Assembly: GCF_000160135.1 (NCBI RefSeq)
Contig: NZ_GG729934.1
Coordinates: 314,499 to 378,498 of the forward strand
Source: Oribacterium sp. oral taxon 078 str. F0262
GTDB taxonomy: Bacteria > Bacillota > Clostridia > Lachnospirales > Lachnospiraceae
Direction: 5' to 3'
DNA: 64,000 nt
Shown here: in pieces, positions 1 to 64,000 of the stretch
Layout: each line of letters opens with the position of its first letter
Numbering within the stretch: position 1 is the stretch's first letter
Made by a program: the position numbers and the translations under genes
Notes under the pieces: generated by a model
What the model was told of the DNA's origin: nothing
The model's database searches: none
The model's input: only the letters and a program-made list of their open reading frames with translations

Positions 1-947
1 AAGTGGCCGGGCTTTTCCTCCCGAAACGCCGGATTCTCCTCCGCGCATCTTCCGTCCGCGTAGAGGCAGCGGGTGCGGAAGGGGCAGCCGGAGGGCGGAT
101 TCACGGGGGAGGGCACATCCCCGCTTAAGATAATCCGCTTCGAGGAACGCGCGATCTTCGGGTCCGCGATCGGGACGGCGGAGATCAGGGAACGGGTATA
201 GGGATGCATCGAGTGAAAGGTGATTTCATCCGCATCCGCCATCTCCACGAGATGCCCGAGATACATGACGCCGATTCTGCCGGAGATGTGATTTACGATC
301 GAGAGGTCGTGGGCGATGAAGAGATAGGTCAGGCCCAGCTTCTTCTGCAGATCCTCGAACATGTTGACGACCTGCGCCTGAATCGACACATCCAGTGCCG
401 ATACCGGCTCATCACAGACGATGAACTCGGGGTCCACGGCCAGCGCCCTCGCGATGCCGATCCTCTGCCGCTGTCCGCCGGAAAACTCATGCGGATAGCG
501 GTTTGCGTGCTCGGAATTCAGGCCCACCGTGGACAAGAGGGATAGAATCCGCTCTCTCCTCTCCGCCCTTGTCCGGCAGAGCTTATGAATGTCCAGTGCC
601 TCTCCCACGATATCCCCCACGGTCATCCTGGGGTCCAGAGAGGCATAGGGGTCCTGAAAGACGATCTGCATCTTTCTCCGGTAGGGGAGCATATCCGCCT
701 TTTTCCCGCTCTCGGAATCGAAGATGACATTTCCGTCGTAGACAATCTTCCCCGCTGTCGGCTCCGTCAGCCGGAGGATGGAGCGCCCCGTCGTGGTCTT
801 TCCGCAGCCGGATTCCCCCACCAGTCCGAAGGTCTCTCCCTTTCTTATGAAGAAGCTGACATCATCCACGGCCTTCACGGTCTTCCGGGAGCCGGCCACG
901 GGAAAATACTGTTTCAGATGCTCGATTTCCAGCAGATTCTCAGACAT
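1..947 (-). CDS. oppF: Oligopeptide ABC transporter ATP-binding protein OppF (C-terminus off window)
   Basis: ATPase subunit of a peptide importer, on the cytoplasmic face of the membrane with OppD. I translated it from the ATG at 947-945; the frame stays open to the left edge, giving 315 visible codons. Visible motifs are Walker [10 protein letters not shown] (about residues 44-52), the Q-loop in [11 protein letters not shown], the signature FSGGQRQR and Walker B FIVCDEP. The C-terminal oligopeptide-transporter motif CPFRTRC is also seen, so only a short tail is missing. Its start overlaps the oppD stop by 8 bases (ATGTCTGA), which indicates translational coupling. Assignment to peptide rather than nickel substrates rests on family likeness and on full oppBCDF order. 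Confidence 0.93.
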
Positions 948-1959
948 GCGAAAGCTCCCCCTCCCTGTTCTTCAGGAATTCCTCCTTCTGCAAAAGCCAG
1001 CATCGGGAATAGTGCAGCCCGTCGAAATCCGTCCGGGGCGGCTTTTTGGCAAGGCAGATCTTCATGCAGCTTTGGCAGCGCGGCGCAAAGCCGCAGCCCT
1101 TCGGGGGATTCAGAAGATCCACCGGCTGCCCCTCGATCGGAATGAGACGCTCGTAGTCCTTCTCGTGGAACTTCGGGATCGAGCGAAGAAGTCCCTTTGT
1201 GTACTCGTGCATCGGGCGGTAGAAGATGTCGTCCGTCGTGCCGTACTCGACGATCTCCCCCGCATACATGACAGCGATATTGTCGCACATCGAGGCGACG
1301 ACTCCGAGATCATGGGTGATCATGATGATTCCCATTCCGAGCTTTTTCTTCAGATCCTGCATCAGCTCCAGGATCTGTGCCTGTATCGTCACATCGAGAG
1401 CCGTCGTCGGCTCATCCGCGATGAGAAGCTTCGGCTCACAGGCCAGGGCGATGGCGATCATGACCCTCTGGCGCATCCCTCCGGAAAGCTCATGGGGATA
1501 CTGCCCAAGGCGCTTCTCCGGCTCATTGATCCCCACGAGCTCCAGCAGCTCTCTCGCCCTCTTCCGGACCTCTGCCCCCCTCTTCTCCGTGTGGAGACGG
1601 ATGGACTCCTCGATCTGGTTTCCGACCGTCCAGACCGGGTTCAGGGAGGTCATCGGATCCTGGAAAATGATGCTCACCTCGCTGCCGCGGATCTTTCGGA
1701 GCTCCTTCTCCTTCATCTCATCGATGCGGTGCCCGTTGAATTCGACGCTTCCGCCGACAATGCGCCCGTTCTGCGCCGTGAGGCCCATGATCGAGTAGGC
1801 CGTGACCGACTTCCCGGAGCCGGACTCCCCCACGATTCCGAGGACCTCCCCCTCCTTCATCCGGATGCTGACATCATTTAAAGCCTTGACCTCTCCCGCG
1901 GAGGTGAAAAAGGAGAGCTGCTCATGCCGGATATCCACAAGATATTTCTCTTCTGACAT
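940..1959 (-). CDS. oppD: Oligopeptide ABC transporter ATP-binding protein OppD
   Basis: First ATPase of the peptide importer, 339 residues, the normal OppD length. It shows Walker A GESGSGKS (about residue 44), Q-loop [12 protein letters not shown], signature [10 protein letters not shown], Walker [13 protein letters not shown] and the switch His in ITHDLG. The C-terminal CGFAPRC motif is typical of the Opp/Dpp subfamily. It lies 12 bases downstream of oppC and overlaps oppF. No solute-binding protein gene (oppA) is seen in the window; it may lie past the left edge or elsewhere. Confidence 0.94.
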
Positions 1960-1971
1960 AGTCTCTCCTCC

Positions 1972-3027
1972 CTACTGCTGCTTCAGCTTCGGATCAAAGG
2001 CATCCCGGAGTCCGTCTCCGAGCAGATTGAAGCTCAGGATGATGACGAAGATCAGGAAGGCCGGGGCAAAGAGCTTCTCCGGATAGGTCTGGAAGCCGTT
2101 CAGCGCGGCACTGGCGAGAGAGCCCAGGGAAGGCATCGGGGCCTGAACCCCGAGTCCCAGAAAGGAGAGGAAGGATTCTGTGAAGATCGAGCTCGGGATC
2201 TGGAGCGTCGTTGTGACGATCAGGGTCCCGATGCAGTTCACGATCAGGTGCTTTCCGATGATTCGCCTGTCATTCGCCCCCAGTGCCTTGGCGGCAGTGA
2301 CATATTCACTTTGCTTTAAGACCATGATCTGAGAGCGGACGATCCGTGCCATGCCGACCCAGTAGAGAAGCGCAAAGACAAGGAACATGGAGACCATGTT
2401 CGGCCCGAGCTTCTGAATCCAGCCAAAGCCCGGCGCGTTCCCCAGCTTTTCCAGCGGATATTTCAGGGTCTGTGCGAGGAGAATGATGATGAGCACATCA
2501 GGCACGGTATAGATGATGTCCACGATCCGCATCATAATCATATCCACCATGCCTCCGAAGTATCCCGCGATCGATCCGTAGACGGAGCCGATCAAAAGGA
2601 TGAGAAAGGAGGCCACGAGGCCGACGGTCATGGACACCCTGCCGCCGACCAAAACCCGGATCATATAGTCCCGTCCGTTCTGATCCGTTCCGAGAAAGTG
2701 GGGAAAAACCTTCTCCCCCCGTGCCATACTCTCCTGCTCCGTCTTCGAATACTGCATGGGAGAGAGTCTCTCCGATCCCTTCATCTGCTGCTCATACTGA
2801 TAGGGGTAGAACATCGGTATGATAAAGCAGAAGATGACGATGAGGAAGACGATAAAAAGAGCGGACATCGCGATCCTGTTTTTTCGAAAGCGCCGGATCC
2901 CGTCCCGCCAGAAGCTGACGGACTCCCTCATGACAACGAGAGATTCTCTCTCGGATACTGACGCCGGGGCAAAGTCATCCAGAGCAGGCTGAAAACTCAG
3001 CGAGTTTGTTTTCCTGTTTTCTTCCAT
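1972..3027 (-). CDS. oppC: Oligopeptide ABC transporter permease OppC
   Basis: Inner-membrane permease, 351 residues. A cytoplasmic N-terminus of about 50 residues leads into a hydrophobic anchor (FIVFLIVIFCFIIPMF), then a periplasmic loop with the family sequence HFLGTDQNGRD, then the five-helix binding-protein-dependent transport domain. The EAA-type loop reads YVTAAKALGANDRRII and the C-terminus is GDGLRDAFDPKLK, both typical of OppC/DppC. It sits 13 bases after oppB. Confidence 0.94.
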   Translation of the reverse strand: MEENRKTNSLSFQPALDDFAPASVSERESLVVMRESVSFWRDGIRRFRKNRIAMSALFIVFLIVIFCFIIPMFYPYQYEQQMKGSERLSPMQYSKTEQESMARGEKVFPHFLGTDQNGRDYMIRVLVGGRVSMTVGLVASFLILLIGSVYGSIAGYFGGMVDMIMMRIVDIIYTVPDVLIIILLAQTLKYPLEKLGNAPGFGWIQKLGPNMVSMFLVFALLYWVGMARIVRSQIMVLKQSEYVTAAKALGANDRRIIGKHLIVNCIGTLIVTTTLQIPSSIFTESFLSFLGLGVQAPMPSLGSLASAALNGFQTYPEKLFAPAFLIFVIILSFNLLGDGLRDAFDPKLKQQ

Positions 3028-3040
3028 CCCTCCACTCTCC

Positions 3041-3958
3041 TTATCTCAGCTTGATTCTCGGGTCCACAATCGCGTAGGTGATATCCACGATCACATTCAT
3101 TGCGATGATAAAGACCGCGAGAAAGATCGTCGTACCCATGATCATCGGATAGTCCCGGGAGGTGATCGCTCCCACGAACTCCGAGCCGAGACCCGGGATA
3201 TTGAAGATCTTTTCGATGATGAAGGAGCCTGTCATGAGGGAGGCAAGGAGCGGTCCCAGATAGGTGATGACGGGGAGAATCGCATTTCTCATCGCGTGCT
3301 TGAAGATCGACATGAAATTGCTCACGCCCTTTGCGCGCGCAGTCCGCATATAGTCCTGCCCCATCACATCCAGCATGGAGGAGCGCATCAGGCGGGCGAT
3401 ATAGGAGGCCGGATAGAGCGAAAGAGCGATCACCGGCATGATATAGCTCTGCGGATTTTTCAGGCCCAGAGAGGGGAGAAGATTGAGCTTCGTCGTAAAG
3501 ATAAACATAAGAAGCGTCGAGGAGAGAAAGGACGGAACCGCAATCCCCGCCGTGGAAAAGACCACGAGCACATTGTCCACCGCTTTCCCGCGGTTAAAGG
3601 CCGCCACGGAGCCAAAGGGCACTCCGAAAAAGACGGCGACCAGAAGGGCGATGCCCCCGAGCCTCGCGGAGACCGGAAATTTCGTGGAGATGATCTGCGC
3701 CACAGTCCGCCCCCTCTTCTTAAGGGAGAGGCCGAAGTCCCCATGGAGAAGCCCCGACATATAGGTCAGATATTGGACGTGAAGGGGCTTGTCCAGCCCG
3801 TACTTTGCCTCCATGGCGGCCTGCGCCTGCGGCGTCACTGCCTTCTCTGCGAGAAAGGGTCCCCCGGGGACCATGTTCATGACGAAAAATGTAAGGGTCG
3901 CCACTAAAAAAGCGGTCACAAGCGCCATTAGGACACGCTTCGCGATGTACTTCGGCAT
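3041..3958 (-). CDS. oppB: Oligopeptide ABC transporter permease OppB
   Basis: Membrane permease partner of OppC, 305 residues from the chosen start. An upstream in-frame ATG at 4003 exists, but the ATG at 3958 is preceded by AGGAGGAGA and begins MPKYIAKRVL, the normal OppB N-terminus. Motifs include the N-terminal hydrophobic helix, YGLDKPLHVQYLTYM in the external loop, and the EAA loop YMRTARAKGVS. The C-terminus YAIVDPRIKLR is the hallmark ending of OppB. First gene of the operon. Confidence 0.94.
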   Translation of the reverse strand: MPKYIAKRVLMALVTAFLVATLTFFVMNMVPGGPFLAEKAVTPQAQAAMEAKYGLDKPLHVQYLTYMSGLLHGDFGLSLKKRGRTVAQIISTKFPVSARLGGIALLVAVFFGVPFGSVAAFNRGKAVDNVLVVFSTAGIAVPSFLSSTLLMFIFTTKLNLLPSLGLKNPQSYIMPVIALSLYPASYIARLMRSSMLDVMGQDYMRTARAKGVSNFMSIFKHAMRNAILPVITYLGPLLASLMTGSFIIEKIFNIPGLGSEFVGAITSRDYPMIMGTTIFLAVFIIAMNVIVDITYAIVDPRIKLR

Positions 3959-3994
3959 ATCTCTCCTCCTGAAATAGTATAAAATATGAAAGGA

Positions 3995-4023
3995 AATATA
4001 CACGAAAGCAGGAAGCGTTTCAA
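3995..4023 (-). promoter_or_regulatory. Sigma-70 promoter of the opp operon
   Basis: On the minus strand TTGAAA (4023-4018) is followed by a 17-base spacer and TATATT (4000-3995). The predicted transcription start is about 30 bases upstream of the oppB ATG, leaving room only for the ribosome binding site. Seen in sequence; activity is inferred. Confidence 0.7.
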
Positions 4024-4129
4024 GTCCTGCACCGCTTTTTCAAAAATTCATACAAGGCGGGATGCATAAACTTTCCTTTTCCCCATACTATGACACATCG
4101 GACACAAAAAGTAAATCCCTAATCCCATG

Positions 4130-4590
4130 TCCGAAATGTTTTTGTAAAATTTCCCCGCGGCAGAATGACCATACCGTCCATGACCGGCGTATTCCTTCCC
4201 CCTCTCTTCTGCCGCTCTCTCCCGCATATTGATCCTTCCTGTGGGAGCATCGTCGTCAAAGCGCACGGGGGGAAGTATGACATCGGACGGAAGCTCATGC
4301 TGATATCCGAGGTCCTCGTCGATATTGGCGGCCGCCGTCTTTTCCGCCGCGATCGCGCGGATTACGGTAGCCGGCCCGGTCACGCAGTCGCCTCCCGCAA
4401 AGATCCCCTTCGCATCCTCGATCTCCGAGATATCGAACGCACTGATCCTGCCCTGCTCGATCTTGATCCCCGAGTATTCCGCAAATTTTCGAAAATCGAT
4501 GCCTGCCCGATCGCAAGCAAGGCCCGATCCGCCGCGCTGCTCTCCTCCGGAGCCTCTGAATCGTTAATTACAAAACTGCGCAGCAGGGCT
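4130..4590 (-). pseudogene. Remnant of a GltD-like FAD/NADPH oxidoreductase
   Basis: The minus strand encodes recognisable C-terminal pieces of the glutamate synthase small-subunit family in two frames. One frame reads SFVINDSEAP then ADRALLAIGQ. After a shift of one base near 4502 the other reads FRKFAEYSGIKIEQGRIS, then GIFAGGDCVTGPATVIRAIA and INMRERAAEERGKEYA. AIGQ and GGDCVTGPATV are the NADPH/FAD-binding hallmarks of the family. There is no start codon, a stop lies directly upstream, and the usual Cys-rich C-terminal end is replaced by unrelated sequence. So both ends are lost and the middle is frameshifted. It sits between the opp promoter and the DUF1846 gene. Confidence 0.75.
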
Positions 4591-4656
4591 TTCTAAATGA
4601 AAAAAGGGGCCTGGAAAGGCCCCGGGAAAAACTCTCGTTTCAGTGGTAAAAGAGCT

Positions 4657-6138
4657 TCAGTGGTGAAAGAGCTTTTTGCTCTGGTACTGCGGCTCGCAGG
4701 TGATATGAATGCCAAGCTTATGGAGCGTCCTTTCATCCACGCCGGAGAGGATGACGGAGGAATGCAGCTCACAACCGGAGAGGCGGGAGAGCTGGCGCAT
4801 GCAAAGCTCCGCGTTGGCATCGGAGTTCGCGCAGATCGTGAGCGCAATCAGGATCTCATCCGTGTGGAGCCTCGGATTGTGATTGCCCAGGTGCTCCGTC
4901 TTCAGATGCTGAATCGGCTCGATGATCTCCGGAGAGATGAGCTTGATGGAATCCTCCAGCCCCGCGAGGGTTTTCAGCGCATTCAGAAGCATCGCTGCGC
5001 AGGCTCCAAGGAGGGGGGAGGTCTTGCCGCAGACGATCGTCTGATCGGGGAGCTCAATCGCCGCCGCCGGACCTCCGCTGAGCTCCGCCTTCTGCTTTGC
5101 CGCGGCCACGACCGGGCGGTCCGCCGGGCCGACATTTGCTTTCTCCATGAGGAGCTGCTCCTTGTCGACGATCTCCCTTCTCCCGCTCCCCTTCCGGAGC
5201 TCCACGAGAGCGGCGTAGTAGCGGCGGATGATCTCCTGCTCTGCGGCCTTTCTCACGGCCGCATCGTCAATAATGCAGTTTCCGGCCATATTGACGCCCA
5301 TATCCGTGGGGGATTGATAGGGGCTCTTGCCGTAGATCCGGTTGAACATGGCGTTCAGAACAGGAAAGACCTCCACATCTCTATTGTAGTTGATCGCGCT
5401 CTCCCCGTAGGCCTCCAGATGAAAGGGATCGATCATATTGATATCGTTGAGATCCGCGGTCGCGGCCTCATAGGCGAGATTTACGGGGTGCTGCAAAGGG
5501 AGATTCCAGATCGGAAAGGTCTCGAACTTGGCATAGCCCGCATCGATTCCGTGCCGATGCTCCTGATAGAGCTGAGAGAGGCAGACCGCCATCTTCCCGG
5601 ATCCCGGACCGGGAGCCGTCACCACAATGAGAGAACGGGAGGTCTCGATATAGTCGTTCCTTCCGAAGCCCTCCTCGGAGATAATCAGCGGGACATTGGA
5701 GGGATAGGCCGGTATGCTGTAGTGGCGATAGACGCGGATTCCGAGGGACTCCAGCTTTTTCTGGTAGAAAACGGCGCTCTCCTGTCCCTCGAAGCGGGTC
5801 AGAACGACGGAGGCCACGCTGAGGCCGTAGCCCCGAAAGGCATCGATCAGGCGGAGGACATCCATATCATAGGTGATCCCGAGATCCCCCCGGACCTTGT
5901 TCTTCTCAATATCCCCTGCGTTGATCGCGATGACGATCTCCGCCTCCTCCCTGAGCTCCCCCAGCATACGGATCTTGGAGTCCGGGCAAAAGCCGGGGAG
6001 CACGCGGCTTGCGTGATAGTCGTCAAAGAGCTTCCCCCCGAATTCCAGATAGAGCTTCCCCCCGAACTTTGAAATCCGCTCCTTGATTCGAAGTGACTGC
6101 GTCTTCAGATACTTTTCATTGTCAAAACCGATTTTCAC
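4657..6138 (-). CDS. DUF1846 family protein
   Basis: 493 residues, full length for DUF1846, a family with solved structures but no settled biochemical role. The start is GTG at 6138, preceded by AGGAAGGAGG; an ATG two bases upstream runs straight into a stop. Conserved stretches include the N-terminal KIGFDNEKYL, then VVTAPGPGSGKMAVCLSQLY (a P-loop-like glycine run), FPIWNLPLQHPVNLAYEAAT and SPTDMGVNM. No signal peptide or membrane segment, so probably cytoplasmic. It stands alone on the minus strand, 53 bases from the carrier gene that precedes it. Confidence 0.9.
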   Translation of the reverse strand: MKIGFDNEKYLKTQSLRIKERISKFGGKLYLEFGGKLFDDYHASRVLPGFCPDSKIRMLGELREEAEIVIAINAGDIEKNKVRGDLGITYDMDVLRLIDAFRGYGLSVASVVLTRFEGQESAVFYQKKLESLGIRVYRHYSIPAYPSNVPLIISEEGFGRNDYIETSRSLIVVTAPGPGSGKMAVCLSQLYQEHRHGIDAGYAKFETFPIWNLPLQHPVNLAYEAATADLNDINMIDPFHLEAYGESAINYNRDVEVFPVLNAMFNRIYGKSPYQSPTDMGVNMAGNCIIDDAAVRKAAEQEIIRRYYAALVELRKGSGRREIVDKEQLLMEKANVGPADRPVVAAAKQKAELSGGPAAAIELPDQTIVCGKTSPLLGACAAMLLNALKTLAGLEDSIKLISPEIIEPIQHLKTEHLGNHNPRLHTDEILIALTICANSDANAELCMRQLSRLSGCELHSSVILSGVDERTLHKLGIHITCEPQYQSKKLFHH

Positions 6139-6191
6139 ATTTCCTCCTTCCTAAAACATAAAGACAGGACTTATACTGCTCTTTTCCGGGA

Positions 6192-7313
6192 TCATAAACT
6201 CCTCCTGAAAAATGCGAGAAAGCAAAATACCAGCATGAAATGGAGACGAATCCAGAGGAAATGGATCAAAAATCCCCTGACATTGCCCTCCCGGACCCTG
6301 AGATAAAGCCGGATACTGATAAGGGCGGGCAGGGAGGAGAAGAAGATCCCAAGACTTCCGATATTGCATCCCGTGATGAGCCTTCCCCCATTGCGCGCGA
6401 ACGGGGAGAAAAGCAAAGCGCAGGGCGCACTCCCGATGAACTGGGAAAAAATAATGGAGAGAGCGCACTCCCTTCCCTTTAAAATCCGGAAAAGCCATCC
6501 TCTGAGAAGCTCTGAGCCCGCGAGATTCCCGGAGAGGAGGAGAAGGAAGGAAAGGCTCAGAAGCAAAGGATAATCGATCCTCCGGAGAATCCCCCTGTCG
6601 TAGAAAAGTCCGAGTAAGAGCATCGGGACAAGAGCCGCTTCGGGAGCGAGAAACCGTCCCGCGGATAGAAAAAGAAGAAGGTAGAGGGAAAAGAGCAGGA
6701 AGAGTCTGAAGGGCTTTGTCCCCTCCCCTCTCTCCTCCTCGATCCGAAACTCCGCCCCTTTGATCGGAAAGGTCACGAAAAAGAAGAAGAGAAGGAGGCA
6801 GCCCGGCAGGACATACGGAAGCATCAGGCGCAGAAAAGGAAGGAGAGAAACCGCATGGCTCTGAGTAAGATACAGGCTTTGCACATTTCCGAAGGGAAGG
6901 AGCATCCCTCCCAGACTCGCGGCAATCGTCTCGAGGACCAGGATATGGATCAGCAGGGCCCTGGAATCCGGCAGAGCGGAGAGGAGGAGGATGCTGAAGG
7001 GAATCAAAGAGAAAAGGGGCGCGGCCTCTCCGAAGAAAAGGGAAGAGAGAAAGCTTAGCACTAATAGAAGGAGGCAGAGTCCCCTCACAGTTTTTACCCT
7101 CCGGAGGAGACAGAGACTTGCGCTCCTCAGAAGACCGGAATCCCTGAGAGCCGCCTGAAGAAGGAGATAGCCAAAAAGCAGAGACAAAAATCCGGTATCC
7201 AGAGCCCGTAAGATTCCTGTGCCCCGCGGTACAAGGAGGCAGGACAGGGCCGCCAGGGCCCCTGAGAGCGCCATTCCGATCTTTCTTTTGTTTTTCCAGA
7301 GAAAGCCGTTCAT
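6192..7313 (-). CDS. SLC13/citrate-carrier-like membrane protein
   Basis: Polytopic membrane protein of 373 residues from the ATG at 7313 (MNGFLWKNKRK). An earlier in-frame start would overlap yitT, whose stop is two bases before this ATG. About ten strongly hydrophobic helices are visible. The segment MLLPFGNVQSLYL resembles the G-N-x-Q re-entrant loop of the DASS/SLC13 and ArsB superfamily, and a second half-repeat with GSAPCALLFSPF may mirror it. An organic anion is a plausible substrate, but nothing here fixes it. Close coupling to the YitT gene suggests a two-gene operon. Confidence 0.65.
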   Translation of the reverse strand: MNGFLWKNKRKIGMALSGALAALSCLLVPRGTGILRALDTGFLSLLFGYLLLQAALRDSGLLRSASLCLLRRVKTVRGLCLLLLVLSFLSSLFFGEAAPLFSLIPFSILLLSALPDSRALLIHILVLETIAASLGGMLLPFGNVQSLYLTQSHAVSLLPFLRLMLPYVLPGCLLLFFFFVTFPIKGAEFRIEEERGEGTKPFRLFLLFSLYLLLFLSAGRFLAPEAALVPMLLLGLFYDRGILRRIDYPLLLSLSFLLLLSGNLAGSELLRGWLFRILKGRECALSIIFSQFIGSAPCALLFSPFARNGGRLITGCNIGSLGIFFSSLPALISIRLYLRVREGNVRGFLIHFLWIRLHFMLVFCFLAFFRRSL

Positions 7314-7314
7314 C

Positions 7315-8166
7315 TCACTCTTTGTAGGTATTGAAACCCTCGCCGAGGACCTCCCGCACATCGGCGATGATCAGAAAGGCCCGTTCGTCGATCTCGTGGA
7401 CGAGATCCTTGAGCTTCGTGATTTCCCTCCTGGAGAGCACGCAGTAGAGCATCTCAAAGCTTGCGCCGCTGTAGAGTCCGTGGGAGGGGATGCCCGTCAC
7501 GCCGCGCTCCATGTCCTTTTGTATCCTCTTTGCAATCTCCTTCGACTTCGCGGAGATAATGTAGGCCGCCTTCGCAAAATGCATCCCCTCCAGGATACCG
7601 TCCGAGACCCGGGTAAAGACATAGATCGAGACAATCGCATAGAGGGCATGCTCCACACCGAAGATCTGAAGCCCCCAGAGAACAATAATGGCATCCAGAA
7701 ACTGCATGACCTGCGGAAGCGTATAGTGCCTCAGATACTTTTGAATGATTGCGGCTAAAAGATCCGTCCCGCCGCTTGTGGCTTCGGCGAGAAAGATGAG
7801 CCCCGAGCCGATTCCCATGATGATGCCGCCGAATATCGAAGAGAGGAAGAGATCCTGCTTCGGGATGATGGGGACATCCGGGATCAGCCAGAGGAGTAGG
7901 GAGAGAAGCATCGTCGCAAAGAAGGTTCTCCGGATGAATCTCCAGCCCTTGACCCGGCCGCCGACGAGAAAGAGGGGGATGTTGATCACGGTATTGCTGA
8001 GCCAGAGCGGCATGCCGATGAGATGATTCAGTATAATAGAGACGCCGGAGACGCCTCCGATAATCAGATTCATCGGGGAATAGATATTTTTAGAGGAGAT
8101 TCCGATGAGCAGGACTCCGAGAAAAAGAAAGAAATAATCCCGGATCTGACGTTTTCTTAGCTTCAT
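7315..8166 (-). CDS. YitT family membrane protein with DUF2179 domain
   Basis: 283 residues. Four to six membrane helices fill residues 10-190; the motif NLIIGGVSGVSIILN near residue 32 is typical of YitT proteins. A soluble C-terminal DUF2179 domain (about residues 205-283) follows, containing TGIPSHGLYSG and DERAFLIIADVREVLGEGF. The transport role of the family is not established. It is followed with a 1-base gap by the SLC13-like gene. Confidence 0.88.
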   Translation of the reverse strand: MKLRKRQIRDYFFLFLGVLLIGISSKNIYSPMNLIIGGVSGVSIILNHLIGMPLWLSNTVINIPLFLVGGRVKGWRFIRRTFFATMLLSLLLWLIPDVPIIPKQDLFLSSIFGGIIMGIGSGLIFLAEATSGGTDLLAAIIQKYLRHYTLPQVMQFLDAIIVLWGLQIFGVEHALYAIVSIYVFTRVSDGILEGMHFAKAAYIISAKSKEIAKRIQKDMERGVTGIPSHGLYSGASFEMLYCVLSRREITKLKDLVHEIDERAFLIIADVREVLGEGFNTYKE

Positions 8167-8311
8167 GGGGGAGCTTCCCCTTTCCTTTTTGTTATCAGCA
8201 GGCAGACAGAAGAGACGCCGCGTTTATTTCAGGCAGCGAAAGAGAAAAGGATCTCTCGGCCCCGGGCGCTGCAGCGCCGTGCTCGATTAGACCCGCGAGC
8301 TTGCAGTATTG

Positions 8312-8424
8312 GCAGCTTCCGATGGAGGAGGCAGCAGGATACAGCAGCCGTCCCGGCAAAGACGGAGAAGCTCCGGGAGCGCTTCCTTTTCGAGAGTGAT
8401 GCAGCCTTATCCGGCGCCTTGATT
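8312..8424 (-). pseudogene. Decayed tandem duplicate of the 3' end of an L,D-transpeptidase gene
   Basis: These bases closely match the last part of the adjacent intact gene (8427 to about 8560): AGCTTCCGATGGAGGAGGCA, CAGCCGTCCCGGCAAAG, TTTTCGAGAGTGATGCAGCC and TCCGGCGCCTTGAT all recur in the same order. The copy has small indels and lacks about 14 bases over the catalytic SSGC region, so it cannot encode a working domain. It reads as a partial tandem duplication followed by decay. Confidence 0.8.
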
Positions 8425-9224
8425 TAGTAGCTTCCGATGGAGGAGGCATCCGGAACGATCAGGATATAGCAGCCGTCCCGGCAAAGGCGGAGAAGCTCCA
8501 GGAGCGCTTCTTTTTCGAGAGTGATGCAGCCCGAGCTCTCCCAGGTATCCGGCGCCTTGATGTGGAGAAAAATCGCGGATCCTCTGCCAAAGACCGCGGG
8601 ATTTTGATTAAAGCCGACGGCCATTGCATATTGGTAGCAGATCGGATATTCGATGAGATGCTCTCCCTCGATCTTCTTTCCGCTCTCCACCCAGCTGTTA
8701 TAATCCTTTCTCCCGGAGGACCAATAGGAGTTCCGGCTGATTCTCCGATAGCTCATCTCCGTCTCCGGCTTGTCCCCCTGTCCGAAGGAAAACAGGATGG
8801 GGAAGCTTCCGATGGGAGTAGTGCCGTCTCCCTCTCTCCTCTCCTCCGCCTTTTTAAAACCGTTTCTTCCGTGCCCGGAGTAGTATTCTGCGACCTTCTT
8901 CCAGCGTCCATCCTCCTCTTTGTTCCAAAGGGAGAGACGGTGACCCAGCTTTAGGATGATCTGCTTTGTTTTTTCCGAAGTCTTCGTCGCGGCGAGGAGC
9001 TTCGCCTCCTCTTTCTCTTCCTTTTTCTCTTCCGTTTTATTCATCCTTTCGCTCTCTGCCTTGCTCTCTTCCGTCTTTCCGCTTTCCGCCTTATCTGCCT
9101 CTGTTTTTCCGCTGTCAAAAGAGACAGCGTGGCTTCCGCTCACAAGGCGGGAGGAAAAGGCCGGAAAAGCGAGAAGAAGGGAGGAAAAGCAAAGAAAGAA
9201 AAATACTGACAGGGACCTCTTCAT
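8424..9224 (-). CDS. Secreted L,D-transpeptidase (YkuD-like)
   Basis: 266 residues. A signal peptide (MKRSLSVFFFLCFSSLLLAF) leads into a Lys/Glu/Ser-rich linker at about residues 35-80, which may span the cell wall. The YkuD-like catalytic region follows. HIKAPDTWESSGCITL near residue 225 carries the His and the SxGC motif with the nucleophilic Cys; GDGTTPIGSFPI matches the conserved upstream loop. Family members form 3-3 crosslinks or attach proteins in peptidoglycan. The family motif is usually SHGC, so the SSGC form here is a slight departure. Its 3' end has been partly duplicated just downstream. Confidence 0.82.
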   Translation of the reverse strand: MKRSLSVFFFLCFSSLLLAFPAFSSRLVSGSHAVSFDSGKTEADKAESGKTEESKAESERMNKTEEKKEEKEEAKLLAATKTSEKTKQIILKLGHRLSLWNKEEDGRWKKVAEYYSGHGRNGFKKAEERREGDGTTPIGSFPILFSFGQGDKPETEMSYRRISRNSYWSSGRKDYNSWVESGKKIEGEHLIEYPICYQYAMAVGFNQNPAVFGRGSAIFLHIKAPDTWESSGCITLEKEALLELLRLCRDGCYILIVPDASSIGSY

Positions 9225-9277
9225 TTACAATCTCCTTAGATACAATCTCTTTCGACTATGACGTGGGGCAGAAGAAT

Positions 9278-9997
9278 TTACTGCAAAGTGAATTCCTCTG
9301 TCTTTTTCAAAAAATGAATCTTATCGAGCCAGGGGGAGAGCCTCGGATCCGAGAGATAGGCTTTCGCATCGGAGGCCGCATCCCAGTAATGCATCGGGAT
9401 AAAGGCCCGGGCAGAAATCTCCTCCAGGAAATAGAGGAATCCGTCCAATGCATGCTTTTCCAGTCTCGGGTCCAGCGGGAGAAAGGCGCAGTCCAGCGTC
9501 CTTCCTCCGAGGAAATCCCGGTAGGAGCGGATCTCCTCCCGATACCTCTTCTCCTGCCAGAGATTCTCCTCCTCCGGCTCCCCCTCCCAGTACCATAGAT
9601 TCAGGTCTCCGGCATGGAAGATGCTCCTTCCTTCGATCTCCACATGGAAGGCCGCGCCGATATCTGTGGAGAAGAAGGCCCGCACGAAGAGCCCGGGAAG
9701 GGAAAGACTTTCCCCCGGGGAGAGGAAGGAGCAGTCCGAAGAGAGGGAAGGGGGAAGCTTTTCCCGAATATCGGAGGAGAGGATATAGTGCGTCCTTCTC
9801 CCGTTTTTTCTCAAGGAAAAGATTTTCTCTGAGAAATGGTCGCTGTGGCTGTGCGTCGCAAAAATATAATAGTCCTTCTCCTCTCCGTCCTTCCGCCTTT
9901 GGAATTCCGGAAGCTCTCCCCTGTACCAGTCAAAGAGCAGGATGCTTTTTTCCAGCTCCAGGCTGAAGCCGCTGTGATAGATAAGATTGATTTTCAT
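9278..9997 (-). CDS. MBL-fold metallo-hydrolase
   Basis: 239 residues, cytoplasmic. The metal-binding motif THSHSDHF is at about residues 49-56, GAAFHVEIEGRSIFHAGDLN supplies the second His/Asp pair, and PMHYWD near the C-terminus supplies the last His. This compact form resembles the UlaG/YtnP-like branch that opens small lactones or cleaves phosphoesters. Substrate unknown. It is 53 bases upstream of the L,D-transpeptidase gene, with no sign of functional linkage. Confidence 0.82.
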   Translation of the reverse strand: MKINLIYHSGFSLELEKSILLFDWYRGELPEFQRRKDGEEKDYYIFATHSHSDHFSEKIFSLRKNGRRTHYILSSDIREKLPPSLSSDCSFLSPGESLSLPGLFVRAFFSTDIGAAFHVEIEGRSIFHAGDLNLWYWEGEPEEENLWQEKRYREEIRSYRDFLGGRTLDCAFLPLDPRLEKHALDGFLYFLEEISARAFIPMHYWDAASDAKAYLSDPRLSPWLDKIHFLKKTEEFTLQ

Positions 9998-10076
9998 TGC
10001 CGCTCTCCTGCGCCCGGACCGCCGCTTTTTTCCCCTGCAAAGCCAATTTCTATGGAAGCTATTCCATCTGTACCCG

Positions 10077-10345
10077 CACGGGCGCGCCCCGCCGCTTCAC
10101 TGCTCCTGCATAAGCTTTCGGATTGCTCCGCGCTTTCGCGCTCCCGTGCCGACACGGGTGCGCCCCGCCGCTTCACTGCCCCTGCATAAGCTTTCGGATT
10201 GCTCCGCGCTTTCGCGCTCCCGCAATCCTGACAGCTCTTCGGAAATCGCGCTCTTCTCTTCTTTCGAGTGCTTTTTTCCTCAGATCTGTTGCCTCGCCGG
10301 ATGTCGGGACGCTCTCCCGTGCCCGCACGGGCGCGCCCCGCCGCC
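10077..10345. repeat. Two 69-bp direct repeats plus a third partial copy in a 367-base gap
   Basis: Unit 1 (10078-10146) and unit 2 (10154-10222) differ at two positions and start 76 bases apart. Each begins ACGGGNGCGCCCCGCCG and ends GCGCTTTCGCGCTCCCG. A third copy of the first 20 or so bases is at 10326-10345. The units contain inverted repeats such as GCGCTTTCGCGC, and CCGTGCCGACACGG bridges the two units. No gene is seen from 9998 to 10364. The function is unknown; the structure would suit a small non-coding RNA or a mobile palindromic element. Confidence 0.75.
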
Positions 10346-10364
10346 CGGCGAGAGCTTATGCACT

Positions 10365-11732
10365 TCAATAATGACAGATTATAGCTTCTCCTTGTTGTAC
10401 TTTTTGGTAGATGGCCTGCGCGGCGGCGAAGGGGAGGTTGATGCAGCCGTGGCTTCCGGCGTGCTGGTAGATTTTCCCTCCGAATTTTCCTCTCCATTTT
10501 GCGTCGTGGAGGCCGATTCCGCGGTTGAAAGGCATCCAGTAGCTGACCTTCGCTTCGTAATCCGGTCCCTTCAGCGTCGCGTTTGTAGTTTTATAGCTCA
10601 GGGGGTAGATTCCGGCGGGGGTGCCTCTTCCAAGGGACATATTCCCGCTCACGCAGTCCGTCTCGAGGCTCACCTTGCCGTCCTCAAAGACGTAGACATG
10701 CTGGTTTCCGAGATCGACCTCCACATAGCTGTTTCCGTAATCCGGTCCGCTTCTCGAGACACCGACCGTCGTATAGATGGGCTCCCGGGTGAGCTCCTTT
10801 CCCGACAACAGATCCGCCGCGAGCTGCTCCTGCTCTTTTTTCTGATTGATGTTGTAGCCGTAGGGGCCTCCGAGGGCGATCAGCTGTCCTGTTGCGGTGC
10901 GGAAGGAGCGATTGCTTCCGGAGGTGTCCGTCCTCCGCTTAAGCTCCGCGACATATTCCTTGATCTTTGCCGGATCGAACTGGGTGCTCCCGTTCTTTCC
11001 CGGCGTCATCCAGGAGAAGTAGGTGTCCGCATTCAGGGTGAGACGCTGATTTCCGAAGTCATAGGTGATGCTGCTCTTCAGCTTATCGTTTTTCTCCTTC
11101 GCCTCTGCCTGAAGTCCAGGATCGTCTCTTCGGATCTCCGGCTTCTGATAGCAGGAGGCCTCAGAGAGATCAAGCTCCGGACTGAGCTCCAGAAGAGCCT
11201 TCCTCACCGCCTCCTTCAGCGCTCCGGGATCCAGGATATCGCCGTCTTGCTCCGGGGCGACGCGAAAGCCGGCCCCCGGGATATAATCCGTGAGGAAGGC
11301 ATTCCTCGGGCGGGTTCCCTCCGATTCCGTGGAGAGAAACTCCCTCTCCAAAATCCCGGCGAGCTTTTCCTCGTCGTAGTGGATCTCCGGCTCTAAGGAG
11401 AAGCTCTCCTTCGTGAGAAGAAATTTCGGAAAGAGCAGACTGTTCCGCTTCGGAAGCTCCGAGATCGGATAATCCACCCTGAAGTCGATCTCGCTCCCCC
11501 TCAGAGTGAAGTCTTTTCCGTGGATATCCCGGATCAAAAGCTGATGCTCTCCTCCCCTGTACTCATTTAATATCCCGTTTAACGCAGAGCGGCTCCGAAG
11601 GGACATGTCATAGCCGTTCACCCTGTCTCCAGGCATCATCCTTCCGCTTAGGATCAGGGCAATCATAAAATAGGCGCCGGAAAGTCCCGCAAGCGGTATC
11701 AGCCAGTAGGCGCCGATCCCTTTTTTCTTCAA
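10365..11732 (-). CDS. Membrane-anchored L,D-transpeptidase with PG-binding domain
   Basis: 455 residues from a TTG start at 11732, chosen because GGAGGAGAGTGAGAC precedes it. An N-terminal signal anchor (residues 8-30) is followed by an extracellular region like the PG_binding_4 domain (roughly 35-300), then a C-terminal YkuD domain. The catalytic motif is HAGSHGCINLP near residue 428, with SHGC intact; GRGTPAGIYPLSYK is the usual loop before it. It would make 3-3 crosslinks in the cell wall. Unlike the smaller transpeptidase at 8424, it has the canonical active site. Confidence 0.92.
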   Translation of the reverse strand: MKKKGIGAYWLIPLAGLSGAYFMIALILSGRMMPGDRVNGYDMSLRSRSALNGILNEYRGGEHQLLIRDIHGKDFTLRGSEIDFRVDYPISELPKRNSLLFPKFLLTKESFSLEPEIHYDEEKLAGILEREFLSTESEGTRPRNAFLTDYIPGAGFRVAPEQDGDILDPGALKEAVRKALLELSPELDLSEASCYQKPEIRRDDPGLQAEAKEKNDKLKSSITYDFGNQRLTLNADTYFSWMTPGKNGSTQFDPAKIKEYVAELKRRTDTSGSNRSFRTATGQLIALGGPYGYNINQKKEQEQLAADLLSGKELTREPIYTTVGVSRSGPDYGNSYVEVDLGNQHVYVFEDGKVSLETDCVSGNMSLGRGTPAGIYPLSYKTTNATLKGPDYEAKVSYWMPFNRGIGLHDAKWRGKFGGKIYQHAGSHGCINLPFAAAQAIYQKVQQGEAIICHY

Positions 11733-11825
11733 GTCTCACTCTCCTCCATCTCTCTTCCAGATTCATGCCAGACATAAAGACAACGGAATTATTGTAACAT
11801 AATTGCGGATTCTGGCAAGTCTATC

Positions 11826-12232
11826 TCAATGCTCCCAGACCACGACGCCTTGCTTTTTGAAGTCGCAGGCCCCGCAGTAGATCGAAAGCCGGAAGCTGGA
11901 GAGCTCTGATTTTTCGGGAAAGCTTCTCCCGGAGGAAAAACGGAAGCAAAGCTCCTTTCCTGTATAGCTTTTTAGGAGCCGCGGGAGCTGCACGCTCCCG
12001 ATATCCCCGCATTGCCTCTGATGTGTGCAGCCCTCGGAAATAAGAATCCGATCTCCGTCCTCAAGCTGATCCAAAATCTCCGAAGCGAGAAGAGCCGGAG
12101 AGAGAATTCCTCTCTTTCTCGCGAGCAGAATGGAAAAGGAGGTGATCGCCAAAAGCGCTCCGGAAGGCTCGAAAAAGCGGGGCAGAAAAGCGCAGTATAA
12201 CGCGCTGTAAAGCGTCGGGGCGGAAGATCTGC
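11826..12232 (-). pseudogene. hydF: C-terminal remnant of hydrogenase maturase HydF
   Basis: The minus strand reads LAITSFSILLARKRGILSP, LEDGDRILISEGCTHQRQCGD, IGSVQLPRLLKSYTGKE and finally YCGACDF. These match, in order, the Fe-S-cluster region of HydF: the CTHH-type and CGxC motifs that hold its cluster, with CTHQ here. The GTP-binding N-terminus is absent; the frame runs back only to the end of truA, and the protein ends abruptly after the CGAC motif. A TTG at 12152 could start 108 residues, but a HydF this short could not mature [FeFe]-hydrogenase. Called a remnant rather than a gene; an intact copy elsewhere cannot be excluded. Confidence 0.72.
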
Positions 12233-12240
12233 CCTCGCTC

Positions 12241-12999
12241 TCAATATTCCACTCTCATAAGGCAAAGACCGCCGGCTTCTGCGGTATAGCCCGCCTGACT
12301 TCGATCCTTTGCCAGAAGAATCCGCTCCATGTCCCCGGGTTCCCTCTTTCCAAGGCCGATCTCCAGAAGAGTCCCCACCATAATCCGGATCTGATGCTGT
12401 AAAAATCCGTTTCCGTGGAAATAAAAGCGAATACAGCCCTTTCTCTCCAGGATCTCGATCCGGTCGATGCGGCGCAGCGTGGATTTTTTCATCCTGGGAT
12501 TTCCGCAAAAGGAGCGGTAGTCCTTCTCCCCGATCAGAGCCTCCGCGGCGAGCCTCATGCGTTCGACATCCGGCATCTCCGGGAGAATGAGGAGGTACTT
12601 TCGTTCAAAGACAGGCTTTTTCTCTCCGAAGTAGCAGCTGTAGCGATAGAGCTTTCCTATGGCATGATACCTTGCGTGGAAGCGTTTTCCGCAGATCGAA
12701 AGCGCGTCCACGCTGATATCATCCGGGAGATAGCGGTTCAAGTAAGCCCGGATCTCTCCCTCTGACCTTTTGCTGTCGAGAAAAACATTGGCGCACATTC
12801 CCCTCGCATGAACTCCGGCGTCGGTCCTTCCGGCCCCGATCAGATCCACCGGCTGCTGTAATTTTCCCTCGGCCAAGAGCATGCGGCTCAGGACGGCTTC
12901 GATCTTCCCCTGTATGGTCCGATCGATGCCGGGCTGACGCTCCCAGCCGAGGTAGCGGGAGCCGTCATAGCTTATGAGAAGCTTATAATTTTCCAGCAT
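12241..12999 (-). CDS. truA: tRNA pseudouridine(38-40) synthase TruA
   Basis: 252 residues from the ATG at 12999 (MLENYKLLISYDG); the longer open frame upstream lies inside the preceding gene. GAGRTDAGVHARG (about residue 56) carries the catalytic Asp, RFHARYHAIGKLYRY is the RNA-contact motif, and FLQHQIRIMVGTLLEIGLGK the conserved C-terminal segment. It isomerises uridines in the tRNA anticodon arm. It begins 17 bases after the cysteine desulfurase-like gene and its 3' end abuts the HydF remnant. Confidence 0.95.
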   Translation of the reverse strand: MLENYKLLISYDGSRYLGWERQPGIDRTIQGKIEAVLSRMLLAEGKLQQPVDLIGAGRTDAGVHARGMCANVFLDSKRSEGEIRAYLNRYLPDDISVDALSICGKRFHARYHAIGKLYRYSCYFGEKKPVFERKYLLILPEMPDVERMRLAAEALIGEKDYRSFCGNPRMKKSTLRRIDRIEILERKGCIRFYFHGNGFLQHQIRIMVGTLLEIGLGKREPGDMERILLAKDRSQAGYTAEAGGLCLMRVEY

Positions 13000-13016
13000 G
13001 GCATATCTCCCTGATT

Positions 13017-14153
13017 CTACTCCTCCGAAAGAGTCCGCAGCGCGCGGAGCGCGAAATCGATCTCCTCCTCCGTATTGTAATGGGAGAAGCTGAAGCGGAC
13101 GATCCCCTGCTTCTCCGTCCCCAGGGAACGGTGCATCAGCGGAGCGCAATGCCCCCCCGGCCGGGTCGCGATCGCAAAGCGGGAGTAGAGCTCGTCGCTC
13201 ACAAGAGAGGAGTCGTAATTCGAGAGATTTAAGGGAACGATGGGACAGCGCTCCTCCGTCTCAAAATCTCCGTAGATCTTCACTCCCGGGATCTTCTCCG
13301 CGCCGTCGTGGAAGAGCTTCATGAGCCTGAGCTCCTGCCCCCGGATTCTCTCGATCCCCTCCTCCTTCAGATAGCGGATTGCCGCACAGAGTCCGGCGAT
13401 GCCGTGTCCGTTCAGAGTCCCCGCCTCCAGATGGGTCGGAAGCTCCTCCGGCTGCCGGGGATTATAGGTCTCGATGCCGGTTCCTCCGCTTAGGAGAGGG
13501 CGGATTCGGATGCCGTCCCTCACAATCAGTCCGCCGGTCCCCTGGGGGCCGAGCAGGCTTTTATGCCCCGTAAAGCAGAGAATGTCGATCCCCTGCTTCT
13601 CCATATCGATCGGATAGACGCCCGCGGTCTGTGAGGCATCCACGATGAAAAGGAGGCCCCTTGCGTGCGCAAATTCTCCGATCCTCTCGATATCCAGAAG
13701 ATTTCCGGTCAGGTTCGACGCATGGGTGCAGACGATGGCCTTCGTATTCGGACGGAGCAGCCTTTCGAAGTCGGAAAGCGACACTCTTCCGAGACTGTCC
13801 GCGGGAACGAAGCTGTGCTCCACCCCCCTCTCCTCGAGCTCGTAGAGAGGGCGGAGGACAGAGTTATGCTCCAGCACCGTGCTGAGAACATGGTCCCCTT
13901 CCTGGAAAATCCCCTTGACCGCGATGTTCAGGCTCTCCGTGGAATTCATCGTGAATACGACATTCTTCGCATTCGGCCCATGGAAAAAATCCGAAAGCTC
14001 CATCCTTGTCTCAAAGATGGTGTGATTCGCACCCATGGACGCGGAGTGCGCTCCCCGCCCGGCATTGCCCAGAGAGCTCATCGCCTCCGCCACCGCCCTC
14101 ACAACGGATTCCGGCTTCCGAAGAGTGGTCGCCGCGTTATCAAAGTAAATCAT
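13017..14153 (-). CDS. Cysteine desulfurase family protein (class V aminotransferase)
   Basis: PLP enzyme of 378 residues. MIYFDNAATTLRKP at the N-terminus, EHNSVLRP, VDASQTAGVYPID and the PLP-lysine loop GHKSLLGPQGTGGL (Lys about residue 201) are clear. ATRPGGHCAPLMHRSLG near residue 333 has a Cys in the loop where desulfurases carry the catalytic Cys. It is closest to the branch often annotated as EF2568-type, whose sulfur acceptor is not known. No iscU or thiI homologue is nearby; truA follows directly. Confidence 0.88.
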   Translation of the reverse strand: MIYFDNAATTLRKPESVVRAVAEAMSSLGNAGRGAHSASMGANHTIFETRMELSDFFHGPNAKNVVFTMNSTESLNIAVKGIFQEGDHVLSTVLEHNSVLRPLYELEERGVEHSFVPADSLGRVSLSDFERLLRPNTKAIVCTHASNLTGNLLDIERIGEFAHARGLLFIVDASQTAGVYPIDMEKQGIDILCFTGHKSLLGPQGTGGLIVRDGIRIRPLLSGGTGIETYNPRQPEELPTHLEAGTLNGHGIAGLCAAIRYLKEEGIERIRGQELRLMKLFHDGAEKIPGVKIYGDFETEERCPIVPLNLSNYDSSLVSDELYSRFAIATRPGGHCAPLMHRSLGTEKQGIVRFSFSHYNTEEEIDFALRALRTLSEE

Positions 14154-14203
14154 CTTTCCCTCCTTTCCTGCTGCAATGTATTTCTGCCCGAGATCCCCAT
14201 CTA

Positions 14204-15907
14204 TTACTTTATCTTGAGTCCCCTGTAGCGGTTTACCGCCGCGCAGAATTCCTGCTTTCTCGGGAGGCTCAGATTGCCCGGATGCCCCGTATAAGGGGAA
14301 ACCGCATCGATCCCCTGGCTCCGGATCCGCTCATAGAGGCGGTCTGCCGCCTGGGAGAGGTCCGTCCTGTCATCCAAAAGATGATTTCGAAAATAGTCGA
14401 GCATCGCGGCGATGCAGTTCGTCTGACTGTCATCCACCAGCTGCTCCAGAGCGCCAAGGTCTATAGGCTCCCTCCCGTAGAGGATGGAGAACCTCCCCTT
14501 CGCCTTCAGGCGGTCCTCCCGCCCCTGAGAGGGGAAGGCGGATTTCAGAGGGATTCTCGGCTGAATCTTCTCAAAGCTTTCCCCGCTCCTCTCCCTCTCC
14601 CCGGGATCCTCTTCCGCGATCTCCCGGGCAAGCTTCGTCACATCCTTTGGCCGATACTCATCCATCATGATGATCCGATCCGCCACATCAAAGTAATCTC
14701 CCGATCCTCCTACGATGAGTACCGTGGAAACGCCGAGCTCCTCATACAGGGCCCGCACCCTGTCGACAAAGGGGGTGATGGGCTCCTTCTCCTTCGCGAT
14801 CAGCTTTTGCATGCGCCGGTCCCGGATCATGAAATTAGTGGCGGAGGTGTCCTCGTCGATCAAAAGGAGGGATGTGCCCGCCTCCAGGGCTTCCGCGACA
14901 TTTGCCGCCTGAGAGGTGCTGCCGCTGGCGTTCTCCGTCGAAAAACGCCTGGTATCTCTGCCCCCGGGCAGATTATTGATGAAGGCACTGATATCCACTC
15001 CCTCTACGCTTCTTCCGTCCTCGGCCCGGATCTTTACCGCATCGGAAATGGTGAGCACGAACTCCCTCCCATCCCCCGGGATATGGTTGTACACTCCTCT
15101 CTCCAGCGCCCGGAGCAGAGTGGATTTTCCGTGATAGCCCCCGCCGACGATCAGGCTGACGCCTCTTTCCAGTCCCATTCCGGAGATCTTCTGCCCGCTG
15201 GGGAGCTCCATAGTGATCTCAAGATTTTTCGGACTCTGGAAGGGAATGCCTCCGCGGAGAGGTCTGTCGGATACACCGCTCTCCCTCGGAAGGACGGCGC
15301 CGTTTGCGACAAAGGCGATCAGATCTCTCCTTTTCAGCTCCTCCCGGATATATTCCTGATCCAAGAAGAGCAGGACCTGCTTTTTTAAAGCTCCCGCATC
15401 GATCCTCTCATAGAGCAGGGAATTTGCCACGATCTCCGGAAGGATCTCCTGGAAAATAGTATCCGCGCTTTTTCCCAGGATCCTTCTCCCCGCGGCGGGA
15501 AGGCCGAGCTCAAAGCGCGCCTCCACAGTCTTCTCCCCGATGCATACGGAGCTTCTCTCCAGTATTTCCTGGGTACAGCGGTCGATGAGAATTCTCCCTC
15601 CGTCCCCTGTCCCTACGCCTCTTCTCTCCCCATCATGTGCTCTTTTCCAAAAGCACCTTGTCAGGAAATCCGACACGGCGATCCTTTTCTCCCTGGAGTC
15701 CAGAAGCTCTCCGGGAATGCCCACAATATCGCGGCTCAGTGTCGCCCGAAGCTTAGACGGCGGGGCATAAGGATCACTCTGGACATGATCGATCGAGAGA
15801 ATATATTTTTCAAAGCTGTACTCTCCCTTCAGCTCCTTGTAGGCGGAATAGCTCCGCCCATCCATAGAGAGAAGGAGACGATGAAGCTCCTGAGAATTTT
15901 TTCGCAT
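14204..15907 (-). CDS. ABC-class predicted ATPase (PF09818-like)
   Basis: 567 residues, no membrane segments. The P-loop is GGGYHGKSTLLRALE and the Walker B-like segment LLIDEDTSATNFM, followed by VRALYEELGVSTVLIVGGSG. This matches the uncharacterised 'ABC_ATPase' family, cytoplasmic and not linked to a transporter; some relatives are fused to RNA-binding proteins. Role unknown. The three 110-bp structured repeats occupy the gap immediately upstream (5') of this gene. Confidence 0.85.
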   Translation of the reverse strand: MRKNSQELHRLLLSMDGRSYSAYKELKGEYSFEKYILSIDHVQSDPYAPPSKLRATLSRDIVGIPGELLDSREKRIAVSDFLTRCFWKRAHDGERRGVGTGDGGRILIDRCTQEILERSSVCIGEKTVEARFELGLPAAGRRILGKSADTIFQEILPEIVANSLLYERIDAGALKKQVLLFLDQEYIREELKRRDLIAFVANGAVLPRESGVSDRPLRGGIPFQSPKNLEITMELPSGQKISGMGLERGVSLIVGGGYHGKSTLLRALERGVYNHIPGDGREFVLTISDAVKIRAEDGRSVEGVDISAFINNLPGGRDTRRFSTENASGSTSQAANVAEALEAGTSLLLIDEDTSATNFMIRDRRMQKLIAKEKEPITPFVDRVRALYEELGVSTVLIVGGSGDYFDVADRIIMMDEYRPKDVTKLAREIAEEDPGERERSGESFEKIQPRIPLKSAFPSQGREDRLKAKGRFSILYGREPIDLGALEQLVDDSQTNCIAAMLDYFRNHLLDDRTDLSQAADRLYERIRSQGIDAVSPYTGHPGNLSLPRKQEFCAAVNRYRGLKIK

Positions 15908-15961
15908 TGTGTTACTTTCCTTTCTATTCTATAACAATCTATGGTAAATACTAAAGTCCCA

Positions 15962-16274
15962 ATCAGGAAGACTCGGAGCGGTCTTGAGTCTTCTCGAAGA
16001 GAACTGTCTCCCGAAGGGAGATCGGCTGATGCCTCCCGGGCGAAGCCGAGTCGCAAGCGTAGAAGTCTTCCATCAGGAAGACTCGGAGCGGTCTTGAATC
16101 TTCTCGAAGAGAACTGTCTCCCGAAGGGAGGTCGGCTGATGCCTCCCGGGCGAAGCCGAGTCGCAAGCGTAGAAATCTTCCATCAGGAAGACTCGGAGCG
16201 GTCTTGAATCTTCTCGAAGAGAACTGTCTCCCGAAGGGAGGTCGGCTGATGCCTCCCGGGCGAAGCCGAGTCGC
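15962..16274 (-). repeat. Three tandem copies of a 110-bp structured repeat
   Basis: Copies lie at 15962-16071, 16072-16181 and 16182-16274 (last one incomplete) and differ at only about three positions. Since 110 is not a multiple of 3, coding is unlikely. On the minus strand each unit forms UUCG-capped hairpins: CTCCCTTCGGGAG (16020-16008) and TTCTCTTCGAGAA (16003-15991). Outer arms GACTCGG and CCGAGTC (16052-16046 and 15976-15970) close the unit. A further hairpin GTCTTCC-loop-GGAAGAC spans each junction (16065-16082). UUCG loops on this strand suggest it is the transcribed one. The remaining bases of the gap 15908-16316 show no gene. Confidence 0.85.
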
Positions 16275-16316
16275 TCACTATATCCCGGGCCGCTCTGAGG
16301 TGGAAGGCTGCCTGCG

Positions 16317-17327
16317 CTACGGGAGAGGCACAGCGCTGTCCTCTCTTCGGAAAAAGAGCGTGACCTTCTCCCCCGGAGAGAGAGTGGGCGCGGAAGGAGA
16401 GCGGACGAGAAGCTCCCTTCCCTCCGACAGGACCCTGTACTCCCGGTAGAAGCCGAAAAATTCCGTGCTCTGAATTTCCCCGAAAAGCCTGATCTCCTCT
16501 CCTGCTCCTTTCCCCTCCTCCTCCTTCGAATTCCCCCTCCTCCGAATCCCGATCTTTTCCGGCCGGATGAGAAAGCCCTCCCCGCCCGGAAAGCGGATCT
16601 CATTGCTCTTTCCGAAAAAATCACAGACATAGCGGTCCGCCGGATGATTGTATACCTCCTCCGGCGTATCGCACTGGAGAAGCCCCCCCTCCCGCATGAG
16701 TGCGATCTCATCCCCGAGGCTCAGGGCCTCCTCCTGATCGTGAGTGACAAAGAGAATACTCATGGAAAGCTTTCTCTGGAGCTCCTTGAGCTCTTCCCGG
16801 ATCCGGACCCGAAGACCCGCGTCAAGATTACTGAGCGGCTCATCCATGAGGAGAAGCTTCGGGCGGACAGCGAGCGCTCTCGCAAGAGCGACTCTCTGCT
16901 GCTGCCCTCCGGAGAGGGCGGAGGGCAGCCGATCCTCGCAGCCGGACAGCCCCACCAAGGACAGGATCTCCCTCCCCCTCTCTCCGGCCTCCCTTTTCGG
17001 GATCCCCTGGAAGCGAAGGCCATAGCAGACATTTTCCAGCACCATCATATGCGGGAAAAGCGCGTAGGACTGAAAGACCGTACTCACGGGGCGCTTTTCC
17101 GGGGGGAGACAGCTGATCTCCGTCCCATCGATCCAGATCTCCCCCTCCTCCGGGCGGAGGAAGCCTCCGATGAGCTGCAGCGTCGTCGTCTTTCCGCAGC
17201 CGGACTCCCCGAGGAGGCAGAGTATCCTTCCCTTTGGGATCTCGAGAAAAAGAGAGGACAGAACTCTCCTCCCGCCCTTCTCATAGCGCATGGACAGTCC
17301 GCGAAGACTCGCGATCGCTTCCCTCAT
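16317..17327 (-). CDS. ABC transporter ATPase (FbpC/PotA type)
   Basis: 336 residues from the ATG at 17327, chosen because GAAGGAGGGGGA precedes it. Walker [11 protein letters not shown]-loop VFQSYALFPHM, signature LSGGQQQRVALARALA, Walker B LLLMDEPLSNLD and switch THDQEEAL are intact. A C-terminal TOBE-like regulatory domain begins near residue 235 (FFGKSNEIRFPGG). It energises the importer formed with the fused permease upstream, whose 3' end it overlaps by 47 bases. Fe3+ is the likeliest substrate by family; phosphonate or thiamine importers look alike. Confidence 0.9.
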   Translation of the reverse strand: MREAIASLRGLSMRYEKGGRRVLSSLFLEIPKGRILCLLGESGCGKTTTLQLIGGFLRPEEGEIWIDGTEISCLPPEKRPVSTVFQSYALFPHMMVLENVCYGLRFQGIPKREAGERGREILSLVGLSGCEDRLPSALSGGQQQRVALARALAVRPKLLLMDEPLSNLDAGLRVRIREELKELQRKLSMSILFVTHDQEEALSLGDEIALMREGGLLQCDTPEEVYNHPADRYVCDFFGKSNEIRFPGGEGFLIRPEKIGIRRRGNSKEEEGKGAGEEIRLFGEIQSTEFFGFYREYRVLSEGRELLVRSPSAPTLSPGEKVTLFFRREDSAVPLP

Positions 17328-19029
17328 TCCCCCTCCTTCCTTTTCCCTTCCTCTCACAGAAACAGCGAAACAATGCCGAGAGAAGGGCGGAAAGCAATAC
17401 CGTGGAGAGTATCATCAGCGCGGACAAAAGGGAAGCCGTGCCGTATTCTCCCGAATTGATCAGATCAAAAAGTGTATATACCGCGATCTTGTGCCCGGCG
17501 TCAATCAGAAAAATGACGGCACCCGCACTGCACATGGAGCTCGTAAAAAGATAGAGAAAGGCGGAGCGGAAGGGCCGAGAGAGCTGCGGCAGTATGATCT
17601 CAAAGAGCAGCCTCCGCTTCGACGCCCCGAGATCCCGGGCCGCGTTTTCAAGCTCTCTGCTGATCTCCAAAAGCGCGGTGCTCCCCATCCGGATGACGAC
17701 CGGGAGCTGCCGAAAGATGAGGTTCAGAACAAGGATCAGAGAGGTTCCCGTGAGCTTTAAGGGCTCCCTGTGAAAGGCCATGATATAGGCGAGCCCGAAG
17801 CAGGTCCCCGGCAGCAGGTAGGGGAGCGAGATCAGAAAGTCCAGCGCATTTTTCCCAAAGCGCAGCCTCCTCTCCATATAATAGGACAGGAGAAGTCCGA
17901 AGAGCGCTCCGAAAAGGGCAGCGGCGAGCGAAAGTCGGAGACTTAGAAGGAGGCTGGAAAGGTCATAGCGAAAAAGCCTCGAAAGATACTCCGACGTAAA
18001 ATGATAGACTCCTCTCTCCGCCTTCAAAAAGCCCAGAAGGAAGATGCAGAGATACTGAAGTGACAAAACGGTAAAATAAAGGAGGCTCAGGATGGAGAGA
18101 AAGGACAGGAAAAGCGCGGGGAGAGAGAGCCTTTGCATAGTAAAGCGTTCCCTGCCTCTCCCGTTTCCATTCCGCCTCTCCCCCTCCCGCACTGCCCGGC
18201 GGTAGAGCAGAAATGCCAGAAAGGCAGGGAGCATGAGAAAGAGATTCATCGCCGCCGCCTTCTCCATCTTTCCGTAGCCGATGATCTGCAAATAGATATC
18301 GGATGCCAAGGTGTCATATCGTCCTCCGATGACAGCGGGCGTACCGAAGTCGGAGAGCGAGCGGAGAAAGCTCAGCCCGAAGGAGGCGAGAAGCGCAGGA
18401 GAAAGCAGGGGGAGGAGCAGGGTCCCGAGAACGGCCATACTTCCCGCCCCGAGATCTCTCGCGGCATCCATCCACTTTCCATCCAGACTCTCCAGATAAT
18501 CCAAAAGGAAAAGGGCATTGAGTGAGCTGAAGTGGAGCGTCTGCATCGCGATGATCCCCCACTTATTGTAGGGATCATAGGAGATCCTGAAAAGATGCCA
18601 GGTAATCAGTCCTCTCCTCCCATAGAGCTGAATATAGCTAAGAGATGAGAGGAAGGGCGGAGACACCAGGCTCATCATGAGCAAGAGGAGAAGGATGCTC
18701 CTCCCCCTCCTTCCGGAAGAGGAGATCCTGAGGGAGAGGAAAAATCCGAGCGCAGTCGAAAAAAGAGCACTCAGAGAAGCCGTATAGAAGCTGTGGAAAA
18801 GGGAGCTTTTCTCCCGAAGAAAGAGCGCGGGCAGGGCAGAAAGTCCGGGCCTTCCCTCCAGATAGAGTGCTCTCCAGAAAATCAGCAAAAGAGGATAGGC
18901 GATAAAGAGGGCACAGGACAGAAGGAGGAGGAAGAGCAGAGGATCCGGACGGGAATGCGAAAAAAGGGCGGCCGCTGCCGCCCTTTCTCCTCTCTTTCCC
19001 TCTGGATTTTCTGAGAGAAGCGCCCGCAT
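17281..19029 (-). CDS. ABC transporter fused double permease (FbpB/ThiP type)
   Basis: 582 residues from the ATG at 19029 (MRALLSENPEG). Twelve or so helices form two tandem BPD-transport domains in one chain, each with its own EAA loop: MDAARDLGAGSMAVLGTLLLP near residue 200 and ENAARDLGASKRRLLFEIIL near residue 485. Such fused permeases are typical of Fe3+, 2-aminoethylphosphonate and thiamine importers. The gene begins 4 bases after the binding-protein stop. Confidence 0.9.
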   Translation of the reverse strand: MRALLSENPEGKRGERAAAAALFSHSRPDPLLFLLLLSCALFIAYPLLLIFWRALYLEGRPGLSALPALFLREKSSLFHSFYTASLSALFSTALGFFLSLRISSSGRRGRSILLLLLMMSLVSPPFLSSLSYIQLYGRRGLITWHLFRISYDPYNKWGIIAMQTLHFSSLNALFLLDYLESLDGKWMDAARDLGAGSMAVLGTLLLPLLSPALLASFGLSFLRSLSDFGTPAVIGGRYDTLASDIYLQIIGYGKMEKAAAMNLFLMLPAFLAFLLYRRAVREGERRNGNGRGRERFTMQRLSLPALFLSFLSILSLLYFTVLSLQYLCIFLLGFLKAERGVYHFTSEYLSRLFRYDLSSLLLSLRLSLAAALFGALFGLLLSYYMERRLRFGKNALDFLISLPYLLPGTCFGLAYIMAFHREPLKLTGTSLILVLNLIFRQLPVVIRMGSTALLEISRELENAARDLGASKRRLLFEIILPQLSRPFRSAFLYLFTSSMCSAGAVIFLIDAGHKIAVYTLFDLINSGEYGTASLLSALMILSTVLLSALLSALFRCFCERKGKGRRGNEGSDRESSRTVHAL

Positions 19030-19033
19030 GAGC

Positions 19034-20149
19034 TTAGGACTCCGCCTTCTGTCCCGCGAGGCTGTCCCAGTTTGCAAGAATCTGATCTCTCTGCGAGCCG
19101 AAGAGGGAGAGATCCTCCTGCATCAGCGTATTTAAGTCAAAGCCGGCATCCAGTCCCTCGATATTCGGCTTTACGACCTTTATCGTGTTCTTTCCGTCGA
19201 TCTCCGCGAGCTCCTTCAGATGCTCATCGCTGCTGTAGAGCCAGTTTAAGAACTTCACCGCGGCATCTTTGTTTTTCGCTCCCTTAAAGACAGCGACTCC
19301 CTCCGGAATATAGGGGATGCCATCCGAGGGATAGACCAGGCTGCAGTTTTGCTCCTCCGCGAGCTTCTCCGTCTTCTTGTCCATCGGAGTAATTCCGATC
19401 GCGGCCTCTCCGGCTGCCGTCTTCTCCCTGGGGTCTCCGCCTCTTTTAGCGTAGTACTTCACATTTTCATTCAGGGAGGTGAAATACTTCCAGCCCTCTT
19501 CCTCTCCCTTCTTCTGAAGGATTGCATTCACAACACCGTAATTGGTGCCGGAGATCGCCGGATTGGACATGAGGATCTCGTCCTTATAGGCCGGATTCGT
19601 CAGATCGTCCCAGCTCTTTGGCTCCGGAGCACCGAGCTTCTTCAGCTCCTCCGTATTCACGATAAAGCCGACGACGGTCAGCCCCTTGGTGTACCAATAC
19701 CCCTCGCTGTCCTTATAGTCCGAAGCGATATCCTTTGCGGCATCCAGCTCCACCTTCTCCAAAAGGCCGTCCGCCTTCGCGCTCATAAAGGCATCGATTC
19801 CGCCGCCAAACCAAAGATCCGCCATCGGCGTTCCCCCCTCCGCCTTCAGCTTGGAGAGGACCTCACCGGAGGACATGGAGAGAAGCTCGGTCTTGATCCC
19901 CGTGTCCGCCGTGAAGGAATCAAAGAGCTTCTGATAATCCTTGGAGGTCGCGACGACAGAAAGGCTTCCGCCCTCGGAAGCGGAGTCCGCGGCGGCCGCC
20001 GTCGTCTCAGCTTTCTCGGATTCCGCACTCGACTCCTCAGAGGAAGAAGCAGCTCCTGTGCTCTGCATAGCGGTGGAGCCCCCGCAGGACGCGAGAAGGA
20101 GTGACGCGGCGAGCGGAAGAGCCCATGCGATATTAAAGATTTTTTTCAT
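19034..20149 (-). CDS. Iron(III)-type ABC substrate-binding lipoprotein
   Basis: 371 residues. Lipobox LLASCGG puts the lipidated Cys at residue 22, followed by a Ser/Glu/Ala-rich linker to about residue 60. The type II binding-protein fold follows: LSVVATSKDYQKLFDSF, ADLWFGGGIDAFMSA and SWDDLTNPAYKDEILMSNP, the last two being signatures of the FbpA/PhnS/ThiB group. Two tyrosines expected in Fe3+ binders cannot be placed with certainty, so the substrate stays open. Starts 32 bases after the nucleoside hydrolase gene and precedes the fused permease. Confidence 0.85.
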   Translation of the reverse strand: MKKIFNIAWALPLAASLLLASCGGSTAMQSTGAASSSEESSAESEKAETTAAAADSASEGGSLSVVATSKDYQKLFDSFTADTGIKTELLSMSSGEVLSKLKAEGGTPMADLWFGGGIDAFMSAKADGLLEKVELDAAKDIASDYKDSEGYWYTKGLTVVGFIVNTEELKKLGAPEPKSWDDLTNPAYKDEILMSNPAISGTNYGVVNAILQKKGEEEGWKYFTSLNENVKYYAKRGGDPREKTAAGEAAIGITPMDKKTEKLAEEQNCSLVYPSDGIPYIPEGVAVFKGAKNKDAAVKFLNWLYSSDEHLKELAEIDGKNTIKVVKPNIEGLDAGFDLNTLMQEDLSLFGSQRDQILANWDSLAGQKAES

Positions 20150-20181
20150 TCTGATACCTCCCTTTCAAAACTCAAACGTTT

Positions 20182-21075
20182 CTAGTCTAGCACGGATTTT
20201 TCCGAAAAGGAAGCGGAAATTCCACTGTAAAAAGCCTCCCGGAAGGCCCCTTCCTCCCTGATTTCCGGAAGCTTCAGTACTGCATTCCCGCTCTCCCCCG
20301 GGGAAGCCCGCCGGAGAAAACCGTGCTTAAGATCCTCCCCGCAAAGCCGGCAAGAGGCCCTGTGATCGAAAAAAAGCTCCGGCCTTGCGAGATAGATCGC
20401 CGCTGTCACATCCCAGTTGATAAAGCCCGGTATCCCGTAGATTTCCTCATTGTCGATAAACCAATGGAGGCTCTTCTTCAGGATATACCTCCCAAGCTCT
20501 GAGGAGGAGAGTCTCTCCTGAAATTCCTTCAGGGGGAATATGACCTTTCTGCACTGATTTCCCGTCAGGACGGCTGCCCCGGGAAAGGAGCAGAGTGTGC
20601 GGAGGCTCGCCTCATAGTCCACGGAGAGGTTCAGCTCCTCCATCTTCTTTTTCCGAAAGATCAGTTCCTCCGTGATCCCTCCCATGATGGTGAGCGAGGA
20701 AAGAGAGCGAAAGAAATCCTTTTTCCGTTCCGATGCGCCGCAGAGATCCGTGAGGCAGCCGGTGGCGAGGATTTCCAGCTCCCCCTCATGCTTTTTTGCG
20801 AGGAAGGAGAGCGCCTCCGCCCCCTCGCTTTCATAATCCCCCGCCCTCTCTCCTCCCCGAAAGAGGGGGATGTCCCTCCTTCCGATCTCTGCGAGGAGCT
20901 TCTCCGTATTCCGATAGACCTGCTCCGTACTGCTGTTTCCGAAGCAGGCGACAAGGCCGAGGATCTCGATCTCCTCCCTCCCGAGAAGATAGAGAAGGGC
21001 CAGCCCGTCGTCCACATCGCAGTGCGGAATGCCCATCGTATTGTCAAAAACCAGCACCAGCTTTCTCTTTCCCAT
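20182..21075 (-). CDS. Nucleoside hydrolase-like protein
   Basis: 297 residues from the ATG at 21075 (MGKRKLVLVFDNTMG). FDNTMGIPHCDVDDGLALLYLL stands where the family has the DTDxGxDD Ca2+-binding cluster, with the later Asps conserved. Other family features are EILATGCLTDLC, TIMGGI and INWDVTAAIYLA (the C-terminal Asp). The enzyme would split ribonucleosides into base and ribose. It overlaps the YnjD-like ATPase gene by 32 bases, which raises the question whether that importer brings in a nucleoside or base. The divergent first motif leaves some doubt about activity. Confidence 0.75.
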   Translation of the reverse strand: MGKRKLVLVFDNTMGIPHCDVDDGLALLYLLGREEIEILGLVACFGNSSTEQVYRNTEKLLAEIGRRDIPLFRGGERAGDYESEGAEALSFLAKKHEGELEILATGCLTDLCGASERKKDFFRSLSSLTIMGGITEELIFRKKKMEELNLSVDYEASLRTLCSFPGAAVLTGNQCRKVIFPLKEFQERLSSSELGRYILKKSLHWFIDNEEIYGIPGFINWDVTAAIYLARPELFFDHRASCRLCGEDLKHGFLRRASPGESGNAVLKLPEIREEGAFREAFYSGISASFSEKSVLD

Positions 21076-22156
21076 GAAAAACCTCCCCGGGCTCTCCCTC
21101 TGTCTCCGGGGGAAGCAGGACAGGAAGCCCTGAGCCCTCTCTCCGGAAAATCCCAAAGCGCTCTCCCTCTCCGGGCTCTCTCCCCCGGGAGCGGGAAAAA
21201 GCCTCATATTCCGAAGAGCTCAGGCTGAGCCGAAGCTTTCTCCCCTCTCTCTCCAAAAGGAGCTTCCAGCTCTCCCCCTCATAGCTTTTTCGTAAAAGGA
21301 TAGAATCCCCTCCCTCTCGGATTCCGATCTCCTGCGGGCGGAGCATCAGCTCACAGCGCCCGTCCCGCTCCTCCTCCCCTGAGCCAAGCGGAATTTCCCC
21401 GAGGGAGGAGAAAAAGCTTCCGCCCCGGAGCTCCCCGGGAAAGTAATTCGTCTCCCCCAGAAAGGACGCCGCTTCCCGGCTTTTCGGGCAGTGATAGATC
21501 CTCTCCGGCGTGTCGTATTGAAGGATCCTTCCCCCGCTCATAAGGGCAATCCGATCGGAGAGACGGAGTGCCTCATCCTTTTGATGGGTGATCAAAAGCG
21601 TGGTGATCCGCTTCTTCTCATGGAGTCTTCGGACGAAATCTCCCATCTCCCTCCGAAGCGTCTCGTCCAGTCCGGAGAATGCCTCATCCAAAAGGAGAAG
21701 ACGCGGCTTCGCCGCCAGGGCTCTCGCAAGGGCGACTCTCTGCTGCTGCCCCCCGGAGAGCTCCCGTATCCTCCGCCTCCCAAGGCCCGGGAGCTCCACC
21801 AGCGATAAAAGCTCCTCCGCCCTTTCCCGGATCTTCTCCCTCGAAAGCTTCCGAAGCTTCATCGGAAAGGCAATATTCTCAAAGACATTCATGTTCGGAA
21901 AAAGCCTTAAATCCTGAAATACGATCACCGTCCCCCTCTTCTCGGGAGGAAGTGCGGCGATATTCTCTCCGTCCAGAAGGATCTCCCCGGACTCCGGTCT
22001 CAAAAGTCCCGCGATTACCTTTAAGAGCGTACTTTTCCCGCAGCCGCTCTTTCCGAGCACAGAGATGAACTCTCCGCTCTCTACCGAAAGAGAGAGCGAG
22101 AGAAGTACCTCCTCCTCTTTAAAGCCAAAGCACAGATCCCGAATGGAAAGTCCCAT
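21044..22156 (-). CDS. ABC transporter ATPase (YnjD/PotA type)
   Basis: 370 residues from the ATG at 22156. Walker A GKSGCGKST, Q-loop VFQDLRLFPNM, signature ELSGGQQQRVALARALA, Walker B LLLLDEAFSGLD and switch ITHQKDEAL are present. The C-terminal extension beyond residue 235 carries LMLRPQEIGI, a TOBE-type segment. ATPase of the importer formed with the two permeases and the binding protein upstream. It starts 70 bases after the permease gene and overlaps the nucleoside hydrolase gene. Confidence 0.9.
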   Translation of the reverse strand: MGLSIRDLCFGFKEEEVLLSLSLSVESGEFISVLGKSGCGKSTLLKVIAGLLRPESGEILLDGENIAALPPEKRGTVIVFQDLRLFPNMNVFENIAFPMKLRKLSREKIRERAEELLSLVELPGLGRRRIRELSGGQQQRVALARALAAKPRLLLLDEAFSGLDETLRREMGDFVRRLHEKKRITTLLITHQKDEALRLSDRIALMSGGRILQYDTPERIYHCPKSREAASFLGETNYFPGELRGGSFFSSLGEIPLGSGEEERDGRCELMLRPQEIGIREGGDSILLRKSYEGESWKLLLEREGRKLRLSLSSSEYEAFSRSRGREPGEGERFGIFRREGSGLPVLLPPETEGEPGEVFHGKEKAGAGF

Positions 22157-22226
22157 AATCGCTCCTCTTCCAAAAAGATGAAAGACGCGGTCCGCCCTCT
22201 TTACGGAAAAAGGAGGAAGCAGCGGC

Positions 22227-23024
22227 TCAGTAATCCGAAAAGAGCTCCGCCCGTCTCCCCCCGGTACAGGCCCGCGCGATCCCCTCGAAAATGAAGAAGA
22301 CCAGCGTCGTGACAAGGAGAAAGATCAGCGCATAGAGAGCCGCGAAATTCCTCTCCCCGCTCTGTAAATACGGCACCATGACGACGGAAAAGGTCTTTAC
22401 TCTCCCCCCTCCGATCAAAAGCGTCATAAAATACTGACTGATCGAGATGACATAGGCCATGGTAAAGGCCGAGAGGAGCAGAGGAAAGAGGTTTGGCAGG
22501 CTCACGGAGAAGAAGGCCCGGACCGGACCCGCCCCAAGCACTCTCGCCTGCTCCTCCAGCCCCTCCCCGAGCGCCCTCGTGCCCTCATTCAAAAGGATAT
22601 TCGCATAGGGGAGAGAATACAGGATATGGCAGAGCAGGACACCGGGGATGCTGCTGTAGAGCGCTGTCTTAAGGAAAAGGATCTGAGCCCCCATCGAAAA
22701 GACCGTGCTCGGGACCAAAAAGGGGAGGAGCATGAGGGAGGAGATAAGGCGCTTCCCCGGAAAATCATAAAAGGCCAGGGCTCTTCCGCTCAGAACCGCG
22801 ATGAGGACTGAGAAAAAGGAGGCCAAAAGCGAGAGAAGGATGCTCGTGAAAAATACATTCCCAAGCTCTCCGGCGCGGGCGATCGTGCTTTTCAGTGCTC
22901 TTTCGGAAAAATCCTTCGGCAGGATATTCGGCCAGGGCCAGCGCTCCGTAAAGACCCAGAAAAAGAGGCTGAAAAGCGGAAGCAGTATGAGGAGAGAGAG
23001 GAGGATAAGGAACGCTTTTCTCAT
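22227..23024 (-). CDS. ABC transporter permease 2 (PotC/YnjC-half type)
   Basis: 265 residues with six predicted helices. The EAA loop is EQARVLGAGPVRAFFSVSLP near residue 160. The long loop after the first helix (FTERWPWPNILPKDFS) resembles the YnjC C-terminal half and PotC. Overlaps the upstream permease by 4 bases (ATGA), so the two are translationally coupled and probably form a heterodimer. Confidence 0.88.
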   Translation of the reverse strand: MRKAFLILLSLLILLPLFSLFFWVFTERWPWPNILPKDFSERALKSTIARAGELGNVFFTSILLSLLASFFSVLIAVLSGRALAFYDFPGKRLISSLMLLPFLVPSTVFSMGAQILFLKTALYSSIPGVLLCHILYSLPYANILLNEGTRALGEGLEEQARVLGAGPVRAFFSVSLPNLFPLLLSAFTMAYVISISQYFMTLLIGGGRVKTFSVVMVPYLQSGERNFAALYALIFLLVTTLVFFIFEGIARACTGGRRAELFSDY

Positions 23025-23878
23025 TTCTCTCTCCTCTCTCCTCCCATGAGGAGGAAGCGATAGATCAGGGCGGACAGAAGCGAAAGTCCCATCAAAATCC
23101 CATTATAGGAAAGCGCAATGGGACGGTTCGAAAGGTCCTTCTGGAATTCCTGATAGGCGAGGATCGGAAGAGCCTTCGGCACCGTCGCCCCCATCAGTGC
23201 CGGGAGCTCATAGGCACCGAGGGAAAAGGTGAAAATGATCAGGAAGCCGGAGAAAATCGTGGGAAGACAGAGCGGCAGCGTAATCTCAAAAAATGCTCTC
23301 CGCTCCGTCGCCCCCAGATTGACCGCCGCCTCTCCCAGCCGCCTGCTCACCCCCGCCATAAGGGAGAGCACAAAGTAAGCGATAAAGGGAGCCTCCTTCC
23401 AGAGATAGGCGAGAATCACCCCGATCCCAAAGCGGTCATAGACAAAGAGCGGGAAGTCCCCCTGGCTTTGGATCCATCCAAAATGGAAGCAAAGCCGGGC
23501 GAGAAGACCATTTTGCGAAATCGTATTGATGAAAAAGAGCGCTGTGATGACATGGGGCACAAGAATCGGAAGCTTTATGACAGAGAGCAGGATTCCTCTG
23601 TCCCAGCGGCTCCGGATCATGAAGGCGGCGATCAGGATTCCGAGCAATACGGAAAAGAGCGCGGACAGGGCGGAGGTCTTCACACTGTAAAGGATGGACG
23701 GCAGTGTGTCCGCCCTTCTGAAGATCTCCCCGTAGTAGCGAAGCGTCAGACCGACTCCCCCCCGGAGCGGACTGAGGCCGAAGCTCCAGCCGAGGCCGAG
23801 CAGGATTCCGGACAGAAAGAGAAGCCCGAAAAAGAGCTGCGGCAGGAGCAAAAGCCAGGGAAAGCACCTTTTCCTCAT
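23021..23878 (-). CDS. ABC transporter permease 1 (PotB/YnjC-half type)
   Basis: 285 residues, six helices. The EAA loop EAAVNLGATERRAFFEITLP is near residue 190. It begins 1 base after the binding-protein stop and overlaps the second permease by 4 bases. In E. coli YnjC the two halves are fused, while here they are separate genes; this comparison is from general family knowledge. Confidence 0.88.
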   Translation of the reverse strand: MRKRCFPWLLLLPQLFFGLLFLSGILLGLGWSFGLSPLRGGVGLTLRYYGEIFRRADTLPSILYSVKTSALSALFSVLLGILIAAFMIRSRWDRGILLSVIKLPILVPHVITALFFINTISQNGLLARLCFHFGWIQSQGDFPLFVYDRFGIGVILAYLWKEAPFIAYFVLSLMAGVSRRLGEAAVNLGATERRAFFEITLPLCLPTIFSGFLIIFTFSLGAYELPALMGATVPKALPILAYQEFQKDLSNRPIALSYNGILMGLSLLSALIYRFLLMGGERREK

Positions 23879-23879
23879 G

Positions 23880-25205
23880 CTATTTCCCCGGGACCTCCTC
23901 CGCCCAGATTTCCTCTATGATCGGAACCAGTCCCGCCGGCATCTCCGGAAGACGCTTCGAGAGAAGCTCCTCCTGGGAGAGGACGCCCTTTCCCACATCG
24001 ACAGAGTCGAAGAGCTGCTTCTCCTCCGCGTTAAGCTTCTGATAATCCACGACCGGGATCGTGCGGAGGGTCTTGTAGCGCTCCGCCTGAACCTCGGGAG
24101 ACATCATCTCGTTGATCGCGACCTCCGCTGCCTCCTTGTGCTGAGAATTTTCGGCGATCGCAATGTAATTCGTGTTTCCGATCGTCCCCTTCTCGAACTG
24201 GAAGCTTCGAGTGCTCTCCGGGAAGGATCCGTCTTCGATGTTCGTCGCAACGCTGAAGGCGCCGTAGCTCATGCCCATGACGAGCTCCCCGTCCGCGAAC
24301 ATATTTTTCATCGTCGGCTCCTTGTCCGGAAAGCTCTTTCCCTCATTCCAGAGGTAGGGATTTAAGCTTCTGAGATATTCCATGGCGGGCTCAACCGCCT
24401 TTCGCACGGTTTCCTTATCCTCCGGCATATTCTGAAACTGCTCGTAGCCGCAGATATCGTAGATGATATTCCGGACAAAGGCGGAGCCGGTGAAGTCCGG
24501 AAGGGCGGGATAGCTCACTTTTCCCTTGTATTTCTTTGCAAAGGCGAGAAGCTCCTCCGTATTTTTCGGCGTCTCCGGCGTCACCGCGCTGTCGTTGTAC
24601 AGGATGAGCTGCGCCTTCCCGTAGGGGGCCTCGTAGCCCTCGATCGGGAAGCCGAAGTCGTAGCTTGTCTCCCGATCATCGCTGTCGATATAGCTCTTGA
24701 AATTCGGGAGTTCCTCGGCGAAGGGACCGTAGAGGAGCTTTCCTTCCTTTGCCGTCTTGAAGTTCTCCCCGTTGATCCAGATCATATCGATCGAGCCGTC
24801 CTTTTTCCCGGAGCCGACCTCCCCGGAGAGCTGGCTTAAAATCGTCTCGATATCCATCCCCACCCTTTTCAGACGAATATCATACTTTTCCTTAAGTCTG
24901 TCCGAAAAATATCCGTCCAGCCAGTTGTTCAGGCGCTCATCGCCTCCCCAGCCGTAGAAACTGAGCTCTGAGCCCCTGGCCTTTTCCAAAAGTGCCGCAT
25001 AGTCCTTTTCGTTCGAAGAGGCGTTTTGCTCTGCCGCATCGCTCTTCCCGCTCTCTTCGCCCGGCTTTGAGCTCTCCCCGCTCTGACTCTCACTTCCGCT
25101 CTTTGCCGCCGTCGTCTCTCCCGCTCTGCCATTTCCCCCGCAGGATACGAGAGAGGCCGCCAAAAGGAGGGACAAAAGAAAGGATGCCAATTGTTTTCTT
25201 TTCAT
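23880..25205 (-). CDS. YnjB-like ABC substrate-binding lipoprotein
   Basis: 441 residues. Lipobox LVSCGG (Cys 22) and a Gly/Ser/Glu-rich linker to about residue 68 precede the binding domain. FYGWGGDERLNNWLDGYF at its start, SIDMIWINGENFKTAKEG and DFGFPIEGYEAPYGKAQLI strongly recall YnjB, the binding protein of an orphan E. coli importer. The substrate is unknown; ynjB sits in a sulfur-related neighbourhood with a rhodanese (YnjE) and TVP38-type proteins, and the same partners are present here. First gene of its four-gene transport set, 26 bases after the TVP38 gene. Confidence 0.85.
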   Translation of the reverse strand: MKRKQLASFLLSLLLAASLVSCGGNGRAGETTAAKSGSESQSGESSKPGEESGKSDAAEQNASSNEKDYAALLEKARGSELSFYGWGGDERLNNWLDGYFSDRLKEKYDIRLKRVGMDIETILSQLSGEVGSGKKDGSIDMIWINGENFKTAKEGKLLYGPFAEELPNFKSYIDSDDRETSYDFGFPIEGYEAPYGKAQLILYNDSAVTPETPKNTEELLAFAKKYKGKVSYPALPDFTGSAFVRNIIYDICGYEQFQNMPEDKETVRKAVEPAMEYLRSLNPYLWNEGKSFPDKEPTMKNMFADGELVMGMSYGAFSVATNIEDGSFPESTRSFQFEKGTIGNTNYIAIAENSQHKEAAEVAINEMMSPEVQAERYKTLRTIPVVDYQKLNAEEKQLFDSVDVGKGVLSQEELLSKRLPEMPAGLVPIIEEIWAEEVPGK

Positions 25206-25231
25206 ACTTTTCTCCCATCATTAAAAATCCA

Positions 25232-25918
25232 TCAATGTCGCTCTTTGTAGAGCTGTCTTCCGAGCATGATCAGGAAGGAGAGCGCAAAGAGTATCAGGAG
25301 TCCTGTCACGAAGAGCTTCGCTCCTCCGGTCAGAAAGCCTCCCACATAGGAGTAGATGATTGTCGCCGGGAGCTGTCCGATCCCGGTCGCGACAAAGAAG
25401 CTCCAGAAGGAAATGGAGGTGAGGCCCGCCGCGTAGCTCACGATATCGAAGGAGATAAAGGGCAGGAGGCGCGCAATCAGAATGCTCATCCTGCCATGCC
25501 TTTTAAAGAATTCCTCTATATTCTGAAGCCCGGAGCGGCTTGTCAGCTTCACCACGGCTTCTCTTCCCAGCAGGCGCGCGATGAAAAAGCAAAGCGAAGC
25601 GCCCGCCATCGCGCTGCTCCAGGAGAGGATCGCTCCTCTCCACCAGCCGAAGAGATTCGCATTCGCGAAGGTGAGGAGGAAGGCGGGAAGAGGTGCCGCC
25701 ACAGACTGCAATATCATGAGGAGGAAGGAAATCAGAGCCGCATAGGCCCCATAAGAAGCCACGAAATCACGGAGCACCGTGAAATCCCCCGTTGCGAACA
25801 TCGACACAATATAAAGCGCCCCGCCCCTTAGTTTCGGAATCAGGAAAAAAGCGAGGAGCAGGATCAGCAAAAAGGCGAGGAAAATACTGCGCCCAAACTG
25901 CATTTTATTTTTCTTCAT
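25232..25918 (-). CDS. TVP38/TMEM64 (YdjX/YdjZ-like) membrane protein
   Basis: 228 residues, about five helices. The VTT core shows QSVAAPLPAFLLTFANANLFG near residue 70, GREAV, and RLLPFISFDIVSYAAGLT near residue 147, the family's signature. In E. coli ydjX and ydjZ flank the ynj importer genes; the same pairing is seen here. The molecular role is not settled; related proteins act as lipid scramblases. A second paralogue is at 30655-31356. Confidence 0.9.
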   Translation of the reverse strand: MKKNKMQFGRSIFLAFLLILLLAFFLIPKLRGGALYIVSMFATGDFTVLRDFVASYGAYAALISFLLMILQSVAAPLPAFLLTFANANLFGWWRGAILSWSSAMAGASLCFFIARLLGREAVVKLTSRSGLQNIEEFFKRHGRMSILIARLLPFISFDIVSYAAGLTSISFWSFFVATGIGQLPATIIYSYVGGFLTGGAKLFVTGLLILFALSFLIMLGRQLYKERH

Positions 25919-26029
25919 GAATACTCTCTCTCACGGCATCCTGTCAGATTCGAGAGGCCGAAGGCGTTTCCGCGCTTCGGTCTCCCGAATGCAAGGAGGC
26001 AATATCATTTCTGTCTGAAATCCCGGTTC

Positions 26030-26824
26030 TCAATGGAAGCTGTATTCCATTTCCTTGGTTCCGTCCAGTGTATTCCAGACATTGGTATAGCCCTTGTCCG
26101 CGATATACTCCGCTGCCTTCTGAGAGCGGTTTCCGGAGTAGCAGTGCGTCAGAATGAGAGCATCCTTATTCTCCGGAAGAAGCGAATCCAGATCGGAGAG
26201 CTTATCGACGCTCACATTGACCGCCTTATCGAAGTGATCCTTCTCATAGTCCTTCGCCTCTCTCACATCGACGATGAGATCGGCCTCGTCCTTTTTCTTC
26301 ATGAGCTCTTCGCCGGTAATATTGCCATACTTCACAAGCTTGTAGTCGTACTGCTTCACCCCGTCGGCATTCCTCACATCCTTGAATCCGTTTTCCGCGA
26401 GGAGCTTCGCGGCCTCGCCGGACTTCTTCCCGGAATTGCAGTAGAGGATCAAGGTCTTGTCCTTCCAGGGCTCGAGCTCTCCGAGCCGGTCCTTCAGCGT
26501 ATCCAGCGGCATGTTGACCGCGAACTTCACGTGTCCCTCTGCATACTCCTCCGGAGAGCGAACATCGATGACCAGCGCGGTCTCCTTCTTATCCTTATCA
26601 TCCTCCAGAGCCTGGAGATCCGCTCCGGACATGGTTTTTACTTCAGAGCTCTTCTCTTCCCCTGCCTTCTCTGTCTTTCCCTGCGCCTCCGATCCTCCCT
26701 GATCCGAAGCTGCCGCCGCTGCCGTCGTCCCCGAGGAAGCCTTTCCGGATTCCCCGCAGCTTGTCGAGACAGCCGCAAGAGCTAAAATTCCCATGAGAAG
26801 AAGCAGATTCCTGGTTTTTTTCAT
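26030..26824 (-). CDS. Double-rhodanese lipoprotein
   Basis: 264 residues from the ATG at 26824 (MKKTRNLLLLMG). Lipobox AVSTSCGES gives a lipidated Cys near residue 22, then a linker to about 60. Two rhodanese domains follow. The first has DVRSPEEYAEGHV and active loop YCNSGKKSGEA; the second has DVREAKDYEKDHF and HCYSGNRSQKA. Both active Cys are present, so both could hold a persulfide. It would act outside the membrane, perhaps passing sulfur to partners in the same cluster. 111 bases separate it from the TVP38 gene. Confidence 0.88.
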   Translation of the reverse strand: MKKTRNLLLLMGILALAAVSTSCGESGKASSGTTAAAAASDQGGSEAQGKTEKAGEEKSSEVKTMSGADLQALEDDKDKKETALVIDVRSPEEYAEGHVKFAVNMPLDTLKDRLGELEPWKDKTLILYCNSGKKSGEAAKLLAENGFKDVRNADGVKQYDYKLVKYGNITGEELMKKKDEADLIVDVREAKDYEKDHFDKAVNVSVDKLSDLDSLLPENKDALILTHCYSGNRSQKAAEYIADKGYTNVWNTLDGTKEMEYSFH

Positions 26825-27184
26825 AATGACTCCTCTTTCCCGCCATCCTGCCGGACGGCAAAACATTTCCGCCGGCACTCAAGAGCCGGCCGCGCCCTGC
26901 CGATCGGCAGAAACGGCGCCTGTGCAGAGTGTAAAATCCCGTCCTGTTCCGAGACTTTTACACTAAAAAGGCTATCCGGACAGAATGCCCGAATAGTCAT
27001 TTTATCAGATCTCTGTACCGATGTGCGGGCAAGTTACACATCCGTACAGCTATCTGAATGTAACGAAGCTCGTTACCGATACTTATCTTTTAGCACATCT
27101 TGCCGATTTTTTCCAATCATAGTTTCCGATACCCCCTTTCTCTTATCGTATAACGCTATAAATCCATCGGATCCCAGTCCCGTT
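26825..27184 (-). promoter_or_regulatory. 360-base gap with three inverted repeats upstream of the rhodanese gene
   Basis: No gene is evident. Three palindromes are visible: AGTGTAAAA (26928-26936) with TTTTACACT (26956-26964); CTGTACCGATGTG (27013-27025) with CACATCCGTACAG (27037-27049), one mismatch and extended outward by TCAGAT/ATCTGA; and GTAACGA (27060-27066) with TCGTTAC (27070-27076). Bases 27000-27180 are AT-richer than the flanks. They could be operators, a structured leader, or remnants of foreign DNA. No promoter could be placed with confidence. Confidence 0.55.
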
Positions 27185-28195
27185 TTATGCAGATACCCAG
27201 ATTTCTTCGACACAGGACAGGAAGGGGTCCCTCAGATAGGCCTTGATCTTTTCAAAGCTCTCCCCGCCACCGCTCTCTCTGTACTTTGTGTAGGCCATGG
27301 CGCACCAGCAGAGGCCCCGGATACAGTTTAAGCGGAGGAAGCGCTCCGTGTCCTCCCGGATATAAGCGCAGTCAAACCTTCCCTCGGAAAGCGAAATATA
27401 GTGTGAGAGAAAGCGCGCTCTCTCCTCCGAAGATAAAATCACATCACTCTTCCAAAAGCTTGTGGTGGGCGCGAGGAAATGTCCGAGGTCCTGCGCCGGA
27501 AGCCCGTAGATCGGCTTCTCCCAGTCGATCAGATAGGAGCGCTCCGGCGCGGAGTTGATCAAAAAATTCCCGGAGTTTAACTCCGTATTGATGATGGAGC
27601 GCGCCCCCTCCCGCATTCTCTCCCGCTCCGCCTCTCTCACTGCCTTTTCGTAAAGCTGAAGGATGCGCTCCGCGCTCTCCCCTCCTACCTTCTCCCGATA
27701 GGGAAGAAGCAGCCTTCCGCATTCTAAGAGAAGCTCCGATACGCTGTCCTCCGGGCAGAGCAGCCCGGAGTCTCTGTCCACTCGGAGAGCATGGATATCG
27801 GAGAGGATCTCCGCGGCGCTATGGAGATCTCTCCCGTAATCCAGAGGGCGCCCCGGCAGGAAGTCCATGACCAGGATGCCCCGGGGGAGAAAGCGCTTTG
27901 AGCCGTCCACATACCAAAGCTTCGGCGTCCTGCCGCTCTTCTCAAGGATCCTGAGTGCCCTTGCTTCATAGCCGATCTGATCCGAAAGCTGCATCTGGGA
28001 GCCGTAGTTCAGACGGAGCAAAAGCTTCCTCCTCGTGACAGGGTGCGTAAAGCAAAGATTCGCATTGTACTCTCCGGCCGCAAGGAAGCGGTACTCCTCC
28101 TCAACACTCTCCGGGAGCCCCAAAGCCTCCCGGTAATCCCTGCTCCTCACAAGCTCATAAATCTCTTCCTGATAATTCTCAAAGGGATAAAGCAA
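27185..28195 (-). CDS. Phosphotransferase of the APH/choline kinase superfamily
   Basis: 336 residues, cytoplasmic. Kinase-like fold: EYNANLCFTHP as the nucleotide loop, KLLLRLN for the ATP-contact residue (Arg/Lys), GILVMDFLPG as hinge, INTELNSGNFLI as catalytic loop (normally HxDxxxxN; Asn replaces His here, and Glu stands at the Asp position), and LIDWEKPIYG as the metal-binding Asp. The altered catalytic loop makes the activity uncertain. The substrate is unknown; it lies 80 bases after the glycosyltransferase fusion gene. Confidence 0.75.
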   Translation of the reverse strand: MLYPFENYQEEIYELVRSRDYREALGLPESVEEEYRFLAAGEYNANLCFTHPVTRRKLLLRLNYGSQMQLSDQIGYEARALRILEKSGRTPKLWYVDGSKRFLPRGILVMDFLPGRPLDYGRDLHSAAEILSDIHALRVDRDSGLLCPEDSVSELLLECGRLLLPYREKVGGESAERILQLYEKAVREAERERMREGARSIINTELNSGNFLINSAPERSYLIDWEKPIYGLPAQDLGHFLAPTTSFWKSDVILSSEERARFLSHYISLSEGRFDCAYIREDTERFLRLNCIRGLCWCAMAYTKYRESGGGESFEKIKAYLRDPFLSCVEEIWVSA

Positions 28196-28275
28196 AGCTC
28201 CTCCTTTCCCGCCGTATCGAGACCGAGACAGACAAAAAATATGCCGTATTTCCGGAAAAACCTGCGCTCCGATTT

Positions 28276-29658
28276 TCAGCGCACATCCCGATAGCGCTCG
28301 GCAATCTCACGGATATCCACGCCGTCCCGATAGCGTTTTCGGAGCCGGTTCATCTGCCACATGAGACGAAGCCTCCGGAAAAAGTCCCCCCGGAAGCGCC
28401 GCTCGCTGGTATAGATCCTCCTTTTGCAAAGCAAGGGACAAATCCCCCTCTCCTTCAGATTCAGGCTAAGCTGATAGTCCTCCATGAGCGGGAGGAGAGG
28501 AAATCCCCCGAGCTCCTCGAAGAGCGTCCGGTAGAGAAAGATCCCCTGATCCCCGAACATGACTCTCCGGTCATAGACCCGGTGGTTCGAGATGAACTGA
28601 CAGATCTTCATGAGAGGGGAGGCGGAATGAAAGGCGATTCCGAAGCAGCCCGCACTCGTCCTCGCAAGGACCCGTCGGATCTCCCCCGGGACATCCGGCG
28701 GAAGCTCGCTGTCACTGTGGAGGAAGAAGAGCACATCTGCGCTTGTCTTTTCTGCCCCGAGATTCATCTGCCGCGCTCTCCCCTTTTCGCTCCGAAGGAG
28801 CTTCCATCCCTTCCCTTTTCTAAGCTCCTCCCAGGTCCCGTCCGTGCTGCCCCCGTCCACAAGGATGAGCTCACAGCTCCCCTTCAGGGCGCTGAGCTCT
28901 CTTTTAAGGCGATCGATCGTCTTCCTCTCATTGTAGAGGGGGACAATGACGGCGATGCTCAGACTCTCAAGCAGGAAGCTCCCGCAGTGACTCCTCCTGA
29001 GAACAGGCTCCGAGCGGATCCTCTCCCGATAGACCGCGATGTCTTCCTTCGTGTCAATATCCCGACAATGCCGGAGAAAAGAGACGGTCCTGCCGCTTTG
29101 CAGGATGGCAGCCTTTGTCCGAGAAAATACGCTCCCCTCCCCGGATTCCGGAAGGAAAAGCTCTCTTCCGGGCTGTCTTACACCGATCAGATAATATCCC
29201 CCGTCCTCCGTAGGGCCGAGGACGGCGTCGGACTCCGAGAGAAGCTGAAAGGCGAGGCGGACATCATTTGCGCGAAGCTCCGGGATATCCGTTCCGATCA
29301 GAACGATTCTCCGGTAGCCCTCCTCCGAGAGCTCCTCCATCGAAAGGGCCATTCTCTCAAAGAGATTCTCTCCCCTTTGCCTCCGATAGCGGAAAGAGGA
29401 GCCGAAAATCCTTTTCAGGGACTCCGGAGCTCTCTTCCGATCTTCCTTCTTCCGATCTTCCCCTTCCTCCCCAAGGAAATACAGATAGATGTCCACGCCC
29501 TTTAATTTCTTCAGGCTCTCCTTAAGATCCTTCAGCATCGCAATATGGAGCTCCCGGCACTGCTCCCCGCTGAAGTAGGGCATGAGCCTGGTCTTCGTCC
29601 TTCCCGCTGCGGGAAGTCTTGTGAAAAGGATCAGCCCGCAGTCCCTTCTTCCTCTCAT
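28276..29658 (-). CDS. Fused DUF2064 (TIGR04282-like) and family 2 glycosyltransferase (TIGR04283-like)
   Basis: 460 residues. Residues 1-210 match the DUF2064/CofC-like nucleotidyltransferase fold: LILFTRLPAAGRTKTRL, LIGTDIPELRANDV and GPTEDGGYYLIG. Residues 235-460 are a GT2 domain: VIVPLYNERKTIDRL, VDGGSTDGTW, FFLHSDSELP and FGDQGIFLYRTLFEELGGFP. Usually two separate neighbouring genes, they are fused here. In several bacteria these two families occur near a radical SAM protein in arsenosugar-type or 'selenodomain' clusters; no such radical SAM gene is visible here. Confidence 0.88.
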   Translation of the reverse strand: MRGRRDCGLILFTRLPAAGRTKTRLMPYFSGEQCRELHIAMLKDLKESLKKLKGVDIYLYFLGEEGEDRKKEDRKRAPESLKRIFGSSFRYRRQRGENLFERMALSMEELSEEGYRRIVLIGTDIPELRANDVRLAFQLLSESDAVLGPTEDGGYYLIGVRQPGRELFLPESGEGSVFSRTKAAILQSGRTVSFLRHCRDIDTKEDIAVYRERIRSEPVLRRSHCGSFLLESLSIAVIVPLYNERKTIDRLKRELSALKGSCELILVDGGSTDGTWEELRKGKGWKLLRSEKGRARQMNLGAEKTSADVLFFLHSDSELPPDVPGEIRRVLARTSAGCFGIAFHSASPLMKICQFISNHRVYDRRVMFGDQGIFLYRTLFEELGGFPLLPLMEDYQLSLNLKERGICPLLCKRRIYTSERRFRGDFFRRLRLMWQMNRLRKRYRDGVDIREIAERYRDVR

Positions 29659-29683
29659 AAAGAGTCCCCCCTTTTACAAAATT

Positions 29684-30658
29684 CTACAAAAATCGGGTTT
29701 TTAAGCGGTTTGTCCAGGAATGTCGGAAGTCCGCGCTCTCCCCGCTTTTCAGAAGCAGAGGCAGGAAATGCAGGACCTCCCCGTTTCCATTCCTCGCAAA
29801 ATTCCCCGCACAGGTTCCGCAATAGGTATAGATTTTCCCTCCGTGGAGAGAGCCGAGCCTTTCTGCCATGCCCTTTGCCAGCTCCGGCTCCTTTACGATG
29901 GCGCAGCCTCCGAGACCGCAGCACTGGACATCCGAAACATAACGCAGTTCCCCGGAGAGGAAAGGGCTTAAATATTTCATCCATTCCTTCTTTTCACGAT
30001 CCGGACAAGGGAGGAAGATCTCCCCGTCCAGCCTGAGCTTCCCGAAGTCCCCGAGCTCCGAAAGCTTCTCATAGATCGTCGTGATCTTAACGGAAAGTCT
30101 GGGGCCGAAATGATAGTAGCAGTTCGGGCAGAGGAGCACAAGCTCCTCTATTCCCTCCCGTTCGAAGAAGCGGTTCATCCGCTCCAGGATCTTTTCCTCC
30201 TCCCGAAAAAGCCCGAGCTCCGCGATCGGCTTCCCGCAGCAGTCATAGACGGTATCCATTCCCGCTCTCTCTTTCAAAAGTTTGGAGAGAAGCGCCATCG
30301 TCTTCGGGAAAAAGGAGGGAAAATTGCAGCCCGGAAAAAGCAGCTTTTTGGAACGGGCGCGGCGATAATTTTTAAAGATATAGTTTTTCTTCTCGATGAG
30401 AAGGGGGAGGTAGCCCTTTTGCTTCAGGCGGTAGGGCGCTCTCTCCACCTCCTCCTTCCTCATGTTCAGGATGATCTGCCTCCCGTCGATCCCGATCGGG
30501 CAGACTCTCGTGCATTCTCCGCAGAGAAAGCAGTGATAGGAAAGCGCTCTCAGGTGCTCATGATCCCCGATATCCAGATGATATTTTTTCAAAAAGGAGC
30601 AATTCTCGCTGCACTTTCCGCAGTGAATGCATTTTGATCCGTCGAGCTGTCTTTTCAT
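29684..30658 (-). CDS. Fe-S and CCG-domain oxidoreductase (HdrB/GlpC-like)
   Basis: 324 residues. The N-terminus carries two 4Fe-4S motifs, CIHCGKCSENC (residues 10-20) and CFLCGECTRVCPIG (43-56). Two cysteine-rich CCG regions follow: PGCNFPSF with YDCCGKP, then CPNCYYHF with QCCGLGG and YCGTCAG. This layout resembles heterodisulfide-reductase-type subunits that handle thiols or low-potential electrons. Cytoplasmic or membrane-associated through partners. It overlaps the TVP38 gene by 4 bases and precedes the glycosyltransferase fusion. Confidence 0.88.
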   Translation of the reverse strand: MKRQLDGSKCIHCGKCSENCSFLKKYHLDIGDHEHLRALSYHCFLCGECTRVCPIGIDGRQIILNMRKEEVERAPYRLKQKGYLPLLIEKKNYIFKNYRRARSKKLLFPGCNFPSFFPKTMALLSKLLKERAGMDTVYDCCGKPIAELGLFREEEKILERMNRFFEREGIEELVLLCPNCYYHFGPRLSVKITTIYEKLSELGDFGKLRLDGEIFLPCPDREKKEWMKYLSPFLSGELRYVSDVQCCGLGGCAIVKEPELAKGMAERLGSLHGGKIYTYCGTCAGNFARNGNGEVLHFLPLLLKSGESADFRHSWTNRLKTRFL

Positions 30659-31356
30659 CTCTCCTCCCTCTCCCCCTCTTTTTGCACAGAGCTTCGCATG
30701 AAATATTTTTTGAAGAGGAAGGACAGAAGAAGGGAAAAGAGCAGGAGTCCCCCCGCGATCAAAAGATACTTCACTCTGTGCTCCTCCGAGGCCAATCCCG
30801 CCGCTCCGGTCGTATACACCGCAGTGCCCGGCAATATAAAGAGAAAGGTGCCGACCGCATAGACCGAGAGCTTCATGTCCGTGACACCATAGGCGAAATT
30901 TTGCAGGTTAAAGGGGAAAAGAGGGACCAGGCGCGTGATCATGAGGAGGAAGAAATCATTCTTTTCCACATCCTCGAAGAGATACTTTCGAAGCCATGGA
31001 TTCTTCATGGCAAGGGGCTTGATCTTATCCTTCAGAAAATACCGACCGAGCAAAAAGGACAGCACTGCCCCGATGCTTGCGGAGAATGCGCAGAGCACGG
31101 TTCCGAGTACGGGTCCGAAAAGAAGCCCCGCCGCAATCGCAAAGCTCAGTCCCGGGAGGGCCAGCAGCACGGATCCCGCGGACATCGCCAGAATATAGAT
31201 GAGGCAGGCCAGGAGAAGATGCTCCTTTGCGAGCTGCTGCAGACCCTTTAAGCTCTCCAGAGAGAGATAGCGCCGAAGAGAAAAGAAATGATCCAGGAGA
31301 AAGAGAAGGAGCGCGATCAGGAGAAAGATCAAAAGCTTTCGATTCTTTTTATCCAT
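30655..31356 (-). CDS. TVP38/TMEM64 family membrane protein (second copy)
   Basis: 233 residues. The VTT core includes LALPGLSFAIAAGLLFGP near residue 66, GRYFLKDKI, and RLVPLFPFNLQNFAYGVTDM near residue 143; about five helices. Overlaps its neighbours by 4 and 8 bases, so it is translationally coupled within the operon. Paralogue of the protein at 25232; two such proteins near rhodanese genes is the E. coli ydjX/ydjZ pattern. Confidence 0.9.
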   Translation of the reverse strand: MDKKNRKLLIFLLIALLLFLLDHFFSLRRYLSLESLKGLQQLAKEHLLLACLIYILAMSAGSVLLALPGLSFAIAAGLLFGPVLGTVLCAFSASIGAVLSFLLGRYFLKDKIKPLAMKNPWLRKYLFEDVEKNDFFLLMITRLVPLFPFNLQNFAYGVTDMKLSVYAVGTFLFILPGTAVYTTGAAGLASEEHRVKYLLIAGGLLLFSLLLSFLFKKYFMRSSVQKEGEREER

Positions 31357-31771
31357 GTCTGACCTCCGGAGAAAGCATAGAGAGGAGAAGCTGGAGGGAG
31401 AGGATCAGGGAGAAGCCCAGGATAAAGACATAGAAATCTCTCTGCTCCGAGGAATTGGCAAAAATAAGATAAAAGAGGGAAAGAAGGGGCAAAAGCCAGA
31501 GAAAAAGTCCCTTCCGAAGGAAAAATCCGCCCTCTCTTCCCCCCTTATGCCAGAAAAAGCAAAGAAGGAGAAGGGATAAAAGGAGGAGGAGCGAAAAGAG
31601 GAGGAAAAGGACGGGAATGCCGAACATGGTCCCCGCTCTGAGCTTCCTCCCGATGTAGACCATATATCTCGCCATCCCCATCTTCCGTTTCGTAAAATAA
31701 TGGATGACAAGCAAAAAAAGCAGGACGAGAAGCTGCATGCTCCTCAGTACAAAGTGAAAAAATCGTTTCAT
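31349..31771 (-). CDS. Small four-helix membrane protein, unknown
   Basis: 140 residues, no recognised family. Hydrophobic stretches at about residues 10-25, 48-74, 88-105 and 113-133 suggest four membrane helices, with a basic loop KRKMGMARYMVYIGRKLRAG between the first two. It overlaps the TVP38 gene by 8 bases and begins 84 bases after the rhodanese stop, so it is part of the operon. Could be a small partner of TVP38 or the rhodanese; not a family I can name. Confidence 0.65.
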   Translation of the reverse strand: MKRFFHFVLRSMQLLVLLFLLVIHYFTKRKMGMARYMVYIGRKLRAGTMFGIPVLFLLFSLLLLLSLLLLCFFWHKGGREGGFFLRKGLFLWLLPLLSLFYLIFANSSEQRDFYVFILGFSLILSLQLLLSMLSPEVRHG

Positions 31772-31855
31772 AAAACCTCTCCCCCTTCACAGCAGTATGC
31801 GAAAAAGAGGGCTCCGCCCCGCGGAACCCCCTCTTCTCTCCGGACAGACTCCGCT

Positions 31856-33013
31856 CTAGGAAAGCTTCGCCTTATCCGTCGCGAGATCAGAGACCTTGAC
31901 CTCCTTATAGTCAGAGCTCCCCGGCTCTCCGAGCTGTACAGGATTGTCCTTGTCCATCTGCCAGACGAACCAGCCCCCGTCATAGAGATAGACATTCCGA
32001 TAGCCGCTTTGATATGCGATCAGGAAGGGCACGCAGGCTCTCCAGCCGGTTCCGCAGTAGAACGCGATATCATTATCCTCCAAGGAGGCCCCGGATTCCT
32101 TGAGATATTTCTCCAGCGTATCGACCCCCGCAATCGTGCCGTCCGCATTGTTATAGGACTTATCATCCGTATCATGGCCCCAGATCGCGCCAAGAGGTTC
32201 CCCCGCCCGGTCGATATAGCTGTAGCCGGAGGTCTTTCCCAGAAACTCGTCCTTTGAGCGAATGCTGACCAGCTTAAACTTCGGGTCGTCCTTTAACTTC
32301 TCCTTCACCTCATCGATGCTCAGGATATATTCCGGATGGGCCGGGATCGTAAGACCGAAGTCCTGATCCGTTCCCTTCGGCTCATTGGCCTTGGTCTCCG
32401 TCTCATATCCCGCCTTTTCCCAGGCATCGATCCCGCCGGACAGATCCTTCACATTTTTCACACCGGCCCAGAGCAGCATCACGGCCACTCTGTCATCCGC
32501 CGTATTTTCCGGACTGTTCCCGTAGACAAGCACCGTGGTATCCTTTGTGATCCCATAGCGCTTCATGAGCTTTCCGATCTCCTCCGGACTCCGATAGTTC
32601 CAGTCCTTATCGGACTCGACATCGTCGGTATTCATGTGGACCGCCCCCGGGATATGGGCCTTCTGATAGTCCTTGTCCTCCTTCTCCGGGCCCCAGGCGG
32701 CCTCCAGAAGAACAAAGTCTTTTGACTCCGGGAGCTTGCCGTCGAGGAGGTCCTTCACATAATCCGCTCCGACATAGACTTCCTGCTCCGCACCCTTCGA
32801 GGAGGCCGTATTCTCCGCCTCCGCGCTCTTCCCGCTCTCGCTCTCCGCCTCTTTGCTCTCTGTCTTTGCGGACGTCTCTGTCTCCGAGCTCTCTGCCTTT
32901 GCCGCAGTCTCTGCCTTTTCCGCGCTGCTCTCCACCGCTCCTCCGGAGCAGGCCGTAAGAATGCCTGCCAGGATGAGCGAGGAGGCGAGGATTCCGCAAA
33001 CTGATTTCTTCAT
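31856..33013 (-). CDS. YnjE-like multi-rhodanese lipoprotein
   Basis: 385 residues from the ATG at 33013 (MKKSVCGILASS). Lipobox GILTACSGG gives a lipid Cys near residue 22; a long Ala/Glu/Ser-rich linker reaches about 83. The first rhodanese domain (about 85-225) has HIPGAVHMNTDDVE but its active loop VYGNSPENTADDR has no Cys. The second (about 240-365) has FYCGTGWRAC, with Cys in place. One inactive and one active domain is common in thiosulfate sulfurtransferases. First gene of the set that runs to 27185, and it has its own promoter. Confidence 0.88.
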   Translation of the reverse strand: MKKSVCGILASSLILAGILTACSGGAVESSAEKAETAAKAESSETETSAKTESKEAESESGKSAEAENTASSKGAEQEVYVGADYVKDLLDGKLPESKDFVLLEAAWGPEKEDKDYQKAHIPGAVHMNTDDVESDKDWNYRSPEEIGKLMKRYGITKDTTVLVYGNSPENTADDRVAVMLLWAGVKNVKDLSGGIDAWEKAGYETETKANEPKGTDQDFGLTIPAHPEYILSIDEVKEKLKDDPKFKLVSIRSKDEFLGKTSGYSYIDRAGEPLGAIWGHDTDDKSYNNADGTIAGVDTLEKYLKESGASLEDNDIAFYCGTGWRACVPFLIAYQSGYRNVYLYDGGWFVWQMDKDNPVQLGEPGSSDYKEVKVSDLATDKAKLS

Positions 33014-33043
33014 CTTTTCCTGTCTCCTGTCTTTCCTGATCTC

Positions 33044-33076
33044 TTCGAAGACGGGCTTAAAAACCGCGTCTTCGAA
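33044..33076 (-). promoter_or_regulatory. Inverted repeat in the leader of the YnjE-like gene
   Basis: TTCGAAGAC (33044-33052) and GTCTTCGAA (33068-33076) form a perfect 9-bp palindrome with a 15-base loop, between the promoter at 33094-33121 and the ATG at 33013. No T-run follows, so it is not a terminator. An operator or a stabilising 5' hairpin are both possible. Confidence 0.55.
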
Positions 33077-33093
33077 ATCACGCAATGCTCATA

Positions 33094-33121
33094 ATTATAG
33101 ATTTTTATCCCTGTTTGTAAA
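33094..33121 (-). promoter_or_regulatory. Sigma-70 promoter of the rhodanese/TVP38 operon
   Basis: On the minus strand TTTACA (33121-33116), a 16-base spacer, then a perfect TATAAT (33099-33094). Initiation near 33087 would give a leader of about 74 bases with the inverted repeat just described. Bases 33122-33381 upstream contain an AT-rich stretch to 33175 and no gene. Confidence 0.75.
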
Positions 33122-33381
33122 ATCGATTTTCCCTATAAAATACTTGTCTTATTTTACTTTCTTATAAATATGTCTCTCAGCCGGAATTTCGGCACTGTGG
33201 TACAGATCCGAGCCTTCTGAGCCTCTGTCTTCGAAAAGGCAGACCGTCTTTTGCACCGGCGCTCAGAGATCCGGTTTTTAATATTGCTTCCGCGATGCAG
33301 GAAAGCGCGGTCGGAGCGAGAGCAAGCGTTTCAGACAGGCGAAACGAAAAGCGGCGGGGAAAGTAAAGGCAGCGTCTTACC

Positions 33382-34545
33382 CTAAAAGCATTTCCCTAAG
33401 AGGATGCGAAAGACCGCCTCGCAGCGAAAAAGCTCCGAGAGCTCGACATATTCGTCCGGCCTGTGGGCCTGCTCGAGGCTCCCCGGTCCGTAGGAAAGCG
33501 TATTCTGATTCCCGCAGAGACCGGCGACGACCGCGCTGTCCGTATAGCCTGGGAAGGGAGAGACCACGGCATCTTCTCCCGTATATTCCCGGATGGAGCT
33601 TTGCAGGAGAGAAAGGAGCTCGGAGTCCGGATGATGCGGGACAGCGGGGCGGTAGCCGCAGGGAATGATCTCAGAGGAGATTCCGGGAATCCTCTCCGCC
33701 GCCCTCTTTGCCGAGTGCTCCAGGATCTCCCTTCCCTTTTCAAAATCATAGGGAGGAGAAAGCCTCATGTCCACAGAGCACTCACAGTCCGCCGGGACCT
33801 GGTAGGGGTGAATCCCTCCCCGGATCTCTCCGAAGCAGATCCGGGAGCCTCCGCAGAAGGCATCCGGCCGAAGTGCCGCGACCTCCTCTCTCGCAAAGCA
33901 GAGAGCATAGGCCATCGCGGAGATCGCATCGGCGCCCTTCTCCGGCTCACTGGCATGCGCCGCCCTCCCGTGCATCCGGTACCGGTACCAGCAGCGGCTC
34001 CTGTGCGCGGTCTGAATCTCCCCGTGACTTGGCTCCGTATCCATGACAAGGCAGCTTCCATCGACCCAGGAAAGCTCGACCGCGCTCTCGATCCCTTTCA
34101 TATCCGCTTCCTCATCCATCGTCCCGATGAAGCGGATCGTGCGGGTCGGAAGCCCCTCTGTCCTCACTCTTTCGCAGGCGGAGAGAAAGGCGGAGAGCGC
34201 GCAGGCCATGCCGCCCTTCATATCGCAGGAGCCCCGGCCGTAGAGTCTTCCTCCCTCGATCCTTCCCCCCAGCGGCTCCTTCGTCCATCCGGAGGCGATC
34301 GGGACTGTATCCATATGGCAGAGGATGACGAGCGGGGGAAGGATGCTTTTCCCGGGAAGCTCCGCCATCACGATCGGGCGTCCCTCCTCCACTTCATGGC
34401 TGAGAAATCTCCCTTCCTTCGGGAGCTTCCCCTTAAGAAACTGCCGGATATATCCTGCCACATAGCCCTCCCCGATCCCGGGATTTGTGCTCTCGATCTC
34501 TACCAGCCTCTGACAAAGCCTGATGACATCCTCTTTCGTTTCCAT
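33382..34545 (-). CDS. M20 family metallopeptidase (ArgE/DapE-like)
   Basis: 387 residues from the ATG at 34545, with GGAGGTAAGAATAG before it. Zn ligands are visible: CHMDTVP (His, Asp), GRGSCDMKGG (bridging Asp), TMDEEADMKG (Glu-Glu) and the late His in LEQAHRPDEY. A dimerisation lid with AHASEPEKGADAIS lies near residue 195. It hydrolyses an N-acyl amino acid or peptide bond; the substrate cannot be set from sequence. Stands alone between rhodanese and translation genes. Confidence 0.88.
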   Translation of the reverse strand: METKEDVIRLCQRLVEIESTNPGIGEGYVAGYIRQFLKGKLPKEGRFLSHEVEEGRPIVMAELPGKSILPPLVILCHMDTVPIASGWTKEPLGGRIEGGRLYGRGSCDMKGGMACALSAFLSACERVRTEGLPTRTIRFIGTMDEEADMKGIESAVELSWVDGSCLVMDTEPSHGEIQTAHRSRCWYRYRMHGRAAHASEPEKGADAISAMAYALCFAREEVAALRPDAFCGGSRICFGEIRGGIHPYQVPADCECSVDMRLSPPYDFEKGREILEHSAKRAAERIPGISSEIIPCGYRPAVPHHPDSELLSLLQSSIREYTGEDAVVSPFPGYTDSAVVAGLCGNQNTLSYGPGSLEQAHRPDEYVELSELFRCEAVFRILLGKCF

Positions 34546-34864
34546 TCTATTCTTACCTCCTTCCCCGCCCTCTCCCCGGCTTTTCCGGAGCAGGGGCTCC
34601 TGAGTCAATGCTTTAGTCCCCAAAAAGACGGCACTCAGTTCTTCGCTGGGGACCCGAATTCTCCCGGCTGATTTCAGCCGGTCTGCTGCCTTTCCGACCT
34701 GTGAACAGGCCGTCTTCCTGCCCGGTGTTCGGCGATTTGGTATTTTATCTTATCGTGATGCTGCCCTTCACGGCTTTTCCCGACGGAAGCTGTCACAAAA
34801 GGGAAGAAACGCCGGGACCCTCCCGGGCTCCGGCGCTCCTTCCCTCTTTCCTTTGGAAAAAGTC
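34546..34864 (-). terminator. Gap downstream of tsf with a probable terminator
   Basis: Reading the minus strand, the tsf stop (34865) is followed by CGCCGG at about 34836 and CCGGCG at about 34811, a GC-rich hairpin, then a T-rich tract (TTTCTTCCCTTTT). The T-run is broken by C residues, so the terminator may be weak. Nothing else is recognised in these 319 bases. Confidence 0.55.
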
Positions 34865-35797
34865 TTACTTTCCCATCTGTGCGGCGACTTCCTCCGCGAA
34901 ATTTTCCTGCTTCTTCTCCAGTCCCTCTCCGGTCTCATAGCGGACGAAGCCCTCGAGCGAAATCTCCGCATTCTCCGCCTTTTTGACGGATTCTACGTAC
35001 TGCCCGACCGTCTGCTTTCCGTCCTCTGCCCGGACATAGACCTGATCCAGCAGACAGACCTCCTTCAGCTCCTTGTTGAGCCGTCCCTCGACCATGCCGA
35101 GGAGCACCTTCTCCGGGGCGTTCGGCTTCTCGTTCTTTGCCGCTGCGAGGAGGATCTCCTTTTCAGAATCGAGATAAGCCTGATCCACCTCCTTCCGGGA
35201 GGTATACTTCGGTTTCAAAGCCGCGATCTGCATCGCGATATTTCTCGCCATCTCCCGGACCGTCTCATTCACGAGACTGCTCTTTACCTGGAGCAGCACG
35301 GCGATTCTTCCGCCCGCATGGATATAGTCCTGCACAAAGCCGTTTTCCTCATGAAGCTTTTGGAATCTGCGGATATGCATGTTCTCTCCGATCAGGGAAA
35401 TCTCCGCGGAGAGCTGCTGAGAGACGGTCTTTTCGGGATCGAGCTCCCACTTCTCCGCGAGGAAGGCATCGATATCGGAGGCATTCGTCTTCAGCGCCTG
35501 CGCGGCGACCTCCCGCACGAAGCTCTGGAATTTCTCGTTCTTTGCGACGAAATCGGTCTCGGCGTTCACCTCGACCACAACCCCCGTCTTTCCGTCCTCG
35601 GAAAGCGCCGTAAAAGAAACGCCCTCCGCGGCGATCCTTCCGGCCTTCTTCTCCGCTCCGGCCAGGCCCTGCTCTCTCAGATGCTCGACCGCCTTATCCA
35701 TATCGCCGGCGACCGCCTCGAGAGCCTTCTTGCAGGCCATCATTCCCGCGCCGGTGAGCTCTCTTAAGTCCTTAACCATTGCCGCTGTAATAGCCAT
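34865..35797 (-). CDS. tsf: Translation elongation factor Ts
   Basis: 310 residues from the ATG at 35797 (MAITAAMVKDLRELTG); GGAGGGGAAA precedes it, so the upstream ATG at 35809 is not used. The N-terminal UBA-like domain contains TGAGMMACKKALEA, and the EF-Tu contact motif TDFVAKNEKF is near residue 80. It recycles EF-Tu by nucleotide exchange. 64 bases after rpsB, the usual order. Confidence 0.96.
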   Translation of the reverse strand: MAITAAMVKDLRELTGAGMMACKKALEAVAGDMDKAVEHLREQGLAGAEKKAGRIAAEGVSFTALSEDGKTGVVVEVNAETDFVAKNEKFQSFVREVAAQALKTNASDIDAFLAEKWELDPEKTVSQQLSAEISLIGENMHIRRFQKLHEENGFVQDYIHAGGRIAVLLQVKSSLVNETVREMARNIAMQIAALKPKYTSRKEVDQAYLDSEKEILLAAAKNEKPNAPEKVLLGMVEGRLNKELKEVCLLDQVYVRAEDGKQTVGQYVESVKKAENAEISLEGFVRYETGEGLEKKQENFAEEVAAQMGK

Positions 35798-35861
35798 TTT
35801 CCCCTCCATTCCGAAGCCGCCCCGCCGGGCGGCAGATTAAAATCCGTCTATTCGCCCGCTC

Positions 35862-36611
35862 TTATTCCGCTTCAGGGACCAGGCTTTCATCTCCCTCTGC
35901 CGCTGCGGCCGCTTCCTCCTCCGTCATATCGCCCTGCTTCGCCTCGATGACGGCATCCGCCATCTTGGAGACGATCAGCTTGATCGCGCGGATCGCATCG
36001 TCATTTCCCGGGATGATATAGTCGAGCTCCTCCGGATCCGCATTGGTATCCGCGATGCCGAAAAGCGTGACGCCGAGGGCATGGGCCTCCTGCACGCAGA
36101 TCTTCTCCTTTTTCGGATCGACGACAAAGATCGCGTCCGGAACCGCCTTCATATCCTTGATTCCGCCGAGGTTTGCCTCGAGCTTCCCCCACTCCTTCCG
36201 AAGAAGCGTGACCTCCTTCTTCGGGAGGACATCGAAGGTGCCGTCCTCGGACATCTTCTCGATCTCCTTCAGTCTCTGAATCCTGGAGCGTATGGTCTTA
36301 AAGTTTGTGAGCATGCCTCCGAGCCATCTCTCATTGACGTAGAACTCGCCGCAGCGGAGGGCCTCCGCCTTGATCGCGTCCTGCGCCTGCTTCTTCGTCC
36401 CCACGAAAAGCACCGTGCCTCCGTTTGCGACGATCTGCGCCATCGCATTGTAGGCATCGTCCACCATCTTCACGGTCTTCTGCAGGTCGATGATGTGAAT
36501 GCCGTTCCTCTCCGTATAGATGTACGGAGCCATCTTGGGATTCCATCTCCTGGTCTGATGCCCGAAGTGTACGCCCGCCTCGAGAAGCTGCTTCATTCCA
36601 ATCGCACTCAT
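35862..36611 (-). CDS. rpsB: Ribosomal protein S2
   Basis: 249 residues. [51 protein letters not shown] and [23 protein letters not shown] are the hallmark segments. The C-terminus is an acidic/alanine tail common in clostridial S2. Strong AGGAGG lies just upstream of the ATG. First gene of the rpsB-tsf operon. Confidence 0.97.
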
Positions 36612-36725
36612 CTTTTTTCCTCCTTGGTTTTACTTCCACCGGGTCTTCTGTGCTGTCCGGCATCATCCCCTCAGGGGACACCTTCGGATCCCGGCCCGGT
36701 GTGCATCGTTTCGCCCCGTTCTGTC

Positions 36726-36754
36726 TTTGTAGAAGATTCCGCCTTCTCCGTCAA
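36726..36754 (-). promoter_or_regulatory. Promoter of rpsB-tsf
   Basis: On the minus strand TTGACG (36754-36749), a 17-base spacer and TACAAA (36731-36726). The predicted leader of about 105 bases holds a hairpin TCCCCTGAGGGGA near 36668-36680. S2 is known to autoregulate through its leader in other bacteria; a similar role here is inference. Confidence 0.6.
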
Positions 36755-36845
36755 AGCGGGCTGCTGTCCTCTCAACATCGAAAGCTCATGAATTTTCCGC
36801 ATCGATAAGACGGGCTTCCCTCTCCCTTTTCGATCAAAGGACAAA

Positions 36846-36868
36846 GAAAACCGCGCCAAATGGCGCGG
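36846..36868 (-). terminator. Rho-independent terminator of topA
   Basis: Minus strand, 7 bases after the topA stop: CCGCGCCA-TT-TGGCGCGG, an 8-bp perfect stem, followed by TTTTCTTTGT. The complement also carries a short T-run, but only topA ends here. Confidence 0.85.
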
Positions 36869-36874
36869 CTTTTA

Positions 36875-38929
36875 CTATAGCATGATTTTTTCTTCTCTGT
36901 CAACCGCGGGAAGGGGGAGAGACGCAATCTCGTTTTCCTTCTTTTCCCCGGCCTTCGCGTCCTTCGGCTTCGCCCAGCTGATATAGCTGCAGTCCGGGTA
37001 GCGGGAGCAGGAGTAGAAGATCCGCCCCTTCCGGGAGCGCTTTTTCACGCATTCCGCTCCGCAGTCCGGACAGAGGAAGCCCGCGTATTCCATGTAGGGC
37101 TTGGTATTCCGGCATTCCGGGAAGCCCGGGCAGGCGAGGAACTTCCCGTGGGGTCCGTACTTTATGACCATCCTTCGTCCGCACTTATCGCAGGGGATTT
37201 CGGTCTCCTCGTCCCGGATCGTGATCTTTTCCACCTCCTGATTCGCCTTCTCCACCGCTTCTGAGAGATCCGGATAGAAGTTTTCGATCAGAGTCTTCCA
37301 GGGGAGCTTTCCCTCCGCGACGGAATCCAGAAGCGTCTCCATATTGGCGGTGAAGCCGGTGTCCACAATCGTCGGGAAGTTTTTCGTCATCATCTCGTTT
37401 ACGGCGCTTCCGAGCTCCGTGACAAAGAGATTTTTCTTCTCCTTCGTGATATAGCGCCTGTGGAGCAGCGTTCCGATCGTGGGAGCATAGGTCGAGGGCC
37501 GCCCGATACCGTCCTCCTCCAGCGCCTTCACCAGCGAGGCCTCCGTATAGTGCGCGGGGGGCTGGGTGAAATGCTGCTCCTTCTGAAAGCCCTCCCTCTT
37601 CAGAACCTCTCCCGGCACAAGCTTCGGGAGCTGCACATTCTTCTCCTCCCTGTCCTCCTCGGAGCGGTAGACGGAGAGAAAGCCCTCGAAGGCGATCCGG
37701 CTTCCGTTCAGCACAAAGAAATACTCCCCCGCCTTCAGCCGGACCGTCTCTGTGTCATAGACTGCGGGCTGCATGCGGGAGGCGAGAAAGCGCTGATAAA
37801 TGAGCTGATAGAGGCGGTACTCATCCCGGCCCAGGCTCTCCTTCGCCTCTCCCGGCGTGATCTCCAGATAGCTAGGGCGGATCGCCTCATGGGCATCCTG
37901 GATCTTCCCCTCCTTCTTCTCCCTCTCCTGCCCCTTCGGAAGGACATATTCCTTTCCGTACTTCTCCGCGATCAGAGCGCGCACCGCCTCATCGGCCTCC
38001 TCCGCGATCCTCGTGGAATCCGTCCTGAGATAGGTGATGAGCCCGACTGTCCCCCGGTTTTTCACATTGACGCCCTCGTAGAGGGACTGCGCGATCCGCA
38101 TCGTCTTCTGGGTCGGAAAGGACAGGAGCTTCGAGGCCTCCTGCTGAAGCGTGCTCGTCGTAAAGGGAAGGGGAGGCTTCTTTCTCCGCTCCGATTTCCG
38201 GATCTCGGAGACGATAAGCTCCTGCTCCCCGATGGAACGGATGATCGCATCGACCTCGCGCTCGGTCTTAAGCTCCATGCGCTTTTCCTTTCCGTAAAAG
38301 GCCGCGCAGAGCTTCTTCCTGCCGTGTAGAACGGAGGCCTCCAGACTCCAGTACTCCTCCGGATGGAAGGCCGCGATCTCCGTCTCCCTGTCACAGATCA
38401 TCCTGAGAGCGACGGACTGCACCCTCCCCGCAGAGAGACCCTTTCTGATCTTCTTCCAAAGGAGCGGACTGATCGTATATCCCACGAGCCGGTCCATGAC
38501 CCGCCTCGCCTGCTGTGCGTTTACGAGATCCATGTCGATATCCCGCGGATGCTTCAGGGCGGTCCGGACGGCATTTTTCGTGATCTCATTGAAGCTGATG
38601 CGGGAGATCTTTTCCCGGTTGCTCTCCTCCCGGCAAAGCTCCCTCCCGAGGTGCCAGCTGATCGCCTCCCCCTCCCGGTCCGGGTCGGTCGCAAGGAAGA
38701 TGCGGTCTGCCTTTTTCGCCTCTTTTTTCAGCTTCCCGAGAAGCTCTCCTTTTCCGCGGATCGTGATGTACTTCGGCTCGTAATCGTGCTCCACATCCAC
38801 GCCGAGCGAGCTTTTCGGCATATCGATTAAATGTCCCATCGTGGCGTCGATCGTATAATTTTTCCCCAAAAACTTGCTGATCGTCTTTACCTTCGCGGGA
38901 GACTCCACTATGATTAAATTCTTTGCCAT
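36875..38929 (-). CDS. topA: DNA topoisomerase I
   Basis: 684 residues, type IA topoisomerase that relaxes negative supercoils. IVESPAKVKTISKFLG at the N-terminus, the acidic triad TDPDREGEAIS (80-90), RVMDRLVGY, and the active-site Tyr in YLRTDSTRI (Tyr 300). Two C-terminal zinc-finger repeats are seen: CDKCGRRM with CPGFPEC, and CPDCGAEC with CSRYPDC. Follows dprA by 108 bases, as in many Firmicutes; codY and trmFO, often next, are absent. Confidence 0.97.
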   Translation of the reverse strand: MAKNLIIVESPAKVKTISKFLGKNYTIDATMGHLIDMPKSSLGVDVEHDYEPKYITIRGKGELLGKLKKEAKKADRIFLATDPDREGEAISWHLGRELCREESNREKISRISFNEITKNAVRTALKHPRDIDMDLVNAQQARRVMDRLVGYTISPLLWKKIRKGLSAGRVQSVALRMICDRETEIAAFHPEEYWSLEASVLHGRKKLCAAFYGKEKRMELKTEREVDAIIRSIGEQELIVSEIRKSERRKKPPLPFTTSTLQQEASKLLSFPTQKTMRIAQSLYEGVNVKNRGTVGLITYLRTDSTRIAEEADEAVRALIAEKYGKEYVLPKGQEREKKEGKIQDAHEAIRPSYLEITPGEAKESLGRDEYRLYQLIYQRFLASRMQPAVYDTETVRLKAGEYFFVLNGSRIAFEGFLSVYRSEEDREEKNVQLPKLVPGEVLKREGFQKEQHFTQPPAHYTEASLVKALEEDGIGRPSTYAPTIGTLLHRRYITKEKKNLFVTELGSAVNEMMTKNFPTIVDTGFTANMETLLDSVAEGKLPWKTLIENFYPDLSEAVEKANQEVEKITIRDEETEIPCDKCGRRMVIKYGPHGKFLACPGFPECRNTKPYMEYAGFLCPDCGAECVKKRSRKGRIFYSCSRYPDCSYISWAKPKDAKAGEKKENEIASLPLPAVDREEKIML

Positions 38930-39037
38930 GAACTTTCTTCCTGCCTCTGCATGATCGAACGGCTGTGATCCGGCAGATCCCGGAGCCCGCCCATGGAAGC
39001 ACTCCCGGACCGCCGCAGCGCATAAAACGGCGCACTT

Positions 39038-40027
39038 TCAGAATCCTAACAGGTCTTTTGAAATATTGCAAGGCCCTTCCGCGCCATCCCGCTTCTCCAT
39101 TTCTCCCCTATCCGCGGTCTTTTGGAAGCATCTCCTCCGGTAGTAGGCGCACTTCGGGGATTCCGAAAAGCCGAGAAGCTCCAGCTCCAGAAGGATCCCG
39201 GACAGTTTCTCCGTGGGAAGTCCCAGGAGGCGGGAGAGCTCCTCGATGTGGATGCTTTTCGTATCGAGCGCGGAAAATACCTTCCGCTGCAGCTTAGAGA
39301 GCTCCCCCTCCTTCGGCGGAAGAAGGAGAAGCTCTCCCTCTCTCTCAAGGTGCAGAAAGCTGAGCACATCCTCCACGCAGGACAGAAGCTCCGCGCCCTG
39401 GCGGATCAGCTGATTACAGCCAAAGGAGAGATGATCCGTGATCCGCCCGGGCAGCGCAAAGACCTGCTTTCCCTGCTCCAGGGCGTGCCCCACGGTGATG
39501 GACGTGCCGGAGCGCTCCTTTGCCTCGATCACAAGCACCGCATCCGAGAGACCGGAAATCAGCCGGTTTCTCCTCACAAAATTCGCGGGAAGGGGCGCTG
39601 TCCCCGCGGGAAATTCGCTGAGAATTCCTCCCTGCTCCGCAATTCTCTCGTAGAGCTCATAATTGCTCCTGGGGTAGCAGATATCCGCTCCGCAGCCGAG
39701 TACGGCATAGGTCCTCCCACCGCCCTTGAGCGCACCCCAATGCCCTGCCGTATCGATTCCCCGGGCCATTCCGCTCACGATGCTGACTCCCCGTCCCGCG
39801 AGCGCCCCCGCAAAGGCCTCCGCGATCTCCCTTCCGTAGGGGCTCCCGTCTCTTGCCCCGATGATCGAGACCGAGGGACTGAGATCGGAGGGGAGCTCTC
39901 CCCTAAGGTAAAGGCAGGAGGGACAGTCCGGAATCTGTCTGAGCCGCTCCGGAAATTCCGGATCCAGCGGCGTGATCTCCCGTATGGGAAAGCGCTCGGA
40001 AAAGGATCTCTCAAAGCCTCCTCTCAT
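39038..40027 (-). CDS. dprA: DNA-processing protein DprA
   Basis: 329 residues. Rossmann-like core: SIIGARDGSPYG, SGMARGIDTAGHWGAL, AVLGCGADICYPRSN, EFPAGTAPLPANFVRRNRLISGLSDAVLVIEA and GHALEQGKQVFALPG. A C-terminal winged-helix domain follows (about 240-300). Loads RecA on incoming single strands in transformation. Overlaps comM by 4 bases (ATGA). Confidence 0.95.
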   Translation of the reverse strand: MRGGFERSFSERFPIREITPLDPEFPERLRQIPDCPSCLYLRGELPSDLSPSVSIIGARDGSPYGREIAEAFAGALAGRGVSIVSGMARGIDTAGHWGALKGGGRTYAVLGCGADICYPRSNYELYERIAEQGGILSEFPAGTAPLPANFVRRNRLISGLSDAVLVIEAKERSGTSITVGHALEQGKQVFALPGRITDHLSFGCNQLIRQGAELLSCVEDVLSFLHLEREGELLLLPPKEGELSKLQRKVFSALDTKSIHIEELSRLLGLPTEKLSGILLELELLGFSESPKCAYYRRRCFQKTADRGEMEKRDGAEGPCNISKDLLGF

Positions 40028-41577
40028 AGCGCAGCCTCCTCCCCGAAAAGCCGCTCCTCCAGGCTTCGATAGGACACGGCCTCGGAGAGCTGCGGGATCC
40101 CGATCTCCGCCTCTCCCGAGAGATCCGCTATGGTCCTCGCGGTCTTCAGAAGCTTGTGATAGGTCCGCATGGAAAGCTGCTTCAGTTGGAAAATCCTCCT
40201 CATAAAGCTCTCCTCCTTCTCTCTTAGCGTACAGAAGCGCTCGATCTCCCCGATCCCCATCTCGGAATTACAGCGGATCGGAAGCCCCCGGAAGCGCTCC
40301 CGCTGGATCTCTCTGGCCCGGATCACATCCTCCCGGAGCCTCTCACTGGAAATCCCCCGCCCCCGGGATCTGGCATCCTCGTAGCTCACGGGGGAGACCT
40401 CCACGCAGAGATCCATCCTCTCTAGGATCGGTTTGGAGATGCCCCTTTGATAGGAGCGGATCTGGGAGGGTGTGCAGTGGCAGCGCCTTCTGTCCGGGAA
40501 ATGGCCGCAAGGGCAGGGATTCATCGCAGCGATCAAAAGACAGTCCGCCGGATAGCGAAAGGAACCGCTCAGGCGCTGAATCACCAAAAAGCGGTCCTCC
40601 ATGGGCTGCCTGAGCCCCTCGATCGAGCTTTTGGAAAAAAGGGGGAGCTCATCGAGGAAAAGCACTCCGTTTAAGGCAAGCGGCAGCTCGCCCGGCACGA
40701 TCCCTCCGGGTCCGCTCCCCCCAAGGAGAGCCGTAGAAGTGATGCTGTGATGCGGGGAGCGAAAGGGGCGCTTCCCATAGAGCGCCCTCCCCTTCGGGAG
40801 CATGCCCGCGATGGAGTATAGCTTTGTGATCTCGATATCCTCCTTCCGAGAGAGGGGCGGAAGGATCCCCGGGATCCGCTTTGCGATCATGCTTTTTCCG
40901 GAGCCGGCCGGCCCGGACAAAAGGAGATTATGCTTCCCTGCGGCGGCGATCAAAGCCGCCCGCACGGAAAAGCTCTGCCCGCGCACATCGGAAAAATCCG
41001 GGATTTTCTCCGGCTCACTCTCCTCCCTCTGCCCTCCCCTCCCCCTCTGAAAGCTTCGAAAGCTCTCCTCCGAGGAGAGAAGAGACCTAAGATCCGAGAT
41101 CGAACGGACTCCGATGATATCCATCCCCTCCACGACGGATGCCTCCGCCGCATCCTCCTCCGGAACCACCGCGCCTTGAAGCCCCGCTTCCTGGAGCGCC
41201 GTGACCAAAGAAAGCGCACCCCGCACATGTCGGATCTCCCCGTCCAGTCCGACCTCTCCGAAAAAGCCATAATCCTCCGGAGGGGAGCAGGCCACAAGTC
41301 CGAGGGAGAGGAGCATGCCGAGGAGGATCGGAAGATCAAAGCCGCTCCCATCCTTCCTCCGATCCGCCGGCTGGAGATTGATCGTCAAGCGCTTTGGCGG
41401 AAGGGGAAGCTCCGCATTCTTCATCGCCACCGTGCAGCGATCCAGCGCCTCCCTCACATTCGCGGAGACATTCCCGACGATGACCGAACGGGGCAGGCCG
41501 TTGCTCTCATCCACCTGCACGCAGACCGGGTAGCCGTCCAGCCCATGCAGCCCGGCACTGTTGATTTTCGCAAGCAT
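40024..41577 (-). CDS. comM: YifB/ComM family Mg-chelatase-like AAA+ ATPase
   Basis: 517 residues. An N-terminal Lon-protease-like fold (ESNGLPRSVIVGNVSANVRE) precedes the AAA+ core: P-loop GPAGSGKSMIAKRIPGILPP near residue 230, GVLFLDELPLF as Walker B, and a Zn-binding CPCGHFPD with CHC. The C-terminal helical domain ends in SYRSLEERL. ComM is a branch-migration helicase that aids integration of transformed DNA. The comM-dprA pair implies at least part of a competence system; the rest is not in the window. Confidence 0.94.
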   Translation of the reverse strand: MLAKINSAGLHGLDGYPVCVQVDESNGLPRSVIVGNVSANVREALDRCTVAMKNAELPLPPKRLTINLQPADRRKDGSGFDLPILLGMLLSLGLVACSPPEDYGFFGEVGLDGEIRHVRGALSLVTALQEAGLQGAVVPEEDAAEASVVEGMDIIGVRSISDLRSLLSSEESFRSFQRGRGGQREESEPEKIPDFSDVRGQSFSVRAALIAAAGKHNLLLSGPAGSGKSMIAKRIPGILPPLSRKEDIEITKLYSIAGMLPKGRALYGKRPFRSPHHSITSTALLGGSGPGGIVPGELPLALNGVLFLDELPLFSKSSIEGLRQPMEDRFLVIQRLSGSFRYPADCLLIAAMNPCPCGHFPDRRRCHCTPSQIRSYQRGISKPILERMDLCVEVSPVSYEDARSRGRGISSERLREDVIRAREIQRERFRGLPIRCNSEMGIGEIERFCTLREKEESFMRRIFQLKQLSMRTYHKLLKTARTIADLSGEAEIGIPQLSEAVSYRSLEERLFGEEAAL

Positions 41578-41727
41578 AAATCCCCCTCCTTATATCAAAA
41601 CCAGGCCCCCGCGGGAGACTTCCGCGATATCTTTCAAACGGCAGAAAATCCCCTTTACAGAAAGACAAAAAAGCGGAAGCCTCCTCCCGGGAAAACACAA
41701 AACAACGCTCTCCATTATCCAATGCTG

Positions 41728-41773
41728 AAATATGGGAAATATATGGGAAATATATGGGAAATATATGGGAAAT
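41728..41773. repeat. Four 11-bp phased AT-rich repeats upstream of comM
   Basis: GGGAAATATAT recurs with GGG at 41734, 41745, 41756 and 41767, a strict 11-bp period. This is close to one helical turn, so the short A-tracts would lie on one face of the DNA. About 150 bases upstream of the comM start. It could be a bent upstream element, a protein-binding array, or a slippage-prone repeat. No further gene between 41578 and 41875. Confidence 0.7.
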
Positions 41774-41875
41774 TGACAGATGATAAAAAGTGAAAATCTC
41801 GGGCAGAACGCCCAGAATCAAAGGCTTTTTTTAATCATAGCCGCTCCGACAAAGCTTGTCAAATATAAAATTCCA

Positions 41876-41937
41876 GTGTCATAAGGAGCTGTCCCCCCAT
41901 CGTGCTTGCACGAAGGGGGGACAGCTCCTTATGACAC
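41876..41937. repeat. Long perfect hairpin at the head of the 147-bp array
   Basis: GTGTCATAAGGAGCTGTC plus a run of C (41876-41898) pairs without mismatch with its reverse complement at 41915-41937, a 23-bp stem. After one A-A mismatch the stem continues as TCGTGC-TT-GCACGA (41900-41913). In effect the array's flanking sequence is present here in inverted orientation. Palindromes of this kind are typical of REP-like or miniature mobile elements. Confidence 0.85.
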
Positions 41938-42570
41938 GCCCCCTTATGAGCATGCAGCGGAGGTTTTTCCCGCGGAATGCGAATAAGGGACAGCATGGCG
42001 AGCTCAGCGATGCCATGCGGAATTTTAGAAACAGCATGGCCGAAGCCAATGCTTGCACGAAGGGGGGACAGCTCCTTATGACACCGCCCCCTTATGAGCA
42101 TGCAGCGGAGGTTTTTCCCGCGGAATGCGAATAAGGGACAGCATGGCGAGCTCAGCGATGCCATGCGGAATTTTAGAAACAGCATGGCCGAAGCCAATGC
42201 TTGCACGAAGGGGGGACAGCTCCTTATGACACGCCCCCTTATGAGCATGCAGCGGAGGTTTTTCCCGCGGAATGCGAATAAGGGACAGCATGGCGAGCTC
42301 AGCGATGTCATGCGGAATTTTAGAAACAGCATGGCCGAAGCCAATGCTTGCACGAAGGGGGAGACAGCTCCTTATGACACGCCCTCTTATGAGCATGCAG
42401 CGGGGCTTTTTCCCGCGGAATGCGAATAAGGGACAGCATGGCGAGCTCAGCGATGCCATGCGGAATTTTAGAAACAGCATGGCCGAAGCCAATGCTTGCA
42501 CGAAGGGGGAGGGGGTTCCTTATGACACGCCCCCTTATGAGCATGCAGCGGGGATTTTCCCCCGCACTAA
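41911..42570. repeat. Array of 147-bp structured repeats (four full copies plus a partial)
   Basis: Units start at 41911, 42058, 42206, 42353 and 42501; spacing alternates 147/148 through single-base indels, which breaks any reading frame. Copies are nearly identical. Inside each: GCATGGC (41993-41999) pairs with GCCATGC (42012-42018), and AGCATGGC-CGAA-GCC-A-ATGCT forms a hairpin (42033-42053), which on the minus strand has a C(UUCG)G loop. Each unit begins with the GGGGGGACAGCTCCTTATG arm. There are no unique spacers, so this is not CRISPR. A REP/BIME-like family is the best guess; no RAYT transposase gene is in the window. Confidence 0.85.
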
Positions 42571-42611
42571 AATTCCAACAACCTTCTGCAAGAGTTTCAC
42601 TGTCTGGTCAT

Positions 42612-42938
42612 TTATTCATCGCTTTTATGGTCTCCGAACAAAATCCGCATATAATCGCGACGGGCATAGAGAATACGATCAACATAAACTTCGCTGCCGT
42701 AAGCGCGATAAAAGCTGATGTAATTTCCGCTTGCAATAAAGCGATAATCGCTCTCTATCTCCGCAATCGAAGACAGCGGAGCCCCTGCCTGTGCATAAGT
42801 CTGCAAAATGCGGAGACTCTTTGTAATTCGACTTACGGTTGCCAATGCTACGGATGGGTTCAGCAGCTCTTCCTCAATATAGGCCTTGATTTCAATGAGA
42901 TCGTTTTGAGCTTCTTCGGATAAATGCAGACTATTCAT
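42612..42938 (-). CDS. RelE/ParE family toxin
   Basis: 108 residues. The compact ParE fold shows LHLSEEAQNDLIEIKAYI at the N-terminus, a central YRFIASGNYISFYRAYG, and the C-terminal motif VYVDRILYARRDYMRILF. ParE-type toxins act on gyrase and RelE types cleave mRNA; the C-terminal arginines are present but do not settle which. It overlaps the antitoxin gene by 8 bases. Confidence 0.88.
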   Translation of the reverse strand: MNSLHLSEEAQNDLIEIKAYIEEELLNPSVALATVSRITKSLRILQTYAQAGAPLSSIAEIESDYRFIASGNYISFYRAYGSEVYVDRILYARRDYMRILFGDHKSDE

Positions 42939-43185
42939 TGACGATCCCGAGCTTCTTCTCCACAGCTTCTAATGTCAGCCAGGCTTTCTCTTCGCCGGAT
43001 TTTCGTCCTTTCGCAAGTTCCTTCATCAGACGGAGGCTTGCCTCTGTCTTTTCAAAGTCCTGCATATCGAGAATCACATATCGGCCGCGCCCGTTCTTCG
43101 TCAGAAAAACCGGGGCGCCAACAGCCACATCATGCAGCACATCGCTGTAATTTCGCAGATCGGAAACAGGTTTGATATTTGGCAT
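42931..43185 (-). CDS. Phd/YefM family antitoxin
   Basis: 84 residues from the ATG at 43185 (MPNIKPVSDLRNYSDVL), preceded by AAAGGAGTC. The N-terminal DNA-binding Phd/YefM domain includes PVFLTKNGRGRYVILDMQDFE; the C-terminal part would wrap the toxin. The pair probably represses its own promoter. Confidence 0.9.
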   Translation of the reverse strand: MPNIKPVSDLRNYSDVLHDVAVGAPVFLTKNGRGRYVILDMQDFEKTEASLRLMKELAKGRKSGEEKAWLTLEAVEKKLGIVNE

Positions 43186-43207
43186 ATTGCTGACTCCTTT
43201 CTCCCAT

Positions 43208-43249
43208 AGTATATCCCAATCTGCTGTAAAATCCAACCGAAGATTTTAC
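43208..43249 (-). promoter_or_regulatory. Promoter and putative operator of the toxin-antitoxin operon
   Basis: Minus strand TTGGAT (43236-43231), 17 bases, TATACT (43213-43208), 23 bases before the antitoxin ATG. An 8-bp inverted repeat GTAAAATC/GATTTTAC (43226-43233 and 43242-43249) covers the -35 box, a natural site for autorepression. The gap 43250-43440 beyond is AT-rich with no clear gene. Confidence 0.6.
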
Positions 43250-43440
43250 TGCACGGGCTTCGATTATATTCCGATAACGAGACCTATACCATTGACTAAA
43301 TTCATAACGGACAGCAAGCTCATGATGATTTGCTTCTTCCATCTTCGATTGCTTTGATTCCGCTGTCCGGGGACTGGCGATAGGAAGGCGGCACTTTGTG
43401 AAAAGACTCTGGGCAATGCGAATCTATTTTTCTATTTTAT

Positions 43441-44499
43441 CTAAAAAAGGCGCGAGCCCTCCGGGAGCCGGTATTTTTTCGGGAGGAAGGGAAGGAAGGA
43501 GCGCGGCGGACTCGCATAAAAGTTTTTTTCCGAGAGATAGGAAAGGCGCGAGTCCTCCGGGAGCTTCGGAAAATGGAGCTCACAGGCGTGAAGAAGCTGC
43601 GAGCGAAGCCCCGTCCTCTTTTGTAAAAGGCGGTTCAGATCCCGATCCCCATACTTCGGGTCCCCCAGGATCGGATGAGAGACGGAGGCAAGATGAGCGC
43701 GGATCTGATGCGTCTTTCCGCTGATGAGATGAACGAGGAGCACACTGAAGGAAATCTGTTCCCCGCTCTCCCCCGCGAAGAGCCTTCTATACTCGCTCTG
43801 CACCTCCTTCGCTCCACCGGACGCCTCTTCCTGAAGAAAGACTCTGTTTTTGTCCGGATCCTTCCGAAGGAAGCCCTCGATCCTTCCCCGCTCCGGGGTA
43901 TGGCCGCGGACTACCGCGAGGTAGTATTTCCCGATCGTTCTTTTCTTAAGGCAGAAAGAGAGCTCCTGAAGAGCCGGGAGCGTCTTTCCGAAGAGGAGAA
44001 GACCCGTGGTATTTCGATCCAGACGATTTGCGGCCCCGGGTCGAAAGCTTGCGAGCTGCTCTCTCCCGAGCTCCCCCTTTTCCATGAGATAGGAGAGGCA
44101 GAGCTCATTTACTGAGGGGAGGCCGCTCCCATCGGATTGTGAGAGAAGGCCCGCGGGCTTATTGAAAAGCAGAAGATTTTCATCCTCATAGACGATGCGG
44201 GATGAAAAAGCTTCCCCCTCCCACTCTGCCTTCGCCCTCCCCTCCTCTCTTTTCTTCTCTTCGGGAAGCGGGGTAAGCGGAGCGCAAAGCTTCTGAAAGC
44301 TCTCCTCCGAGAAGAAGAGCTTTAAAAGATCCCCCTCTTTGAGAAGCTCCTTCCCCGAGGCCTTTCTCCCGTTCAATGTAATATTTTTCTTTCGAAGCAT
44401 TTTATAGAGAAAGCCGTTCTCCGCCCGCCTCAAATATTTCCGAAGGAGCTTATCGAGCCGCTGTCCCGCCTCGTTTTCCCCGATCCTAAGCTCTCTCAA
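43441..44499 (-). CDS. RluA/RluD family pseudouridine synthase
   Basis: 352 residues. An N-terminal S4 RNA-binding domain (RLDKLLRKYLRRAENGFLYKMLRKKNITLNG) is followed by the catalytic domain with NRLDRNTTGLLLFGK near residue 165 (catalytic Asp) and GKTHQIRAHLASVSHPILGDPKYGD. Closest to the RluC type that modifies 23S rRNA; the exact uridine is not decidable. Overlaps the SDR gene by 4 bases. Confidence 0.9.
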   Translation of the reverse strand: MRELRIGENEAGQRLDKLLRKYLRRAENGFLYKMLRKKNITLNGRKASGKELLKEGDLLKLFFSEESFQKLCAPLTPLPEEKKREEGRAKAEWEGEAFSSRIVYEDENLLLFNKPAGLLSQSDGSGLPSVNELCLSYLMEKGELGREQLASFRPGAANRLDRNTTGLLLFGKTLPALQELSFCLKKRTIGKYYLAVVRGHTPERGRIEGFLRKDPDKNRVFLQEEASGGAKEVQSEYRRLFAGESGEQISFSVLLVHLISGKTHQIRAHLASVSHPILGDPKYGDRDLNRLLQKRTGLRSQLLHACELHFPKLPEDSRLSYLSEKNFYASPPRSFLPFLPKKYRLPEGSRLF

Positions 44500-45317
44500 G
44501 GATTCCTCCGCTTATTGGATAAGGTACGGTTCGAATCCATAGAGCCGGAAAGCCTCTGGATCTCCCTTAAGAGAAAGAAGAAAAAGCGGTGGGGGAGAAG
44601 CTTTGCAAGAAGCCGAAAAAGCTTCATGGAATATCCGTAAACAGAGCATTTCTTCCCGAGCACACTGTCCCTTAAGGCAAGGCGTGCCACCCTGTCCGGC
44701 CTTGCCATAAAAAGTATCTTATAGGCGGCTATGCTCTGTCCGTCTCTCTCTGCGACATCGAAAAATTCCGTCTTCACCGGCCCGGGACAGACCGCGCAGA
44801 CGCGGCAGCCGCTCCCCCGAAGCTCCTCATCCAGCGCCTCGGAGAAGCTGAGAACGTAGCTTTTCCCCGCGGCGTAGACCGAAAAGTCCGGCTGGGGCAG
44901 GAAGGCCGCAGCGGAGGCGAAATTGATGATTCTCGACTTTCCCGAAAGATATGGGATGGAAACACGGCAAAATGCGGTAAGCGAGCGAAGATTCAGATCG
45001 ATCATGGCAAGCTGCTCCGACAAAGACAGACGGGAAACCGCACCGATCTTGCCAAAGCCCGCCGCATTTACCAAAAAGACGATCTCTGCCCCGCTCTCCT
45101 CAAGAGCTCTCTCATAGGAAAGGAAAGAGGAGGGCTCCAGGAGATCCATGGAAAGGAGGCGGCACTTTTTCCGGAGCCGCCTCTCCAGAGAGAGGAGGCG
45201 CTCCCTCCGTCTCCCGATCAGCCAAAGCTCCTGAATATTCGGGATCCGCTGATCCAAAAGGAGGGCGAGCTCCCTCCCCATGCCGGAGCTTGCCCCGGTG
45301 ATCACCGCAATTTTCAT
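44496..45317 (-). CDS. Short-chain dehydrogenase/reductase
   Basis: 273 residues. Nucleotide motif TGASSGMGRELA (8-19), NAAG at about 88, and catalytic YAAGKSYV with Tyr and Lys (about 148-155). The Ser expected before it lies in NFASAAAFLP. A basic residue after the first strand (GRRRER) suggests NADP(H). The C-terminal part beyond 215 is hydrophobic and basic and may touch the membrane. Substrate unknown. Coupled to the pseudouridine synthase gene by ATGA overlap. Confidence 0.88.
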   Translation of the reverse strand: MKIAVITGASSGMGRELALLLDQRIPNIQELWLIGRRRERLLSLERRLRKKCRLLSMDLLEPSSFLSYERALEESGAEIVFLVNAAGFGKIGAVSRLSLSEQLAMIDLNLRSLTAFCRVSIPYLSGKSRIINFASAAAFLPQPDFSVYAAGKSYVLSFSEALDEELRGSGCRVCAVCPGPVKTEFFDVAERDGQSIAAYKILFMARPDRVARLALRDSVLGKKCSVYGYSMKLFRLLAKLLPHRFFFFLLREIQRLSGSMDSNRTLSNKRRNP

Positions 45318-45401
45318 CTTCTCTCTCCTTCCTCTGTCTTATATTGGCGGATATCAGGAAAAATCTTCTGTCCTCCCCTTTCCCTCCCGTTTTTCAAACG
45401 G

Positions 45402-45545
45402 CTAATCCGCGGTATCCAGATCCGGTGTGATTTCGATCCTGTAGTCCGGATAACGCGAGGAAATCTCGCGGTAGAGGATCGGGAGCGCCTTACCCGCTGT
45501 GATATCGAAGCTCAATACGGTATCGAGACGGATACGCTTTTCCAT
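45402..45545 (-). pseudogene. Probable C-terminal remnant of a cation diffusion facilitator
   Basis: 47 residues (MEKRIRLDTVLSFDITAGK then a segment ending RYPDYRIEITPDLDTAD). The phi-x-FD core and the terminal YPDYxIxIxxDxD pattern look like the cytoplasmic C-terminal domain of CDF metal exporters. No membrane domain precedes it; the frame upstream is short and unrelated, and a tRNA lies 155 bases away. It could also be a real small protein. Assignment is from memory of the family. Confidence 0.4.
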
Positions 45546-45699
45546 ACGGCTCCGTCTTCTCTTTCCTTTTTCACTAAGAGCATGAAGCGTTCCGAAGGCG
45601 CTGCCTTCTCTCCAAAAAGAAAATAACAAGATCCCCTGCTATGGAAAAAGCAAGGACTCGGGCCCTTCCACTTAGGCCGATATCCTTGCTCTTTTCTCC

Positions 45700-45783
45700 T
45701 GCGGGAGATGGGACTTGAACCCACACGTCCTACCGGACACAAGATCCTTAGTCTTGCCTGTCTGCCAATTCCAGCACTCCCGC
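45700..45783 (-). tRNA. tRNA-Leu(AAG)
   Basis: The minus strand folds as a class II tRNA of 84 bases: acceptor GCGGGAG/CTCCCGC with discriminator A, D-arm with AATTGGCAGAC, anticodon stem CAAGA/TCTTG around loop CTAAGGA (anticodon AAG), long variable arm, and T-arm GTGGGTTCAAGTCCCAT. CCA is not encoded. A34 would need conversion to inosine by TadA to read CUC as well as CUU. Confidence 0.92.
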
Positions 45784-45858
45784 GCGACAGCTTGTATATT
45801 AGCACGCTGTCCGCGAAAGCGCAAGCTCTTTTATAAAAAAGATTTCGGCGCAGAATGT

Positions 45859-47340
45859 CTAGCTGTCACTTCCCTCAGTATGCTCTGCCTTCGGCTTCCG
45901 GCCTCTCCTTCTTTTCTTCGGCTCCGCTCCCTTTTCCTTATTCTCTTTGCTCTCTTCTCCGGTCTTTTTCTCCGACTTTTCGGAGGAGGACTCCGCGGAG
46001 GATGTCTCCTTCCCGCTCTTTGTGCCGACGCGTCCCCGACGTCCCGGCTTCTTTTCCTTCTCCGCTTCCTCTGGGGCAGGCTCATGGCTCACCGAGAGTG
46101 CCATGATCTCCTTCTCCTCCGATGCACTGTCCTCGTTCTGCTTCGCCTTTGGCTTCCGTCCCCGTCTCTTCGGAGCGGTCTTCTCTGTCTTCTCCGCCTT
46201 AGGAAGCTCTCCCCCGCTCTTTTTCTCTATGGCCTTTTCCGTTTGCTCTATCTCTTTCCCCGGCTCTACATCCCCTGCCTTTTTTCCATTCTCATTCTTC
46301 TCGATCTTCTCATCCTTCAGGGACTCCGCCTTTTTCTCCGTATTCCTCTTTCTTCCTCTTCTCGCGTGCCTTCCGTTCTTTCCCTCTGCGGCCGGCTTTT
46401 CGCTCTCTTCTCTCACCGGGGCCTTTTCGTCCCTCTCTGCCTCTGCCGCTCCCGCAGTTTTTTCCTCTTTCGGCTCTTCCCCGCCGATTTTTTGCATGGT
46501 GCGGGTCTTCGGATCATAGACAAAGCGCACCTGATTGGGGTTTAGCTTCGGGATCGCCCTCGAAATCTCTTCCTGCGCCCCTGCATGCTCTGTCTTGGAA
46601 AAATCCTCCTGGGCTCCCGAGGTCCTTCCCTCTTCCTGGAGCAAAGGCAGCATCTCGCTTTTCTCCTCCCCGAGAAGGGCCTGATCCAGTGACTGATCCA
46701 TAGAAGCGACAAGCTCGGCAATGACAGCATTCGCCGCGGCCTGTTCCGGGGTCTCCCTATGTGTGCTCTCCTTCTGATCCTTCAAAAGCGGATTGGGAAG
46801 GATCTCCACAGGATCTGTATTGCGGTTCAGGTCCTCGTTCCCTCTTCTCCTCCGGAAATTCCCCCGGCTCAGAGTAGGCCTTGTCGGGATCCGGTTCATG
46901 GTCTCAAAGGCATCCGTCAGTATCGCCTTCTGGTTTCTCTCCTTCGCGCTCCGGATCCTCGGGTCGTCATTGGCCACGGAGTGCAGAAAGCACTCTTCGA
47001 TCGTCTCCCCGAGGAGGATCTCCGCTCCGCGGAGGCTGTGCCAGAAATCGCGGACCGCCGCATATCCCTTGTCTTTTGAGACGATGCATATCTTCTCCCC
47101 CGTGTCCAAAAACATACCGGTTGTAGACGCAATATACATGTCCAGAGCATTGCTGTGCTGCTTCAAAAGCTTCACCATGCGCACGTTGACGTTCCGGTCC
47201 TTCAGATCATCGACCATGCCCCGTTTCACAGCGGAATTATCATCGCTGTAATAGACCACCACGGTATCCGTATCATTGAGGTATTCATAGCCCTCAAAGC
47301 CGCTCCCGTGCGTGTTTTCAAAATCCACTAAAATGATCAC
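45859..47340 (-). CDS. NYN/PIN-like domain protein with long charged tail
   Basis: 493 residues from a GTG start at 47340 preceded by GGAGAAAAAGA. Residues 1-130 form a PIN-like nuclease fold: ILVDFENTHGSGFEGY with early acidic residues, VYYSDDNSAV, NALDMYIAS and ICIVSKDKGYAAV provide the expected Asp cluster. Residues 150-493 are disordered, rich in Lys, Glu, Arg and Ala, with RGRKPKAK-like AT-hook-type repeats near the end (RRGRKPKAK, PKKRRRGRKPKA). This suggests a nucleic-acid-binding tail on an RNase-like head. The target is unknown. Confidence 0.75.
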   Translation of the reverse strand: MIILVDFENTHGSGFEGYEYLNDTDTVVVYYSDDNSAVKRGMVDDLKDRNVNVRMVKLLKQHSNALDMYIASTTGMFLDTGEKICIVSKDKGYAAVRDFWHSLRGAEILLGETIEECFLHSVANDDPRIRSAKERNQKAILTDAFETMNRIPTRPTLSRGNFRRRRGNEDLNRNTDPVEILPNPLLKDQKESTHRETPEQAAANAVIAELVASMDQSLDQALLGEEKSEMLPLLQEEGRTSGAQEDFSKTEHAGAQEEISRAIPKLNPNQVRFVYDPKTRTMQKIGGEEPKEEKTAGAAEAERDEKAPVREESEKPAAEGKNGRHARRGRKRNTEKKAESLKDEKIEKNENGKKAGDVEPGKEIEQTEKAIEKKSGGELPKAEKTEKTAPKRRGRKPKAKQNEDSASEEKEIMALSVSHEPAPEEAEKEKKPGRRGRVGTKSGKETSSAESSSEKSEKKTGEESKENKEKGAEPKKRRRGRKPKAEHTEGSDS

Positions 47341-47485
47341 TCTTTTTCTCCTTACCCTGCGCTTTGCAGTTTTTTCCCCTAGGATTATACATTATATTCT
47401 CCGCTTTTCCAATGACTTCTCTGAGATTCTCCAAATATCTCTTGCTTTTTAGAAGACGGAATGCTATACTTAGCGGGCTGTTTGA

Positions 47486-47569
47486 GACGAGGTGTGATAA
47501 TGGTAGTCGGCCAGCCTGGAAAGTTGGTGCCCGTTCTGCGGGTTGTGGGTTCAAGTCCCATCCTCGTCG
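47486..47569 (+). tRNA. tRNA-Ser(GGA)
   Basis: Plus strand class II tRNA of 84 bases: acceptor GACGAGG/CCTCGTC with discriminator G, a 3-bp D-stem (GAT/GTC), anticodon stem CCAGC/GTTGG with loop CTGGAAA (anticodon GGA), variable arm TGCCCGTTCTGCGGGTT, T-arm GTGGGTTCAAGTCCCAT. CCA is not encoded. The only clear plus-strand gene in the window. Confidence 0.9.
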
Positions 47570-47627
47570 CGAAAGGAAAAGAAAAGTCTCCGGGGAGATT
47601 CGGAGAAAGGACTTTTCCAAAAAGTTG

Positions 47628-47659
47628 AGGGCGCTGAGAAATCGGCGCCCCTGTTTTTA
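47628..47659 (+). terminator. Rho-independent terminator after tRNA-Ser
   Basis: GGGCGC (47629-47634), a 10-base loop, GCGCCC (47645-47650), then TGTTTTT. Correct position and strand to end the tRNA-Ser transcript. Confidence 0.75.
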
Positions 47660-47929
47660 TGCGCCCGGAGGCGCACGCTTCTAAGCGGTGAAAATCCAAA
47701 ATCCGGTCGGCAGTGGGAAGGATATCGCTGCTCGATGACAGTTTTTGTCCGCCCCTTGGCGATATATTTCAACAGTATATTTCCGTTCCGACTTTTCCAT
47801 CCGATTCCGCATAAAAGCAGGAAGGAGGCAATGCGGCCTCTGCTCCCGCCGCTCTCTCAGGCTCTCTCAGAAGAGTCCTCAGAAGACCGCCCGAACAAAA
47901 GGGCGGGCTGCACGCTGCCGCCGGAAGCG

Positions 47930-48967
47930 CTATTCCTTTTCCAAAAGCTTCCAGTAATAGGTCCCGTCCTGCATCCTCCGACTGACAAAGTTAATATCAT
48001 GGAGGTATTCCAGGATGCTGAAGGTCTTTGTGAGCGTCATCTTATAGAGAAAGAGGCCGGCCTCATCCTTCGGCGCTTCCCCCGCCTGATAGCAAAGCTC
48101 CATGAGGCGCCGGCAGCACATTTCCTCTTTTTGCTTTTCCAGACAGTCCTTCACCCGGCTCGTCTTCTCCAGATAGGCAAATACCGTCTTATCGACCTCC
48201 TCCGAGACATTCTCTATCCTGTTTCCGTGGGAGGGGAGAATCGTCCAGCCTCTGTGACAGCGCTTTTTTACATATTCCATAGAATCAAAGAAGGCCTGCA
48301 GGAGCCCCTCTCCGACATAGGTCGTCGCAACGATCGGGGAGACACCATGGATCAGCTGATCCGCCGTGAAGAAAAGCTTTTTCTCCTCCTCCATGAGTCC
48401 CAGCTGTCCGTAGGTATGTCCGCGGAGGGGGATGACGCGGAAGTGAAAATCTCCGTAGTCAAAGTGTTCCCCCGCCCTCGCTTTCTCATAGGGGAAGCCC
48501 GTGATCGCGAGGAACCAATCCTCATGCCGTTCGATCCTCTCGGAGACCTTCTGGAAGGCGGCCCAGATTTCGGGGCTCTGCTCCTCGGAGATTCCGGCAG
48601 AGCGAAGGACTCTTTCCTGCTCGGGAAGAGAGTTCTTTTCCGGACGATAACTCAGGCAGTCATAGGGATGACGCTCCTCCTCGGGATTCATGAAGATCCG
48701 CGCTCCCCTTTTCTGGAATTCAGAGGCGAGGCCGCAGTGGTCGTGATGCCGGTGCGTGAGAAAGATATCCAAGCGGTCCATGGGAATATGGAGAGTGTGA
48801 AGTCCCTCTTCCAGCATCCGGAAGCACTCCGGAAGGCGGAAACCCGTGTCGATCATGAGGCTCCTGTCCCCTGACGGGATCAAAAAGATGCTGATCTCTC
48901 TGACGCCGTGACTGTCGCTTCTGTCATGAAGACGAATCTCAAATACCCCCGGAAATACCTCTCTCAT
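47930..48967 (-). CDS. MBL-fold metallo-hydrolase (LACTB2-like)
   Basis: 345 residues, cytoplasmic. Metal motif THRHHDHCGLA (71-81), GHTYGQLGLM and FFTADQLIHG give the His/Asp ligands, and ILPSHGNRIENV the last His. A C-terminal winged-helix-like extension (about 255-345) is typical of LACTB2-type hydrolases, which are RNases or thioesterases in known cases. Substrate not known. Monocistronic. Confidence 0.85.
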   Translation of the reverse strand: MREVFPGVFEIRLHDRSDSHGVREISIFLIPSGDRSLMIDTGFRLPECFRMLEEGLHTLHIPMDRLDIFLTHRHHDHCGLASEFQKRGARIFMNPEEERHPYDCLSYRPEKNSLPEQERVLRSAGISEEQSPEIWAAFQKVSERIERHEDWFLAITGFPYEKARAGEHFDYGDFHFRVIPLRGHTYGQLGLMEEEKKLFFTADQLIHGVSPIVATTYVGEGLLQAFFDSMEYVKKRCHRGWTILPSHGNRIENVSEEVDKTVFAYLEKTSRVKDCLEKQKEEMCCRRLMELCYQAGEAPKDEAGLFLYKMTLTKTFSILEYLHDINFVSRRMQDGTYYWKLLEKE

Positions 48968-49108
48968 TATTTTTCCCCTCCTGACTTTGCACTACTATAT
49001 CCGAATCCCCCTTCCTTTTCAAGAAATTTCCCGGCAAATAGTGCCGAAAATATTTTGCTTTGTTTCACGATGCTCAGTCATGCCCCTCTCCCTCCGCGGA
49101 TTCATCAT

Positions 49109-49501
49109 TCATTCTGCTTCAAAATCAAAGCTCCCCTTATGTCGAGCCGCATAAAGATGAATAGAGATATCTCCTGATATCGGAATATCAAGTTCACTGC
49201 TTTGAATATCTGATCTTTCAAATATTATATTTTTCTTTTTGTCTTTCACTTCCATAGAAATACTTCCTTTATCCGTCTGAATTTTAATCCTTAATCTATT
49301 CGGCGCTGCTTTAAAATGTAGTGTGCGATCCATATTCCCGTCAAAATAAAAGTATGAAGCCTTCCATTGATTCAAAGACATGCTTTCAAAATACCAAATC
49401 CTCTTTGTACTTTGAAAGGAAAACGACCCTAAAATGATAAATATCCCAGCCATAAGCAGTAAGCCTAAAAAAGGCAAACCGTTTTTTGGAGTGAACTTCA
49501 T
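49109..49501 (-). CDS. Hypothetical membrane-anchored protein
   Basis: 130 residues, no family recognised. One N-terminal helix (residues 9-28) is followed by an extracytoplasmic beta-rich domain of about 100 residues (LRIKIQTDKGSISMEVKDKK, SELDIPISGDISIHLYAA). It lies 3 bases after the DUF2812 gene in the PadR operon. The base composition is much richer in A+T than the surroundings, so this module was probably acquired. Confidence 0.7.
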   Translation of the reverse strand: MKFTPKNGLPFLGLLLMAGIFIILGSFSFQSTKRIWYFESMSLNQWKASYFYFDGNMDRTLHFKAAPNRLRIKIQTDKGSISMEVKDKKKNIIFERSDIQSSELDIPISGDISIHLYAARHKGSFDFEAE

Positions 49502-49504
49502 GGA

Positions 49505-50104
49505 CTAATACTCCTTTATTCTTTCTTCACAGCTTATTTTGAAAATCATATATTGATAAAACAGCAGAGGAATTAAAAATACAGCCCCCATAGGAAATGC
49601 CATCCACGCCCTGTCAAAGAATCCAAGTAAGAAGAAAAAAGATGACAAAAACATATATGGTGTCTTCAGAGTTTTATAATAGGACTTTTTATCCGCCAAT
49701 GTGGAATATATCTCAAAGGGATTCCCATCATTTTCTTTTTCAACTATTAAGAGTTCCCTGTTAAACGTTGACCAGCTTGCAGAAATCCGGTTCCCCTTTC
49801 CTGCCCACGGCCGCCATTTAAATTTACCAATGCAGTAATCAAGATTCATATTTTTATAAATAGTTCTATATCCGAGATCATTTAGAAAATTGATATATTC
49901 TGAAATCTCAGAGCTTGACTTATTTGAAATAAATTCGATGCAATATAAGTAACGATTCGCATCGCAAGCATCAAATTCATAAAACAAAATTCCAGTATGC
50001 ACGAGACGATATCCTCGAGAAGACATTCGATTTAACCATTTCTCCTGTAAGCTCAACAGCCCTCCGAAAAACGAATGCAACGCTTCTTCATCGTCATCTC
50101 CCAA
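49505..50104 (-). CDS. DUF2812 family membrane protein
   Basis: 199 residues. An N-terminal DUF2812-type soluble region (EKWLNRMSSRGYRLVHTGILFYEF, then CIEFISN) is followed by two C-terminal helices (about 150-190). DUF2812 genes are usually paired with PadR-type regulators, as here; the role is unknown, perhaps sensing or countering membrane stress. Overlaps padR by 11 bases. Confidence 0.8.
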   Translation of the reverse strand: MGDDDEEALHSFFGGLLSLQEKWLNRMSSRGYRLVHTGILFYEFDACDANRYLYCIEFISNKSSSEISEYINFLNDLGYRTIYKNMNLDYCIGKFKWRPWAGKGNRISASWSTFNRELLIVEKENDGNPFEIYSTLADKKSYYKTLKTPYMFLSSFFFLLGFFDRAWMAFPMGAVFLIPLLFYQYMIFKISCEERIKEY

Positions 50105-50411
50105 GTATTTCTCCAGCTAAATACAGCAAACTCTCCAGCCTTTCCAATTCTCTCCGTGCAACTCTTCTTCCTTCGCCTGTGATTATGAATTCTCTTTTCC
50201 TTTCACTTTCCATAGCAAAGGGAGTAATCCATCCCTTCTTTTGTAAAGCATTCAATGCACCATATAGCGTTCCAGCGCCTAATATCAGCCTTCCATCGGT
50301 CTTTTCCTGAATGAACTGCATAATTGCATATCCATGTCTTGGGGTAAAAACCGAGAGAAGAATATAAAAGCTTACTTCTGTTAATGCTCCACCCTTTACG
50401 CTGTCTCTCAA
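50094..50411 (-). CDS. PadR family transcriptional regulator
   Basis: 105 residues from a TTG start at 50411 with AGAGGAATAAAG before it. Winged-helix motifs are YILLSVFTPRHGYAIMQFI and the family hallmark GTLYGALNALQKKGWI. First gene of a three-gene operon; it likely represses its own promoter until an unknown ligand binds. Confidence 0.9.
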   Translation of the reverse strand: MRDSVKGGALTEVSFYILLSVFTPRHGYAIMQFIQEKTDGRLILGAGTLYGALNALQKKGWITPFAMESERKREFIITGEGRRVARRELERLESLLYLAGEILGR

Positions 50412-50594
50412 CTTTATTCCTCTTTATCTTGGATTCCACTGATCCTGTCAATATAGTGGACGTATTCTTCTCAAAGACCATGCACTCTTGCTGCATGCCG
50501 CGATCAGAGTAGATCATGGATCCATGAAGCTTTAGATGGATTAAAACAGCGGCAAGATCAGTTAAATTCACGAATCATTTATTACGTTTACTGT

Positions 50595-50623
50595 ATTATA
50601 ATGCCTATGCATCACTGTGTCAA
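50595..50623 (-). promoter_or_regulatory. Perfect sigma-70 promoter with operator-like palindrome
   Basis: Minus strand TTGACA (50623-50618), exactly 17 bases, TATAAT (50600-50595). The spacer contains ATGC-N4-GCAT (50612-50601), a likely PadR-site half-pair. Initiation near 50588 gives a leader of about 177 bases to the padR start. A promoter this strong implies repression. Confidence 0.8.
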
Positions 50624-50638
50624 GAATACTCCGATCTC

Positions 50639-51277
50639 TCAGAGCACGGTCACGGCGAGGTAATAGGCTTCGGGATCGGCGCTGTCTTTCGATGGGGAGA
50701 GCTTTTGGAGGCTTATGGAGCGGGTCCTCCGGCTGCAAAGAATCCGCTTCCCCAGAAATTGAAATTCCGGAAGCTCTTCCTCTGTCAAAAAGCCGCTCCC
50801 TCTCGCTTTCAGATAGCTCTCCTTCAGTACCCAAAGCCTGCTGAAAAGCTCTTCGGGGCAGTCGGAGCTTCTGATCGAAAGAAGCTCCCTTTGGCTGCAC
50901 AGCTGCTCTTCCATTCCGGGCTCTGTCTCCCTCTGTATCCTCTCGATATCAAGCCCCACTCTCCCGGGGGAAAAGACGACGGCCGCATAGCGTCCGGAGT
51001 GGCTTATGTTAAAGTCCATACTTTCCCCGGGAATATAGGGCCTTCCCAGTCGGTCCCGGAAGATCCTGAGCCTTTCCGGAGGGATATCCTGTCTTTTTGA
51101 AAAATACTGCCGCACCATTTGCTCTGAAAAAGCGCTTCTCGCTCGGTCCTCTCTGCGTCGGTATCTTTTGATCCGAAGCCGGCTCTCCGGCGGGAGCTCG
51201 GAGAGGATTTCTGTCTCTTTTTCAAAAATCACTTCTTCAAGCCAAAGCTCCGAATCCCCCAATCTTTTAAAAAGCAC
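50639..51277 (-). CDS. 4'-phosphopantetheinyl transferase (Sfp type)
   Basis: 212 residues from a GTG start at 51277 that overlaps the NRPS stop by one base (TAGTG). Sfp motifs: FNISHSGRY (about 89-97), VGLDIERI (107-114, Mg-binding Asp and Glu) and LWVLKESYLKARGSGF (148-163, catalytic Glu/Lys). It would convert the three carrier proteins of the cluster to their holo form. Last gene of the biosynthetic operon. Confidence 0.93.
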   Translation of the reverse strand: MLFKRLGDSELWLEEVIFEKETEILSELPPESRLRIKRYRRREDRARSAFSEQMVRQYFSKRQDIPPERLRIFRDRLGRPYIPGESMDFNISHSGRYAAVVFSPGRVGLDIERIQRETEPGMEEQLCSQRELLSIRSSDCPEELFSRLWVLKESYLKARGSGFLTEEELPEFQFLGKRILCSRRTRSISLQKLSPSKDSADPEAYYLAVTVL

Positions 51278-54200
51278 TAGCTCTTCCTCTGTCCGGGCTT
51301 TGGCAGAAAATCTACCTTTTCACAGTATGAAAGCATCCTCCCAATGCTCTCCTTGTCCGCTGCCCTCCATCGAAAGCCCAGTTTATCCAGCAGTCTTTCC
51401 GTCCTCTCCGAGGCAAGGTAAAAATATGTGCTCCGGGGGATATCCATGAGCCGGCTGTGGAGGATAAAGTCCGAGACATAGGGTCCAAGCCTTGGATCCT
51501 CCCGCATCTCATAGAGAAAGCGAAGGTAGTCTTCCTCACTCACGGAATGAACCGGGTATCCGAGTTCCCGGAGAATTTCCCCGAGCTCTGCCATGCTGAG
51601 CCGTGAGGAGTTTAAGAGATGATACGTTTCGAAGTGGCTGTGCTCTGAAAGAAGAAGCCGTATAAAGGCATCCGTTACTTGATCGATGAAGGAGAAATCC
51701 GGAAGCCATATCGAGGACTCCGCTGTCCTCCCCATACAGATCATCGCCCGAAGGATTTTGTAAAAGCCATTCGTGTCGATATTGTCCTGGAAGATGCCGC
51801 TCCCGGAATCCGCGATCAGATTGCCAAGCCGGTAGATGCTGATATCCCTTCCCTCCTTCCGCATTCTTTCGATATGCCGCTCCGCCTCCCGCTTCGTACT
51901 CGTATAATAATTGTCGTCCGCCTGTCCGAGATCGCCGTCCTTTTCAGTATAAAAGAAAAATTTCTTCCCTTCGATCAGCCCTTCCGCGACTCCGATAGTG
52001 GAAATATGGTGGATCTCCTTTCTCCTCCCCCTGTCTGAGAGCTCCGCGAGCTTTCGGATAAGCTCCGCATTGATCCCGGAAAAATCTTCATAATGCCCGT
52101 AGTGCCGCACATTCGCAGCCGCATTGATGATGCAGTCCGTTCTCTCTGCAAGAAGCGCATAATCCTCTTCGCAAAGCCCCAGCCGTTCTTTTGTGAGAGA
52201 AGCGAGCACGATATGAAGCCTCCCGGCTTCCTCTCTCGAGGGCTCTGATCCGAAATAATGTCTCCACTTTCGGAAGAGGCGCTCCCGGGCCTCCTCCTCG
52301 TTCCCGTCTCTCATGGAGAGATAGAGCTCCGCTTTACTGTCCGTTAAAAGACGCCTTGCGGTATGAATTCCGAAAAAGCCTGTCCCCCCGGTCAGAAAAA
52401 TTGCCTTATATTTTTTCGGATCCACAGAGAGCTTCTCCGGAAGATTTCGAAGGGAGTCCCGATAGAGCCGTTGTTTTTCCAAAAATTCCGCGTCCGGAGG
52501 ACTGCTCTGCCATTCGAGAACAATCTTTTCGACCTCCGAGAAGCGCTCCCAAAGCTCCTCTTTTTTCTCTGTGATATGCAAAGAGAGCTCCCGGACCGTC
52601 TGATAAAGAAAGAGGTCGTTGATCCGGATCTCAAAGTCTGCGGAAAGCTCAGAGACCAGCCGGATCGCCTGTATGGAGTTTCCGCCAAAATGAAAGAAAT
52701 TGTCCGTGACGCCGATCCTGTCATTTTGCAGGACAGTCCGGAAGGCCTGAAGGATGCGCTCCTCCCTCCTGCTTTCCGGTCCAAGTCCCCGGTCCTCTCC
52801 CTTGCTTTCCCTCGGGTCCGGCAGCTTCCGATCATTGATCTTCCCGTTTCTGCTCACGGGAAAGCGCTCCATAAACAGGATATAGGAGGGGAGCATGTAT
52901 TCCGGAAGCCTTGTAAGGAGATAGCTCCTAAGCTCTTCCTCCGATACCTCTTCCCGCCGGAGGATATAGGCGCAGAGCGCCTTCCCCCCGTCTCCCGATC
53001 GGAGGAGCCGCACGACAGCGCGCTTTACCGCGCTGTTTTCACAAAGAGCAGTCTCGATCTCCTCCACCTCGATCCGAAAGGCCGATATCTTGACCTGCCC
53101 GTCGATCCTGCCCAAGAAGTGGAGTCTCCCGTCCGAGGACCATTTCGCGAGGTCTCCGCTCCGGTAAAGTCTCTCTCTTCTTAGGACCTTACTCCTCAGG
53201 AAGCACTTTCCGTTGAGCTCCGGCCTATTGATATAGCCCTTCGCGAGATTCTCTCCCCCGATCCAGAGCTCTCCCGGGCATCCGATCGGCTGGGGTGCCC
53301 CATATGGATCCACGATGAAGACCTCGGTATTGTCGATCGGCCTTCCGATCGAAAGGTCCTTTTCCTCCTCCGGAGAGAGCTCGATCGCGCTTGTGATGAC
53401 CGTGTTCTCCGTCGGCCCGTAGTTATTGAAAAAGCGGTAGCTCCGCTTCTTCATCCGGCCAAGCGCATCTCCCCCTGTGCAGAGGATCCGCAGAGAATGA
53501 TTCTCAAGCTCCATGAACTGCTCCGCGATCTGTGTCGGCAGGAAGCTGAAGCTGACATGATGCTTCTCATAGTAGCGATTCAGAGCCTCCATATCCAGCC
53601 GGAGCTCCTCCTCTATGAGATGCACCTCCGCTCCTGACGAAAGAAGCGGGAAAAGCTCCCAGACGGAGGCGTCAAATCCGACCCCGGCGTAGCGGGTCCC
53701 TACATCCTTCTCCGTGAGCCCATAATAGCGCCTGTTCCACTCGATGAAGCGAATCAGGGGGCCGTGCTGGATGCAGATCCCCTTCGGCTTTCCCGTCGTG
53801 CCGGAGGTATAGATCACATAGGCCGGGTCCTGGTGGGAGATCCCTTTTCCGGAGAATTTCTCCGGACAGTTTTTTAGGATCCCAAGGCCGTACTGCCTCC
53901 CGAATCTCCGGACCTTTTCCCTCTCTGGCTTTTCCCTGTCCTCCCTCCTCCTTTCCGCTTTTCTCTTATCGATAAAGAGCAGCACATCGTAGCGGTAGCG
54001 GGTCAGCTCATTCTGTATGCTTCCCCTCTTCTCTGAGATCTCCACCGCAGCGATCTCCGGATAATACGCCGGGAGATCCCTGAAATACTCCTTCGCAAAG
54101 AAGAGCTCCTGGGACCAGTCCATTTTCGTCTGATAGCCCTTTCCGCTGTTTTCTTCGGAAAAGCGCCGCAGGGACTCGACCATCTCCTTCTTTGTCCCGG

Positions 54201-55869
54201 CATCCATGACATCGCCGAGGAAGATCACAGAGCGCTCCGCGGAGAGAGAGAGCATCTTTTCCAGGACCGTTCGAAAATACGAATAGCTCCGAAAGCACTG
54301 GATCACGCTGTTCAGTAAAAAGGCGTCAAAGTCCCTGCTCCCGATTTTATCGATCTCGATCGCCTCCACCCTCATAAGCCTGATATTTTTGATCTGCTCC
54401 TCCTCTATCCTCCTTTGATCCTTTTCCAGGATCGATCCGGAAAGGTCTGTGCCCCAGTACTCCCCGACCCTTTCCGAGAGCGGAAACATCGTGAGCCCCG
54501 ATGCACAGCCGATCTCCAGAAGCTTCGCATCCTTCTTTAAGAGCGGAAGCATTTTTTCGAAGACATTGTCCGCATACTCCTTCATCTCCTGCTCCGAGAG
54601 GTACTCTCCCGTATAGCTGCTCTTCCAGCCTCCCCCCTCGATCGCGTCCTTCGCGGAGCTCCCGACATACTCCCAGAGCTCTTGATTTCCCAGCGGGTTC
54701 TCCGAAGAGCTGTCCTCCGATCGAATATCCTCTGCGTCCAGGCAGAGCAGTACCCTAAGACAGGACAACTCCATTTGCAGCCTCTCCAGCGCGGGGAGCT
54801 GCTCCTTTTTCGTCAAAATGACGGAGAGATTGAGATCCTCAATGATGCTGCCGATTCTCTCTAAGGGGAGCTCCGGGTCGATCGGCACATAGGCCGCACC
54901 GGATTTCAGAATCCCCAGAATGGAGGCTGTATTTTCCATGCAGTTTTTCATATAGATCCCGACATATCCGCATCCGCTGCACTGCTCCAAGAGGAAGGAG
55001 GCGATCCTGTCCGATAAAAGATTAAGCTCACGGTAGCTCATGGCTTTTCCGCCCTGCACCAGAGCCCGCTTATCCGGACAGCGTTTGGCAAAGAGGCAAA
55101 AAGCGCTGACTGCATTCACTTCCTTTGGCGCCGGAACTCTCTTCCCCTGAAAGGAGGAAAGGAGCCGTTTCTCCTCCTCGGAGAGAAGGTTCAGCTCGGA
55201 AAGAGTGATGCCCGGATTTTCGGAGACAAGCAGGAAGAGACGGCGAAGCTCCGAGAGGAGATGGCTGATCCCTTCCTCCTCATAGAGATCGGCATTGTAG
55301 TCAGCCTCAATCGAAATGCTCCCGTCCTCCCGTCGGAAAAGAAAGAGGATGTCCGGATAGATTCCGCTCGCCCCTTCCGCATCGTGGAGCCCCTCCATGG
55401 AGAAAATCGTCCTGACCAGGGGCATATGGGTATCGCAGGGAAGGGGAAGCTCCTCCTCCGCGATATCCTGGTGCTTCAGCGCGTTCTGATAGACCTCCGC
55501 AGTCTCTTTCGAAAGCTCCCGGAAACTTTGCTCCGCTCTCATTCTAAGGCGGAGCAGCACTACCCGGTTCTTCCGCCCCATCCCCTGTGCCGAGAGCAGC
55601 AGCGGGACAGCATAGCTGATATCCTTTGAGAAGCTTCGCTTCGATAAGAGGATCGATCCCCCTGTGAGGAGCAGGATAAAAAGGTTCGGCAGCCTTCCCT
55701 TTCCCATTGAAAAAAGCTTTTCTCCGCAGCTTATGGGAAGCTTTGTCTCTGCTCTCCTCCTCGGAGCCCTGCTCTTTACTGTTCTGATATGCTTCTCCGG
55801 AAAGCCGTCCGTCCCCTGATCCTCATCGAGGACAGCCCTCCAGTACGAGAGATTTCTGTTTCCGATCAT
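51277..55869 (-). CDS. NRPS: C-lobe fragment, A domain interrupted by methyltransferase, PCP, terminal reductase
   Basis: 1530 residues. 1-225: only the C-terminal lobe of a condensation domain, no HHxxxDG. 250-345: adenylation motifs A1-A2 (SYRELNLLSDRIA, GAAYVPIDPELPLERI). 400-640: a methyltransferase (SAM motif LEIGCASGL at 451-459; YWGTDLS; NELTRYRYDVLLFID) inserted before motif A3. 680-1015: the rest of the A domain (YVIYTSGTTGKPKG, YGPTENTV, YRSGDLAKW, NGKIND). My hand alignment gives the ten-residue code D-A-W-S-C-G-N-V-I-K, which I cannot match to a known substrate. 1035-1100: PCP, Ser 1065 in FGGNSIQAI. 1155-1530: reductase (TGGTGFFG; YYTSTKREAE) releasing an aldehyde or alcohol. Confidence 0.93.
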   Translation of the reverse strand: MIGNRNLSYWRAVLDEDQGTDGFPEKHIRTVKSRAPRRRAETKLPISCGEKLFSMGKGRLPNLFILLLTGGSILLSKRSFSKDISYAVPLLLSAQGMGRKNRVVLLRLRMRAEQSFRELSKETAEVYQNALKHQDIAEEELPLPCDTHMPLVRTIFSMEGLHDAEGASGIYPDILFLFRREDGSISIEADYNADLYEEEGISHLLSELRRLFLLVSENPGITLSELNLLSEEEKRLLSSFQGKRVPAPKEVNAVSAFCLFAKRCPDKRALVQGGKAMSYRELNLLSDRIASFLLEQCSGCGYVGIYMKNCMENTASILGILKSGAAYVPIDPELPLERIGSIIEDLNLSVILTKKEQLPALERLQMELSCLRVLLCLDAEDIRSEDSSSENPLGNQELWEYVGSSAKDAIEGGGWKSSYTGEYLSEQEMKEYADNVFEKMLPLLKKDAKLLEIGCASGLTMFPLSERVGEYWGTDLSGSILEKDQRRIEEEQIKNIRLMRVEAIEIDKIGSRDFDAFLLNSVIQCFRSYSYFRTVLEKMLSLSAERSVIFLGDVMDAGTKKEMVESLRRFSEENSGKGYQTKMDWSQELFFAKEYFRDLPAYYPEIAAVEISEKRGSIQNELTRYRYDVLLFIDKRKAERRREDREKPEREKVRRFGRQYGLGILKNCPEKFSGKGISHQDPAYVIYTSGTTGKPKGICIQHGPLIRFIEWNRRYYGLTEKDVGTRYAGVGFDASVWELFPLLSSGAEVHLIEEELRLDMEALNRYYEKHHVSFSFLPTQIAEQFMELENHSLRILCTGGDALGRMKKRSYRFFNNYGPTENTVITSAIELSPEEEKDLSIGRPIDNTEVFIVDPYGAPQPIGCPGELWIGGENLAKGYINRPELNGKCFLRSKVLRRERLYRSGDLAKWSSDGRLHFLGRIDGQVKISAFRIEVEEIETALCENSAVKRAVVRLLRSGDGGKALCAYILRREEVSEEELRSYLLTRLPEYMLPSYILFMERFPVSRNGKINDRKLPDPRESKGEDRGLGPESRREERILQAFRTVLQNDRIGVTDNFFHFGGNSIQAIRLVSELSADFEIRINDLFLYQTVRELSLHITEKKEELWERFSEVEKIVLEWQSSPPDAEFLEKQRLYRDSLRNLPEKLSVDPKKYKAIFLTGGTGFFGIHTARRLLTDSKAELYLSMRDGNEEEARERLFRKWRHYFGSEPSREEAGRLHIVLASLTKERLGLCEEDYALLAERTDCIINAAANVRHYGHYEDFSGINAELIRKLAELSDRGRRKEIHHISTIGVAEGLIEGKKFFFYTEKDGDLGQADDNYYTSTKREAERHIERMRKEGRDISIYRLGNLIADSGSGIFQDNIDTNGFYKILRAMICMGRTAESSIWLPDFSFIDQVTDAFIRLLLSEHSHFETYHLLNSSRLSMAELGEILRELGYPVHSVSEEDYLRFLYEMREDPRLGPYVSDFILHSRLMDIPRSTYFYLASERTERLLDKLGFRWRAADKESIGRMLSYCEKVDFLPKPGQRKS

Positions 55870-55881
55870 CCTTCCCCCCGC

Positions 55882-58800
55882 TCAAAAGTCAAAGTCAAGC
55901 CCCGAAAACTCTGCCGCATCCTCCGTAAGCTCTCCGTCCACCCCGCCGTTTCGGGAAATAAGCGAGAAGAGCTCTCCGATCGGAAGCTCTGATCCCTCCG
56001 CAATCTCCCGTACAAGGTCCCGGTAGAGAGCGAAGAAGCCCTCCATGGACTCCCTCAGAAAGAGAGTGCCGGCATAGCGGAGCAGGAAGGAGAGCCCCCC
56101 CTCCTCTTCCGAGGCCTCCATCGTAATATCAAACTTGGTCCTTTTGTCCTCATTTTCCATGGCGGCGGAGAGTCCAGGGAGCGAAAACTCGGGGCGATCC
56201 ATATTCTGGAAGGCAAAGACGGTGTCAAATATAGGATTCCTAAAAGCCTCCCTCTCTTCCTTCAGCTTCTCCACCAAAAGCTCGAAGGGATAATCCTGGT
56301 TTCCGAGGACAGAGAGTAAAAGCCGATGGGTCCTCCGGATGAATTCCGAAAGCTTCTTCTCCCTCTCAATCCTTCCCCGTACCGGCATCACATTCACAAA
56401 CATTCCGACCATCTGCTGCGTTTCTATCGCGGTCCTCCCGCTGATCGGGGTTCCGACAATCACCTCCTCCGAGGCGGTGAAGCAGGAAAGTGCAAGCTGA
56501 AATGCCGCCATCAGGACGGAAAAGAGGCTCAGATCCTTCTCCCTGCAAAGCCTCCTGAGCTTCTCGGCGCTTCCTTTGTCCATCGAAAAGCCGAGCTCCT
56601 CGCTCTTTCTCTCCCCTCCTCTTCTCTCAAAGTCAAGCGGCAGCTCCTCTCTATGGTATCCCTCCATCTTCTCAAGCCAGAAGCGCTCCTGTCGGCTGAG
56701 ATCCAGTTTCCTCTGCCAAAGCGCAAAGTCCTTGTACTGAAGCTCCTGCCGCCCCACCGGCATTCCCTGATAGAGCTTCACGAATTCATCGCTCAGGATG
56801 CGAAGGGAGCTTCCGTCTGCGGCGATATGGTTCATAACGATAAAGGAAAGATACTCCTCCTTCGAAATCTCCAGGAGGGCGACCCGAAGAAGGGGTTCCT
56901 TTCCAAGGTCGAAGGGCCGATTCATGAGCTCTCTGAGCCTTGGGAGGGAAGCCTCTTCCCCTCCCCTGAGCTCGGTGATCGAGAGCTCCTTTTCCTCGTC
57001 CACGGACTGCCGCGCTGCCCCGTCTTCTATATAGAAGCGGCTTCGAAAAATGTCGTGCAGGCGAAAAATCCTTTGAAAGCTTGAGCGGAAGCGTTCGATA
57101 TCGAGCTGCCCCCGGAAGCGAATCGAAAAGGGCATGTTGTAGGAGCTGTCCTCCGGGTCTCTGAGATAGAGAAGGAACATCCGCTGCTGCGCATAGGAGA
57201 GCGGGTAAGAGCTCTGCTTTGGAGCCTTTTCGATATGGTAAAGGGCCCCTCTCTCCTCGGGATCTCCGACATTCTCCTCTACATGTGCGGCCAGCTTTTC
57301 GATCGTGCTGTATTGCAGGATATCCGCCATCGTCATCTGGCTGCCATGGGCTGCATTGATCCGGTTTACGATCCGGTAGGCCGTGATGGAATCCCCTCCC
57401 AGGGCGTAAAAGCTGTCATGGACGGAGAACTCATGAAATCCCATTTCCCGCTGAAAGATGCCTGCAATTTCCCGCTCCATCCTGCTGTAGGAAGCACCTT
57501 CCTCCCTTCCCCTTAAGACAATAGGCTCCATCTCCTCCCCCGGACCTCCCGTCTCCTCCTCTCTCCCGGGCGATTTTCTCAGTTTCTCCTTCGGGAGACG
57601 GATCCAGCAGCGCTCCTTTTCGAAGGGATAGAGCGGAAGCCGCATTCGGTTCTTCCTGCGATGATAATAGATGCTCTCAAAGGAAAAGCTTCGGAATCGG
57701 ACATAGGAAGCGCACAGCTCCTCCATCGTAAGCCCCTCTGCCCGCGGACTGCCCTCCCCCTCTTCCTCCGCCCTTCCAAAGCAGACTCCCTCCGGGAGAT
57801 AGTCCGGTTCATCCAGCAGGCGATAATCATAGATCTCCTCCAGCGTCCTCCAAAGGCTCTCACTGTCAGAGAGCTGGAAGGCGAGGCGATAGTCATAGTG
57901 CGTCCTGTCAAGCTGCATGCTCGTACAGAGTGCCTCCAGCTCTCTATCCTCAAGATCCAGGGCGAGGATCCGGTAGGAGTTGATAAGCTCATACAGCGCC
58001 TCCCTGCTCTTTGCGGAGAGGGGAAAGAGATGCGAGGCTTCGGGAGCGCTCCTCCTCTCCTCCCTCTCATCCTCTCCCTCCTCTTCCCGATGCGCCTCCA
58101 TCACGAGATGACAGTTCGTCCCGCTGAAGCCGAAGGCGCTGACTCCCGCGATCCATCTCCCGTTCCTGGGCTCCCACTCGCAGTACTCCTCCGAGATCCG
58201 AAGCGGGGAATGCTCCAGCCGGATCTCCGGGTTTAAGCGGTGAAAATGTGCGCTCGGGACATAGCATCGATGATAGAGCATCAGCGCGGTCTTTATGACG
58301 CCGACAATGCCCGCGCAGTCATAGAGATGCCCGAGATTCGACTTGACGGAACCGATGCGGCAGAAGTCCTCCTCCTCGGTATCGCAGCGGAAGGCCTGGT
58401 TCAGGGCCTCGATTTCAACCGGATCCCCGAGCCTCGTGCCGGTCCCGTGCGCCTCGATATAGGAGATCTCCTCCGCCCTCACAGCGGCATCCTTCCACGC
58501 CTGCCTGAGCACTCGGGTCTGGGCATTTCCGTTCGGGGCCGTGAGGCCGATGCAGCTTCCATCCTGGTTCACAGCGCTCCCCCGGATCACGGCATAGATC
58601 ATATCGCCGTCCTTCTCCGCCTCGGGGAGGGATTTTAAGAGGATCCCGGCCGCGCCCTCACCAAGCCCTGTTCCGCTCGCATTCTCATCAAAGACCCTGG
58701 TATAGCCGTCCTCTGACTCGATGCCGATGGAGTGCTCTCTCCCGGGAAAGAGCACTGTCCGAACTCCCGCGGCGAGCGCCATACTGCACTCTCCGGAACG

Positions 58801-59406
58801 GATCGCGCGGCAGGCCTGGTGAACTGCGGTGAGAGAGGAAGAGCAGGCAGTATCGATCAGCATCGCCGGTCCGCGAAGGTCCAGAAGATAGGCGATCCTC
58901 CCCGCCATCATAGAGGCCAGACTCCCCGTCGGAGAACTCTCCTCCTGACTTTCATAAACCATGCTGGTATAAGCTCCCCCGTCATAGTCCCCGATATAGC
59001 CGATGAAAAGCCCTGTATCGCTCCCCCGTACCCTCTCCTCAGAAAGCCCCGCATCCTGTATCGTCCTGTAGATCAGCTGTAAAAGGATGCGCTGGTTTGG
59101 GTTCATCAGGGCGGCTTCCCTGGGCGTGATATGGAAGAAACGATAGTCAAAGCTATCGATCTCACAAAGATAATTTCCAAGGCGATAGTCCGCGCGGCCG
59201 AGTCCGGCATAGGCGCGGCAATTATCCGCATCTCTCCTTCTCTTTTCCGGAAATTCCGATACGGAGTCCCGGCCGAGCTTCAGATTATCAAAGAATTCCT
59301 CTGTCCCATCGGCGTTCGGAAGCAGGCAGTCCATCCCGATCACCGCGATATCCTCCGAGTAAAGAGAACGGACCGTCCCCTCATTCCCCTCTGTACAGCT
59401 TCGCAT
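55882..59406 (-). CDS. PKS-NRPS hybrid: AT-less KS, ACP, condensation domain
   Basis: 1174 residues. KS 15-435 has the full triad: Cys 188 in DTACSSSL, His 320 in EAHGTGT, His 360 in SNLGH. The KS-AT linker (458-545) runs almost straight into the post-AT linker YPFEKERCWI (593-602); an AT domain is missing, so malonyl must come from the free-standing AT upstream. No KR, DH, ER or MT is present, so the product stays beta-keto. ACP 640-710 with Ser 673 in LGGDSITA. Condensation domain 735-1150 with NHIAADG (859-865): the catalytic second His is kept, the first is Asn. The start overlaps the AT gene by 26 bases; AGGAGG lies 12 bases upstream. The NRPS gene begins 12 bases downstream. Confidence 0.93.
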   Translation of the reverse strand: MRSCTEGNEGTVRSLYSEDIAVIGMDCLLPNADGTEEFFDNLKLGRDSVSEFPEKRRRDADNCRAYAGLGRADYRLGNYLCEIDSFDYRFFHITPREAALMNPNQRILLQLIYRTIQDAGLSEERVRGSDTGLFIGYIGDYDGGAYTSMVYESQEESSPTGSLASMMAGRIAYLLDLRGPAMLIDTACSSSLTAVHQACRAIRSGECSMALAAGVRTVLFPGREHSIGIESEDGYTRVFDENASGTGLGEGAAGILLKSLPEAEKDGDMIYAVIRGSAVNQDGSCIGLTAPNGNAQTRVLRQAWKDAAVRAEEISYIEAHGTGTRLGDPVEIEALNQAFRCDTEEEDFCRIGSVKSNLGHLYDCAGIVGVIKTALMLYHRCYVPSAHFHRLNPEIRLEHSPLRISEEYCEWEPRNGRWIAGVSAFGFSGTNCHLVMEAHREEEGEDEREERRSAPEASHLFPLSAKSREALYELINSYRILALDLEDRELEALCTSMQLDRTHYDYRLAFQLSDSESLWRTLEEIYDYRLLDEPDYLPEGVCFGRAEEEGEGSPRAEGLTMEELCASYVRFRSFSFESIYYHRRKNRMRLPLYPFEKERCWIRLPKEKLRKSPGREEETGGPGEEMEPIVLRGREEGASYSRMEREIAGIFQREMGFHEFSVHDSFYALGGDSITAYRIVNRINAAHGSQMTMADILQYSTIEKLAAHVEENVGDPEERGALYHIEKAPKQSSYPLSYAQQRMFLLYLRDPEDSSYNMPFSIRFRGQLDIERFRSSFQRIFRLHDIFRSRFYIEDGAARQSVDEEKELSITELRGGEEASLPRLRELMNRPFDLGKEPLLRVALLEISKEEYLSFIVMNHIAADGSSLRILSDEFVKLYQGMPVGRQELQYKDFALWQRKLDLSRQERFWLEKMEGYHREELPLDFERRGGERKSEELGFSMDKGSAEKLRRLCREKDLSLFSVLMAAFQLALSCFTASEEVIVGTPISGRTAIETQQMVGMFVNVMPVRGRIEREKKLSEFIRRTHRLLLSVLGNQDYPFELLVEKLKEEREAFRNPIFDTVFAFQNMDRPEFSLPGLSAAMENEDKRTKFDITMEASEEEGGLSFLLRYAGTLFLRESMEGFFALYRDLVREIAEGSELPIGELFSLISRNGGVDGELTEDAAEFSGLDFDF

Positions 59407-60289
59407 GGCAGTTTGCTTCCTCCTGTCTCAGCATTCCCGATAAAGTTGCCCTGGCTCCGAATTCCACGAACTCGCTCACTCCGGCGCGAAAGAGATAACG
59501 CATACTCTCCCTCCAGTGTACGGGGCTTATGAGCTGCCTCCTTAAGCTCCTCCGGATCTCTGAGAGAGAACGATACGGTCTTCCGCTCACATTGGAAAGG
59601 ATGCTTCCCCGGATCGGATGGAGCCGGGTCCTCTCCAGGCATTCTCCGAGCGCTCCGACCGCCCCCTCCATGAGCCTGCTGTGGAAGGCCCCGCTCACTC
59701 GGAGAAGGATCGGCTCCCCGGCTCCGGAGGCCTCGATCTCCCCGGCCATTTCCCGGATCGCCCCCTCCTCCCCCGAAAGGACGAGCTGCTTTTGACTGTT
59801 CAGGCAGGCAAGATCCAGGCAAAGCCCTCTCCGATAGCGCGCATGCCGGATGCAGGAAAGGAGCTTCTCTCTCTCGGGATTTCGCACCGCCATCATGCTC
59901 CCTCTCGCTTTGTCTGCCGCGCGCTTCATATATGCCGCCCGCTTTACGATAAGATGCAGCGCATCCCGAAAGGAAAGAACGCCGGCGGAGAGCAAAGCGG
60001 AGTATTCTCCCAGACTGTGGCCCGCAAAATAATCCGCATCCCTTCCATGCTCCTCTCTGTAGATGAGAAACCAAAGATAGGAACAAAGGAGGATGGCGGG
60101 CTGAGAGACTGTGGTCTCCTTAAGCTCTTCCTCCGTTCCGTATTTACAGAGCTCAGAAAGGGGAAATCCGCAGATTTCATCCGCCTCCTCAAAATAAGCC
60201 GCGGCGCGGGGGAAGCGTTCCAGGATGGGCAGGGCCATGCCGGCGCACTGAGCCCCCTGCCCTGAAAAAAGAAAGGCCTTTTTGCTCAT
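59381..60289 (-). CDS. Free-standing malonyl-CoA acyltransferase (trans-AT)
   Basis: 302 residues from the ATG at 60289 (MSKKAFLFSGQGAQ), preceded by GAGGAGGAAAA. Catalytic Ser 92 in AGHSLGEYSALL, conserved Arg in KRAAYMKRA, catalytic His in SGAFHSRLM. The AFH motif is the malonyl-type variant. It should load malonyl on the ACP of the AT-less KS protein next to it. A role in primary fatty-acid synthesis (FabD) is less likely from its position inside the operon. Start overlaps the ligase gene stop (ATGA). Confidence 0.92.
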   Translation of the reverse strand: MSKKAFLFSGQGAQCAGMALPILERFPRAAAYFEEADEICGFPLSELCKYGTEEELKETTVSQPAILLCSYLWFLIYREEHGRDADYFAGHSLGEYSALLSAGVLSFRDALHLIVKRAAYMKRAADKARGSMMAVRNPEREKLLSCIRHARYRRGLCLDLACLNSQKQLVLSGEEGAIREMAGEIEASGAGEPILLRVSGAFHSRLMEGAVGALGECLERTRLHPIRGSILSNVSGRPYRSLSEIRRSLRRQLISPVHWRESMRYLFRAGVSEFVEFGARATLSGMLRQEEANCHAKLYRGE

Positions 60290-62697
60290 TTTTCCTCCTC
60301 TTCCCTCTTCCTGCACAAAAGTCCGGACATCCTCACGGCAAAGCTCCGGAGTTCCTCCCTTCCTATGGCCGAGGAAGAGCTCAAAAAGCAGGCTGCCCGT
60401 CCCTCCGAAAGCCGATACTCTGCGCAAAGGTCATAATTCTTCGATAAGCTTAAGTTCGAGCGGTTGAGCTCTGCATCATAGAGAAGGAATCGGAGTCCCC
60501 CTCCGGGAGAGGAGGGTGTCCGAAAGAGCTCTCCTGTATTCATTTCTCCGAGTCTCTCCCCCTTCAAGGAGCAAAGACAGAGGATATCCGCCTCATCCAT
60601 CATCACATGGAAGCTCCCGCCCTCCTCGGGAGAGAGGGAGTGGAGCGCCCCGACAAAGCTCTGGAAAATCTCCTCTTTCCGTCCTTCCCCACTGCATTCT
60701 GCTTCAAAGCGGAAAAATCCGTTCCGGAAGGGCTCTCTCTCCTCTTCTCTCTCCCTCTTAAAGTGAAGGGAGGGAAGAAGCAAGGCCTCCCGGCTGTCCA
60801 GGAAACAGGAGAGCGCGTGGACATTGGGACAGCGGAAGAGATCCGATGGGCGAAGCTCTCTCCCGAATTCCTCCCAGATCCTCGCGCTCAGACGGGCAAG
60901 CTTTACGGAATCGAGTCCGAGCTCCATGAAATTATCGAAGCGGCTCCAGCACCCCCCGCCGCTTTCCTCCATGAACTCCCCAAAGAGGCGCATGAGGGCC
61001 TTTTCCGTCTTGGTCAGATCCTCCTCCAGATCCTCTTTTTCGGAGAGATCCCGCTCCGCCTCATATATCGCGAGTTCCCCTTCCTGCAGCAAACGGACGA
61101 GCTCTGTCCGCTTCCGCTTTCCGCTCTCCGTCTTCGGTATCCTCTCTACCGGCACGATTCCAAAGATTCTTAATCCCGATGTGAGGAGCGCTGCCTCCCT
61201 CGCCCTTTTTGAAAATGAACTGAGCTCCTCCTCCCCGACGCCGCTCACAAAAAGATACACTCTGTCGATATTGTCCCGATCCGGTATCGCGGAGACCGCG
61301 AGATTTTCCGCGGGAAAGCACAGCCTTTTCTCCAGCGCTTCCTCTATGTCGGAGGGATAGAAGTTCTGTCCGTTCACAAAAAGAATCTCCTTGAGTCTCC
61401 CGCTGATATAGAGCCTTCCGCCGTAGAAAAATCCGGCGTCTCCCGTCCTCAGCCATCCGTCCGGAGAAAAGAGCTGCTCCGTGAGCTCCTCTTCCCCAAA
61501 GTAGCCCGAGGTGACATTCTCTCCTCGTATTTCGATCTCCCCCACGCTGCCCTCCGGGAGGACGAGATCCCTTTCCCCGCAGATACGGATCTCACAGCCC
61601 TCTGCGGCGCGCCCTAAATCGACCAGTTTCCTGCCCTCCTCCTTTCCTCCGGAAATCCGCACCTTCCCAAAAAGCGTAAGGCTTTCCTTCGAAAAGCTCT
61701 CAAAGTGAAGTCCGCTTCCCGCCTCCGAGAGCGAGATGAGAAGACTTGCCTCCGCCATTCCATAGGCATTGATGAAGACCTTATCAGAGAGCCCGAAGGG
61801 GCTTAACTCCCGGAGAAAAGCTTCGCAGAGATCGGCGGAGATCGGTTCCGCCCCATTTAAAAGATAGCGAAGGGAAGAGAGATCCCAATCTCCCCTTTCT
61901 CCCGAAGACAGGAGTCCAAGTATCAGCTTATAGGCGAAATTCGGAGCAAGCGTCACCGTTATGGCATGCTCTGTGAGCTTGTCCAGCCAGAGTCCGGGCT
62001 TTCGTATGAAATCCTGCGTCGGCATAAGGCATTGATTTGCCTTTATGAGAATCGGGCTCAGATGCGCTCCGATGAGTCCCATATCGTGGCTGAGGGGAAG
62101 CCAGCTCAGGACGTGATCTCTCTCCGAAAAATCGGCTCCCCGGCTGATCCCGAGGAGATTGCTCAGGATATTCCTATGACTTAAAAGAACCCCCTTCGGC
62201 CTCCCCGTGGAGCCGGAGGAAAACTGGATCATCGCCGCATCCCTCTCGGATAAAGGAGCCTCCCTGCCCCGCCCTCCAAACAGAAGGAGAGCCTCCACAC
62301 TCTGAATCTCCCTCTCCTCTTCCAAAGCTTCAGGGAGGGCTCTTTCCCTCCGGAGGGAGAGCAGGCGCTCCTCGGAGAGAAGGTGTGCCGTCTTTAAGAC
62401 AGCGCTCACGCTTCGGAGCTTCCGCTCCTTCTCCTCATCGAGAGCGGCGGGAAGAGCCGCCGGGAGCATGCCTCCCAGGAGGCAGCCCCAGAAGGCAATC
62501 AGGAAGCGATGGGGGTCCGCGATCTGAAGGATCACCCTGTCTCCGGGCCGATAGCCCCTCTCCTGCATACCTCCCAGGATCTTTTCCGCCTCTCTAAGAA
62601 GCTCCGCATAGCTTGTGAAGCTCTCTTTTCCGGCTTCAATAAAGCGGATTCCCTTCTCCGACTCCGCAGCACTTTTCAGGATATCGATCAGATTCAT
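60286..62697 (-). CDS. Fatty acyl-AMP ligase with carrier protein and C-lobe-like tail
   Basis: 803 residues. 1-540: FAAL/acyl-CoA-synthetase fold with MIQFSSGSTGRPKGVLLSH (156-174), WLPLSHDMGLIG (199-210), YGMAEASLLISL and GWLRTGDAGFFYGGRLYISGR; KEILFVNGQNFYPSDIE follows. FAALs activate fatty acids and pass them to a carrier instead of CoA. 560-635: ACP, Ser 597 in MELGLDSVKLARL. 650-803: a region without strong family identity that looks like a worn condensation C-lobe. Loads the starter acid. The start overlaps the reductase gene stop (ATGA). Confidence 0.9.
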   Translation of the reverse strand: MNLIDILKSAAESEKGIRFIEAGKESFTSYAELLREAEKILGGMQERGYRPGDRVILQIADPHRFLIAFWGCLLGGMLPAALPAALDEEKERKLRSVSAVLKTAHLLSEERLLSLRRERALPEALEEEREIQSVEALLLFGGRGREAPLSERDAAMIQFSSGSTGRPKGVLLSHRNILSNLLGISRGADFSERDHVLSWLPLSHDMGLIGAHLSPILIKANQCLMPTQDFIRKPGLWLDKLTEHAITVTLAPNFAYKLILGLLSSGERGDWDLSSLRYLLNGAEPISADLCEAFLRELSPFGLSDKVFINAYGMAEASLLISLSEAGSGLHFESFSKESLTLFGKVRISGGKEEGRKLVDLGRAAEGCEIRICGERDLVLPEGSVGEIEIRGENVTSGYFGEEELTEQLFSPDGWLRTGDAGFFYGGRLYISGRLKEILFVNGQNFYPSDIEEALEKRLCFPAENLAVSAIPDRDNIDRVYLFVSGVGEEELSSFSKRAREAALLTSGLRIFGIVPVERIPKTESGKRKRTELVRLLQEGELAIYEAERDLSEKEDLEEDLTKTEKALMRLFGEFMEESGGGCWSRFDNFMELGLDSVKLARLSARIWEEFGRELRPSDLFRCPNVHALSCFLDSREALLLPSLHFKREREEEREPFRNGFFRFEAECSGEGRKEEIFQSFVGALHSLSPEEGGSFHVMMDEADILCLCSLKGERLGEMNTGELFRTPSSPGGGLRFLLYDAELNRSNLSLSKNYDLCAEYRLSEGRAACFLSSSSAIGREELRSFAVRMSGLLCRKREEEEK

Positions 62698-63590
62698 TGG
62701 ACCTCTCTCCTCTTCTTAAGGATCCGGTAGAGCTCTCTGTGGAGAAGCTCCATCTCCGCTCTTGCCTTCTCGGCATGTCTGTAAATAAAGCGTTCTCCGC
62801 TCTCAGAGCAGTAGAAGGCCGAGAGCGCCGCCGAGAGCGCAGGCTCCGGGAGATGCAAAAAAAGCTTCATCTCCCCCGGAAGAATTCTGATCCCGCTTTT
62901 CTTTAAAAGCCACAGATTGCTCCGGATCCTGCGGACCGTCCTCTTCATCAGCGCTCTGTTCCTCCCCGCGTCGATGTGATTTCCTCCCCCCTCGTAAATG
63001 GCATCCCCGAGAGGGACGACCATGGCGAGGTGGCAAAGCTGCCAGTCATACATCCTCGGACAGATTGCAAAGGGGATATGGGAGCGGAGAAAGATCCGCT
63101 TCAGCGCATAGATCCGGGCCGTCCTCTCCCCTCCGATCTCTCCGAAGCTCGTCTTCTGGAGAAAGGACGGTGTCAGACCACCATAGAGCACCCCTCCCTC
63201 GATCGAGCCTCCGGCGCCCGGAAAAGCCGGAATCAGCCGCCCCCTCCCGAGGATTTTCTCCCAGCCTTCATAGCCATCCAGATTGTTGATCATGCTCACG
63301 ATATTTTTGCATTCCGAATCGGCGAGCTGCCGGAACGCCTCCTCCGCCCGCTCCCTCCGCACCGTGACGAAGATAAAATCGTAGCTCCCGGCGGAATCCT
63401 TCACGAGGCGAACCGGGCAGCGCAAAGTCCTGTTCCCCTCCCGGTACAAAAGCCCCCTCTTCGAAAGCTCCGAAAGCCTCTGCCCCCTCGCATAGACACT
63501 CACCGGATAGCCCGCAAGAGACAGACTCTTCGCATAGATGCTCCCCACCGCTCCACAGCCGAAAATCAACAACCTTTCCTTATACCGCAT
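62694..63590 (-). CDS. Ketopantoate reductase (PanE/ApbA)-like oxidoreductase
   Basis: 298 residues from the ATG at 63590, with GGGAGGCGCTGTC before it. Rossmann motif IFGCGAVGSIYA (6-17 of this start), VYARGQR after strand 2, MINNLDGYE where PanE has its conserved Asn, and GGVLYGGLTPSFLQ. A helical C-terminal domain follows. As no pantothenate genes are near and it is coupled to the cluster on both sides, a tailoring reduction of the aldehyde, keto or pyrrolinone product is more likely than CoA synthesis. Confidence 0.8.
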   Translation of the reverse strand: MRYKERLLIFGCGAVGSIYAKSLSLAGYPVSVYARGQRLSELSKRGLLYREGNRTLRCPVRLVKDSAGSYDFIFVTVRRERAEEAFRQLADSECKNIVSMINNLDGYEGWEKILGRGRLIPAFPGAGGSIEGGVLYGGLTPSFLQKTSFGEIGGERTARIYALKRIFLRSHIPFAICPRMYDWQLCHLAMVVPLGDAIYEGGGNHIDAGRNRALMKRTVRRIRSNLWLLKKSGIRILPGEMKLFLHLPEPALSAALSAFYCSESGERFIYRHAEKARAEMELLHRELYRILKKRREVQ

Positions 63591-64000
63591 GACAGCGCCT
63601 CCCATCGGAAAGCCCCTCCAGATCCGCATCGCGGATCACAAGCTCCCCCTCGGAAAGTCCTTCCTTTATCACATATACGGTATTGCTCTTGTAGCTCACA
63701 TTGACCTCTGTCTTAACCGCCCGATTGCCGATCAGGCGGAATACGAAATCCCTGCCGTCGCTCCGAAAGACCGCGGAGCCCGGGACAGACAGAACCTCCT
63801 TCTCCCGGTAGATCGTAAACTCCAGATCCACGTCACTCCCGGGCTTTAAGGCCGGTCCCTCCTCCAGCTCGACGACGAGCTTCACCTTGTATTCCTTCAG
63901 TCCGAGCGCGGAGGTGGAGGACTCCGCAAAGCCGAAGATCTCAGAAATCACAGCTTTGCAGGACTCATCCTTTCCCTGAAGCTTCTGCGTGAGCTTCACT
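63580..64000 (-). CDS. Efflux transporter periplasmic adaptor (HlyD/MacA type), N-terminus off window
   Basis: About 140 C-terminal residues are visible; the frame stays open to the right edge. YKVKLVVELEEGPALKPGSD and VLSVPGSAVFRSDGRDFVF are the beta-barrel and membrane-proximal motifs of membrane fusion proteins, ending with VSYKSNTVYVIKEGLSEGELVI. It would couple an ABC or RND pump for export of the product. Overlaps the reductase gene by 11 bases, so it belongs to the operon. The internal Met at 63999 is not the true start. Confidence 0.8.
   Translation of the reverse strand, partial: VKLTQKLQGKDESCKAVISEIFGFAESSTSALGLKEYKVKLVVELEEGPALKPGSDVDLEFTIYREKEVLSVPGSAVFRSDGRDFVFRLIGNRAVKTEVNVSYKSNTVYVIKEGLSEGELVIRDADLEGLSDGRRCHAV

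Follow-up and report, generated by a model that had tools for sequence, protein, structure and literature searches.

A compact PKS-NRPS operon of Oribacterium sp. oral taxon 078 predicted to make a secreted N-methyl acyl-gamma-lactam

Oribacterium sp. oral taxon 078 str. F0262 carries a real, conserved and uncharacterised set of biosynthetic genes, and the chemistry expected of it has recent precedents. We consider it somewhat probable that these genes encode a small PKS-NRPS hybrid assembly line whose product is an N-methyl acyl-gamma-lactam destined for secretion. The genes were found at one end of the 64,000-nucleotide stretch of DNA that was analysed (the window). All seven lie on the minus strand in one orientation, overlapping or almost abutting, with intergenic gaps of -4, -4, -26, +12 and -1 bases among the six lying whole within the window. 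The original prediction of seven co-oriented, nearly overlapping genes with these domains was borne out by gene calls, Pfam matches and intact motifs. Two corrections are made to it: the operon extends upstream, just beyond the window edge, into two more exporter genes (FtsX permease and ABC ATPase), and the acyltransferase (AT) probably starts at the ATG at 60289 rather than at the TTG at 60427. The features are the following.

50639..51277, minus strand: Sfp-type 4'-phosphopantetheinyl transferase (PPTase), 212 aa; PF01648, 52.1 bits; GLDIE, KESYLK
51277..55869, minus strand: NRPS subunit C*-A(MT)-PCP-R, 1530 aa; Pfam
51280..52449, minus strand: terminal thioester reductase (R); PF07993, 133.5 bits; TGGTGFFG, YxxxK
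52540..52794, minus strand: PCP; PF00550, 42.9 bits; GGNS
52825..53904, minus strand: A domain, core and C-terminal part; pocket code DAWFCGNVI
53920..54594, minus strand: methyltransferase (MT) inserted between A2 and A3; 5wmm_A, E 3e-23; insertion shared by relatives
54595..55143, minus strand: A domain, first part including A2
55144..55869, minus strand: C*, C-terminal condensation lobe at the subunit start; PF00668, profile positions 194-455 of 456
55882..59406, minus strand: KS-ACP-C subunit, 1174 aa; Pfam at E 1e-3; motifs
59381..60289, minus strand: free-standing malonyl-type AT, 302 aa, start re-set to ATG; PF00698; GHSLG, GAFHS
60286..62697, minus strand: FAAL-ACP, 803 aa; Pfam AMP-binding and PP-binding
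62694..63629, minus strand: KPR-like Rossmann protein, 311 aa; PF02558, 52.4 bits
63580..64000, minus strand: HlyD/RND-type adaptor, cut by the window edge; whole protein 472 aa, L003:14078-15496
L003:15400-17745, beyond the window edge: FtsX permease
L003:17746-18432, beyond the window edge: ABC ATPase

Pfam assigned ApbA, AMP-binding with PP-binding, Acyl_transf_1, KS with PP-binding and Condensation, and ACPS to the cluster proteins, and a partial Condensation, an AMP-binding domain with an inserted methyltransferase, PP-binding and NAD_binding_4 to the NRPS. No internal stops were present in the frames of FAAL, AT, KS-ACP-C, NRPS, PPTase, ABC and FtsX. The KS motifs (TACSS, HGTGT, NLGH) are intact, as are the A core motifs and the AT, R and PPTase motifs given above; the ACP motif reads LGGDS, the PCP motif is kept and MT motif I is present. 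The full C domain reads NHIAADG, in which the second His is kept and the first is replaced by Asn. The catalytic residues within these motifs are known from the respective families. FAAL-ACP matched a fatty acyl-adenylate ligase (3pbk_A, E 8.3e-64) and McyG (4r0m_B, E 7.4e-80) in the PDB, and scored 325 bits with the NCBIfam fatty acyl-AMP ligase model NF006624, under its cut-off of 600; R scored 161.1 bits with TIGR01746, under the cut-off of 213.35. The part of the adaptor that lies in the window had no Pfam match, and the whole adaptor passed RND_mfp (117.9 vs 94.9 bits). PF01648 has a second match elsewhere in the genome besides the cluster PPTase.

This domain content supports the idea of a minimal complete line that begins with a single fatty starter, is extended once by malonyl, takes up a single amino acid and ends in reductive release, with a free AT. 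In the pathway that we propose, the FAAL would adenylate a free fatty acid and load its fused ACP, the free-standing AT would place malonyl on the ACP of KS-ACP-C, and the KS would form a beta-ketoacyl thioester, left unreduced by any domain of the line. The A domain would charge the PCP with leucine, which the inserted MT would N-methylate, and the full C domain of the upstream KS-ACP-C subunit would make the amide. Two-electron release by R would then give a beta-ketoacyl-N-methyl-leucinal, whose active methylene would attack its own aldehyde, with loss of water, to yield a 1-methyl-3-acyl-5-isobutyl-pyrrolin-2-one, possibly reduced to the pyrrolidone. The ABC-FtsX-HlyD system would export the lactam.

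The start of the line has a FAAL fused to an ACP, with the free-standing AT next to it. The AT is predicted to prefer malonyl from its motif and its FabD-like score, and the earlier 'trans-AT' label applies solely insofar as the AT is discrete and FabD-like (239.8 bits with the fabD model TIGR00128, under the cut-off of 260.9). A similar start is found in mycosubtilin/iturin, where FenF loads malonyl and MycA activates free fatty acids, with a free AT, FAAL-ACP, KS and ACP; there, unlike in the cluster, an aminotransferase converts the beta-keto group to a beta-amine and a long NRPS comes next (as described in PMC3039948). No aminotransferase domain was found after the KS in KS-ACP-C (Pfam at E 1e-3), and the cluster is therefore not of the iturin type. 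In the KS tree, the cluster KS falls in a clade with those of genomes G1508, G1581, G481 and G1544 (support 95/90). A seven-row clade adds, with moderate support (89/94), two KSs from lines of the FAAL-ACP-KS layout in which a free AT is encoded immediately upstream, the reference rows L137 and L138 being classed by gene layout. The placement of the cluster KS beside G481 and G1544 is weakly supported (85/59), and its branch is long (0.99 vs a median of 0.39). The R-domain tree does not resolve the position of the cluster R domain.

KR, DH and ER domains were not found in KS-ACP-C (Pfam at E 1e-3), and the ketide that immediately precedes the final amino-acid module would thus stay unreduced. 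Because no beta-keto-reducing domain was found, the aldehyde would be attacked by its own active methylene, closing to a 3-acyl pyrrolinone. This cyclisation step is proposed by analogy with known systems. For malleicyprol, R release was reconstituted in vitro, with the aldehyde trapped from substrate mimics, and Knoevenagel-type closure to a butenolide was backed by biomimetic synthesis, according to PMC12304814. The terminal module of BurF resembles the cluster in its beta-ketoacyl chain, C domain and R release, but makes an ester and not an amide, has a NEX domain instead of an A domain and uses a second polyketide chain (PMC12304814). For mutanoclumpin (mcg) of oral streptococci, aldol closure of an aldehyde to a five-membered lactam was proposed from labelled feeding; this line shares with the cluster a FAAL start, a ketide before the last amino acid, a terminal R and an aldehyde, yet it is longer, with Phe and Glu and with Ser as the last residue, and the passages of PMC12403116 that describe it make no mention of an N-methyltransferase inserted in an A domain. 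Aldol closure is also described for mutanobactin (PMC8210680).

The original prediction had taken a stable lipopeptide aldehyde to be the end product. This is not our best guess, since an unreduced beta-keto amide beside an aldehyde favours ring closure, as in the systems of PMC12403116 and PMC12304814; by analogy, the 'lipopeptide aldehyde' is probably an intermediate. We considered the possibility that the end product is nevertheless the linear beta-ketoacyl-N-methyl-leucinal or its hydrate, secreted to inhibit proteases, as dipeptide aldehydes from gut Clostridia do. R domains yield aldehydes by their family mechanism, and leucinal ends are classic protease-inhibitor warheads. Lachnospiraceae NRPSs have been reported to make cathepsin-inhibiting dipeptide aldehydes (PMC10794557), and, as in the cluster, the terminal R of the gut dipeptide-aldehyde and aureusimine NRPSs leads to an aldehyde that may cyclise (PMC8210680, PMC10794557). 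Yet, like those in PMC12304814 and PMC12403116, the chain has an acidic methylene placed to close a five-membered ring with the aldehyde, and a simple inhibitor would not need the KS extension. The operon has one amino-acid A domain, unlike a dipeptide-aldehyde NRPS with its two A-T modules joined by C. The gut dipeptide-aldehyde and aureusimine NRPSs comprise two amino-acid modules and neither FAAL nor KS, and aureusimine differs further by its pyrazinone ring. We regard the linear product as unlikely, though as the best placed of the alternatives to the lactam.

Slightly less likely still is that R reduces twice, giving an acyl-N-methyl-leucinol, or that the lactam is reduced further. Some terminal reductases do make alcohols, and extra R-domain reductions are proposed in PMC12403116, but rapid cyclisation of the beta-keto chain would compete. 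The KPR-like protein encoded in the operon, called a tailoring reductase in the original prediction, bears on this in both directions. It keeps the GxGxxG nucleotide fold, but it is divergent and has His where a canonical-looking paralogue in the same genome (L143) has Lys in WDKLFIN, a Lys that we take to be catalytic; furthermore, the parts of G1508 and G1581 that were read showed no KPR-like gene. The protein is given no step in the proposed pathway. We reject its identity as a ketopantoate reductase (PanE) on the Lys-to-His change together with the low score with TIGR00745 (52.5 bits, cut-off 141.35). The single-sequence structure model of this protein had a mean pLDDT of 34.7 and was unusable.

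The pocket code of the cluster A domain, DAWFCGNVI, differs at two of nine positions from DAWFLGNVV, the code read in both G1508 and G1581 and listed for Leu in table 2 of PMC7253712. The pocket thus reads leucine-like, and leucine is the predicted substrate. In the PDB, 5wmm_A was the only sequence matched by the MT at 1e-4, the TioN and MarQ sequences lying outside this comparison. We take 5wmm to be the N-methylating interrupted A domain of TioS. The A2-A3 gap is 341-344 residues long in four relatives, indicating the same insertion. Three close MTs, 46-50% identical and from loci of which two are near-identical orthologues, lie within A domains reading DAWTIAGVC, presumably a Phe-like code, and another (L095, 48%) lies within an A domain reading DFWNIGMVH, presumably Thr-like. 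More distant MTs (32-35%; L091, L092_14147) occur in A domains with the code DLYDFSLVW, which we take to be Cys-like; O- or S-methylation is possible for the relatives in Thr- and Cys-like A domains. For the cluster, N-methyl-leucine is the likely methylated residue, given an MT that lies between A2 and A3 and looks like a backbone N-methyltransferase; a Leu pocket implies no side-chain heteroatom to methylate. It is quite improbable that the MT is silent or does not N-methylate, leaving a lactam N-H or a product methylated elsewhere, a view compatible with the other readings. The distant relatives in Cys-like A domains would fit it, as would the S-methylating TioN and MarQ among A2-A3 insertions, but the same table lists the N-methylating insertions TtcC and TtmB (table 2 of PMC11355689), and the match to 5wmm and the Leu pocket further argue for N-methylation.

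The NRPS protein starts with C*, which showed no HHxxxDG-type match in a motif search and resembles the condensation domain 8z0q_C (E 2.8e-05). Its structure model was of moderate quality (mean pLDDT 67) and, among the matches listed, Foldseek returned condensation domains with probability 1.00 and rmsd 5.6-14 A. Recurrence at other C/A subunit boundaries rules out a frameshift or a lone degenerate remnant: C* was detected (BLAST, E 1e-3) at 9/10 boundaries joining a C-ending to an A-starting protein, the cluster included, in a count that is biased, since the loci were picked by KS or FAAL similarity and several are closely related, and that leaves out L169, where an A-first protein without C* lies about 2 kb after the C-ending one. 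The exception, L096_4709, has an N-terminal stretch of 264 residues. At four more boundaries after KS-ACP-C, C* was present in L165, L173 and L187, and L168 has 277 residues before A with no match. A truncated C* is already described in ThdA (PMC7253712), and that of the cluster is therefore not new. Its probable role is to give the A domain a platform, whether structural or for docking.

The core order ABC-FtsX, FAAL-ACP, AT, KS-ACP-C, C*-A(MT)-PCP-R is identical in uncharacterised clusters of G1508 (L165) and G1581 (L187), genomes that belong to another class of the same phylum and share the leucine-type code and the MT insertion. Identity to the cluster is 35-39% for FAAL, AT, KS-ACP-C and NRPS (37% over 1505 and 1512 aa for the NRPS proteins, of the same architecture) and 20-21% for FtsX; with values this low, their product may differ from that of the cluster. 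Between G1508 and G1581, dN is 0.14-0.21 and dS 1.2-1.5 (five genes), rates that fit purifying selection. Unlike the cluster, both carry two genes that were named by eye, one cupin-like and located after the NRPS, the other alpha/beta-hydrolase-like and close by. No HlyD adaptor gene was seen in the parts of these two genomes that were read, nor a PPTase gene in those of G1581; in G1508 the PPTase is encoded on the opposite strand. A megaplasmid cluster of Niallia taxi (NZ_CP102590.1, L056) shares FAAL-ACP, AT, KS-ACP-C, carrier, R, KPR-like protein and PPTase and adds a type II thioesterase-like gene; its KS-to-R part is a single 2338-aa protein in which an FkbH domain (named by eye; 37-52% identity by BLAST to same-place domains of other lines) replaces the A domain, and it is therefore predicted to make an ester, leading to a butenolide or lactone rather than a lactam.

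The domain order, thought at first to be unmatched, recurs in its core in G1508 and G1581, but no characterised cluster of the same order was found in the published literature, among the matches listed. None of this order was found at FAAL neighbours in 12 places in 10 genomes of the same family, a survey that left out the FAAL-positive genomes G789, G737, G021, G704 and G103. A further search gave 24 positive genomes, of which 11 were examined, at 12 places. With the AT as query, 241/299 family genomes matched (best E outside the cluster genome 4.3e-50), which is little informative because FabD proteins match; of these places, only G166:C15 (L142) was examined widely. Among plasmid records, 51 had one place covering at least 80% of KS-ACP-C, only the Niallia one being examined, and the NRPS search gave one record covering at least 80% of the query, from Bradyrhizobium (30% identity). 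The sole locus of the contig scan, in Seinonella peptonophila, has ordinary NRPS modules and is a different cluster.

Within the genus, full-length KS-ACP-C was found in 0/16 congeneric genomes; 15 matched the KS part alone or the ACP-C part alone and one gave no match. In the cluster genome, a condensation-domain search gave three matches, two within the operon and one below the cut-off, and no further NRPS was found. Recent import as judged by base composition is unsupported (GC 0.558 vs 0.552 in window positions 1-50000). A silent cluster, or one decaying as a relic, would agree with the failure to find it in the 16 congeneric genomes, but this reading is very improbable given the open frames, the intact motifs and a base composition like that of the rest of the window.

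If the lactam is indeed formed, this may be among the smallest lines for N-methyl acyl-gamma-lactams, the nitrogen counterpart of acyl-butenolide/A-factor-like molecules. We suggest, as a tentative and rather doubtful extension, that the wider set swaps ring nitrogen for oxygen through one loading domain (A here and in G1508 and G1581, FkbH in Niallia taxi), with FAAL, AT, KS-ACP-C and R kept throughout, and that members of two classes of the phylum may export the product as a small signal or as a lipid acting on membranes. A set of five or six genes would suffice for an end-to-end test of the conversion of a PKS-NRPS aldehyde to an acyl-lactam, in a line that has neither the long chain found in mutanoclumpin nor the second one of malleicyprol. 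Its size would allow heterologous expression, and the mass of its product is predictable. With natural A-domain and FkbH-domain versions at hand, the formation of lactams and of lactones can readily be compared, and gut-type Clostridia, whose lipid chemistry is little known, gain a small acyl-lactam candidate.

Pfam backs all six genes that lie wholly within the window, and the HlyD-type adaptor was supported once it had been read whole, so that the gene set of the original prediction, with its domains, holds. In the list, C* is the carboxy-terminal half of a condensation domain, A(MT) an A domain with an inserted methyltransferase, R a terminal reductase and FAAL a fatty acyl-AMP ligase; the KPR-like gene is the earlier "tailoring reductase".

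Genes of the cluster in the window
50639-51277, minus strand, PPTase, Pfam support
51277-55869, minus strand, NRPS (C*-A(MT)-PCP-R), Pfam support
55882-59406, minus strand, KS-ACP-C, Pfam support
best start 60289, minus strand, AT, Pfam support
60286-62697, minus strand, FAAL-ACP, Pfam support
62694-63629, minus strand, KPR-like gene, Pfam support
only its start inside the window, minus strand, HlyD-type adaptor, supported once read whole

Past the window edge the adaptor gene runs on, followed on the same strand by genes for an FtsX permease and an ABC ATPase. The operon therefore comprises nine genes (G000:C11:365137-382432, in coordinates of the whole contig). Most cluster proteins scored under the curated NCBIfam cut-offs, as expected where family members are divergent. 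On inspection the catalytic motifs were intact, and no internal stops were present in the seven frames checked. On its other side the operon is flanked by a PadR regulator and a DUF2812 protein, which overlap each other directly downstream of the cluster (window 49505-50411); this pair may control the exporter operon, or may be unconnected with it.

The AT is discrete, with a FabD-like score and a GAFHS motif, which we take to be of the malonyl type. The clade holding the cluster KS adjoins two KSs from lines of the FAAL-ACP-KS type that have their own free AT directly upstream (89/94 support). The FAAL-ACP, the discrete AT and the position of the KS clade fit the initiation logic reported for mycosubtilin, in which free fatty acids are activated by MycA and malonyl is supplied by FenF (PMC3039948). 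The aminotransferase of the mycosubtilin family is missing from the cluster. Since Pfam revealed no KR, DH, ER or aminotransferase in the line, its domain content suggests that the KS module would hand on the chain in the form of a beta-ketoacyl thioester.

The pocket code of the A domain reads DAWFCGNVI, and its counterparts in the database genomes G1508 and G1581 read DAWFLGNVV, a code assigned to Leu (PMC7253712). The methyltransferase is inserted between the core motifs A2 and A3, a site for which a review lists the S-methylating TioN and MarQ as well as the N-methylating TtcC and TtmB (PMC11355689). A domains hosting methyltransferases at 44-50% identity to that of the cluster read DAWTIAGVC (three loci), DFWNIGMVH (one) or the Leu code (two); around more distant ones (32-35%) they read DLYDFSLVW at loci L091 and L092, the code of L140 being left out. 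We take these codes to be Phe-like (DAWTIAGVC), Thr-like (DFWNIGMVH) and Cys-like (DLYDFSLVW). Because the codes vary in this way, the insertion alone is no proof of N-methylation. The cluster domain matched 5wmm (E 3e-23), presumably the TioS N-methylating enzyme, and N-methylation appears the likelier activity given the Leu pocket.

Judging from the sequence and from a structure model of moderate confidence, the NRPS opens with a condensation domain reduced to its second lobe; a truncated C* of this sort has already been described in ThdA (PMC7253712). In a biased sample consisting partly of close relatives, C* was present at 9 of 10 boundaries where a C-ending protein precedes an A-starting protein (cluster included), and at 3 of 4 additional ones. 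Our guess is that it serves as a scaffold or docking element. In NRPSs of the same class (loci L086, L090, L091, L092, L095, L096 and L140), C* heads A domains whose preceding C domain lies on a separate subunit, often with an A2-A3 methyltransferase.

Terminal R domains of this type release an aldehyde. The malleicyprol study reconstituted BurF's R domain in vitro and trapped the aldehyde from substrate mimics; a biomimetic synthesis supports a Knoevenagel-type closure to the butenolide, which the authors liken to the way pyrrolinones form in fungal cytochalasins (PMC12304814). In mutanobactin, R release is followed by closure through aldol addition (PMC8210680). The mutanoclumpin line starts with a FAAL, places a ketide before the last residue and ends with R; feeding with labelled precursors supports ring closure by an aldol step, giving a five-membered lactam (PMC12403116). 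The cluster has the elements of this ending, with a predicted N-methyltransferase in addition and no further module. Owing to this shared type of ending, we prefer a pyrrolinone, our best guess being a 1-methyl-3-acyl-5-isobutyl-pyrrolin-2-one, over the lipopeptide aldehyde previously proposed as end product; the free aldehyde is retained as a likely intermediate.

It is possible that the KPR-like protein saturates the lactam ring. It scored 52.5 bits against the PanE model (cut-off 141.35) and has His at the position holding Lys in the canonical-looking paralogue of the host. In the parts of G1508 and G1581 that were read, no such gene was found. A relative (26% identity) is encoded by the cluster of a Niallia taxi megaplasmid; as this protein is nearer to the host paralogue in L146 (130 bits) than to the host cluster protein (83 bits), the two cluster proteins may have different roles.

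A condensation-domain search of the host assembly (2.68 Mb, completeness 97.36%) yielded three matches, two within the operon and one below the cut-off, and hence no second NRPS. The window also holds four matches to RF01699 (Clostridiales-1 RNA), at 10186-10359, 41868-42025, 42026-42175 and 42315-42468; three are clustered at 41.9-42.5 kb, two of these scarcely above the gathering score. These RNAs, and a family counting at least 334 genera among the genomes drawn, point to Lachnospiraceae as the family of the host.

The KS-ACP-C protein was absent from all 16 other congeneric genomes: in 15 the match is confined to the KS part or to the ACP-C part, and the remaining genome has no match. In the class, 28 of 391 genomes (host included) match at 1e-60, with near-full-length coverage outside the host at ten places in eight genomes. 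All ten were read with wider surroundings, several ended by the stretch or contig end; R was not detected at any, and C*-A(MT) was present at four (G423, G510, G550 and G670). Phylum-wide, 5 of 398 genomes (host included) pass 1e-130; apart from the host, their matches are confined to the KS part (to the ACP). FAAL passes 1e-40 in 16 of 397 genomes of the family (host included), and the cluster order occurred at none of the 12 FAAL places read in ten of these genomes (five others left out). L142:2733-17169 (G166, same family) combines a free AT with a 1716-aa protein of the KS-ACP-C type and an A-PCP protein that matches C* weakly; R was not seen in this stretch.

The exact order of the core is not unique. 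Locus L165 of G1508 encodes ABC, FtsX, FAAL-ACP, AT, KS-ACP-C and C*-A(MT)-PCP-R, with a PPTase on the opposite strand, and G1581 has the identical ABC-to-R order, though the parts of G1581 that were read showed no PPTase. The G1508 NRPS matched 13 of 96 genomes of its genus at 1e-200, full-length only in G1508 itself and G1581. Across five genes compared between the two, dN was 0.14-0.21 and dS 1.2-1.5, values that fit purifying selection. L173:115-10897 (G1276) encodes the same terminal pair, KS-ACP-C and C*-A-PCP-R, minus the methyltransferase, together with a tandem-AT protein.

Among 72,556 plasmid records, the best-ranked relative of both KS-ACP-C and FAAL was the Niallia taxi megaplasmid. 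At least 80% of KS-ACP-C is covered in 51 records, of which this one was read; with the NRPS as query, a single record had at least 80% coverage, at 30% identity. On the megaplasmid, FkbH occupies the place of the A domain. L056:9286-24377 (NZ_CP102590.1) carries FAAL-ACP, AT, KS-ACP-C-FkbH-ACP-R, a KPR-like gene, a PPTase and a gene resembling type II thioesterases. This set is probably an acyl-butenolide line. BurF of malleicyprol is described with only a NEX piece, related to FkbH, at the place of the Niallia FkbH domain (PMC12304814). The Niallia KS-to-R protein matched 24 of 398 genomes at 1e-200 in the class to which G1095 belongs; 12 places were read in these genomes, L165 and L173 among them.

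No cluster of the same order appeared among the literature matches listed, a scope outside which MIBiG and most subscription papers lie. As far as these searches go the cluster is uncharacterised; it is a real, conserved gene set, its parts are known, and its release chemistry has precedent.
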